Assembly (NCBI GenBank): GCA_018971835.1
Contig: JAGWZW010000029.1
Location: 1 to 38,694 of the forward strand
Direction of reading: 5' to 3'
Source: Alphaproteobacteria bacterium
GTDB taxonomy: Bacteria > Pseudomonadota > Alphaproteobacteria > Micropepsales > Micropepsaceae
DNA: 38,694 nt
Below the pieces are notes generated by a model that was not told the DNA's origin, did no database searches, and saw only the letters and a list, made by a program, of their open reading frames with translations. Below, piece by piece: positions 1-38,694 of the stretch. A program made the translations under genes and the position numbers. How positions within the stretch are numbered: position 1 is the first letter of the stretch; every line of letters begins with the position of its first letter.

Positions 1-119
1 ACTGGATGTTCTTTTCCTCCGCCAAGGCGGAGCGCGAGCTGGGCTACCGCGCACGGCCCTATAGGCAGGCTCTGGACGATGCGCTGTCGTGGTTCCGCGG
101 AGCCGGATATCTGAAATGA
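1..119 (+). CDS. hpnA: HpnA, hopanoid-associated sugar epimerase (C-terminal fragment)
   Basis: This is the last 38 codons of a gene that begins before the window; the reading frame starts at base 3 and stops with TGA at 117-119. The peptide contains FFSSAKAERELGYRARP and ends with WFRGAGYLK, which matches the C-terminal end of the NAD-dependent epimerase/dehydratase HpnA, where a lysine-rich segment precedes an ELGYRPRP-like motif and a WFR..GYL tail. Its stop overlaps the start of hpnB (ATGA at 116-119), as expected for the first gene of an hpnABCDE operon. The catalytic part lies outside the window, so the name rests on the tail motif and on the neighbours. Confidence 0.8.
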   Translation, partial: WMFFSSAKAERELGYRARPYRQALDDALSWFRGAGYLK

Positions 120-1255
120 CCGCGCTCGTCTTCGGTTTCGTGCCACTTGCGATCTGGCTGGTGCTGTTGTTCGGCCGGGGCTTCTACTGGCGCGCGCGCG
201 AACGCGACGATCGCGATGTTCCGCCGGCACCGCCGGCCTGGCCCTCGGTCACGGCCATAGTGCCGGCCCGCAACGAGGCCGACGTCATCGCCCGTTCCAT
301 CGGCAGCCTGCTCGCACAGGATTATCCCGGCGCGCTGCGCATCATCCTGGTCGACGACGAAAGCGAGGATGACACCGCCGAGATCGCGCGTGCGCTCGAC
401 AGCACCGGCAGGCTCAGCGTGATGACAGGGACCAAGCGGCCGGCCGGCTGGACCGGCAAGCTGTGGGCCGTCAGCCAAGGCATCGCCAAGGCGAACGATA
501 CATCGCCGGATTATCTCTGGCTCACCGATGCCGACATCGCCCATGCGCCGGACAATCTGCGCTCGCTGGCGGCGCGCGCCGAAAGCGAAAACCGCGTGCT
601 GGTCTCGCTGATGGCGAAGCTGCATTGCGCAAGCTGGCCCGAGCGCTTCTTCATTCCGGCCTTCGTCTATTTCTTCGCCATGCTCTATCCCTTCGCCTGG
701 GTGAACGATCCGCGCGCCAAGACCGCCGCCGCCGCCGGCGGCTGCATGCTGGTCAAGCGCGCGGCGCTGGCGGCGGCCGGCGGCATCGGAGAGATCCGTA
801 GCGCCATCATCGACGATTGCGCGCTCGGCGCGCTGATGAAGAAACAGGGGCCGGTCTGGCTGGGGCTGACGGAACGCGCGGTTTCGATCCGGCCTTATGC
901 CGGCATGGGCGAAATCCGCCGCATGGTGGCGCGCTCGGCCTATGCCCAGCTTCGGTATTCGCCGCTGCTGCTACTGGGCACGCTGATCGGGCTTGTCCTG
1001 ATGTTCCTGGCGCCACCGGCCTGGGCGCTCGCCGCGCGGGACGAAAGCTGGATCGCAGGCGCCGCGGCCTGGGGCCTGATGGCCGCCAGTTTCCGGCCGA
1101 TGCTGCGCTTCTATGGCCGCTCGCCGCTGTGGGGGCTGGCGCTTCCCGCCATCGGTGCGCTCTACGCGCTTTTCACGCTTGACTCTGCTATCCAGCACTG
1201 GCGCGGAAAGGGCGGGATGTGGAAAGGTCGCGCCCAGGCCATGAGGCAGGCATGA
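116..1255 (+). CDS. hpnB: HpnB, hopene-associated family 2 glycosyltransferase
   Basis: The 379-residue protein has an N-terminal membrane segment (about residues 3-21), then a GT-A glycosyltransferase domain: VPARNEAD near residue 49, a VDDES acidic motif near 79-83 and a DAD metal-binding motif at 138-140. C-terminal hydrophobic helices (from about residue 280) would anchor it in the inner membrane. Family 2 glycosyltransferases of this kind occur in hopanoid operons; the acceptor is not established. An in-frame ATG at 89 exists, but the start at 116 overlaps the hpnA stop as ATGA and begins directly before the membrane segment, so I prefer it. It is translationally coupled to hpnA and hpnC. 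Confidence 0.9.
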   Translation: MTALVFGFVPLAIWLVLLFGRGFYWRARERDDRDVPPAPPAWPSVTAIVPARNEADVIARSIGSLLAQDYPGALRIILVDDESEDDTAEIARALDSTGRLSVMTGTKRPAGWTGKLWAVSQGIAKANDTSPDYLWLTDADIAHAPDNLRSLAARAESENRVLVSLMAKLHCASWPERFFIPAFVYFFAMLYPFAWVNDPRAKTAAAAGGCMLVKRAALAAAGGIGEIRSAIIDDCALGALMKKQGPVWLGLTERAVSIRPYAGMGEIRRMVARSAYAQLRYSPLLLLGTLIGLVLMFLAPPAWALAARDESWIAGAAAWGLMAASFRPMLRFYGRSPLWGLALPAIGALYALFTLDSAIQHWRGKGGMWKGRAQAMRQA

Positions 1256-2130
1256 CGAGTGCGAGCGAATTGCAGTCCGGCAAGGGACATCGGGACGAGA
1301 ATTTCCCGGTGGCCTCGGTGCTGATTGCGCCAAAGCATCGCCCGGCGATCCTGGCTTTCTATCGCTTCGCCCGCGCCGCCGACGACATCGCCGATCATCC
1401 CACCGCAACACCGGAAGAAAAGCTGCGCCTGCTCGAAGAGTTCCGCTCGAGCCTGGCCGGCGAGAGCGATGCGGCAGAACTGGCGGTAGCGTTGCGCGAG
1501 GTGCAGGAGGTACAGGGCATCAGCGCGCAGCACGGGCTCGACCTGCTCGAAGCCTTCCGCCGCGACGTGACGGTGCTGCGCTACCCGAACTGGACAGCAC
1601 TGATGGATTACTGCCGCTATTCGGCCATGCCGGTGGGCCGCTTCGTGCTGGACGTGCATGGCGAAAGCCAGGATACCTGGCCCGCCAACGATGCGCTGTG
1701 CGCCGCGCTGCAGGTCATCAACCACCTGCAGGACTGCAAGAAGGATCACGGCGCGCTCGACCGCGTCTATCTCCCGATGGACGCGATGTGGGCCGAGGGC
1801 ATCGGGCCGGAAGCGCTGATGGCGAAGGAAGCCTCCCCCGCCCTGGAGCGCGTGATCAAATCGCTGACGCGGCGCACGCGCACGCTGCTCGAACAGTCGC
1901 GCCCCTTCGCCGGGCAGATTTCCGATGCGCGCCTTGCTCTCGAGGTTACGGTGATCCAGCGTCTTGCCGAAGACCTGACCGAGAAACTGCTGCGCCGCGA
2001 TCCGCTGTCCGAGCGCGTGCATCACAGCAAGCTTGAACTCTTGCCGCTCCTGATGAGCGCGACATTGCGCTTCTTTGCTGAGCGCGGCCGCCGCAAGGAC
2101 GGACTTCATCTCGCGGGTCACCGGCCATGA
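1252..2130 (+). CDS. hpnC: HpnC, hydroxysqualene synthase
   Basis: This 292-residue trans-prenyltransferase belongs to the squalene/phytoene synthase family. In bacteria that make squalene without a eukaryotic squalene synthase, HpnC hydrolyses presqualene diphosphate (made by HpnD) to hydroxysqualene. The first aspartate-rich motif DDIAD is at residues 44-48, and the second conserved region reads NHLQDCKKDHGALDRVYLP. The start at 1252 gives an ATGA overlap with the hpnB stop and removes an 11-residue extension that would lie inside hpnB. The stop overlaps hpnD in the same way. HpnC and HpnD are told apart by order and by the second motif (LQD in HpnC, LRD in HpnD). Confidence 0.93.
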   Translation: MTSASELQSGKGHRDENFPVASVLIAPKHRPAILAFYRFARAADDIADHPTATPEEKLRLLEEFRSSLAGESDAAELAVALREVQEVQGISAQHGLDLLEAFRRDVTVLRYPNWTALMDYCRYSAMPVGRFVLDVHGESQDTWPANDALCAALQVINHLQDCKKDHGALDRVYLPMDAMWAEGIGPEALMAKEASPALERVIKSLTRRTRTLLEQSRPFAGQISDARLALEVTVIQRLAEDLTEKLLRRDPLSERVHHSKLELLPLLMSATLRFFAERGRRKDGLHLAGHRP

Positions 2131-2981
2131 ACGCAGCAGCTTCCGACCTGGCGCCCGAAATCCGCGCGGTGCAGGAAAAGGCCGCCGGCAGTTCGTTCTA
2201 TTCGGCCATGCGGCTGATGCCCAAGGCCGAGCGCGAGGCGATGTTCGCCATCTATGCCTTCTGCCGCGCGGTGGACGATATCGCCGACGACGGCATCGGC
2301 ACGCGGCCCGAGCGCCACGCTGCGCTGGACGTCTGGCGCGCCGATCTGGACAAGCTGTATGCGGGTGACGCCCCGCGCCTCAGCACGTTCCTGATCGAAG
2401 CGGTGAACCGCTACGGTTTGCGGCAGGAGGATTTCCTCGCCGTGATCGACGGCATGGACATGGACGTGGCCGAGGACATCCGCGCGCCCGATCTGGCCAC
2501 GCTCGATCTGTATTGCGACCGGGTGGCGAGCGCGGTGGGCCGGCTGTCGGTCAAGGTGTTCGGCATGGCGGAAGAACCGGGCTTCGACCTCGCCCATCAT
2601 CTCGGCCGCGCGCTGCAGCTCACCAACATCCTGCGCGATCTGGACGAAGATGCCGGCATCGGCCGGCTCTACCTGCCGCGTGACTATCTGCGCGCCACTG
2701 GAATCGAAAGCGATGATCCCGTGGCGGCGCTCGCCGATCCGCGCATCGATGCCGCCTGCCGCAAGGTGGCCGCGCTGGCGCATGAGCACTATGCCGAAGC
2801 CGAGCGCATCATGCGCGCGCGTCCCAAGGGCCGCATCAAGACGCCGCGGCTGATGGGCGCGGTTTATGGCGAAATCCTGCGCGAGACGGAGAAGGTCGGT
2901 TGGGCGCCGCCGCGCCATCGCGTCAGCCTGTCCAAGCCCAAGCTGCTTGGAATCGTGGCGGCGCACGGATTGTTCGGATGA
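2127..2981 (+). CDS. hpnD: HpnD, presqualene diphosphate synthase
   Basis: The 284-residue product is the second squalene/phytoene synthase family protein in the operon. HpnD condenses two farnesyl diphosphate molecules to presqualene diphosphate. The first Asp-rich motif DDIADD is at residues 50-55 and the second, LTNILRDLDED, at 165-175, followed by GRLYLPRDYL. These are the two magnesium-diphosphate sites of the family. The gene overlaps hpnC and hpnE by four bases each, so the three squalene genes are probably translated from one message in fixed proportion. The substrate should come from ispA at 9230-10135. Confidence 0.94.
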   Translation: MNAAASDLAPEIRAVQEKAAGSSFYSAMRLMPKAEREAMFAIYAFCRAVDDIADDGIGTRPERHAALDVWRADLDKLYAGDAPRLSTFLIEAVNRYGLRQEDFLAVIDGMDMDVAEDIRAPDLATLDLYCDRVASAVGRLSVKVFGMAEEPGFDLAHHLGRALQLTNILRDLDEDAGIGRLYLPRDYLRATGIESDDPVAALADPRIDAACRKVAALAHEHYAEAERIMRARPKGRIKTPRLMGAVYGEILRETEKVGWAPPRHRVSLSKPKLLGIVAAHGLFG

Positions 2982-4234
2982 GCGACGGCCGTGTCTTCAT
3001 CGTCGGCGGCGGGCTTGCCGGGCTTTCCGCTGCCGTGGCGCTGGCGGCGAAGGACGTCTCCGTCACACTGATCGAAGGCACGGGGCAAGCGGGCGGGCGC
3101 TGCCGTTCCTATTTCGATGCCACGCTCGGCCAGGTGATCGACAACGGCAATCACCTGCTGCTCTCCGGCAACCACGCCACACACGATTACCTGCGCACCA
3201 TCGGCGCCGCCGACAAGCTCGCCGGGCCGGAACGTGCGCGTTTTGCTTTTGCCAATGTCAGAAGCGGCGAACGCTGGACCATCGCGCCCAATGACGGGCC
3301 GCTGGCCTGGTGGGTGCTGGCAAGGAACCGCCGGGTGCCCGGCTCCAGCTTGAGCGAATATCTTTCGCTGCTGAAACTTCTGGCGCCCGGCAAGGGCAAA
3401 CGCATCGACGAAGTGATCGCGTGCCGCGGACCGCTGTGGGAGAAGTTGCTGCATCCGTTCCTGCTGGCTGCGCTCAACACCGAGCCGCAAAGTGCCAGCG
3501 CCGATCTGGCTGCCGCCGTGATCCGCGAGACGCTGGCCAAGGGCGGCAAAGCCTATCGCCCTCGCATCGCCACGCCACACCTGGGCGCAGCCTTCATCGA
3601 ACCGGCGCTCGCCTATCTCAAAACCAAAGGCGCAGAGGTGCAATTCGGCCGGCGGCTGCGCGCCATTGCCTTTGACGACAAGCGCGCCGCCACGCTCGAA
3701 TTCACCGACGGACCGCTGGCGCTGGCGGCAATGGACCGCGTGATCCTCGCCACACCGGCCTGGGTGACGACGGAGTTGCTGCCCGGCACGCCGGCGCCGA
3801 CGGAGTTCCGCGCCATCGTCAACGCGCACTTCGTGGCCGTACCGCCCAAAGACGCCGCTGCGATGGCAGGCGTGATCGGCGGCACTGCGGAGTGGGTCTT
3901 CGCTTTCCATGACCGGCTCTCCGTCACGGTCAGCGGCGCAGACCGGCTGGTCGACACCGATCGCGAATCCCTGGCCAAGCTGCTGTGGCGCGACGTGGCC
4001 GCCGTGCATGGCCTTGCGCCGGAGCTGCCGCCCTGGCAGATCGTCAAGGAACGCCGCGCCACCTTCGCCGCCATGCCCGCACAGAACGCGCGCCGCCCCG
4101 GCGCCCGCACAAACTGGACAAACCTTATACTGGCGGGCGACTGGACGGACACCGGCCTGCCCGCCACCATCGAGGGCGCGGTGCGCTCCGGCCAGCGCGC
4201 GGCGCAATTGGCGCGCGCCGCCACATCCGTATAA
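2978..4234 (+). CDS. hpnE: HpnE, hydroxysqualene dehydroxylase
   Basis: The 418-residue FAD-dependent amine-oxidase-like protein reduces hydroxysqualene to squalene, the last step of the HpnCDE route. An N-terminal dinucleotide fold is clear (VFIVGGGLAGLSAA, with GGGLAG at residues 10-15), followed by an acidic second-strand end and GRCRSYFD. The C-terminal FAD motif reads LILAGDWTDTGLPATIEGA. The start at 2978 makes an ATGA overlap with hpnD; an upstream in-frame ATG at 2900 would add 26 residues before the nucleotide-binding fold and is unlikely. A 24-base gap separates it from shc. Confidence 0.93.
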   Translation: MSDGRVFIVGGGLAGLSAAVALAAKDVSVTLIEGTGQAGGRCRSYFDATLGQVIDNGNHLLLSGNHATHDYLRTIGAADKLAGPERARFAFANVRSGERWTIAPNDGPLAWWVLARNRRVPGSSLSEYLSLLKLLAPGKGKRIDEVIACRGPLWEKLLHPFLLAALNTEPQSASADLAAAVIRETLAKGGKAYRPRIATPHLGAAFIEPALAYLKTKGAEVQFGRRLRAIAFDDKRAATLEFTDGPLALAAMDRVILATPAWVTTELLPGTPAPTEFRAIVNAHFVAVPPKDAAAMAGVIGGTAEWVFAFHDRLSVTVSGADRLVDTDRESLAKLLWRDVAAVHGLAPELPPWQIVKERRATFAAMPAQNARRPGARTNWTNLILAGDWTDTGLPATIEGAVRSGQRAAQLARAATSV

Positions 4235-4258
4235 TCGAGGGGCAGGACGGGGACCGGC

Positions 4259-6208
4259 ATGGATCAGGTTTTGACGCTCGACAACGCAGAAGTGGAAAAG
4301 CTGATCGCGGACGCCACCGCGGCGCTGCTGAAAGAGCAGAAGGGCGACGGCCACTGGGTCTATGAACTCGAGGCCGACGCCACCATTCCGTCCGAATACA
4401 TCCTGCTGGTGCATTATCTGGGCGAAGTGCCAAACCTCGAACTGGAACGCAAGATCGGCGTCTACCTGCGCCGCATTCAGAGCGCCGAGCACGGCGGCTG
4501 GGCGCTGTTCCACGCCGGCAGCTTCGACCTCAGCGCCACGGTGAAGGCCTATTTCGCGCTCAAGATGATCGGCGACGATATCGCTGCACCGCACATGACG
4601 CGCGCGCGCGAGGCCATCCTGGCGCATGGCGGGGCGGACAAGGCCAACGTTTTCACCCGCATCCAGCTGGCGCTGTTCGGCGAGACGGATTGGAACAACA
4701 CGCCCACCGTGCCGGCGGAGCTGATCCTCTTGCCGCGCTGGTTCCCGATCCATCTGTCCAAGATGAGCTACTGGGCGCGTACGGTGATCGTACCGCTGCT
4801 GGTGCTGCAGGCGCTGAAGCCACTGGCGCGCAATGTGCGCGGCGTGCATGTGCCCGAGCTGTTCCTGCCCAAAGGCGAGCACGCAGCCAGTCGCGCGCCG
4901 CATCAAAGTCGCCTCTGGGCGGCCTTCTTCGGCGCGCTGGACTGGATCCTGAAGCGCGTCGATCCGGTGTGGCCCAAAGGTTTGCGGAAGCGCGCCATCC
5001 AGCGCTGCATGGCGTTCGTCACCGAGCGGCTCAACGGCGAGGACGGCCTGGGCGCCATCTATCCGGCGATGGCGAACAGCGTGATGATGTTCGACGCGCT
5101 GGGCTATGCAGAAAATCATCCGGACCGCGCCATCGCGCGGCTATCGGTCGAAAAGCTCCTCGTCATCAAGGACGAGGAAGCCTATTGCCAGCCCTGCGTC
5201 TCGCCGGTGTGGGATACGGCGCTGGCATGTCACGCCCTGATGGAAGCGGGCGACGAGCACGCCGCTGCCTCCGTGGCGCAGGCCCTGCAATGGCTGAAGC
5301 CGCGCCAGGTGCTGGACGTGGCGGGCGACTGGGCGGAGGAACGCCCCGGCGTACGCCCCGGCGGCTGGGCCTTCCAGTACAACAACGCCCACTATCCTGA
5401 CCTGGACGATACCGCCGTGGTCGCGATGGCGCTTCACCGCGCGGGCGAGCAGGTGGCGCCCGGTGCCGATTACAGCGAAGCCATTGCGCGCGGCGCCGAA
5501 TGGATCAAGGGGCTCCAGAGCAGGAACGGCGGCTACGCGGCCTTCGATGCCGACAACACCTATCACTACCTCAACAACATTCCCTTCGCCGATCACGGCG
5601 CGCTGCTCGATCCGCCGACCGAGGACGTCACTGGCCGCTGCATCGGCCTCTTGGCGCAGCTCGGCGAGAAGCCCGACAGCCCGTACATCAAGGCGGCAGT
5701 GGATTATCTGGCACGGGTGCAATTGAAGGACGGCAGCTGGTTCGGCCGCTGGGGCGTCAACTACATCTACGGCACCTGGTCGGCGCTGGCCGGGCTGAAC
5801 GCCGTGCCGGTCGATCCGCAAACGCCGATGATCCGCAAGGCGGTGGAGTGGCTCGTCGCCATCCAGAACGAGGATGGCGGCTGGGGCGAGGACTGCGACA
5901 GCTACAAGCTCGATTATTCCGGTTACGAGCGCGCGCCCTCCACCGCTTCGCAAACAGCATGGGCGCTGCTCGGCTTGATGGCGGCCGGCGAAGTGGATCA
6001 CCCAGCCGTGGCGCGCGGCATCGCCTATCTGCGCGACACGCAAGAAGAAGACGGGCTCTGGGGCCAGGAGCACTATACCGGCGGCGGTTTCCCGCGCGTC
6101 TTCTACTTGCGCTATCACGGCTATCCGAAATTCTTCCCGCTCTGGGCGGTGGCGCGCTATCGCAACCTCAAGGCCAGCAACACGCGCCGCGTGGTATATG
6201 GGCTCTAG
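4259..6208 (+). CDS. shc: Squalene-hopene cyclase
   Basis: The 649-residue class II triterpene cyclase converts squalene to hopene (and hopanol) at the inner membrane. The catalytic acid motif DLDDTA is at residues 381-386, equivalent to the DXDDTA motif of characterised cyclases. Several QW repeats are visible (for example QKGDGHWVYE near the N-terminus, QLKDGSWFGRWG and QNEDGGWGED in the second half). The C-terminal end FPRVFYLRYHGYPKFFPLWA is typical of the family, and the length matches it. The start at 4259 is preceded by a purine-rich stretch (GGACGGGGACC) that can serve as ribosome binding site. The stop TAG is followed at once by the hpnG start codon. The gene is also called hpnF. Confidence 0.97.
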   Translation: MDQVLTLDNAEVEKLIADATAALLKEQKGDGHWVYELEADATIPSEYILLVHYLGEVPNLELERKIGVYLRRIQSAEHGGWALFHAGSFDLSATVKAYFALKMIGDDIAAPHMTRAREAILAHGGADKANVFTRIQLALFGETDWNNTPTVPAELILLPRWFPIHLSKMSYWARTVIVPLLVLQALKPLARNVRGVHVPELFLPKGEHAASRAPHQSRLWAAFFGALDWILKRVDPVWPKGLRKRAIQRCMAFVTERLNGEDGLGAIYPAMANSVMMFDALGYAENHPDRAIARLSVEKLLVIKDEEAYCQPCVSPVWDTALACHALMEAGDEHAAASVAQALQWLKPRQVLDVAGDWAEERPGVRPGGWAFQYNNAHYPDLDDTAVVAMALHRAGEQVAPGADYSEAIARGAEWIKGLQSRNGGYAAFDADNTYHYLNNIPFADHGALLDPPTEDVTGRCIGLLAQLGEKPDSPYIKAAVDYLARVQLKDGSWFGRWGVNYIYGTWSALAGLNAVPVDPQTPMIRKAVEWLVAIQNEDGGWGEDCDSYKLDYSGYERAPSTASQTAWALLGLMAAGEVDHPAVARGIAYLRDTQEEDGLWGQEHYTGGGFPRVFYLRYHGYPKFFPLWAVARYRNLKASNTRRVVYGL

Positions 6209-6871
6209 ATGCTCGTCATCGTCACCGGGATGCAGCGCGAGGCGCGGATCGTGGGCCGCGGCGGCGAAACGGTGATCTCCGGCGGCGATGTCACGGGCCT
6301 TGCCGGAAAGATCGAACGCGCCATAGCCGCGGGTGCGCGCGCCGTGGTCAGCACCGGCATCTGCGGCGGATTAAGCAGCGATCTGACGGTCGGCAGCCTG
6401 GTGATTGCGGACACGATCGTTGCAGAGGGCGAACGCATCGGCGCCGATGCGCGCTGGGCGGACGAACTGGCCGCGCTGTTGCCGCACGCCACGCGCGGCA
6501 CGATTGCCGGAAGCGATACCATCGTCGCCGCGGCGGCAGACAAGGCTGCGCTCCAGCGCGCGACCGGCGCGCTTGCCGCCGACATGGAATCGCATGTGGC
6601 CGCGCAGGTAGCGACGGCGCATGGCCTGCCCTTTGCGGCGCTACGAGTGGTTTCGGATGCGGCGGATCAGTCGCTGCCGCCGGCCGTAGCCAATGCGCTC
6701 AGACCAGATGGCACACCGCGCCTCGGTGCCGTCCTGGCCTCGGTGGCGGCACACCCCGCGCAAATCCCCGCCCTCATCCGCACTGCGCGGGACAGCGAGC
6801 GGGCCTTCGCGGAATTACTCCGCTGCCTCGACCGCGTCGGCGTTGCCTTTGCCTGCCCGTATCTCGGCTAG
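6209..6871 (+). CDS. hpnG: HpnG, adenosylhopane nucleoside phosphorylase-like enzyme
   Basis: The 220-residue protein belongs to the purine nucleoside phosphorylase/MTA nucleosidase superfamily. HpnG removes adenine from adenosylhopane to give ribosylhopane, a precursor of bacteriohopanetetrol-type hopanoids. Family signatures include VVSTGICGGLSSDLTVG (substrate-binding glycine-rich loop), the central ADMESHVAAQVA (a DMES element like that binding ribose in this fold) and a later LRVVSDAAD segment. The ATG follows the shc stop codon without any spacer, so translation is probably coupled. Its last 57 bases (6815-6871) lie antisense to the 3' end of hpnH, the enzyme acting one step earlier. 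Confidence 0.9.
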   Translation: MLVIVTGMQREARIVGRGGETVISGGDVTGLAGKIERAIAAGARAVVSTGICGGLSSDLTVGSLVIADTIVAEGERIGADARWADELAALLPHATRGTIAGSDTIVAAAADKAALQRATGALAADMESHVAAQVATAHGLPFAALRVVSDAADQSLPPAVANALRPDGTPRLGAVLASVAAHPAQIPALIRTARDSERAFAELLRCLDRVGVAFACPYLG

Positions 6872-7963
6872 CTTGTGCTCGACATGGCGGGAGAAGACGT
6901 ATTCCGCCGGCCGCTGGTTGGTAAGCGGAATGTCGGGTGCCATCGGCCCCTCGGTCTTCACACCGCGCCGGGCGATGGGAATCATCTTCCAGGGATGGCG
7001 CACGGAATCGGCCACCGCCGTGCCTTCGAAACCGCAATGGACCATGCAGTTGGCGCATTTTTCGTAATTGCCGACGCCGTACTTGTCCCAGTCCGTTCCC
7101 TCCATCAATTCCTTGAAGGTCTTCGCATAGCCTTCGCCGACGAGGTAGCAGGGCTTCTGCCAGCCGAACACCGTGCGCGCCGGCATCGACCATGGCGAGC
7201 ACTCATAGGTCTGGTTGCCCGCCAGGAAATCGAGGAACAGTTCGGACTGTGTGAACTCCCACTTCTTGCCGCCGTTACCGCGAGCAAAGATGTCGCGGAA
7301 CAGCTGCTTGGTGCGCTCGCGATTGAGGAAGTGTTCCTGGTCGGGCGCGCGCTCATAAGCATAACCGGGCGAAACGGTGATGCCGTCCAGCCCCATCTCC
7401 ATCATCTCGTCGAAGAAGGCAGCCACGCGCGCTGGATCGGCGCCGTTGAACAGCGTGCAGTTGATCTGGGTGCGGAAGCCCTTGGACTTGGCCAGCTTGA
7501 TCGCCGCCACGGCCTTCTCATAAGTGCCGTCCAGGCAGACGGACTTGTCGTGCATCACCTTGTCGCCGTCCAGATGGATGGACCAGGTGAAATTGGGATG
7601 CGGCCGGTAATCGTCGATCTTCTTGGCCAGCAGCAGTGCGTTGGTGCACAGGATCACGAACTTGTTGCGCGCCACGAAGCCCTTGACGATCTCCGGCATC
7701 TCGCGGTGGAGGAGTGGCTCACCGCCCGCGATGGACACCGCCGGAGCGCCGCATTCGTCGATTGCGGCCATGCAGTCTTCATAGGATAGCCGCTGATTCA
7801 GGATCTCGTCGGGATAATCGATCTTGCCGCAGCCTGAGCAGGCGAGGTTGCAGCGAAACAACGGTTCCAGCATCAGCACCAGCGGATAATGCTTGCGCCC
7901 CATCAGGTGCTGCTTGACGACATAGGCGCCGATACGGGCGGCCTGGGCAACAGGAATGCTCAC
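6815..7963 (-). CDS. hpnH: HpnH, radical SAM adenosylhopene synthase
   Basis: The 382-residue radical SAM enzyme adds the 5'-deoxyadenosyl group of SAM to hopene (diploptene), the first step of side-chain extension. The iron-sulfur motif is [11 protein letters not shown], with cysteines at residues 38, 42 and 45 (CX3CX2C). A GGEPLLH segment matches the SAM-binding GGE motif. A later cysteine cluster ([15 protein letters not shown]) fits the HpnH C-terminal region. The start is GTG at 7963, overlapping the ispH stop as GTGA, with GGAG eight bases upstream inside ispH; the usual N-terminus MSIPVAQ and family length support it. It is cotranscribed with ispH, another iron-sulfur enzyme, and converges on hpnG. 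Confidence 0.95.
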
Positions 7964-8937
7964 ACTTCACTCCGTTCCCGCATCTCGGCCTCGGCCGGGC
8001 TGCGGCTGGATTGCGTTCTCAATTCGGCCGGCAGACGGAAGGCGATGTGCTCCTTCTTGCCGTCCAGTTCCGAAACGTCGAGCGTGCCGTACATCCGGCG
8101 CAGCGTCTCGATCACGTCCAAGACCAGCTTTTCGGGCGCCGAGGCCCCGGCCGTCAACCCCACCGTCTTCTTGCCCTGAAGCCAGGCCGGGTCGAGTTCC
8201 CCCGCATCGGCGATCAGGTAGCTGGGCACCCCGCTCTCATGGCCGATTTCCCGCAAGCGGTTGGAGTTCGAGCTGTTCTTGGCCCCTACCACTATTACGA
8301 TGTCGGCGATCTTGCAAAGCTTGCGCACCGCCGTCTGCCGATTCTGGGTTGCATAGCAGATATCCGAAGTATGCGGACCTACGACGTCCCTGAACTTGCG
8401 CTGCAAAGCCGCAATAATAGAACGGGTATCGTCGATGCTGAGGGTGGTCTGGGTGACGTAGGCCACCTTGGTGTCTTCGGGAATATTGAGGGCCGCCACG
8501 TCCGCTTCTGACGAGACTAGATAAGCCGGCGCGCCCACCTGCCCCATCGTCCCTTCCACTTCGGGGTGGCCCGCATGACCGATCAGAACCAGCGTCCGGT
8601 CCTGGGAGACATAGCGCTTGCCCTGGGAATGGACCTTCGAAACCAGCGGACAGGTGGCGTCCAGCACCGGCAGGCCACGGCCGGCCGCCTCGTCGACCAC
8701 CGCCTGCGCCACGCCGTGGGCACTGAAAATGGTCACGGCGCCATCCGGCACTTCGGTCAGCTCTTCGACGAAGATCGCGCCCTTGCTCTTTAGACTTTCA
8801 ACCACATGGCGGTTGTGGACAATCTCGTGGCGCACATAAACGGGCTTGCCGTATTGATCGAGGGCGCGCTCGACAATCTCGATCGCGCGAACAACGCCCG
8901 CGCAAAAACCGCGCGGCTGCGCCAATATTACCCGCAT
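7960..8937 (-). CDS. ispH: IspH, 4-hydroxy-3-methylbut-2-enyl diphosphate reductase
   Basis: The 325-residue enzyme performs the last MEP-pathway step, reducing HMBPP to isopentenyl and dimethylallyl diphosphate with an iron-sulfur cluster. The three cluster cysteines are at residues 12 (GFCAGV), 96 (DATCPLV) and 194 (ICYATQNRQ). The proton-relay glutamate is E126 in [11 protein letters not shown], and SSNSNRL binds the diphosphate. The start at 8937 follows a strong ribosome binding site (GGAGGGG) and begins with the standard [12 protein letters not shown]; a longer frame reaches 9066 but adds 43 unconserved residues. The stop overlaps the hpnH start. Confidence 0.97.
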
Positions 8938-9099
8938 ACTTCCCCTCCGGTCATGGGCTCTGAGTGCCCGCGTTCCGCTTGGAAACAGCGGATGGCTCTT
9001 AGGCCGCGTATCGCATTGTTTCAGTTTCGGCAAACCGCGTCCAGCTCGCAACAGCTTTCTTGACAACCGGAAGGTGGTGTATCGCGGAAAGCGTGCGAT

Positions 9100-9118
9100 T
9101 TTCGCGATTATTGCGAAA
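9100..9118. repeat. Inverted repeat TTTCGC-N7-GCGAAA in the ispH/ispA divergent region
   Basis: Six-base perfect arms at 9100-9105 and 9113-9118 are separated by seven A/T-rich bases. The element lies between two divergent genes, 112 bases before the ispA start and about 160 before the ispH start, a typical operator position. I cannot assign a regulator. A second short palindrome, GGGCGC-T-GCGCCC, follows at 9128-9140. No convincing -35/-10 pair was found in the 292-base gap. Confidence 0.3.
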
Positions 9119-9229
9119 GTACAACATGGGCGCTGCGCCCCGATTGCGCTAAATGCTGGAATGTCGGCCTGTCAGACCGGCATATGACGGAATTGTGGCT
9201 TCCGGCCTTCAGGATATACCGAGCAGGAT

Positions 9230-10135
9230 ATGACGACTTCATCGAAGAATGCCGCATTCGGCGCGGCCCTGGGCGAGGCCGCGGAGGCGGTGGATACAGC
9301 CCTCGACCAGATTTTGCCCAAGCCGGAAGGCTTGCACGCCCGCGTCCACGAGGCCATGCGCTATGCGGTGTTCGCCGGTGGCAAGCGGCTACGGCCTTTT
9401 CTGGTTCTGCAAAGCGCTCGGCTGTTCGCGGTCCGGCGGGAGCAGGCAGTCCGGGTGGCGGCGGCGATCGAAGCCCTGCATACCTATTCGCTGGTTCATG
9501 ACGACCTGCCCTGCATGGACGACGACGATCTCAGGCGGGGCCGGCCCACCACCCACAAGGCCTTTGATGAAGCCACTGCGGTACTGGCGGGTGACGCGCT
9601 ATTAACCATTGCCTTCGAAATCCTGGCCGACCCGGCGACCCATGAGTCGGCCTCGGTTCGCTGCCGGTTGGTAAGCGAACTCGCCCGCGCGGCCGGCTGC
9701 AACGGCATGATCGGCGGCCAGATGATCGACATGCAGGCGGCCGAGGCAGCCTTCGGGGCCGACGAGGTGATGCTGCTCCAGCGCTTGAAGACCGGAGCCT
9801 TGATCGAGTTCTCCTGCGCCGCCGGCGCAATCCTGGGTGAAGCGGGTGCCGAAGACGAGGCCCGGCTCAGGAGCTATGCCCACGACGTCGGCCTGATTTT
9901 CCAGATCACGGACGACCTGCTGGATGTCCTGAGCACGGCCGAGAAAACCGGCAAGGCCGTTGGCAAGGACCAGGGCCAAGGCAAGGCCACACTGGTTTCA
10001 CTGCTGGGCATCGACGCCGCGCGCGAAAAGGCGGGCGCGCTATCCCGCCACGCGATCGAAACGCTGGCGCCCTATGGCGAAACGGCCGACGTGCTCCGCG
10101 CCCTCCCCCCCTTCCTGCTCCGGCGCGAATCCTGA
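9230..10135 (+). CDS. ispA: Farnesyl diphosphate synthase (geranyltranstransferase)
   Basis: The 301-residue isoprenyl diphosphate synthase condenses isopentenyl diphosphate with allylic diphosphates. The first Asp-rich motif DDLPCMD starts at residue 91 (sequence HDDLPCMDDDDLRRG, nearly as in E. coli IspA) and the second, DDLLD, is at 228-232. GGKRLRP near residue 50 binds diphosphate. Residue -5 from the first motif is Tyr86, a bulky side chain that in this family usually limits the product to C15, so farnesyl diphosphate is the expected product (inference). The start at 9230 has a GAGCAGG stretch upstream. It is followed after 31 bases by dxs on the same strand, and would supply the substrate for HpnD. 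Confidence 0.95.
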   Translation: MTTSSKNAAFGAALGEAAEAVDTALDQILPKPEGLHARVHEAMRYAVFAGGKRLRPFLVLQSARLFAVRREQAVRVAAAIEALHTYSLVHDDLPCMDDDDLRRGRPTTHKAFDEATAVLAGDALLTIAFEILADPATHESASVRCRLVSELARAAGCNGMIGGQMIDMQAAEAAFGADEVMLLQRLKTGALIEFSCAAGAILGEAGAEDEARLRSYAHDVGLIFQITDDLLDVLSTAEKTGKAVGKDQGQGKATLVSLLGIDAAREKAGALSRHAIETLAPYGETADVLRALPPFLLRRES

Positions 10136-10166
10136 TCCCATCTTCCGGTCCGCCACCGAGGCCTAG

Positions 10167-11987
10167 ATGACATTAAGCCCGCCTGCGTCTCCCTTTCCGC
10201 TCCTAGACAGGATCAACGTGCCGGCCGACCTGCGCCGTCTGGACAAGGCCCAGATGCGCGCCGTGGCGGACGAGTTGCGCTGCGATCTGATCAACGCCGT
10301 CTCCGTCACCGGCGGTCATTTCGGCGCCGGGTTGGGCGTGGTCGAGCTGACAGTAGCGCTTCACTACGTCTTCAACACGCCCGATGACAAAGTGATCTGG
10401 GATGTCGGCCATCAGGCTTACCCCCACAAGATCCTGACCGGCCGGCGCGAGCGGATGCGCACCATCCGAAACGGCGGCGGCCTCTCTGGTTTCACCAAGC
10501 GCAGCGAAAGCGAATACGATCCCTTCGGCGCCGGGCATTCCTCGACCTCGATCTCGGCCGCGCTCGGTATGGCGGCGGCGCGCGATCTGAAGGGAAAGAA
10601 GAACCACATCATCGCCGTGATCGGCGACAGCGCCATGAGCGCGGGACAGGCCTTCGAAGCCCTCAACAGCGCCGGAGCGCTGAAGTCCCGGCTGATCGTG
10701 GTCCTCAACGACAACGACATGTCCATCGCGCCGGCTACGGGCGCGCTCAACGCGCATCTCAACCGGATGACGGCGGCCAAGTCGCCCGACGGCACGATCT
10801 TCGAGCAACTCGGCTTGCGCCACGTCGGGCCGCTGGATGGCCACGACATCGACGCCCTGGTCACGGCGCTCCAGGCCATCCGCGACGACGAAGAAGGCGG
10901 GCCCGTCCTGCTCCACATCGTCACGGAAAAAGGCCACGGCTACGCGCCCGCCGCCGGTTCACCGGACAAGGGCCATGCGGTGGCGACATTCGACGTCGCC
11001 ACCGGTCGTCAAACGAAAGCTGCAGCCAAGGCGCCGACCTATACCGGCGTCTTCGCGCGGGAACTGGTCCGTCAGGCTGCGAAGGATCCCAAAATCGTGG
11101 CGATCACGGCGGCGATGCCGTCCGGCACCGGGCTCGACAAATTCGCCGAGGCCTTTCCCGCGCGCTTCTTCGATGTCGGCATCGCCGAGCAGCACGCCGT
11201 GACCTTCGCCGCCGGGCTGGCGGCCGAGGGCATGAAACCATTCTGCGCGATCTATTCGACCTTCCTGCAGCGCGCTTACGACCAGGTGGTGCACGATGTG
11301 GCCATCCAGAAGCTTCCGGTGCGCTTCGCGCTGGACCGCGCCGGCCTGGTGGGCGCGGACGGGGCTACGCACGCAGGCGCCTTCGACCTCGCCTATCTCG
11401 GCTGCCTGCCTGACATGGTGGTGATGGCGGCAGCGGATGAGGCCGAACTGGTACACATGGTGGCCACTGCGGCGGCCTACGACGACGGCCCCATTGCCTT
11501 TCGCTACCCGCGCGGCGAGGGCACCGGCACGGCCACGCCTCTTTCCGGTGAAGTCCTGGAGATCGGCCGCGGGCGCATCCTGCGCGAGGGCGGGAGCGCA
11601 GCCATCCTCAGCCTGGGCACGCGCCTTGCGAGCGCCCTCAAGGCGGCCGACCTGCTTTCGGCACAGGGCATTTCCTGCACTGTGGCGGACGCGCGCTTCG
11701 CCAAGCCGATCGACGCCGATCTGGTGCGGCAGCTGGCGCGCCATCACAAAATGCTGGTAACGATTGAGGAAGGCGCCGCCGGCGGCTTCGGCGCACAGGT
11801 GCTGCAATACCTCGTCAACCAGGATTTGATGCGGAACGGCCTTGTGGTGCGCACGCTCACCCTGCCCGACCGCTTCCAGAACCACGACGACATGGCTCGG
11901 CAATACGCTGAAGCCGGCCTCGACGCGGCGGGCATCGCCGACGAAATCGCCGCACAGTTCCCGGCAAGAGCCCGCGCCCGCGCCTGA
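10167..11987 (+). CDS. dxs: 1-deoxy-D-xylulose-5-phosphate synthase
   Basis: The 606-residue thiamine diphosphate enzyme condenses pyruvate and glyceraldehyde 3-phosphate, the entry and often flux-controlling step of the MEP pathway. The N-terminal third shows [37 protein letters not shown] and the thiamine-binding [15 protein letters not shown]...NDNDMSIAP. The transketolase-like middle domain has [17 protein letters not shown] with the catalytic Glu, and [18 protein letters not shown]. Length is slightly below the usual 620-640, with the ends intact. It follows ispA in one transcription unit and is the first committed enzyme for the hopanoid precursors made in this region. Confidence 0.97.
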
Positions 11988-11991
11988 TCGA

Positions 11992-12018
11992 CGTCAATCT
12001 ATCGCCGTCAATCTATCG
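11992..12018. repeat. 13-base tandem direct repeat at convergent gene ends
   Basis: CGTCAATCTATCG occurs at 11992-12004 and again at 12006-12018, with one base between (period 14). It lies immediately after the dxs stop; the second copy covers the stop codon (12013-12015) of the convergent MlaC-family gene. It looks like a recent small tandem duplication; no function is evident. Confidence 0.6.
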
Positions 12019-12681
12019 GGACGGCCGGGAAGCATCGAGCGTCGCCGTCATCTCCTTGAGATGGGCGGTGAGTGCAGGCACGCTTTGGCCATGCGCGGCG
12101 AGAAAGCCGCCAAAATCATCGCGCTGCGCAAGACCCATCCAGACCCCGGCGATCGAAGCATCGACGACAGCAAATTTGCCACCCTCGTCCAGCACGCGGA
12201 ACATCACCTGTACCGGATCGGGCTCTTGCGGGTCGGCAGGATCGACCAGCACCGCCGTGACCAAATAGTCGCCCGGCGCGCGCTCGTTCGATGCGGTGAT
12301 TCTCAGCGCCTGACCGCCATATCCGTCGAGGCGCGATTCGTAGCTGGCGACCGTAAAGGCCGTGAACGCATCGACATAGGCATCAAGATCGGCCTGGGAC
12401 GCCTTGTCCCGTGCAGGGCCCAGATCGAAGAGCCCGACCCTTTTGGCATCCATCAGCCTGAGCAGCAGGTCGCGCACCTGGTCATGCCGCTCTACGTCGC
12501 TGAGCGCCTTGTTTTTCAGGATGGCGATCCCCTGATCGATGCCCTGCTGGACGAACGTCTCGACTGGCGTGGCGGCGTGCGCGACGGCCAAGAATGGAAC
12601 CATCACGACGGCGGCCCCAGGCACAAACCCCACCACCATCAACACGATGCGCAACCGCGCGGCCCAATCATGCTTCGCCAT
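12013..12681 (-). CDS. MlaC/Ttg2D-family periplasmic phospholipid carrier
   Basis: The 222-residue protein starts with a signal peptide (hydrophobic stretch from about residue 11, AHA cleavage motif at 34-36). The mature part follows the MlaC (Tol-Tol-Ttg2) pattern: an N-terminal TPVETFVQQGIDQGIAIL helix, a middle AFTAFTVASYESRLDGYGG segment, a strand rich in VxVxF-type residues and the C-terminal IAGVWMGLAQRDDF. MlaC proteins carry phospholipids across the periplasm between MlaA and an inner-membrane transporter. It lies 39 bases after mlaA on the same strand, so they form an operon. No mlaFEDB genes are visible. HpnM at 13731 is a paralogue with the same core (ANYASNFDGYSG there, VASYESRLDGYGG here). 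Confidence 0.85.
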   Translation of the reverse strand: MAKHDWAARLRIVLMVVGFVPGAAVVMVPFLAVAHAATPVETFVQQGIDQGIAILKNKALSDVERHDQVRDLLLRLMDAKRVGLFDLGPARDKASQADLDAYVDAFTAFTVASYESRLDGYGGQALRITASNERAPGDYLVTAVLVDPADPQEPDPVQVMFRVLDEGGKFAVVDASIAGVWMGLAQRDDFGGFLAAHGQSVPALTAHLKEMTATLDASRPSR

Positions 12682-12720
12682 CGGACTTCCAGAACTGATT
12701 CGGCTGCCAAGACCTCGTTA

Positions 12721-13461
12721 TCAGAAATTCGGGAGGTTCTGGACGTCGGGTTTGCCTCTGCGGATTTGAGCGGCACGATACTGCAGATAAAGGTTGCGGG
12801 TCGTGGCGTAGTAATCGACCGAGGTACGTTCGATGCCCTCCAGCGTGCCGATATTTTGCGCCCTCAGGTCGACGACGCCAAGCAGACCAAGACCGATGTC
12901 GTAATAAATCTTCTCGCGGAAGTTCCAGTAGGTGACGGGGTCCATGAAGATATCCACCACCTTACCCGCCAGATCGCGCGGCGGCGCCGGTCCCAGAAAC
13001 GGCAGCATCAGGAACGGCCCTTCGCCCACGCCCCAGGTTCCCAGCGTGATGCCGAAATCCGTCTCGTGGCTCGGTATCCCCATGTCCGAGGCCACATCAA
13101 ACAAGCCACCGATCCCCAGCGTGGTGTTCACCGTCATGCGACCGAGACTCTGGCCTGCGCGATCCACATCGCCCTGCAGCACGTCGTTGAAGAAGACCAC
13201 CGGGAGGTGGATATTGGTCACAAAATTGTGCACGCCTTCGCGCGCCGGTTCCGGCACTGCGTGGACATAGAACTTGGCCACCGGAAGCATGACGGCCTTG
13301 TCCAGTTTCATGTTGAAATCGAAGATATCCCGGTTGGTAGCCTCATAGGGGTCGTTGTCCGTTGCCGCATAGCCAGACGGATCGTGTGCGCAGCCCGAAG
13401 TCAACAGTCCAATCGCCAGGACCAGGACGACAGAGAATTTTCCCACGGCAAAATTTCCCAC
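12721..13461 (-). CDS. mlaA: MlaA/VacJ-family outer-membrane lipoprotein
   Basis: The 246-residue lipoprotein has a signal peptide ending in the lipobox LTSGC (cysteine 24), followed by DPYEATNRDIFDFN, the hallmark start of mature MlaA (DPxExxNR). Further family segments are NFVTNIHLPVVFFNDVLQGD, GRMTVNTTLGIGGLFDVA and a DFGITLGTWGVGEGPFLMLPFLGP stretch. MlaA sits in the outer membrane and lets phospholipids leave its outer leaflet. Two GTG starts are possible (13461 or 13446); neither has a strong ribosome binding site, and both keep the signal peptide. It precedes the MlaC-family gene and diverges from hpnM, which suggests a joint role with hopanoid trafficking (inference). Confidence 0.92.
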   Translation of the reverse strand: MGNFAVGKFSVVLVLAIGLLTSGCAHDPSGYAATDNDPYEATNRDIFDFNMKLDKAVMLPVAKFYVHAVPEPAREGVHNFVTNIHLPVVFFNDVLQGDVDRAGQSLGRMTVNTTLGIGGLFDVASDMGIPSHETDFGITLGTWGVGEGPFLMLPFLGPAPPRDLAGKVVDIFMDPVTYWNFREKIYYDIGLGLLGVVDLRAQNIGTLEGIERTSVDYYATTRNLYLQYRAAQIRRGKPDVQNLPNF

Positions 13462-13519
13462 CGCGACCGCGCGTCGCGTTTGAAGGCGTTCTCAACAGCC
13501 CAACCAGACCGTCTGCCAT

Positions 13520-13528
13520 AATATAGCA
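13520..13528 (-). promoter_or_regulatory. Possible extended -10 promoter for mlaA
   Basis: On the minus strand the sequence reads TGC-TATATT, an extended -10 element, about 59 bases upstream of the mlaA GTG. The -35 position is poor (CTTAAT with 17-base spacing). This is a sequence match only. Confidence 0.35.
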
Positions 13529-13660
13529 TTCGTCGACAGAGTATTAAGCCCCCCGAACACCGAAAAGGAAAAGAGGGCGGAAATATTTGGCTTGACCGCT
13601 TGTCGCACCCCGTAAAGGCCGCGACAGGGTCGCCGAATCACGAAACTTTCGCCTCATTTC

Positions 13661-13678
13661 TGTCAACAGAATTTGACA
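13661..13678. promoter_or_regulatory. Inverted repeat TGTCAA-N6-TTGACA upstream of hpnM
   Basis: Perfect six-base arms at 13661-13666 and 13673-13678 are separated by CAGAAT. It lies 52 bases before the hpnM start in the divergent mlaA/hpnM region. The right arm equals a -35 consensus, but no good -10 follows at 16-18 bases. It could be an operator acting on hpnM, mlaA or both. Confidence 0.35.
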
Positions 13679-13730
13679 ATGGTACAGTGTGACTGGCGTG
13701 CTTTCTGGAACAGGAACAAATGGAGCGATA

Positions 13731-14405
13731 ATGATCAAGTCCCCGCTGAGTGCCTGTTTGACCGCTCTCGCGCTTGCGGCGGGCGTGTCGGGCCTTTCCG
13801 CCGCTGTCCCCGCCCTGGGTGCCCCCGCCACCGCGACGCCGCCCGCGGCCGAATCGGTCGTGCCCGATCCGGGCGCCAAACAGATCGGCGCGTTTTATGC
13901 CGTGCTGCTCGATTCGATGAAGCACGCCAAGACGGTAGACGTTAACGGCCGCTACAAGATGCTGGCGCCCGTCGTCGATGCCACGTTCGATTTTTCGACC
14001 ATGACCAAGATGACGGTCGGCCCGGACTGGGACACGATGTCGGATGCCGACCGCAAGGCGCTCACCGCCGCCTTCCGCCGCATGACGATCGCCAATTACG
14101 CCAGCAACTTCGACGGCTATAGCGGCGAGAACTTCGTCGTCGACCCCAAGGTGCAGGAGCGGGCCGGCGACAAGATCGTGAGCAGCCAGATGACTGCACC
14201 GGGCAAGGCGCCGATCCCCTTCGTCTACCGCATGACCAAGACGCCGCTGGGCTGGAAGGTGATCGATGTTTTTCTGAACGGCTACGTCAGCGAGGTGGCA
14301 ACCCGGCGCGCCGATTTCGCGTCGACCCTGAAGGCGGGGGGCGCCTCTGCGCTGACGGCAAAGCTGAATGCGCTGACCGACAAGACGCTGGCGCCCGGTA
14401 ACTGA
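13731..14405 (+). CDS. hpnM: HpnM, hopanoid-associated MlaC-fold periplasmic protein
   Basis: The 224-residue protein has a signal peptide (hydrophobic core about residues 8-27, cleavage near 31) and a Tol-Tol-Ttg2/MlaC domain. Conserved parts are QIGAFYAVLLDSM at the mature N-terminus, VDATFDFSTMTKMTVG, FRRMTIANYASNFDGYSG, VYRMTKTPLGWKVIDVFLNG and a final ADFASTLKAGGASALTAKL. HpnM is thought to carry hopanoids or related lipids in the periplasm, working with HpnN. I chose ATG 13731, which has GGAG five bases upstream and precedes the signal peptide; an ATG at 13689 would add 14 residues. Its stop is three bases from the hpnN stop on the other strand. Confidence 0.88.
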   Translation: MIKSPLSACLTALALAAGVSGLSAAVPALGAPATATPPAAESVVPDPGAKQIGAFYAVLLDSMKHAKTVDVNGRYKMLAPVVDATFDFSTMTKMTVGPDWDTMSDADRKALTAAFRRMTIANYASNFDGYSGENFVVDPKVQERAGDKIVSSQMTAPGKAPIPFVYRMTKTPLGWKVIDVFLNGYVSEVATRRADFASTLKAGGASALTAKLNALTDKTLAPGN

Positions 14406-14408
14406 GCC

Positions 14409-17027
14409 TCAGCCGTTGACCTGCCGCGGCGCTGGCAGCCCTTCCCGCGGCAGGCTGTAGGCCAGCAGCGCCGGCAGCACCAGCAGCATCGAAACCAAAA
14501 TCCAGAACAGCGAGATCAGCAGAATCTGGCCCATACTGGCCGTGCCCGGATGGCTGGAAATCGAGAGCGTACCGAACGCCGCTGCAGTCGTCCCAGCGCT
14601 CATCAGGACCGCGCGCGTCAACGGCGACTGCAGCAGATGGCGCCGGCCCTGCCGCCAAGCCATGATGAAGTAGATATCGAACGCCACACCCACACCGAAG
14701 AGCAGCGGCAGCGCGATAATGTTGGCGAAATTGAGCTGAATGCCGGCAACGATGCAGCTTGCTATCGTCAGGATCCCGGCGAGCACCAGAGGGGCCAGCG
14801 CCATCAGGAGATCGCCAAGCCGCCGCAGCGCGATGAACAGGATCAAGGCGATTGAAACGAGCGAGATCACCCCGGCTTCCAGGAAGGCATTGACGATGGT
14901 TTTGCCCGACTCTCGGATAATGATCGGCGTGCCGGTCACATGCGGCGCCACTTTGAGTACGGCGCGGGTGAAGCGATCAAGAACGGCATTGTCATTGGAA
15001 TTGCCGGCGGGGAAAACCTCGACACGATAAAGCCCGTTCGATGTCACCCAGTCGCTCACCAGATCCTTCGGTAACGACTGGAAGCTGACGGGCTCGGGGT
15101 GCAGCGCAGCACGAAGCTGATCCAGCATCGTCTTGAGCCCCGGCACAAAAGCATTGGCCGCGGCGACGCGAACGGCAGGCGCCGCGCCGGCCAGATTGTC
15201 GAGGATACTGGCCAGACGGTCGGCATGCCGGCCCGCCGTGCCCCTGTCTGTCGCTGCGGCCTTGCGCAGAGCCCCGGCCGTCGAACGCAGGCTTGCCACC
15301 ACCTCGTTGTCGCTGGGTGGCGGCGGCATCAAAAAGGGATTGAACGTCGAATCCAGCAGGCCCGCCGCATCCCTGATGACGGCCAGTTTCTCGGCCTGTT
15401 GGTCGGGTACAAACGTATCAATGGTCATGACCTGCGAAACTTCGGGCAGCTTCGACAGGCGTTCGGCCAACTTGTTTGCCGCTGCGCGCGATGGCTCAAG
15501 GACGTTGACCGTGTTCGGCGAGGTCTGCGGATCCTTCATCAGATCAAGCGCGGTCGCCACCGATTCGGAATGACGATTGCGCAGATCCATCGGGTTGGCG
15601 TCAAATCTGATGCTGGGAAACAGCGCGAGGCCCAGCGCTGCAGCCCCTATCGCCGTCAGCAACACACGCTTGGCATGGTGCGTCAGGTAGCGGTCAAGCG
15701 GTTCGAGACGGTGAAATCCGACATCGCGCGCCTCGCTGCGCGCCTTGAGCAGACGCAGCATGGCCGGCAGCGCCGTGATCGAGAGCACGTATGTCACGAT
15801 CATGCCGGCACCGGCGATCAATCCCAGTTCCGCCAGACCGGCATAATCAGTCGGCAGGAAGGAGAAGAAGCCGGCTGCCGCAGCCATCGCCGCCAGCGTC
15901 AACCCGCTGCCGATCCCCGCGCCCGCGTGCGCCAGCGCTTCATGCAGATCCTTCACGCGATAACGTTCCGCGCGATAACGCACGCAGAACTGGATGCTGA
16001 AATCGACACCCAGGCCCACGAACAGCTCGATGAACGCCACCGAGATCACATTGAAGGCGCCGTAGGCGAAAAGGCCGATCGAAGCGGTCATGGCAAGACC
16101 GATGATCAGCGTGGCCAGGATGGCGAGGATTATTCTGACCGACCGCACCGCCAGCCACAGCATCAGGAGCACGGCCGTGGCCATCAGCGTCGCCAGCGTT
16201 CGGCCGTTATGCGTGATGGTGGCAAATTCCTCGTCGGCCATCGGCACCGGACCGGTCAGCCGCACGCGCACGCCCGTCTTGGACGTAAAATCCAGCTTCC
16301 GCGCCGCGGCACGGATCGCGCCGGTCGCGGCCTGGCCCGGCATCAGATCCTGATAGTTCAGCCGGGGCTGGACCTCGATGAAGCGGCGGGTACGCGAAGG
16401 GCCCAATTGGGGGCCGCCCATTAGCGCGCTCCAGCCGAAATAGGCGGGCTTGCCCGCCAGCACATCAGACAACGTTTTGGAAAATGCAGTGATCGGCCCG
16501 TCGATATCCGCAAGCTTGGCTTGGCCGCCTTCGACGCCCAGGAGTGTGGTGGCAAGCGTGCCCATCACCCCGCGCAGGCTTGGGTCAGCCGCCAGGCCAC
16601 CGAGGAACGGTTGCGCCTGGATGAGGCCCTGGGTCGTCTTTTGCACCTCCGCAAGCGGCATCAGTAGAAGGCCCTCATGGGCGAAGAACGGCCCGCCATC
16701 CGGCTGGCGCACGCTGGTGAAGTGCTTGCGGTCGGTCTTCAGCGCGCTGGCCAGCGCATCGGCGGCTTCTGCCGCCCGCTCGGCGGTGGCGCCATCGATC
16801 ACGGCGACGATGAGGTTGTTCTGCTGCGGGAAGCCGGCATCGTAGCGCGCCTCGTCCCGCCGCCAGACCGCGTCCGGCGACACCAGATCGCCGCTATCCG
16901 AATTCATCTTGAAATGCGTGGCCGCATAATCGCCGGCTGCCACGCCCAGCACCAGCGCCACCGCCACGACGATCCAGGCAAATCGGCTCGAGAAACGGAC
17001 AATGGCAGAGACGAAAGACGACAGCAT
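14409..17027 (-). CDS. hpnN: HpnN, hopanoid RND transporter
   Basis: The 872-residue RND/MMPL-family inner-membrane protein has one N-terminal membrane helix (about residues 14-35), a large periplasmic loop, a cluster of helices with the signature FVGLGVDFSIQFCVRYRAER, a second periplasmic loop and a second helix bundle (ALILFIALRRLGDLLMAL, LPLLFGVGVAFDIYFIMAW). This 1+5+1+5 pattern is typical of the family. HpnN moves hopanoids from the inner to the outer membrane. ATG 17027 is preferred over an in-frame codon at 17066, which adds 13 unconserved residues; no strong ribosome binding site is visible for either. It converges on hpnM. Confidence 0.92.
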   Translation of the reverse strand: MLSSFVSAIVRFSSRFAWIVVAVALVLGVAAGDYAATHFKMNSDSGDLVSPDAVWRRDEARYDAGFPQQNNLIVAVIDGATAERAAEAADALASALKTDRKHFTSVRQPDGGPFFAHEGLLLMPLAEVQKTTQGLIQAQPFLGGLAADPSLRGVMGTLATTLLGVEGGQAKLADIDGPITAFSKTLSDVLAGKPAYFGWSALMGGPQLGPSRTRRFIEVQPRLNYQDLMPGQAATGAIRAAARKLDFTSKTGVRVRLTGPVPMADEEFATITHNGRTLATLMATAVLLMLWLAVRSVRIILAILATLIIGLAMTASIGLFAYGAFNVISVAFIELFVGLGVDFSIQFCVRYRAERYRVKDLHEALAHAGAGIGSGLTLAAMAAAAGFFSFLPTDYAGLAELGLIAGAGMIVTYVLSITALPAMLRLLKARSEARDVGFHRLEPLDRYLTHHAKRVLLTAIGAAALGLALFPSIRFDANPMDLRNRHSESVATALDLMKDPQTSPNTVNVLEPSRAAANKLAERLSKLPEVSQVMTIDTFVPDQQAEKLAVIRDAAGLLDSTFNPFLMPPPPSDNEVVASLRSTAGALRKAAATDRGTAGRHADRLASILDNLAGAAPAVRVAAANAFVPGLKTMLDQLRAALHPEPVSFQSLPKDLVSDWVTSNGLYRVEVFPAGNSNDNAVLDRFTRAVLKVAPHVTGTPIIIRESGKTIVNAFLEAGVISLVSIALILFIALRRLGDLLMALAPLVLAGILTIASCIVAGIQLNFANIIALPLLFGVGVAFDIYFIMAWRQGRRHLLQSPLTRAVLMSAGTTAAAFGTLSISSHPGTASMGQILLISLFWILVSMLLVLPALLAYSLPREGLPAPRQVNG
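14420..14454. repeat. Perfect 10-base inverted repeat at the hpnM/hpnN junction
   Basis: CCTGCCGCGG at 14420-14429 pairs exactly with CCGCGGCAGG at 14445-14454 across a 15-base loop. It lies inside the last codons of hpnN and 15 bases after the hpnM stop, so the hpnM transcript would form a GC-rich hairpin there. No U-tract follows, so it is not a standard intrinsic terminator; it may stabilise the 3' end or pause transcription. Confidence 0.4.
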
Positions 17028-17077
17028 GGAAGACCCCGGACGGGTGGCGGCGCACAGACTGCGCATTGCCGCGCCAA

Positions 17078-17083
17078 GGTCAA
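17078..17083 (-). promoter_or_regulatory. Weak -35-like element upstream of hpnN
   Basis: TTGACC on the minus strand lies 51 bases before the hpnN start. The hexamer 17 bases downstream (AGTCTG) is a poor -10, so the call is tentative. Confidence 0.2.
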
Positions 17084-17104
17084 CCGGAAAGGCTTACCCC
17101 GCTC

Positions 17105-18964
17105 TCACCCCGCGGTTGACTTTATGTAACCACCGATCTCGGTGTCGAGCACCGACAGCGGTACCGCCCCGTTCAGGAGCACCGCGTCATGGAACTTGCG
17201 GAGGTCGAAGCGGGCGCCCAGCGCGGCCTCGGCCCTGGCCCGCTGCTTGAGGATTTCGAGCTTGCCCAGCATGTAGGAGCAAGCCTGCCCCGGCCAAACG
17301 CAGTAGCGCTCGACCTCCGTGGTGGCCCCGGCCACGGAGTCGCCCAGCGTCTCCGAATAGTAGCGGATCGCCTTCTCGCGGCTCCATTTCATGGCATGCA
17401 GACCCGTATCGACCACCAGCCGGACCGCCCGCAGCATGGCATCGTGAAGCTGTCCGATATGGCCGAAGGGATCGTGATCGTACATGCCCATCTCGACTGC
17501 GAGCTGTTCCGAATAAAGCGCCCAACCCTCGATATAGGCGGAGAAGAAGGACAGCTTGCGGATCAGCGGGATGTTCGCCTCCTGCTGGATCGAGAGCTGC
17601 AGGTGATGGCCCGGGATGCCTTCGTGGAAAGTGAGCGTGGGCAGGGTCCAGCTCGGCACTTCGGCGGTATCGCGCAGGTTGATGTAGTACATGCCCGGCC
17701 GCGAACCGTCGAGCGAGCCGTTGTTGTAATAGCCGCCCGGCGCGCCGGCCTCGATATATTTTGGCACGCGCTTGATGACGAGCTTGGCCTTGGGCAGCGT
17801 GTCGAAATATTTCGGCAACCGCGCGCTGATATCTTTTACCTTGGCATTCAGGTCGGCGATCAGCTTGTCCTTGCCGGCATCGGTGTTGGGATAGCGGAAC
17901 TTCGGATCCTCGAACATGCCGTGCAGGCGTTCGCCCACCGTGCCTTTGGTCATGCCGTGCGCGCGCATGATGGTATCGATCTGGCCGGTGAAGGTCTTCA
18001 CCAGTTCGAGGCCGGTGTTGTGGATTTCCTCGGGGCTCATCGCCGAGGTGGTCCAGAAGGTGAGCGAGTCGCGGTAATAATGCTCGCCGTCCTTCAGCCG
18101 CCAGACGCCCGCATCGTGCACGGCATGGGGCTGCAGCGCCTTGATCCGCGCGATCTGGCGGTCGAGCGCCGGATAGATCTTTCCATTGACGATCTTCTCG
18201 GCCTCGGCGTCCCAGTTGCCGGCGATGCTCTTCTCTTTCGTGCGACGGACGATGGAATTCACCAGCACGGACTTGTCCGCCGGCGTGGCGCGGAATTTCG
18301 TCATCTGTTCGAGCGTGCGCGCCAGAATGAAGTCCGGCGGCACGCAGCCGAGCCCGGCGTCATGCTGCACCACCCCGTCTTCCTGTTCCATCACGCGTGC
18401 AAAGGCGTCGAGTCGCGCCAGATAGGCTTCGGCATCGGCCTTGTCCGCGATTGTGTGCTCGCTGTCGAGGAAATCGGGCATGCTCTGGTAGGAACCGGTG
18501 AGCTGGCTGACGACGTAAGGCGCGCCCGTGCCGCCGGGGCCGTAATCGAAAGCGTTGTTCGCTTCCACGCCGGTCTTCAGCGTGAACATCACCACGTCGT
18601 AATTGATGCGGTCGGCCGCGCCGAGCGGCTTGGGATCGAACGCCGACAGCCGCTTCAACTGATCGGCCATCCGCGCCTTGGCCCGCACGATCTCGGCCTC
18701 CGAGGCATCGGAGAGTTCGCTCTTCTGGGCGGCACGCTTGTCCTTGTCGAGGCCGAGGCTCGTCACCAGTTCCGGCGAATGATCGAAGGTTTCCTGCACG
18801 AAGCTGTCGAATAGCGCATTCAGCGCCTTGCCGGCCGTGGCTTCCGCCGGCGTGGGCACCGGCTGCGCCGCCGCGCGCGCGGCGGTGGCCAGAAGCGGTT
18901 CAGACAGAAGCGCCAGCGTCGCGCCGGCAGCGGCGTTCATGAGCAGGTTGCGGCGGTCGAGCAC
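17105..18964 (-). CDS. Secreted DUF885-family zinc metallopeptidase
   Basis: The 619-residue protein belongs to the DUF885 family, thermolysin-related (M-clan-like) peptidases with a zinc motif. The motif HEGIPGHH is at residues 446-453 region (first His 447, second pair 452-453). The N-terminus [19 protein letters not shown] has an RR pair before a hydrophobic core, so Tat export is possible, with cleavage near AARA-A. The start is GTG 18964, five to six bases after GAGGGGG, a strong ribosome binding site. It is divergent from the DUF969/DUF979 operon. The likely role is breakdown of exported or imported peptides; substrate unknown. Confidence 0.87.
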
Positions 18965-19015
18965 GGAAATCCCCCTCGGAAAATCACACCGTCAAGGCTT
19001 AATTGCCTGGAACGA

Positions 19016-19031
19016 GCCGGGCAAGCCCGGC
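19016..19031. repeat. GC-rich palindrome GCCGGGC-AA-GCCCGGC
   Basis: Seven-base perfect arms with a two-base centre lie in the 176-base divergent gap between the DUF885 peptidase and the DUF969 gene. A further hairpin, CCGCCAC-N8-GTGGCGG, is at 19064-19085. Either could act as an operator or as RNA structure; nothing distinguishes these. Confidence 0.35.
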
Positions 19032-19095
19032 CGGCGGCGGACCGCCTTCACGCTTTCGTGCAGCCGCCACCGGCCCTTGTGGCGGGTGCCCGCTT

Positions 19096-19110
19096 CCGTA
19101 CAAAGTACGG
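19096..19110. promoter_or_regulatory. Operator-like palindrome CCGTAC-AAA-GTACGG
   Basis: A perfect six-base dyad with a three-base spacer ends 30 bases before the DUF969 start codon, between it and the ribosome binding site (GAGGGGAACGAG). The size and symmetry fit a dimeric regulator such as a GntR- or LacI-type protein, but no regulator gene is nearby. Confidence 0.35.
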
Positions 19111-19140
19111 TACAGGCGCCGACAGAGGGGAACGAGACGC

Positions 19141-19818
19141 ATGTGGACCTTGCTCGGCATCGCCGTGGTGGTGATCGGCTTCGTGATCCGGCTCAACCCG
19201 CTCCTCGTCATCGCCGCAGCGGCGCTGGTCACGGGGATTGCCGGGCACCTGGGCGTGGTCCAGATCGTTTCCGCCTTCGGCAAGGCCTTCAACGACAGCC
19301 GCTATGTCAGCATCGTCTGGCTGGTGTTGCCCGTGATCGGCGTGCTGGAGCGCGAGGGCCTGCAGGAGCGCGCCCGCACGCTGATCGGCAAGGTTCACGC
19401 CGCCACCACCGGCCGGCTGTTGCTGGTCTACCTGTTCCTGCGCCAGATCACCGCCGCGGTGGGCCTGACCAGTTTCGGCGGCCATGCCCAGATGGTCCGT
19501 CCGCTGATCGCGCCGATGGCGGAAGCGGCGGCGGAGCGGCGGCTCGGCACCCTGCCCGACCGATTGCGTTACCTCATCCGTGCCCATGCGGCCGGCGCCG
19601 ACAACGTCGGAGCCTTCTTCGGCGAAGATATCTTCATCGCCATCGGTTCGGTGCTGCTGATCAAGGGCTTTCTCCAGCAGGCCGGCATCATCGTGGCGCC
19701 GTTGCAGCTTTCGCTGTGGGCCATCCCGACGGCGATCCTCGCCTTTCTCATCCACGGCGCGCGGCTGCTGCTGCTCGACCGCAAGATCAGGCGCGCAAGG
19801 CCGGGCGACGACGCATGA
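19141..19818 (+). CDS. DUF969 membrane protein (putative 5-oxoproline or organic-acid transporter subunit)
   Basis: The 225-residue membrane protein matches DUF969: MWTLLGIAVVVIGFVIRLNPLLVI at the start, then LVLPVIGVLEREGLQERA, LRQITAAVGLTSFGGHAQMVRPLIAPMAEA and GADNVGAFFGEDIFIAIGSVLLIKGF. DUF969 always travels with DUF979; from memory, current family naming treats the pair as subunits of a 5-oxoproline transporter, without my being able to verify this here. The start at 19141 follows GAGGGGAACGAG, a good ribosome binding site. An ATG at 19003 in the same frame adds 46 low-complexity residues and is rejected. The stop overlaps the DUF979 start (ATGA). Confidence 0.85.
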   Translation: MWTLLGIAVVVIGFVIRLNPLLVIAAAALVTGIAGHLGVVQIVSAFGKAFNDSRYVSIVWLVLPVIGVLEREGLQERARTLIGKVHAATTGRLLLVYLFLRQITAAVGLTSFGGHAQMVRPLIAPMAEAAAERRLGTLPDRLRYLIRAHAAGADNVGAFFGEDIFIAIGSVLLIKGFLQQAGIIVAPLQLSLWAIPTAILAFLIHGARLLLLDRKIRRARPGDDA

Positions 19819-20756
19819 TCACGCTCGATCACGTCTATATCCTCGAAGGGCTGATGTTCGCGGCCTTTGCCGTGCTCAGCGTGCGCGACGCCGGCAATCG
19901 CAAACGCTTCGGCAATTCCGGCTTCTGGGCGCTGCTGGCGATGAGCTTCCTGTTCGGCTCGCAGATCGGCGATTTCGCCAACGGCCTGCTCGTGCTGGCG
20001 CTGGTCGCGCTGGGCGGCACCGGCGCGCTCGGCCTGGGCAAGCCGCATACCACCACGGCGGAGCAACGGCGCAGCAGCGCCGAACGCCGGGGCGATGCGA
20101 TCTTTCTGCCCGCGCTCGTCATTCCGGCCGTTGCCATCATCGGCACGCTGACGCTGAAAGACGTGTCGCTAGTCGAAGGCAAGGAGGTGACGCTGATCTC
20201 GCTGGCGCTGGGCATCATTCTGGCGCTGGCCGTCGCCATGGTGTGGCTGAAGCCGCCCCGGCTGGCGCCGCTCGAGGAAGGCCGTCGGCTGATCGACACC
20301 ATCGGCTGGGCCGCCGTGCTGCCGCAGATGCTGGCGGCGCTGGGCGCGGTGTTCGCGCTTTCGGGCGTGGGCAAGGCGGTGGGCACCATCGCCACCACCT
20401 GGCTGCCGCTCGGCCATCCTTTCGCCGCGGTGGCCACTTACTGCATCGGCATGGCGCTGTTCACGGCCGCGATGGGCAATGCCTTCGCCGCCTTCCCGGT
20501 GATGACCGCGGCGGTGGGCGTGCCGCTGATCGTGCACAAGTTCGGCGGCGATCCGGTCATCATGTGCGCCATCGGGATGCTGTCGGGCTTCTGCGGCACG
20601 CTGACCACGCCCATGGCCGCCAATTTCAACATCGTCCCGGCGGCGCTTTTGGAGCTGCCCGATCGCGACGGCGTGATCAAGGCGCAGATCCCGACCGCCA
20701 TTCCGCTTTTGCTCGCCAACATCGTCCTGATGTATTTTCTGGTCTTCCGGTTCTAG
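19815..20756 (+). CDS. DUF979 membrane protein (putative transporter partner of DUF969)
   Basis: The 313-residue protein has eight to ten hydrophobic segments and the DUF979 pattern: an N-terminal helix (ITLDHVYILEGLMFAAFAVLS), FLFGSQIGDFANGLLVL, a central LALGIILALAVAMVWLKPP, and C-terminal GNAFAAFPVMTAAVGVPLIV and GMLSGFCGTLTTPMAANFN. It overlaps the DUF969 gene by four bases. Together they probably form one permease in the inner membrane. It is followed eight bases later by a DUF2891 gene, a known neighbour of this pair. Confidence 0.85.
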   Translation: MITLDHVYILEGLMFAAFAVLSVRDAGNRKRFGNSGFWALLAMSFLFGSQIGDFANGLLVLALVALGGTGALGLGKPHTTTAEQRRSSAERRGDAIFLPALVIPAVAIIGTLTLKDVSLVEGKEVTLISLALGIILALAVAMVWLKPPRLAPLEEGRRLIDTIGWAAVLPQMLAALGAVFALSGVGKAVGTIATTWLPLGHPFAAVATYCIGMALFTAAMGNAFAAFPVMTAAVGVPLIVHKFGGDPVIMCAIGMLSGFCGTLTTPMAANFNIVPAALLELPDRDGVIKAQIPTAIPLLLANIVLMYFLVFRF

Positions 20757-20764
20757 GTGTGACG

Positions 20765-21775
20765 ATGCTGCCAACGCTTTCCCCCGAAACCGCCTCCGGC
20801 TTTGCGCGCGTGGCGCTCGGCCATGTGACACGCGAGTATCCCAACAAGCTCGACCACGTAATGACCGGGCCGGGCGACGTGCAGGGCCCGCGCGCCCTGC
20901 ATCCGGTGTTCTTCGGCAGTTTCGACTGGCACTCCTGCGTGCACGGCCACTGGCTGCTGGCGCGGCTCTACCGCCGTTTCCCGGAATTGCCGGAGGCCGT
21001 ACAGATTCGCGCGCTGCTGGATGCGCAATTCACCGAAGAGAAAATTGCCGGCGAAGTCGCCTATCTGGCGCGGCCGGAATCCCGCGGCTTCGAGCGACCC
21101 TATGGCTGGGCCTGGGCGCTGATGCTGGAGGGCGAATTGCTGCGCCATGCCGACCCGCGCTGGGCCGAAACGGTGAGGCCGCTGGCGGATGCCTTCGTCA
21201 AGCGCTTCGAGGCTTTCCTGCCGCTTGCGACGTATCCGGTGCGCGTGGGCGTGCATTCCAACACCGCCTTCACACTGTTGCTGGCGCTGGATTATGCCGG
21301 GGCCGCCGATAATCCCGATTTCGCCGCGCTGCTGAAACGGACGGCACGCACGTGGTACGGCGCCGATCGCGACTGCCAGGCCTGGGAGCCCTCGCAAGAC
21401 GAATTCCTCTCGCCAACGCTGATCGAGGCCGCGCTGATGCGCCGTGTCCTGTCACCTGCGGCGTTCTCCGAATGGTTCGCGGCCTACCTGCCGGATGTCG
21501 CGCATGGCACACCGCGGACGCTGTTCGCGCCGGCTGCCGTCAGCGACCGCAGCGACGGCAAGATCGCCCATCTCGATGGCCTCAATCTCTCCCGTGCCTG
21601 GTGCTGGCGGCTGATCGCGGACGGGCTTGCGCCCGCCGATCCGCTGCGCACGCAGCTTGAAGAGACCATCACGCGGCATGTCGAATCCGCACTGCCGCAC
21701 ATTGCCGGCGACTACATGGGCGAGCACTGGCTCGCCAGTTTCGCGACCCTGGCCCTCGATCCCGTTTCGACGTAG
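20765..21775 (+). CDS. DUF2891-family protein
   Basis: The 336-residue soluble protein belongs to DUF2891. Recognisable parts are HPVFFGSFDWHSCVHGHWLL near the N-terminus, RPYGWAWALML-like FERPYGWAWALMLEGELL, VGVHSNTAFTLLLALDYA and SQDEFLSPTLIEAALMRRVL, and AGDYMGEHWLASFATLAL at the end. The many tryptophan and histidine residues on repeated helices resemble an alpha/alpha-barrel fold, but no activity is known. The family often occurs beside DUF969/DUF979, as here. ATG 20765 has a weak AGGTG upstream; a GTG at 20759 is an alternative. The stop is four bases from the convergent tamB stop. Confidence 0.82.
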   Translation: MLPTLSPETASGFARVALGHVTREYPNKLDHVMTGPGDVQGPRALHPVFFGSFDWHSCVHGHWLLARLYRRFPELPEAVQIRALLDAQFTEEKIAGEVAYLARPESRGFERPYGWAWALMLEGELLRHADPRWAETVRPLADAFVKRFEAFLPLATYPVRVGVHSNTAFTLLLALDYAGAADNPDFAALLKRTARTWYGADRDCQAWEPSQDEFLSPTLIEAALMRRVLSPAAFSEWFAAYLPDVAHGTPRTLFAPAAVSDRSDGKIAHLDGLNLSRAWCWRLIADGLAPADPLRTQLEETITRHVESALPHIAGDYMGEHWLASFATLALDPVST

Positions 21776-21779
21776 CGCG

Positions 21780-24700
21780 TCAGTAATCCCATTTCCAGGT
21801 CGCGCCGACCGAGCCTTGCGCATTCGCGCCGGCCACCGCGTCCAGCGTGATATGCGGCGTGATCCTGACCTCGACCAGCGCGCTGCCCGCCGTCACGTTC
21901 GCGCCCTGCTTCACGCCGACATAGACCTTGTCGGACAGGTATTTTCCGGCGGTGATGCTGGCGCCGGTACTAGTTCCGGTACTAGTTCCGGTACTAGTTC
22001 CGGTACTGGTTCCGGTACTGGTTCCGGTACTGGTTGTGCCGCTGGATGTTTCCACACGCAGCACGTCGAGTCCGGTAAGGCGGCGCGCGAATGTGAGAAT
22101 GCCGCCCCCGCCCATCAACGAGCCCAAGGTTCCCAACTGGCCGGAAAGCTCCGCAAGCTGCAGAGCTTGAAAACCACTCAGGTGGGGCGTCGATGTGCCG
22201 AAGAACAGCCGGGACAGAATTTCATCCTTCGGCAGCGGCGGGGTGGACGACCAGGCGATCTCCGGTTCCGCCACCGGCCCCTTGGCGGTGACGGTGACCG
22301 TGAGGTCGGTGGTGGAGTCCTGCGCGGTCAGATTGATCATGGCGCCGCCCTTGGCGTTGGCGTCGGCGATCACCGTGCCGCTCTGCAAGGTGAAAACCTT
22401 GCCGATCAACTCCACCTGGCCGCGGACCACGCCAAGGTGGCCGGCGACGTCCGGCTTGGCCACCGTTCCGCCAATCTTGAGCTGGCCGCGCCATTCCGAA
22501 TCAAGCCCATGGCCGCTGACGTAAACCCGGTTCGGCATCGTGATGGAAATATCGAGCGGCGCCTGCGAAAACAGCGATGGCGCGGGCGGTGCAGCCACAG
22601 GCCGCGGCGGACCGTTGATCTCCGTGACCTCGATCTCCGGTACCTGCGGCGGCATGGCGGCTTCGATATCCACGCGCACCGTCGAGGTGCGCAGTTCGCC
22701 GGAAATTTTCGGCGGCGCCTCGCCGGGAAGGTCGAGCGCCACCTTGCCGGAAACGCCGGCGCGGATCTGGTCGGTGCGTAGCAACTCGGCCTTGTCGAGC
22801 GTGACGTCGGCCCGGCCGGTGAAACGGCCGACATCGCCGTTCTCCAGCGCCGCCAGCGAGAACTGCCCGGTGGCCGAGACTTTGCCGCTGTTGCCGTCAG
22901 TGGCAGACAGCTTGAGCGCGACCGTGCTGCCGCCTGCTGCCGTCAGCGAGGCATCGAGCTTCTGAAGAGTTGTCCCGGTTTCGAAGTTCTGGAACTGCGC
23001 GTCCTTCAAAGTGATGTCGCCGGCAAGAATCGGATGGGCGATGTCGCCGTGCGCCGAGAGCGACGCGTTGAGCGCACCGGATAGCGACTGCTCCGCCACC
23101 GGCAGAATGGCGAACAGCCGCTCGGCCCGCATCGCGACATGCAACTGCGCCGAAACCGGCCCCTGCTCTGCCAGCACGGGTACAAAGCTGCCCGCCACGC
23201 GCTGCAAGGGCAGTTGCGCGCTCAGCGTAGCGGGCTCCCCGGCAAGCGCGGTCAGCGTTCCATTCAGCGTGAGCGCCTGCCCGTTCCAATGCGCGGCGAC
23301 ATTAAGATCCGCAGGCAGGATGGCTTTCCTGCGGCGGACGAAGGCAAGTTGTCGTCCTGCGAAAGTCAGATCGGCGCGGGCCGCCTGCGGAGACATGTCC
23401 ACGCTGAGATCAAGATTCAGCAAGCCGTCGGCCTTTTCGCTGGTCAAAAAGGCGGCGGCCGTCGCAGCTGGAAAGTCCTTCAGATGTGCGGAAGCCTTGA
23501 GCGTGCCTTTGCTGCCCTGCGCTGCCAAGGTCAACGTACCGCCGCCAATGGCAAGTTCGCTCGGCTTCAACGCATAGACGCCCTTCGCCATCTGGAATAC
23601 TGCCGGATGCGACAGCGCAACCTTCACGCCATTCCAGACGCCGTCGAACGTCGTCAGGCGCGCTTCCAGTGGATTCAGCCGCGCGCTTGCCGCGACAGCG
23701 AGCGTGTTGATCCCGTCCTTGACCGTGAGCGAGAACCCGCCCCAGCTATCCGGTGCCGGCGACGACGCGCGCACCGTGATGGCCGCCCGCTTCAGCAGAC
23801 CGGCGGCGACATGGTCAAGATCGGCCGTCAGACGTAGCGCCTTGCCCGAGCCGCTGAGCGAAACGGCGCCGGTGCCGGTCATGTCCTGGCCGAGCACGAC
23901 CCCGAGCGGCTTGAGCACATCGCCGGAGAGCGTCACGGCGCCCGCATACGACCCGTTCTGCTGACTGAGCGCGCCGCCGAGCTTGGCCGGGCCCAGCGCT
24001 CCCCTGGCGATCGCGAGCCGCCAGCCATGTTCCAGCGCCTGCAGGTCGGCGTCCAGCGCGACCGCGCCGGCACGAGAGCCCGCCGTCAAAGACACGTCGC
24101 CCGACCAGCGCGCCGCTTTCCGCGCGGTGAAGTACAGTGCCGTGTCCTTGATCGCCTGCCCCGCGATCACCAGCGCCGGCGCGTCCGCGTGCAGCGCGAT
24201 CGCCGGCGCTGCTTCGCTTCCGGTGATCGCGGCATGAAGCGTGAAGGCGCCGGAAACCTCCTGATTGAGAAGCCTGGAAAGCGGCGCAGCCTCGCCGCGC
24301 GTGATGTCGAGATTGGCGGTAAGCGTACCGTTTCTTGCCAAGGTCGCTGCGGCGCTGGCCGTGGCCGCTGCCGAGGTGAGAGTGGCCCGGTCAATGATAT
24401 AGCCCCCGTCCTGCACGCGGATCTTTGCCTCGAGCCGCGCAGCGGAACCGAGCGCTGCGGCGATGCCCGGCCCGAACGTCTCGGGCTTCAAGGCAGTGAG
24501 CACGACAGCTGCGCTGCCATTGCGACCGCGCAGTGTGCCGCCGGCGGCAAGTTCCGCGCCGGAACCGGCCAGTGCCACCTTGAAGGTTACCCGGCCATCG
24601 GTGCCGCGCGTCAGATCGGCCGCGAGTGTTCCATTGGGCTCCGGCAGCCAGCGCGGCTTGAAGGCGGACGCCAGATCGAAGCGGGCGTCGATCCGTGTGG

Positions 24701-25475
24701 CCGTAAAGCCGCGGGCCCGGAAGGTGGCCGCGGCGCGGCCGATGTTCCCGGTGGCGAGCGTGACGGAACCGTTGAAGGCACTCAGTGTTCCGGAGCCAGC
24801 CAGTGAAAGCGTCGTCCGCCCGGCATCCGCCAGCCCGGTCAACGCGGCCGCGAGCGCGCCGTTGTCCGCACCCTGTGCCTGCAGCGACAAGACGCCAGTG
24901 GCATCGACATAACGGCCGCGGAAAGCTAGTTCGCCGTTGCGGGGAACGCAGCGCACCAGCTTCAGCCCGGTCTTGAAACCCGCCGGCCCGATCTGACCGC
25001 TGCCGCCGAGATTGAAACACGCGGCCGGAGCGTCACTGAGCGCCAGAGCGAAACCGCGGACATCGAGCGCGCCGACTTCGATCTCGGTTGTCGGCAGCCA
25101 GGTGGCCTTGGGTGGCGAAGGCTCGGATTGCGGAACGCGGCTCAACCGCCCGCCGCTGATCACCAAGTGGGTCAGCGCCAGCCGGTTGCCCAGCAGAGCC
25201 AGCGCCCGCCAGTCGAGCGCAATATCCTGTGCGGTGAAGAAGGTTCCTTTGGCATCTGCCAGCGCCAGATTGCGGCAATGGAAGGACACCAGCAAATCGC
25301 CGTCCAGGCGGCCGCAGGAGATTTGGTAGCCCAGCGCCCGGCCGACGCCCCAGAGCGCAACACCGTTCAGCGATCCTGTTTCCCATGCCGCCACCAGCGC
25401 AAGCACAAATGCGGCGATGGCTCCCGCCGTCCATTTGAGTGCCTTGCGCGCCGAGCCTGTCCGTCGCTCTGCCAT
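21780..25475 (-). CDS. tamB: TamB, translocation and assembly module inner-membrane component
   Basis: The 1231-residue AsmA-like protein has an N-terminal membrane helix (about residues 12-30, WTAGAIAAFVLALVAAW), a long region of beta-rich repeats and a C-terminal DUF490/TamB domain with ISITMPNRVYVSGHGLDSEW, GGTVAKPDVAGHLGVVRG and an ending GSVGATWKWDY. TamB spans the periplasm and works with TamA in outer-membrane protein assembly or, in current models of AsmA-like proteins, lipid transport between membranes. It starts at 25475, sharing one base with the tamA stop. Residues about 1148-1171 are a GTST repeat (see the repeat at 21964-22035). DNA in the final third is otherwise normal for the gene. 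Confidence 0.93.
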   Translation of the reverse strand: MAERRTGSARKALKWTAGAIAAFVLALVAAWETGSLNGVALWGVGRALGYQISCGRLDGDLLVSFHCRNLALADAKGTFFTAQDIALDWRALALLGNRLALTHLVISGGRLSRVPQSEPSPPKATWLPTTEIEVGALDVRGFALALSDAPAACFNLGGSGQIGPAGFKTGLKLVRCVPRNGELAFRGRYVDATGVLSLQAQGADNGALAAALTGLADAGRTTLSLAGSGTLSAFNGSVTLATGNIGRAAATFRARGFTATRIDARFDLASAFKPRWLPEPNGTLAADLTRGTDGRVTFKVALAGSGAELAAGGTLRGRNGSAAVVLTALKPETFGPGIAAALGSAARLEAKIRVQDGGYIIDRATLTSAAATASAAATLARNGTLTANLDITRGEAAPLSRLLNQEVSGAFTLHAAITGSEAAPAIALHADAPALVIAGQAIKDTALYFTARKAARWSGDVSLTAGSRAGAVALDADLQALEHGWRLAIARGALGPAKLGGALSQQNGSYAGAVTLSGDVLKPLGVVLGQDMTGTGAVSLSGSGKALRLTADLDHVAAGLLKRAAITVRASSPAPDSWGGFSLTVKDGINTLAVAASARLNPLEARLTTFDGVWNGVKVALSHPAVFQMAKGVYALKPSELAIGGGTLTLAAQGSKGTLKASAHLKDFPAATAAAFLTSEKADGLLNLDLSVDMSPQAARADLTFAGRQLAFVRRRKAILPADLNVAAHWNGQALTLNGTLTALAGEPATLSAQLPLQRVAGSFVPVLAEQGPVSAQLHVAMRAERLFAILPVAEQSLSGALNASLSAHGDIAHPILAGDITLKDAQFQNFETGTTLQKLDASLTAAGGSTVALKLSATDGNSGKVSATGQFSLAALENGDVGRFTGRADVTLDKAELLRTDQIRAGVSGKVALDLPGEAPPKISGELRTSTVRVDIEAAMPPQVPEIEVTEINGPPRPVAAPPAPSLFSQAPLDISITMPNRVYVSGHGLDSEWRGQLKIGGTVAKPDVAGHLGVVRGQVELIGKVFTLQSGTVIADANAKGGAMINLTAQDSTTDLTVTVTAKGPVAEPEIAWSSTPPLPKDEILSRLFFGTSTPHLSGFQALQLAELSGQLGTLGSLMGGGGILTFARRLTGLDVLRVETSSGTTSTGTSTGTSTGTSTGTSTGTSTGASITAGKYLSDKVYVGVKQGANVTAGSALVEVRITPHITLDAVAGANAQGSVGATWKWDY
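21964..22035. repeat. Six-unit 12-base tandem repeat in tamB
   Basis: The unit CCGGTACTAGTT (plus strand) occurs three times at 21964-21999, and CCGGTACTGGTT three times at 22000-22035. Each unit encodes GTST in tamB, so gain or loss of units keeps the frame. The two A/G variants are grouped, which suggests expansion by slippage of each version. It falls in a loop between the GLDVLRVET segment and ITAGKYLSDKVYVG of the DUF490 domain. Confidence 0.95.
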
Positions 25476-27253
25476 CAGAATGCCTGTCCCAAACTGACGT
25501 AAACCTGCACCGGTCCATCGCCGCTTTGCGGATTGAGCGGCGTGCCGATATCGAGCCGTAGCGGCCCGAAGCCCGTGTAATAGCGCAGCCCCAGCCCGGC
25601 CCCCACGCGCGGCGCCCCGGCGTCGGCGAAATACGGGCTTTCCGAAACCATGCCGGCATCCACGAAACCGACGATGCCGATATCCTTCCAGGCCCGATAG
25701 CGCAGTTCAAAGCTGGTTTCGCCGAGGCCGCGCCCGCCAACCGGATTGCCCGCGGCATCGCGCGGACCGATGCGCTGATAGCCATAGCCGCGCACCGAGC
25801 CGCCGCCGCCCGAATAGAACCGCAAATCCGCGGGCACGCCGCCCTGGGGCGCGAACAGAATTGAGCCTAACCGGATGCGCGCCGCCGCGACAAACTTGGA
25901 ATCCGCATCCAGCGGTCGATAGGCGGTGGCCGCGCCCGAGAGAATCAGGAACGCGCGCAACCCGCCGGAAGTTCCGAACGCCGGTTCGGCCTGGACGGCC
26001 AGCCGCTCGCCTTTTTCCGGGTTAAGCAGAGAGCCCGTAGAATCGAAGGTCACGCCCAGCGGCACACCAGCCAACACACTGAAATCCGAGCTGCCGCTTT
26101 GGCGGATATCGGCGGCCTCCAGCGAGAGCCCCCCTATGCCCGCCCAGTGTCCGCCCAGCGGCGTAGTGATCTGTGCCAAGCCGGTAGCACCGCTCTTGTC
26201 GTAGGCGTCCGTGAGATCGCGCTCGACCTTGAGATCGAAGCCAAGACTTTGGCCCCTCTCCGGAACGTGCGGCAGGGTCAGCGCCGCCTCCAGCGATTGG
26301 GCAATGGTGGCGAGTTGCAGATCGAAGCGCAGATGCTCGGCCTCGCCCCAGAGATTGCGGTGCTCCCAGAACGCCTTCAGGCCCGGGCCGGTATCGGTGG
26401 CGTAGTTGACGCCACCACCGAACGAATGCGGCGGGCCTTCGTGCGCCTCGACCGTGATAGGCAGGTCACCTGCCGCGTCAAGCTTTCCGACATTCGGCTT
26501 GACGATCAGTTGATCGAACAGGCTGAGATCGGAAAGGCGCTTGCGGTACTCGTCCAGCTTGCGGACATCGTAGGTGGCATTCTTTCTCCAGGGCACGATC
26601 CGCGCAAGAAAAGCCGGGTTGGTCCGCTTGGTACCGCTGACATCGACCGCGCCGAAATGCGCTGCGCGCCCCGGATCGACATCGAAAGCCAGGGTCATCC
26701 TGTGCGTGGCGTGGTCGGCGATGGCCCGGCGTTCAGCGAGCTTCGCCGCCGGCCGGCCGCGTTCCTCGAGCCTGCGGATCAGCAGTTCGGTTGCGGCGAT
26801 GATCGGCGCCGCACGCGCCGCCATGCCAGGGTTCAGCCCGAGATCCTGGCAGGCCTTCGGTACGCCCTCAGGCGGCGGCGACTTGTATCGGATCGTGCAG
26901 GCACCGAGTGTATAGCGCTGGCCCGGCGAGACCTTGACCGTGACAAGGATGGGGGTCTTGTTGTCGTCGATGGCAATGGCGACCGTGCCATCATAATAGC
27001 CTTCCGAACGCAGGACTGCCACGAACACCGTCCTGTCGCCGTCTGCGCGTTGCTCAAGGCCGGCGAGGCCCGGCGGCGGGTTGTTCGCCGCCTGAACCAG
27101 GCGCGAAACGCCTGAAAGTTCCGCATTAAGATCGTTTCGTCCGCTTTCGATCGCGACACGATAGGCAAGTGTGTCCGCCCCATGCGCCGCCGGAACGAGC
27201 GCTGCGGTAAGAAATCCGGCTGCCCCGGCCAGCCAATGTCTCGCGGAACGCAT
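25475..27253 (-). CDS. tamA: TamA, BamA-family outer-membrane protein
   Basis: The 592-residue protein has a signal peptide (cleavage near AAHGA at about residue 26), N-terminal POTRA-like domains and a C-terminal 16-stranded Omp85 barrel. Barrel signs are GGGVNYATDTGPGLKAFWEH, FYSGGGGSVRGYGYQRIGP (the conserved VRGY motif of loop 6) and a final strand ending in VYVSLGQAF with terminal phenylalanine. Adjacent tamB supports TamA over BamA. ATG 27253 places the signal peptide at the start; an ATG-type codon at 27292 adds 13 residues. The next gene downstream on this strand is tamB, overlapping by one base. Confidence 0.93.
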   Translation of the reverse strand: MRSARHWLAGAAGFLTAALVPAAHGADTLAYRVAIESGRNDLNAELSGVSRLVQAANNPPPGLAGLEQRADGDRTVFVAVLRSEGYYDGTVAIAIDDNKTPILVTVKVSPGQRYTLGACTIRYKSPPPEGVPKACQDLGLNPGMAARAAPIIAATELLIRRLEERGRPAAKLAERRAIADHATHRMTLAFDVDPGRAAHFGAVDVSGTKRTNPAFLARIVPWRKNATYDVRKLDEYRKRLSDLSLFDQLIVKPNVGKLDAAGDLPITVEAHEGPPHSFGGGVNYATDTGPGLKAFWEHRNLWGEAEHLRFDLQLATIAQSLEAALTLPHVPERGQSLGFDLKVERDLTDAYDKSGATGLAQITTPLGGHWAGIGGLSLEAADIRQSGSSDFSVLAGVPLGVTFDSTGSLLNPEKGERLAVQAEPAFGTSGGLRAFLILSGAATAYRPLDADSKFVAAARIRLGSILFAPQGGVPADLRFYSGGGGSVRGYGYQRIGPRDAAGNPVGGRGLGETSFELRYRAWKDIGIVGFVDAGMVSESPYFADAGAPRVGAGLGLRYYTGFGPLRLDIGTPLNPQSGDGPVQVYVSLGQAF

Positions 27254-27324
27254 GATGCATACCAAGCGAGCAAATATGGCCGAATTGCGCAAGACCGGTC
27301 ATGACATGGCGCAAATTTGCCACC

Positions 27325-28302
27325 CTAATGCTTCACGCGCGGCTGGCTGGCGGTCGGCCCGGCATATTCGGCGACAACCGGCGTCTCCCGATCCGTGGCG
27401 TAACCGCGGAACATGCCCAGCGTATTGTAATACATGCCCACATTGCCGTGGCGGTCCACGCCAATCAGCCCGGCTTCGGCCTTGAGTGGTGCAAGCGTCC
27501 CAAACACATCCGCCTTCATCGCCGCGTCCAGCGATTGATGGGCGTAACGCATGCGGTCCGCCACGTCCTTCGAGACCGAATAGCGGATGTAATATTCGCC
27601 ATGTCCGGTGCCGGAGAAGCCTCCTGCGTCATCCGCCGCGTAAACACCTGCGCCCACGATCGGCGAATCGCCCACCCGGCCGGGGATCTTGGCGTCGAAA
27701 CCGCCTGTGGAGGTCGCCGCTGCAATATGGCCGCAGCGGTCCAGCGCCACCGCGCCCACCGTGCCATGCTCGGGCACCGCGCTGCGCTCGACCTTGCCGG
27801 TCTTGACGAAATAGGACGGAGGTACCGCCACCGCGCCCAGTTTCTCCGCATAGGCCTGACCGCGGTCGCCCACCATCAGGACATGGCGGTTCGCCTCCAT
27901 CACCAGGCGGGCGGCATGAATCGGGTTCTTGAGCGCGGTCATCGAGGCGACGCCACCGGCGCGCAGGCCGTCGCCGTCCATGATCGCTGCATCGGTTTCC
28001 ACCAGGCCGGCGGCATCGGCGATGGCGCCGCGGCCCGCATTGAAGGCGCCGGAATCTTCAAAGGCCTCCACGGTCTGTTCCACGACATCGAGGCTGGACG
28101 CGCCCGCCGCCAGCGCCGCGCGCGCCTTCTGCAGCGCTTGCTTCATCACCGCGAACCGCGCGGTACCGTCCATCTTCTCGTCAATGGCGCCGCCATGCAC
28201 CACCACAGCGAACGTGCTGTGCGCGTGGCAGCTATTGGCAGCGGCAAAGCCGGCCTGCGGCACGGCGCATAGAATCGCGGCGAGAAATATCTGGCGTCTC
28301 AT
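27325..28302 (-). CDS. Isoaspartyl peptidase/L-asparaginase (Ntn-hydrolase, family 2), exported
   Basis: The 325-residue precursor has an N-terminal signal peptide (RRQIFLAAILCAVPQAGFAAA) and the asparaginase-2 domain: VVVHGGAIDEKM at the start, FNAGRG near residue 87 and the self-cleavage site HGTVGAVALD, with Thr about residue 181 as nucleophile. Downstream ATSTGGFDAKIPGRVGDSPIVGAGVYA is the conserved substrate region. The enzyme cleaves isoaspartyl dipeptides and asparagine. Export to the periplasm is inferred from the signal peptide. ATG 28302 precedes it directly; a GTG at 28314 is possible. It lies 71 bases downstream of tamA's coding start on the same strand, with no clear promoter seen. 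Confidence 0.9.
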   Translation of the reverse strand: MRRQIFLAAILCAVPQAGFAAANSCHAHSTFAVVVHGGAIDEKMDGTARFAVMKQALQKARAALAAGASSLDVVEQTVEAFEDSGAFNAGRGAIADAAGLVETDAAIMDGDGLRAGGVASMTALKNPIHAARLVMEANRHVLMVGDRGQAYAEKLGAVAVPPSYFVKTGKVERSAVPEHGTVGAVALDRCGHIAAATSTGGFDAKIPGRVGDSPIVGAGVYAADDAGGFSGTGHGEYYIRYSVSKDVADRMRYAHQSLDAAMKADVFGTLAPLKAEAGLIGVDRHGNVGMYYNTLGMFRGYATDRETPVVAEYAGPTASQPRVKH

Positions 28303-28367
28303 GGCGTCCCCCACTGTTAGGCCGCGAGCCTAGGCCCGATACGCAGGCCTGCCAAGCAAGGCCGGGG

Positions 28368-29513
28368 TCAAACCTCCGCGAGGGCGGCGCTGAGATCGGC
28401 GATCAGATCGTCCGCCGCTTCGATCCCGACCGAGAGGCGCAACAAGTCCTGCGGGCAGGGCGAGCCGGCCCCTTCGATCGAGCCGCGATGCTCGATCAGG
28501 CTTTCGACACCGCCGAGCGAGGTCGCCCGCTTCCATAATTTGACGCGCGCCGCGGCGGCGACCGCTGCCTGCTCGCCGCCCCTGACGCGAATGGACAGCA
28601 TGCCCCCGAAGCCGCCCGCCATCTGCTGCGCCGCGATCTCGTGGCCGGGGCTCTCCGCAAGGCCCGGATAAAGCACCTCCGCGACCTTAGGATGTTTCTG
28701 CATGGCATGGGCGATCTTCATGGCGCTTGCGCTCGCCGTGCGCACGCGGGGAAACAAGGTGCGCATGCCGCGGGTCAGGAGGAAGGCTTCGAACGGCCCT
28801 ATCACGCTGCCGAGCTTGACCCGCAGCGTTTCAATGCGCTGCCAATACTCGTCCTTCGCTTTGGCGATCAGCGCGCCGGCCAGCACATCGCTGTGGCCGT
28901 TGAGGTACTTCGTCGCCGAGTGCATGACGATGTCGGCGCCCAGCGTCAGCGGCCGCGTGAACACCGGCGTGGCCACCGTGGAATCGACGGCCAGCCTGGC
29001 GCCGGCGTCATGGGCCAGGCGCGCGGCTTCGGCGATATCGGTGACATGCCAAAGCGGGTTGCCCGGCGTTTCGATCCAGACGAGCCTGGTCTGGCCGGGG
29101 CGCAGGCGGGCCTTGAGCGCAGAGAGATCGCGCATGTCCACGAAATCGACCTCGAGGCCCCATTCGCGTGCATAGCCGCCCAGCCAGGCACGCAGGCCCC
29201 AATACATCACTTCAGCCGCCACCACGTGATCGCCCGGCCTGAGAGCGAGGAAACACGCCGTTGCGGCAGCCATGCCGGACGAGAATACCAGCGCGTCCTC
29301 ACCCTGTTCCAACGCGGCCAGCAGCGCCTCGGGCTGATCGAAGCTGGGATTGTCGGCGCGCGCATATTCGCGGCCGCGGCGATAGAGGTTGTCGGGATCG
29401 CGCAGATAGGTTGTGGCGGGATGAACGGGCATGACCACCGCGCCGCTGGTCTCCTCGACCCAGCCCAGTGCCTGTGCCGCCTTCGTCTCCGCCGACCATT
29501 CGCGCCCGCCCAT
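28368..29513 (-). CDS. Cys/Met-metabolism PLP-dependent enzyme (cystathionine beta- or gamma-lyase-like)
   Basis: The 381-residue PLP protein is of the cystathionine gamma-synthase fold. The Schiff-base lysine is K202 in MHSATKYLNGHSDV. Other signs are VMPVHPATTYLRD, the RRGREYARADNPSFD region, FSSGMAAATA that binds the cofactor phosphate, and WIETPGNPL. The family includes cystathionine beta-lyase, gamma-lyase, gamma-synthase and O-acetyl-homoserine sulfhydrylase, and sequence alone does not separate them; beta- or gamma-lyase is my best guess. ATG 29513 is chosen because the longer frame to 29771 adds 86 residues overlapping the polX end with no family match. Confidence 0.85.
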   Translation of the reverse strand: MGGREWSAETKAAQALGWVEETSGAVVMPVHPATTYLRDPDNLYRRGREYARADNPSFDQPEALLAALEQGEDALVFSSGMAAATACFLALRPGDHVVAAEVMYWGLRAWLGGYAREWGLEVDFVDMRDLSALKARLRPGQTRLVWIETPGNPLWHVTDIAEAARLAHDAGARLAVDSTVATPVFTRPLTLGADIVMHSATKYLNGHSDVLAGALIAKAKDEYWQRIETLRVKLGSVIGPFEAFLLTRGMRTLFPRVRTASASAMKIAHAMQKHPKVAEVLYPGLAESPGHEIAAQQMAGGFGGMLSIRVRGGEQAAVAAAARVKLWKRATSLGGVESLIEHRGSIEGAGSPCPQDLLRLSVGIEAADDLIADLSAALAEV

Positions 29514-29593
29514 CGCACCACCACGCTCTTGCTTCGTGCTCAAGTGTGCCTGCCCGGAACGCCCGCTGTAAAGCGGCCCTACGGCATGGCAGA

Positions 29594-31312
29594 TCAGCGC
29601 CTCAGGAGCTTCTTCAGTTGCGGCCAGCGCCGAGTGTTGAGTACATCCTTCGCCTCGATCCAGCCGCGCCGGGCCTGGTCCAGCGCATAGCGCATATAGC
29701 CGAGCGACTCCGGATTGTGGGCATCGGTGGCAAGCGCCAGCTTGAGCCCCATTGCCTTGGCCATGCGGCAATGCGTATCCGAAAGATCGAGCCGCGACGG
29801 CTGGCCGTTCACCTCCAGATGGACGCCGCGCTCCTTGGCCGCCTGCATCAGCCTGGCCATATCGACCGCATAGGCTTCGCGCTCGCCGATCAGCCGGCCC
29901 GTCGGATGGGCGATGATGTTGACATAAGGGTTGTCCATGGCGCGGATGAGGCGGTCGGTTTGCGTTTCGGAGTTGAGCGTGAAGCCGGTGTGAACGGCGG
30001 CAATAACCAGATCGAGATCGGCCAGCACGGCGTTATCGAGGCTGAGCTTCCCATCGGGCAGGATATCGACCTCCGCCGACTTCAGCAGCAGAAGATCGCG
30101 GTGGCCGGCGTTGCGCCTGTCGATCTGTGCGATCTGGCGTGCCAGACGCCGGGCATCGAGGCCATGCGTAATGCCCACATGTTTGGCGTGGTCGCTGATG
30201 GCGAGGTACTCGTAACCGCGGGCCACAGCGGCGCGGGCCATGTCTTCGATGCTACCGCTGCCGTCACTGGCGTCGGTATGGGTGTGAAGATCGCCGCGAA
30301 TCTTTTCGAGTGTCACCAACCTGGGCAGCGTACCGGATTGCGCCGCCTCGATCTCGCCGTTGTTTTCGCGTAGTTCCGGCTCGATGCAGGGCAGGCCGAT
30401 TTCGGCATAGACCTCCTTCTCGCTGCGCCCGGCGATCCAGCGCTCCTTGCGAAACACGCCATATTCATTGATCTTGAGGCGGCGCTTGATGCCCTTCAGG
30501 CGCAGCGCGATGTTATGGGCCTTCGAGCCGGTGAAATAGACGAGCGCCGCGCCGTAGCTCTCCTCCTTCACCACGCGCAGGTCGACCTGTAGCCCCGACT
30601 TCAGCTTCACGGTGGCGCGCGTCGTTCCCCGCGACAGCACCGAACCCACCTCGTCATAACGCACGAAGGCATCAATCGCCTTGGCGCCCGTGGGTGCCGT
30701 CGCCAGAATGTCGAGATCGCCCACCGTCTCCCGCCGCCGACGGTAGCTCCCGGCGACAATCACCTTGCTCACGCCGCGCAGCGCCTTGAGATAGGCCACC
30801 AGCGGTTCGGCGATCTGTTCGGCGGCAGCCAGGCGGATGCGCTGTTCGCCGCCGACGCGCGATTCCGCCGCCTTCAATATCGTCTGTTCGAGCTTGGGGC
30901 CAAAGCCGCCGAGCGTACGCAGCTTGCCGGCGCGTGCCGCCTGCGCCAGATCGGCCAGCGACTTGATCTTCAGCGATTCGTAGAGCTGCTTGACGCGCTT
31001 CGGCCCAAGGCCGGGCACGTCCGCCAGATCGGCCAGCGCCGCGGGAATGCGATGTTCGATGTCATCCAGTTCCGCGAAGTGCCCGGTTTCGACGATGGCG
31101 GCGATCTTGTGCGCCAGATCCTTGCCGATACCGGGCAGTTCCGAAAGGTCTTCGCCGGCCGCCAGCATCTCGCCGACATCGCGCGGCAGATTTTCGATCG
31201 TGCGCGCGGCATTGCGATAGGCGCGCACGCGGAAAGAATTGGCGCGGTCGATATCCAGCAGGATCGCATAACGGTTGAAGAGGCTGGCGATTTCCGGATT
31301 GTGGATCATCAT
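29594..31312 (-). CDS. polX: DNA polymerase X family (PolX) with PHP domain
   Basis: The 572-residue protein combines an N-terminal polymerase beta-like part and a C-terminal PHP domain. It begins with a helix-hairpin-helix region (ELPGIGKDLAHKIA, VPGLGPKRVKQLYESL). The nucleotidyltransferase motif GSYRRRRETVGDLDILA gives catalytic Asp199 and Asp201, with the third Asp in QVDLRVV. The PHP part starts with RGDLHTHTDASDG (His343, His345), then ISDHAKHVG. Bacterial PolX fills gaps in base excision repair, and the PHP part is a 3'-5' exonuclease. Starts at 31312 or 31309 are both ATG; no strong ribosome binding site separates them. Confidence 0.93.
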   Translation of the reverse strand: MMIHNPEIASLFNRYAILLDIDRANSFRVRAYRNAARTIENLPRDVGEMLAAGEDLSELPGIGKDLAHKIAAIVETGHFAELDDIEHRIPAALADLADVPGLGPKRVKQLYESLKIKSLADLAQAARAGKLRTLGGFGPKLEQTILKAAESRVGGEQRIRLAAAEQIAEPLVAYLKALRGVSKVIVAGSYRRRRETVGDLDILATAPTGAKAIDAFVRYDEVGSVLSRGTTRATVKLKSGLQVDLRVVKEESYGAALVYFTGSKAHNIALRLKGIKRRLKINEYGVFRKERWIAGRSEKEVYAEIGLPCIEPELRENNGEIEAAQSGTLPRLVTLEKIRGDLHTHTDASDGSGSIEDMARAAVARGYEYLAISDHAKHVGITHGLDARRLARQIAQIDRRNAGHRDLLLLKSAEVDILPDGKLSLDNAVLADLDLVIAAVHTGFTLNSETQTDRLIRAMDNPYVNIIAHPTGRLIGEREAYAVDMARLMQAAKERGVHLEVNGQPSRLDLSDTHCRMAKAMGLKLALATDAHNPESLGYMRYALDQARRGWIEAKDVLNTRRWPQLKKLLRR

Positions 31313-31364
31313 GGCCGATCAAGATTATCGTTACGCCCGGCACGGTCCGCAATGCGGCGCGGTT

Positions 31365-31943
31365 CTAGGTTCGATCCGCGAGGTGATGCTTTCCGATCAG
31401 CTTGACTGTCGAAGCCTGTATCCCTTTCTCGCCTTCCTTCTCGGCGACGACGAAGCGGACTTCATCATCCCTCTTCAGGCTCTCGAACCCGCCATCCGCC
31501 ACGGCATTCCGGTGAAAATAAACCTCCCCACCGTCGCTCGCGCTGATAAAGCCGTAGCCCTCATCAGCGAACAGCCTGGCGATCTTGCCGTGCATCGGCG
31601 TTTCTTTTGCCTTGATGCTGCCCTGGCCCCGGCGCGCAAAATCCTGAAGCTGGCGCCGCACGGCATCGAAAACGTCACGGACGGCAACGTGCATGTCTTC
31701 ATGCGCGTGATTTTCGGGGCCGGCGTTGGTCACTGCGATTTCGTGCCCGGGAATCTTGAGATCGACGCTGACGCGGTAAAGCCGGCCCTTGCGGCTGTGC
31801 CGGTGCGGTGCCTCGATCACCACGCGACAACTCACGATGCGGCCGAAATGGTGCTCCAGCTTCTCGGCCTGACGGCGCACGTCCGCCTCAACCGCATCAG
31901 AATGATCCATGCCCCGAAAGGTAACTTCAAGCGGCAATTGCAT
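31365..31943 (-). CDS. HPF/RaiA-type ribosome-associated protein fused to a cold-shock domain
   Basis: The 192-residue protein has an N-terminal HPF/RaiA (ribosomal protein S30Ae) domain, residues about 3-105, with MQLPLEVTFRGMDHSDAVEADV, the RVVIEAPHRHSRKGRLYRVSVDLKIP stretch and VRDVFDAVRRQL. A cold-shock domain follows at about 119-183 with GYGFIS (RNP1) at 129-134 and VYFHRNA (RNP2) at 141-147. HPF proteins put ribosomes to sleep in the small-subunit decoding site; the cold-shock domain binds RNA. Such fusions are known in proteobacteria. It is 23 bases downstream of the Host_attach gene on the same strand, which suggests an operon. Confidence 0.88.
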   Translation of the reverse strand: MQLPLEVTFRGMDHSDAVEADVRRQAEKLEHHFGRIVSCRVVIEAPHRHSRKGRLYRVSVDLKIPGHEIAVTNAGPENHAHEDMHVAVRDVFDAVRRQLQDFARRGQGSIKAKETPMHGKIARLFADEGYGFISASDGGEVYFHRNAVADGGFESLKRDDEVRFVVAEKEGEKGIQASTVKLIGKHHLADRT

Positions 31944-31966
31944 GACCTGCGCCTTGTCTATTGCGT

Positions 31967-32452
31967 TCAGTCCTGCGCCAAGGGAGGGCCTTCCTCAAGC
32001 GCCGGTCCGATGCGCGCCCACAAATCCTGCGGTCCCAGCTTCATGACGTCCTTGGGAATTTCGCGCCACAGTGCGGCCATCAGCTTTGGCGAAAATTCCT
32101 TGCGGAACTCGCCCAGGCTGCGCACCGGCGCCACCAGCACCAGGCGCTCGAATTTGTGCGCCTCGAAGGCCTTTTCCAGAGACGCCGAGACCGCGCGCAC
32201 AAATTCATGCTTCTCGAGCTTGTGGTAATCGTGATGCGGTTCCATCGCGCTGCGCGCCGAACTGCCGGCGCCGGCAAAGGCGCGCCCCGGCTCGTCGCTC
32301 TTCAGATCGCTGGCGTGGCGATGGATGCCGGAAGCCATGTCGGACGCTGCCGGTTCTAGGCTACGCCCGCTGGCGTTCTCATGAATCTGGAAGAATTGCG
32401 CCGCGGCACTATCGGCCACGACCACCCAGGTCTTTTTCGTCTTCCGCACCAT
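31967..32452 (-). CDS. Host_attach (baeRF-type) protein
   Basis: The 161-residue protein belongs to the family annotated as required for attachment to host cells (PF10116). From memory, this family was placed among bacterial eRF1-like (baeRF) proteins by comparative analysis. It has the N-terminal TWVVVADSAAAQFFQI and the SDEPGRAFAGAGSSARSAMEP loop, then a helix-rich HEFVRAVSASLEKA segment and LVLVAPVRSLGEFRK. ATG 32452 has GGGAG seven bases upstream; the longer frame to 32569 overlaps the terminator and adds 39 residues without family match. It precedes the HPF-cold-shock fusion, so a ribosome-linked role is more plausible than cell attachment (inference). Confidence 0.82.
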   Translation of the reverse strand: MVRKTKKTWVVVADSAAAQFFQIHENASGRSLEPAASDMASGIHRHASDLKSDEPGRAFAGAGSSARSAMEPHHDYHKLEKHEFVRAVSASLEKAFEAHKFERLVLVAPVRSLGEFRKEFSPKLMAALWREIPKDVMKLGPQDLWARIGPALEEGPPLAQD

Positions 32453-32494
32453 TATCCACTCCCTGGAGATCGGAACCCACGGAATGCAAACACG

Positions 32495-32519
32495 AAAAAA
32501 GATTAGGCGCGATGCGCCT
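32495..32519 (-). terminator. Rho-independent terminator downstream of the pfkB gene
   Basis: On the minus strand, AGGCGC-ATC-GCGCCT forms a six-base GC-rich stem with a three-base loop at 32505-32519, followed by AATCTTTTTT (32495-32504). It lies 33 bases after the pfkB stop at 32553 and before the Host_attach gene, so it separates the two transcription units. Confidence 0.7.
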
Positions 32520-32552
32520 CCCGCACCTTGATTTGCCTCAACGGCAAAGAGG

Positions 32553-33497
32553 TCAGATTTGCCGGACAACGACCTGTGGCAACAGGCGGCTCACATTTTC
32601 CGCGGTGCAAAGCTCGGTGCCATGCGACAGCAGCGCCGCCGTTCCGGCCGCCACCGCCTGGCGAAGTGCTTCAGGCAGCGCCGCGCCGGTCGCCAGCGCA
32701 TGCACCAGCGCGCCCACGAAGCTGTCGCCCGCGCCCACCGTGCTCACCGGCGTAATTGCAGGGGCGAGCGCCGACCACGCGGCATCGCGCGCGATCAGCC
32801 GCGCACCGTTCTCCGCCAGCGACAATGCCACAATCTCGGCGCCGCCAGCGGCGATAATCGCTCGCGCGGCACCGAGCATGTCCGCCTCGTTCTCGAGCGC
32901 CCGGCCGGTCAGTTCGCGCAGCTCGCGCAGATTGGGCTTCACCAGATAGACGCCGGCATCGAGCGCCGCCTTGAGCGCCGCACCGGAAGTATCGAGCACC
33001 AGCTTGCGGCCATGCGTTCTGGCCTGGCGCGCGATGTCGGCATAGAAGTCCGACGGCGCACCGGGCGGCAAGCTGCCGCTCGCCACCACGAAGGCCGGGC
33101 AGACATCTTTGAGATGCATCGCCTCGAGGCAGTTCGCCAGTTCGGTGGACGAAAGCGATGGCCCAGGCATGACGAAGCGGTATTGCTGGCCGCTCCGCGT
33201 TTCCAGAACTGTGAAATCCTCGCGCGTCTCTTCGGCAATGGCGACGGGCACGATGTGCACGCCCTCGCGCCGCAACAGCATCACAAGACGCTGACCAGTG
33301 GCGCCACCGGCCGGAAAAACGCAGGCCGCATCTTCGCCCAGCCGCCGCATCACGCGCGCGACGTTGATCCCCCCGCCGCCCGGATCGACGCGAGGCGCTG
33401 CGCATCTGAGCTTCGCCACCGGCTCGACAGCCGCCACTTCGGACGACACATCGAGCGCGGGATTCATCGTCAGGGTGACGGTGCTGCAGACAGGCAT
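32553..33497 (-). CDS. PfkB-family carbohydrate kinase (1-phosphofructokinase/6-phosphofructokinase II type)
   Basis: The 314-residue ribokinase-fold enzyme has VTLTMNPALDVSSEV at the start, the N-terminal signature DPGGGGINVARVM (glycines 40-43) and the catalytic STVGAGDSFVGALVHALATG, with Asp258 as base. The TMNPALD start and lack of a sugar-specific longer N-terminus resemble 1-phosphofructokinase, PfkB and tagatose-6-phosphate kinase; the substrate among these is not resolved. ATG 33497 has GGAGAGG upstream. It follows the FAH gene by 14 bases and ends before a clear terminator, so they are one unit of two genes. Confidence 0.86.
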   Translation of the reverse strand: MPVCSTVTLTMNPALDVSSEVAAVEPVAKLRCAAPRVDPGGGGINVARVMRRLGEDAACVFPAGGATGQRLVMLLRREGVHIVPVAIAEETREDFTVLETRSGQQYRFVMPGPSLSSTELANCLEAMHLKDVCPAFVVASGSLPPGAPSDFYADIARQARTHGRKLVLDTSGAALKAALDAGVYLVKPNLRELRELTGRALENEADMLGAARAIIAAGGAEIVALSLAENGARLIARDAAWSALAPAITPVSTVGAGDSFVGALVHALATGAALPEALRQAVAAGTAALLSHGTELCTAENVSRLLPQVVVRQI

Positions 33498-33511
33498 GGC
33501 GCCTCTCCGTC

Positions 33512-34369
33512 TCAATCCGGCTCGGGAACGATGCGGGCTTCCAGCGCGCCGATGCGATCGATCTCCACGCGCACGGTATCGCCGGCCTTCAGGAACGACG
33601 GCGGCGTCATCGCCACGCCGACACCGCCCGGCGTGCCGGTGAACACCACGTCGCCCGGCTCGAGCGTCATCGCCTGGCTGACCAGCGCAATCTGGTCCCA
33701 GACCTTGAAGATGAGGTGTTTGGTGTTGGAATTCTGCCGCAGTTCGCCATTGACGAAGGAGCGGATGCCCAGCGTGTGCGGGTCGCCGATCTCGTCCGCC
33801 GTCACGATCCACGGGCCGAACGGCGCGTGGGTGTCGAAGGACTTGCCCAGCATGTATTGCGGGGTGCGGAACTGCCAGTCGCGCACGCTGACGTCGTTGC
33901 CGGCGCAATAGCCGAACACCACGCCCGGCGCATCGGCCGTGGCGACATGCCGGCAGCGCTTGCCGATGATAAAAACGAGTTCGGCCTCGTAATCAACGCT
34001 GTCGGAGGCCTTCGGCTTCTGAATCGGATCATAAGGTCCGTTGACGGCGTTGCCCATCTTGGGAAACCACACCTGCTCCTTCGGCGGCTCACGCCCGGTT
34101 TCGGCGATATGGTCAGCATAATTGAGTCCGATGGCGATGATCTTCCCCGGATGCGGCACCGGCGCCAGCAGATGCAGAGCGGCGAGGCGATGGTGCGGCG
34201 CGGCGCCAGCCAGGGCGCGCAGCTCTTGACCCGCCGTGGGCCAGGCCGCTATCAGCGCCGTCATATCGCGCGGCAAATCGGGGGCAGCTACGCTCAGATC
34301 GATCACGCCCTCACCGGAGACGATGCCGATACGAACCTCGCCACCGATCTCGAAACTCGCCAGTTTCAT
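33512..34369 (-). CDS. Fumarylacetoacetate hydrolase (FAH) family protein
   Basis: The 285-residue protein has an N-terminal region (MKLASFEIGGEVRIGI) and the FAH catalytic domain: IIAIGLNYADHIAE, DYEAELVFIIGKR (acidic metal ligands), GYCAGNDVSVRDWQ and FTGTPGGVGVAM. These proteins are metal-dependent C-C hydrolases, decarboxylases, or acylpyruvate/2-keto-acid enzymes; which is not settled by sequence. ATG 34369 is selected; the longer frame to 34390 adds seven residues. Pairing with a PfkB kinase suggests sugar-acid or keto-acid catabolism (inference). Confidence 0.87.
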   Translation of the reverse strand: MKLASFEIGGEVRIGIVSGEGVIDLSVAAPDLPRDMTALIAAWPTAGQELRALAGAAPHHRLAALHLLAPVPHPGKIIAIGLNYADHIAETGREPPKEQVWFPKMGNAVNGPYDPIQKPKASDSVDYEAELVFIIGKRCRHVATADAPGVVFGYCAGNDVSVRDWQFRTPQYMLGKSFDTHAPFGPWIVTADEIGDPHTLGIRSFVNGELRQNSNTKHLIFKVWDQIALVSQAMTLEPGDVVFTGTPGGVGVAMTPPSFLKAGDTVRVEIDRIGALEARIVPEPD

Positions 34370-34454
34370 ATCGTCCCCGCTGTCGCGCATTTTGCCGGTG
34401 CAAGGTTAACGCGGTGCGACACCCGCCGCCACTAGCTTAAAGGACGCGGGCTAG

Positions 34455-34982
34455 CTAGGCAGGCGCCTCCGGTCTTGGCCCGCGCGCCTTCAGCAGGGCC
34501 GAGCGGTCGAAAGTGAAGCCCGAAAGAATCATGTTGACCGTCGCACCGTCCTCGGACAGCGGCAGGTAGATGGCATCAAAATCCAGAAAGGCGCGCCCGA
34601 AAAGGCTCGCCCCGCCATAAACCCTCAGCACAATACCTTCGCGCGCCACCTTGCGATGGGTGGCCAGCACGGCTTTGACTGTGTCTTCACCAAAGGGCGC
34701 GAAGGCCTCCTTGATGGTCTTGCCCGTTGCGTCCTGCAGGAAATACTCGGTTACGCGGGTGCCCACCGTGCGGAAGCGGAAATCCTCGGCGCCGGGCAGC
34801 ACGTCCAGCAGCAGCACCCAGCCCAGATGCTCCTTCATGTCCGATGGGCTGATATCGGCGCGCGATGGCATGGCGCGATTGCCGCGGCACCGGTCCCAAT
34901 AGTTTCGCAGGAATGCCAGGGTAGGATGCTGGAGATTTTGCGGGTCGATCTCCGAATGAACGCCGGTCACGTCTGATGGCAT
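34455..34982 (-). CDS. PAS_5-domain protein
   Basis: The 175-residue protein is a single PAS_5 (PF07310) domain: FLRNYWDRCRGNRAMPSRADISPSDM, then HLGWVLLLDVLPG, DFRFRTVGTRVTEYFLQDATGK, and YLPLSEDGATVNMILSGF at the end. PAS domains sense ligands or redox; this family has only the domain and no kinase or DNA-binding part, and its role is unknown. ATG 34982 is two codons after a GTG at 34988, and either start is possible. A possible promoter lies at 35068-35097. It stands alone between the FAH gene and hutF. Confidence 0.82.
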   Translation of the reverse strand: MPSDVTGVHSEIDPQNLQHPTLAFLRNYWDRCRGNRAMPSRADISPSDMKEHLGWVLLLDVLPGAEDFRFRTVGTRVTEYFLQDATGKTIKEAFAPFGEDTVKAVLATHRKVAREGIVLRVYGGASLFGRAFLDFDAIYLPLSEDGATVNMILSGFTFDRSALLKARGPRPEAPA

Positions 34983-35067
34983 ATGCACTACTCGGTTGCT
35001 TCACACTACTGATAACGCAGCAGACTCGGCGTGCATGCTGAGCCGACCGCGCGCGTTTATTCAACCG

Positions 35068-35097
35068 ATAAATTGCAGACCTTTGCGGTGATGTAAA
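35068..35097 (-). promoter_or_regulatory. Possible sigma70-like promoter for the PAS_5 gene
   Basis: On the minus strand TTTACA (35097-35092) is five of six to the -35 consensus and ATTTAT (35073-35068) is a weak -10, with an 18-base spacer. It lies in an A/T-rich island of the 177-base gap between the PAS_5 gene and hutF, about 85 bases before the PAS_5 start. Confidence 0.3.
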
Positions 35098-35159
35098 AAT
35101 TTCCGGCAAACATCGTACACTGAGTTGTATGTAACAGCGTCTGCTACCCGCGCGTACAG

Positions 35160-36524
35160 TCAGGCGAGAATGCGTGCAATCGTTCCACGATAGCGCTGTG
35201 CGATGGCCTCGCGATCACGATGCCGCCCGTTCGCCACAAGCTTGACGCCGCCACGCCAGACGCAATCGACAGCGCCGCGCCACGCCGCAAACACCCAACT
35301 GTCGATCATCGCATTTGCCTTACGGCCACAAAGAGCAGGGTGATCCGTATCGAGCGTGAAGAAATCCGCCGGCGCACCAGCCTGCAACCCGGCCGGCGCC
35401 ACGCCGAGCGCTTGCGCACCGCCCGCCAGCGCGCGCGAGAACAGCTCCTGGCCGGTCGAAGCCCCGGGTGCCGAAGCCAGCACGTTACGCGCCCGAAACA
35501 TTAGACGTTGCTCATATTCAAGCGCGCGGAGTTCTGCCGCAGCGTCAATCTGTACGTTTGAATCGGTGCCGAGGCCGAGACGGCCGCCCGCCGCCAGATA
35601 GGCCGGACCTGGAAAGACCCCATCGCCGAGATTGGCTTCGGTCACCGGACAGAGCCCTGCCACTGCGCCGCTCGCCGCCAGGCGGCCAACCTCTGCTGCC
35701 GTCAGATGCGTGGCATGCACAAGACACCAGCGCAAATCTACGGCCGCGTGATCGAGCAGCCATGCAACCGGCCGCGCGCCCGACCACGCCAGGCAATCCT
35801 CCACCTCCTTCGTCTGCTCGGCAGCATGGATGTGGATTGGGCCCCCCTCAACCATCGCGATAATGGCGTGCAATTCGTCGGGCGTCACGGCGCGCAGCGA
35901 GTGCGGCGCCACGCCAAGGCGCGCATTGTCCAAAGTTGCCGTCGCGCGGCGGCTGTCGTCCATCAACGCTGCAAAGCCGTCGAGATCGTTGATGAAGCGG
36001 CGCTGGCCCGGCGCCGGCGGCAAGCCGCCGAAATTGGCGTGAGCATAAAACACCGGCAGCAGCGTCAGCCCGATGCCGGTCTGCGCGGCCGCGGCGGCGA
36101 TACGCTCGGCCATCTCCGCCCGGTTGGCATAGGGCGCGCCGTCGGGCGCGTGGTGCAGATAGTGGAACTCTCCGACGCGGGTAAAGCCTGTCTCCAGCAT
36201 CTCGGCATAGGCTTCGGCGGCGATGGCTTCCACGTCCTCGGGCGTCAGCCGGTCGAGGAAGCGGTACATCACCTCGCGCCAGGTCCAGAAGTTGTCGCCC
36301 TCGGGTCCGCGCCGCTCCGCCAGCCCCGCCATGCCGCGCTGAAAGGCATGGGAATGCACATCGGCAAGCCCCGGAAGCGCCACGGCGTGGCGTTCCTCGC
36401 TCGCTGCCGCAACAACACCGGCCTCCGCGCGCAAGATTTTTCCGTCCGCAAGCGTGAGCCGGACATTATCCGCCCAGCCCTCCGGCAATAGTGCCGAGCC
36501 AAACCACAACCGCGTCTCAGGCAT
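35160..36524 (-). CDS. hutF: HutF, formimidoylglutamate deiminase
   Basis: The 454-residue amidohydrolase converts N-formimino-L-glutamate to N-formyl-L-glutamate and ammonia, the fourth step of the five-step histidine pathway. The metal motif [12 protein letters not shown] has His57 and His59; the later [17 protein letters not shown] and [18 protein letters not shown] (metal Asp) are typical of HutF. The length matches the family. ATG 36524 has GAGG eight bases upstream; the longer frame to 36680 would overlap the hutI start. It is divergent from hutI with only 34 bases between the starts. Confidence 0.94.
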
Positions 36525-36558
36525 GGACAAGCCTCGATCTTCCGCCCTATGCCTAGAC

Positions 36559-37770
36559 ATGTTTGACCGTTCCGCCAAGCATTGCGACCGCCTCTGGCAC
36601 CAGGCCCGGCTGGTCACCATGACCGGCCCAGGGCTTGGCCTGATCGAGGATGGCGTCGTGGCCGCGCGCGACGGCCGCATTCTCTATGCCGGCCCTGCAA
36701 AGGACGCGCCGGCCTTCGAGGCCGGGGAACGCGTCGCCTGCGAAGGCCGCTGGATCACTCCCGGCCTGATCGATTCCCACACACACCTGGTCTATGCCGG
36801 CAATCGCGCCCGCGAATTCGAGCTGCGCCTCGAAGGCGCCAGCTACGAAGCGATCGCTCGCGAAGGCGGCGGCATTCTTTCCACCGTGAACGCGACCCGC
36901 ACGGCGAGCGAAGCGGAGCTGGTGGCGCAATCCCTGCCGCGGCTGGATGCGCTGATTGCCGAAGGCGTCACCACCATTGAGGTCAAGTCGGGTTACGGCC
37001 TTTCGCCGGAGCATGAAATGAAAATGCTGCGGGCGGCCCATGCGCTGGGCCGGGCGCGCGATGTCGGCATCGCCGCCACCTTCCTCGGCGCGCACGCCCT
37101 GCCGCCCGAGGCGAAGGACCGGCGCAGCTACATCGACTCTGTCTGCGCCTATATCCCGGCCATTGCGCATGACGGGCTGGCCGATGCCGTGGACGGCTTC
37201 TGCGAATCCATCGCCTTCACACCGGAGGAAATCGCGCGCGTGTTCGAAACTGCGAAGGCGCACGGCCTTGGCGTGAAGCTGCACGCCGACCAGCTTTCCA
37301 ACACCCACGGCGCAGCGTTGGCCGCGCGCTTCGGCGCCCTCTCCGCCGATCATCTCGAACACACCGACGAAGCCGGTGTCGCGGCCATGGCCGAGGCCGG
37401 AACCGTGGCGGTGCTCTTGCCCGGCGCCTTCTACACCTTGCGCGAAACCAGGCGTCCGCCTGTCGAACTGCTGCGCCATTTCGGCGTGCCCATCGCGCTG
37501 GCTACCGACTGCAATCCGGGCACCTCGCCGCTGACCTCGCTCCTGCTGACCATGAACATGGGCGCGACGCTGTTCCGCCTGACCCTGAGCGAATGTCTTG
37601 CCGGCGTCACGCGTGAAGCGGCGCGCGCACTCGGGCGGCTGGAAAGCATTGGCACCCTGGAGGCAGGCAAGGCCTGCGATCTGGCCATCTGGAACGTCGA
37701 GCAACCGGCGGACCTCGTTTACCGTCTCGGCTACAATCCGCTTCATGCGCGCGTAAGGAACGGGCGATGA
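36559..37770 (+). CDS. hutI: HutI, imidazolonepropionase
   Basis: The 403-residue amidohydrolase opens imidazolone propionate to formiminoglutamate, the third step of histidine breakdown. The metal motif [19 protein letters not shown] has His74 and His76; [19 protein letters not shown], the [13 protein letters not shown] segment with its metal His and [14 protein letters not shown] are conserved in HutI. ATG 36559 gives the usual length; ATGs at 36454 and 36523 lie in or at the hutF start. No good ribosome binding site precedes 36559. Its stop overlaps hutG (ATGA). Confidence 0.94.
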
Positions 37771-38594
37771 TCGAAACCCCGCCTTGGCTGGACGTTGTCG
37801 AAGGCAGCGGCCCGCTGCTCGTCTCCATGCCGCACACCGGCACCGAGATACCGGACGATGTCGAAAGCCAGCTTCTTTCGCCCTGGCGTTCGCGTTGCGA
37901 TGCCGATTGGGCGGTGGACCGGCTCTACGATTTCGCCGCCGGCCTCGGCGCCACAATAATCCGTACGCGGATTGCGAGAACGGTGATCGACGTCAATCGC
38001 GATCCCTCCGGCCGCTCGCTCTATCCGGGGCAGGCCACCACCGGGCTCTGTCCCACCGAAACCTTCGACGGCGAGCTGCTTTATGCGAAAGGCGACGAAC
38101 CGGGCGAGATCGAAATCGGCCTGCGGCGGGAGCGGTATTTCGATCCCTATCATGCCCGCCTCGCCCACGAGCTCGGGCGGCTGCGCGGGAAGCATCTCAA
38201 GATCGTGCTTTACGACGCGCATTCCATCCGGTCGGTGATTCCGCGCCTGTTCGATGGCGCGCTGCCGCAATTCAACATCGGCACCAACAGCGGCCAATCC
38301 TGCGACGAAATGCTGACGCGCGCCATCGAACGGCTTTGCGAGGCCAGTGGCCACACGCATATCACCAACGGCCGTTTCAAGGGCGGCTGGATCACGCGGC
38401 ACTATGGCGATCCCGCGCGCGGCATCCACGCCATCCAGATGGAGCTGGCCTGCCGCGGTTATCTGCGCGAGCCCGACGAGGCACCGACCGAAGAAAACTG
38501 GCCCGCGCCCTACGATCCCGATTTCGCCGCGCCGCTGCGCGCGACGCTTCAGCAAATCCTCGAAGCCTGCCTTCAATTCGCGAGAACCCCATGA
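37767..38594 (+). CDS. hutG: HutG, N-formylglutamate deformylase
   Basis: The 275-residue enzyme hydrolyses N-formyl-L-glutamate to glutamate and formate, the last step with HutF upstream. The N-terminal [29 protein letters not shown] and [20 protein letters not shown] are signatures of N-formylglutamate amidohydrolases; [17 protein letters not shown] and [18 protein letters not shown] carry further conserved residues. ATGA overlaps join it to hutI before and hutU after, so the genes are translationally coupled. HutG together with hutF shows the formylglutamate route, not the direct formamide-releasing one. Confidence 0.94.
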
Positions 38595-38694
38595 CCCGTT
38601 TCGACAACACCCGCCATATCCAGGCCCCGCACGGCGACAAACTCTCCGCCAAATCGTGGCTCACCGAAGCGCCCATGCGCATGCTGATGAACAA
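38591..38694 (+). CDS. hutU: HutU, urocanate hydratase (N-terminal fragment)
   Basis: Only the first 34 codons are in the window. They read [20 protein letters not shown] and go on to [15 protein letters not shown], the start of urocanase, where the LMNNLDP segment follows. HutU hydrates urocanate to imidazolone propionate, the step before HutI. The start overlaps the hutG stop (ATGA). The catalytic and NAD-binding parts lie beyond the edge. hutH is probably next, though not visible. Confidence 0.9.

Follow-up and report, generated by a model that had tools for sequence, protein, structure and literature searches.

An mlaA-mlaC pair beside hpnM and hpnN in a Micropepsaceae bacterium and the apparently repeated pairing of hopanoid and Mla genes

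Results

Gene content and layout of the locus

The analysed stretch of DNA (the window) comprises 38,694 nucleotides of contig JAGWZW010000029.1 (C10 in our numbering) of a Micropepsaceae bacterium, assembly GCA_018971835.1. A preliminary description had placed an MlaC-family gene, mlaA, hpnM and hpnN side by side in it, and all four are present as described, with profile scores over the respective cut-offs:

12013..12681, minus strand: MlaC-family gene (mlaC-like), 222 aa with an N-terminal signal-like stretch; PF05494 87.6 bits (cut-off 26)
12721..13461, minus strand: mlaA, outer-membrane lipoprotein gene; PF04333 240.6 bits (cut-off 25), LLTSGC lipobox in the translation
13462..13730: mlaA/hpnM intergenic region between divergent genes, 269 bases
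13731..14405 (alternative GTG start 13689), plus strand: hpnM, hopanoid-cluster protein with the MlaC fold and a probable periplasmic location; TIGR03481 187 (cut-off 160.1)
14409..17066, minus strand: hpnN, RND-family hopanoid transporter by family; NF052374 1107.5 (cut-off 1100), TIGR03480 1015.2 (cut-off 751.85)
89..9066, same contig: hopanoid synthesis genes hpnB, hpnC, hpnD, hpnE, shc and hpnG (plus strand), hpnH and ispH (minus strand); NCBIfam models over cut-off

The gap of 269 bases between the divergent mlaA and hpnM is correct with the ATG start at 13731. The mlaA gene lies upstream of the mlaC copy on the same strand with 39 bases between them, while hpnM and hpnN are convergent and only 3 bases separate their stops, so that a single four-gene operon is ruled out. 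On the mlaA strand, two overlapping promoter-like matches were found at 13547-13518 in a weak scan (3 in 5.5 kb versus a shuffle mean of 1.3). The reported absence of mlaFEDB from the window agrees with a search of the organism's own genome, which put no MlaE or MlaD on contig C10.

The HpnM protein falls inside the HpnM clade with a support of 100/100, and its AlphaFold model (pLDDT 94.9) matches E. coli MlaC with a Z of 21.7. The clade holds 38 rows, 37 of them from HpnN loci, in a tree of 92 of the 94 MlaC-family ORFs from the fetched loci, to which its PF05494 places are confined; since these loci are mostly centred on HpnN or MlaA, the sampling favours the 37/38 figure, and HpnM copies elsewhere could be missed. 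In HpnN, the family match spans residues 16-869, and solved relatives are 6wu0 and 5khn. The model for the sterol transporter BstA gave 177.3 and did not reach its cut-off of 1400. The HpnN family moves hopanoids to the outer membrane according to PMC12583986, and by family membership the window HpnN is probably a hopanoid transporter.

Mla components elsewhere in the genome

Off the block, the genome carries a scattered Mla set of MlaE, MlaD, an MlaF candidate, MlaC and two MlaA. MlaE on contig C160 scored 251.2 with TIGR00056 (cut-off 212.2) and did not reach the narrower NF033619 (207.8 versus 315), and the gene after mlaE has MlaF as its best NCBIfam match, at a score of 185 against a cut-off of 441. 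MlaD on contig C112 scored 145.9 with TIGR04430 (cut-off 135). This set, having its own MlaC and MlaA, speaks against the earlier proposal that a combined path replaces a separate Mla system. It also favours a reading that we hold as a tentative but serious contender, in which MlaA and the MlaC copy do only phospholipid retrieval with MlaFED and have hpn neighbours because both gene sets would remodel the outer membrane in response to the same stresses, with a gain from joint regulation or joint inheritance. The form of the pair agrees with such separate work: outside HpnN loci, 38/52 MlaA loci show the usual layout, in which mlaC comes after mlaA on the same strand, so the window pair has an ordinary form.

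Descent of the second MlaC gene

By descent, the gene at 12013-12681 is not a second HpnM; it is an intact copy, specific to this lineage, of the canonical MlaC in the same genome. In a careful tree of 43 rows hand-picked from 134, it is sister to the MlaC of contig C146 (support 100/93), within canonical MlaC and outside the HpnM clade, and its TIGR03481 score of 55.9 is under the cut-off of 160.1. The PF05494 domain is over cut-off in both window genes (130.8 for hpnM), and neither reached the MlaC equivalog PRK15117 (NF011697; 35 and 29.2 versus 195); the C146 MlaC, too, had no NCBIfam match at 1e-20. The trees reject the two MlaC-fold genes as a matched hopanoid pair. The core motif described as common to both proteins does reflect family resemblance (28% identity across 160 residues); the MlaC of contig C146 is a much closer match to the MlaC protein (51% over 185). 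Decay of the duplicate was also considered, and is counted against by the conserved MlaC columns, of which it keeps 21/29, the same as the C146 copy (other canonical rows: median 24, lowest 16). A second MlaC beside HpnN was absent from the other 56 class-draw loci and from 80 named loci (the best 80 of 537 matches), so any role for it in the mechanism would be argued from this one genome.

Descent of the window mlaA

While PF04333 and the lipobox assign the mlaA product to MlaA, the NCBIfam equivalog NF011672 was not reached (131 versus 375). A copy on contig C55 shares 85% DNA identity with it over 706 bases, confined to the gene. In a tree of 66 of 67 MlaA, the window mlaA pairs with the C55 copy and groups with the standalone MlaA of two same-genus genomes (99/90), and the hpnN-linked MlaA pair of these two genomes stands apart (99/93), which rules out that the window mlaA belongs to their hpnN-linked lineage. 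A quick MlaA tree concurs at lower support (93 and 94) and adds the hpn-linked MlaA of locus L162 to the window group, so that the new recruit may be common to the window and L162, and the C55 mlaA may be the copy, not the source. Contamination was considered for C55; its GC content (63.0% versus 65.2%) and tetranucleotide distance (0.043 versus 0.019-0.038 for window pieces) are near, and slightly outside, the window's own range.

Linkage of MlaA and the MlaC family to HpnN

The exact four-gene block, whose conservation the preliminary description had named as a check, occurs in 0/56 other class-draw loci and 0/80 named loci, many of them on short contigs. The named set was limited to the best 80 of 537 confirmed matches and is an uneven draw from alpha- and betaproteobacteria alone. 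By contrast, a three-part form (HpnN, an MlaC-fold protein and MlaA) recurs above chance, and to this extent the idea of a combined HpnN/Mla route survives; its four-gene form is contradicted on two counts, being found in none of these other loci and coexisting with a separate Mla set elsewhere in the genome.

In the class draw, 12/57 loci have MlaA no more than 9 kb from HpnN, 39/57 have the MlaC family there and 11/57 have both, counts that leave out partial HpnN matches in G045 and G008; in the loci whose flank reaches 16 kb or more (n=39), MlaA is linked in 9 and the MlaC family in 29. The chance expectation for MlaA-HpnN linkage is 0.43 of 53 genomes, calculated from genome sizes that were rounded, with a single HpnN target counted in each genome. 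Among the best 80 of 537, MlaA is near HpnN in 24/80, the MlaC family in 30/80 and both in 20/80, and 17 of the 50 that have 16 kb of flank or more carry MlaA. Because contigs are often short, these counts are lower bounds. Both MlaA and MlaC thus gather around HpnN far above chance, from different gene lineages, and the MlaA-HpnN linkage takes several gene arrangements. In 14/14 Burkholderiaceae loci (among the best 80 of 537), mlaA follows hpnN directly and co-directionally, and in Micropepsales loci it directly adjoins hpnN in the same direction, an arrangement that weighs against separate work, as does HpnM being a distinct clade tied to HpnN.

Some linked copies have no counterpart elsewhere in their genome. 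The sole PF05494 gene of the Sphingomonadales genomes G197 and G198 and of the MAG G194 adjoins HpnN and MlaA, and it is of the HpnM type (TIGR03481 cut-off exceeded in L177 and L144; L180 by profile score). In 6/12 class-draw genomes with linked MlaA, the linked copy is the sole MlaA and MlaE is present; this MlaA presumably serves ordinary Mla as well, a point in favour of separate work. Of the 51 class-draw genomes having MlaA, 39 carry it at a distance from HpnN.

MlaE is present in 51/53 class-draw genomes, and within 10 kb of HpnN in 0/53 (coordinates compared by eye; the nearest at ~13 kb, in G060). MlaA and MlaC are generally held to carry phospholipids inward, opposite to hopanoid export. 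This view of direction, and a gene set compatible with either direction, would suit a cycle in which misplaced hopanoids or phospholipids are brought back from the outer membrane by MlaA and HpnM/MlaC while HpnN exports, the cycle setting the hopanoid level; with HpnM sitting beside HpnN and MlaE never near it in the 53 genomes, we consider such inward carriage very improbable.

HpnN genomes without Mla partners

MlaA is absent from 42/72 named HpnN genomes (drawn from the best 80 of 537 matches), and 34/42 of these also have no MlaC-family gene. The MlaA searches entered 75 of the 80 named loci, less 3, and the MlaC-family searches 70, less 2; L209 was left out as it is from the same assembly as L190. 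HpnN without MlaA is a further point for separate work. All five Methylobacteriaceae genomes searched keep HpnM and have no MlaA, as does the class-draw genome G076, whereas two Rhodopseudomonas records with HpnN have neither MlaA nor an MlaC-family gene, and both partner types are absent from the Bradyrhizobium and Rhodopseudomonas genomes searched. The genomes with HpnM and no MlaA fit the view that HpnN and HpnM are the whole hopanoid route, MlaA being a passenger or a spare foothold in the outer membrane and the second MlaC a duplicate that came to lie here by chance, and so does the lack of a second MlaC in the 56 class-draw loci and the 80 named loci (best of 537). We judge this view unlikely, as MlaA is linked to HpnN far more often than expected by chance, apparently with repeated origins.

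Trees favour separate origins of the HpnN-linked partners

For the alpha set, the AU test rejected a single clade of hpn-linked MlaA (p 1.7e-61). On the quick MlaA tree (104 rows), the hpn-linked label changes 12 times, each change on a gene tree being a gain or a loss, and at least 4 are forced by starred branches. The HpnN-linked MlaA and MlaC-fold proteins of Burkholderiaceae group with that family's own Mla proteins, and one group of beta hpn MlaC and alpha HpnM was rejected in the 43-row tree (p 1.7e-4). In the quick MlaC tree, whose deep order is unsettled, the whole Burkholderiaceae MlaC clade, hpn-linked and mla-operon rows together, attaches beside HpnM (96). The hpn-linked Burkholderiaceae MlaC-fold rows are not one clade in the quick or the 43-row tree, two Cupriavidus rows standing apart. 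Both quick trees were made without bootstrap, and in both a row was removed when another row contained it. The MlaC tree also omits one long, doubtful row, and the MlaA tree lacks several of the standalone copies from named genomes. These trees favour separate origins of the MlaA and MlaC-fold partners, and the repeated recruitment to which they point counts against separate work.

Discussion

Relation to known systems

For Burkholderia, an operon joining HpnN and VacJ has already been published. There, a VacJ-family lipoprotein in the hpnN operon is needed for pump function, according to unpublished data quoted in PMC7157819, a functional remark that also counts against separate work. In the parts of the literature retrieved on VacJ/MlaA with hopanoid, HpnM or HpnN operons, the link was touched only in Burkholderia notes. 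Like the window, the Burkholderia HpnN locus (PMC7157819, PMC5472815) has genes for an MlaA-type lipoprotein and an MlaC-fold protein next to that of the RND protein HpnN. In the Burkholderiaceae loci among the best 80 of 537, however, mlaA follows hpnN, the MlaC-fold gene is divergent from hpnN, and in the three tested it is under the TIGR03481 cut-off that the window hpnM exceeds; the window instead has mlaA divergent from hpnM and a second, canonical-type mlaC.

The Mla system (MlaA, MlaC, MlaFEDB) shares the MlaA and MlaC families with the window, and HpnM has the MlaC fold, but the window's contig has no MlaE or MlaD, the neighbour is an RND pump, and the Mla set is scattered elsewhere. 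The BstABC sterol set of Methylococcus (PMC10942540) likewise joins an HpnN-related RND inner-membrane protein to soluble proteins that bind polycyclic lipids, although, according to that paper, BstB and BstC are members of other protein families. A precedent for Mla parts joined to another transport system is Mpc of Brucella, a chimeric Mla-Pqi lipid transport system (PMC12436622), whose title and opening of the abstract, unlike our case, mention neither an RND pump nor hopanoids.

A possible working model

We favour, at a probability of roughly 0.4, the reading that the locus combines hopanoid export by HpnN and HpnM with an added, duplicated mlaA-mlaC pair, and that the link between HpnN, HpnM and MlaA is optional and was recruited on more than one occasion. 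HpnN would lift hopanoids out of the inner membrane, as established for its family. HpnM, judging by fold and neighbourhood, may then take them up in the periplasm, and the recurrent gene clustering makes MlaA a candidate docking and insertion point at the outer membrane. The duplicated MlaC might, with MlaA, return phospholipids to the separate MlaFED pump, so that hopanoid delivery would be balanced against phospholipid removal at one place; it is in this sense that we infer hopanoid/phospholipid exchange at the block.

A bolder form, which we consider doubtful, makes HpnN the motor of a chimeric, RND-driven Mla, with an MlaC-fold carrier and MlaA coupled to it independently in several lineages. 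The outward hopanoid route would dock at Mla's outer-membrane site, hopanoid delivery and phospholipid retrieval would be exchanged at MlaA, and the window organism would have gone one step further with a second mlaA-mlaC pair.

Comparable pairings in other bacteria, apparently of more than one origin, suggest without proving it that the two lipid routes cooperate; we regard a hopanoid/Mla pathway as a plausible optional extra that recurs among lineages, and not as a general route. The name 'HpnM' covers different proteins in different papers and lineages. Recruitment apparently includes an independent one in Burkholderiaceae, and lineages with partners can be separated from lineages with neither, such as the Bradyrhizobium and Rhodopseudomonas genomes searched. 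The recruited MlaC-fold and MlaA partners are candidates for the passage of hopanoids across the periplasm after HpnN.

Gene block in the window

The four genes named in the preliminary description exist and were correctly placed, as judged by sequence and profile matches.

Genes of the block and its contig
12013-12681, minus strand: MlaC-family gene, downstream of mlaA and co-directional with it, 39 bases between
12721-13461, minus strand: mlaA, upstream of the MlaC-family gene
13731 (ATG) to 14405, plus strand: hpnM, divergent from mlaA, 269 bases between
14409-17066, minus strand: hpnN, convergent with hpnM
Other genes on the window contig: hpnB, hpnC, hpnD, hpnE, shc, hpnG, hpnH, ispH, a farnesyl diphosphate synthase gene and dxs

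Both HpnN and HpnM scored above their curated NCBIfam cut-offs, and the 12013 gene fell below the HpnM cut-off (55.9 vs 160.1 bits).

Approximately 5 kb from hpnN lies a TamA/TamB-like pair (21780-27292). The TamA/BamA-type gene (25475-27292) reached 177.7 bits to TamA in NCBIfam, below the cut-off of 625; the long gene after it (21780-25475) is TamB-like by reading and gave no NCBIfam match at 1e-20. Near the C-terminus of its protein, an SGTSTGTSTGT-type run (~21900-22000) is possibly a variable-length repeat. TamB-type proteins have been linked to phospholipid export. When the window TamA-type protein was searched against the other 56 HpnN loci no match was found, so this neighbourhood is not common to them.

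By the preliminary description's own account, a complete mla operon elsewhere, with its own mlaC and accounting for MlaA, would speak against its proposal. The Mla set that we found does so, though it is scattered over other contigs of the genome: MlaE on C160, followed by a candidate MlaF-like ATPase (185 bits vs a cut-off of 441), MlaD on C112 (above the equivalog cut-off), an MlaC gene on C146 and two MlaA genes, on C55 and C85. Alphaproteobacteria lack MlaB, according to a passage of a review (PMC11131202).

Recurrence of MlaA and MlaC-family genes near HpnN

The class draw covered 190 genomes of the class, which were searched for HpnN; 57 HpnN loci from 53 genomes were read, the window included. 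Within 9 kb of HpnN, MlaA occurred at 12/57 loci, an MlaC-family gene at 39/57 and both at 11/57. Random placement would put MlaA near HpnN in 0.43 of the 53 genomes; we observed 12, spanning 9 family codes. As a control, MlaE was present in 51 of the 53 genomes, and in no case did it lie within 10 kb of HpnN (by-eye comparison of coordinates). The MlaA-HpnN linkage is thus recurrent and above chance.

Gene order varied among these loci: mlaA stood directly before hpnN in the same-genus genomes G004 and G140, directly after it in G115, divergent from it in G096, divergent from hpnM in the window, G027 and G104, and convergent with hpnM in G060, G147, G014, G099 and G097. In the named sample (best 80 of 537 loci), MlaA was found at 24/80, an MlaC-family gene at 30/80 and both at 20/80; within these best 80, mlaA directly followed hpnN in all 14 Burkholderiaceae, and the other loci with MlaA included Sphingomonas, Sphingobium, Novosphingobium and Rhizomicrobium. 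Neither the other 56 loci of the class draw nor the 80 named loci (best 80 of 537) showed the exact four-gene block, which also speaks against the proposal of the preliminary description, though many of these loci end early. What recurs beyond the window is a smaller MlaA/MlaC-family/HpnN unit, not the full form. Among the matches listed, HpnN of locus L162 had the highest best-segment identity (58%, partial), and the order there (hpnN, hpnM, mlaA) is that of the window without the second mlaC. At another locus, L155, two HpnN-like open frames flank hpnH on either side.

Origin of the window mlaC and mlaA

The mlaA and the second mlaC of the window are duplicates. A tree was built of 92 MlaC-family proteins taken from loci of the 53 HpnN genomes. 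In it HpnM formed a single clade (support 100/100) with 38 rows, of which HpnN loci supplied 37. Four further rows from HpnN loci fell outside this clade, namely the 12013 protein and three long branches. The 12013 protein lay within canonical MlaC, with the C146 MlaC of its own genome as sister (99/94; careful tree 100/93). The C146 MlaC is preceded by two genes, metF-like and methyltransferase-like by reading of the translations; both same-genus genomes have counterparts of them (68-69% identity) ahead of their own MlaC, and in G140 mlaA directly precedes mlaC at this counterpart locus. Since the C146 copy keeps its old neighbours, the window copy is, on tree and neighbourhood evidence, a lineage-specific duplicate. 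It has a longer branch (0.77 vs 0.20) yet is intact, retaining 21 of 29 conserved MlaC columns as does the C146 copy (other canonical rows: median 24, lowest 16).

The genome carries three MlaA copies. The window mlaA shares 85% DNA identity with the C55 copy over 706 bases, inside the gene and with none beyond. We rejected the idea that the window MlaA belongs to the hpn-linked lineage found in the two same-genus genomes, as the window and C55 pair groups with the standalone MlaA of both genomes (99/90), and their MlaA directly upstream of hpnN forms a separate pair (99/93). A wider quick tree gave the same grouping at lower support, with the hpn-linked MlaA of L162 joining the window's group. 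Grouping apart in this way, the window MlaA seems to have been newly recruited to the locus, an event perhaps shared with L162, or to be a gene-converted copy. The ordinary layout, mlaA then co-directional mlaC, was seen at 38/52 MlaA loci read outside HpnN loci. A second MlaA in G004 (L019, 584-1321), ~7 kb from hpnN, groups at 97/94 with the MlaA that stands before mlaC at L111 of the second same-genus genome.

Probable separate recruitment of Mla-type partners

That the 13 hpn-linked MlaA from the class draw form a single clade was rejected (AU p 1.7e-61). The hpn-linked label required 8 changes on the class-draw MlaA tree, at least 5 of them forced. Once the named loci were included it required 12, with starred branches forcing at least 4. 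Such changes may be either gains or losses, and part of the pattern could also be produced by gene conversion or transfer. In Burkholderiaceae, hpn-linked MlaA grouped with that family's own MlaA (22-row clade, 98, quick tree), and the MlaC-fold neighbours of HpnN grouped with the family's own Mla proteins (22-row clade, 100; careful tree 100/100), scoring 69-88 bits against the HpnM cut-off (TIGR03481) of 160.1 in the three tested. A grouping of these proteins and alphaproteobacterial HpnM apart from the rest was rejected (AU p 1.7e-4), though the quick tree attaches the entire Burkholderiaceae clade beside HpnM (96), so the deep order is weakly fixed. The trees favour more than one origin of the hpn-linked partners, the simplest reading being that HpnN gained them separately in alpha- and betaproteobacteria. 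L048 (G096), L062 (G067) and L166 (Reyranella) also have an MlaC-family neighbour of HpnN outside the HpnM clade and are further candidates; that of L166 groups with canonical MlaC, and the other two are long branches of unsure place.

HpnN, HpnM and MlaA as a possible pathway

In the Sphingomonadales genomes G197 and G198 and the metagenome-assembled genome G194, PF05494 matches just one gene per genome, and that gene adjoins hpnN and mlaA. It is of HpnM type, exceeding the TIGR03481 cut-off in L177 and L144; in L180 its profile score points to HpnM over MlaC. Should MlaA have a soluble partner from the MlaC family in these genomes, that partner is HpnM. The model of the window HpnM (pLDDT 94.9) matched E. 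coli MlaC (Z 21.7, 2.4 A over 178 residues) and MlaC in the OmpC3-MlaA-MlaC complex (Z 15.3, 3.1 A over 175 residues), a predicted MlaC fold that permits putative MlaA binding. We consider a coupled but optional pathway of HpnN with HpnM and MlaA, with a probability of about 0.4. Transfer would run from HpnN to HpnM to MlaA, and MlaC may return phospholipids; that the carriers serve an inward role is very improbable.

It is quite possible that the MlaA/MlaC and hpn genes work separately at a shared address. Six of the 12 class-draw genomes with MlaA near HpnN have no other MlaA but do have MlaE, so there the linked copy presumably serves ordinary Mla too.

The pathway is not general. MlaA was absent from 42 of the 72 HpnN genomes searched in the named sample (best 80 of 537 loci), and 34 of these 42, all searched, also lacked the MlaC family, among them Bradyrhizobium, Afipia, Rhodomicrobium and two Rhodopseudomonas records, one labelled R. 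palustris (HpnN 1346 bits). R. palustris HpnN is needed for outer-membrane hopanoids (Doughty 2011, via a citing passage; strain TIE-1 is outside our genomes). According to passages of PMC12583986, every predicted-producer genome studied there has hpnN, and hpnM is missing from 13 of 48 genomes with hpnH. The five Methylobacteriaceae genomes searched each had one MlaC-family gene and no MlaA, the locus copy grouping with HpnM (quick tree). HpnN thus occurs without both partners, and HpnM without MlaA. All 26 MlaA-bearing named genomes searched for the MlaC family have it. An HpnN-HpnM route for hopanoids by itself would suit the Methylobacteriaceae; we regard this route as unlikely overall. 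MlaC-family matches were unusually many in G087 (14 places) and G254 (9 places), some being fragments.

Of the combined hopanoid/phospholipid path first proposed from HpnN, the MlaC-fold carriers and MlaA, the gene identities held, and recurrent linkage above chance was observed. The four-gene form did not recur at the loci read, and genomes lacking both partners speak against a general need.

Relation to published work

Passages of PMC7157819 (mBio 2020) describe a VacJ-family lipoprotein as the second gene of the B. ubonensis hpnN operon, probably located at the outer membrane, and state on unpublished data that the pump needs it to function; they name it HpnM. VacJ with HpnCEFGMN is noted in a Burkholderia hopanoid cluster (PMC5472815). 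The MlaA-HpnN link is therefore partly in print. 'HpnM' means an MlaC-fold protein in TIGR03481 and the VacJ lipoprotein in PMC7157819, which touches Burkholderiaceae loci L182-L205. HpnM is elsewhere described as possibly acting in hopanoid transport, with its exact function elusive (PMC12583986), and in Tistlia it rose 8.1-fold when salinity was low (PMC4545795), each from excerpts. Titles, abstract openings and passages on VacJ, MlaA, HpnM and HpnN with hopanoids gave nothing further on the link, and no report on how widely it occurs, its separate origins, the many HpnN genomes that lack it or the mlaC duplication. The main interest of the finding is that it opens the periplasmic step of hopanoid transport to experiment.
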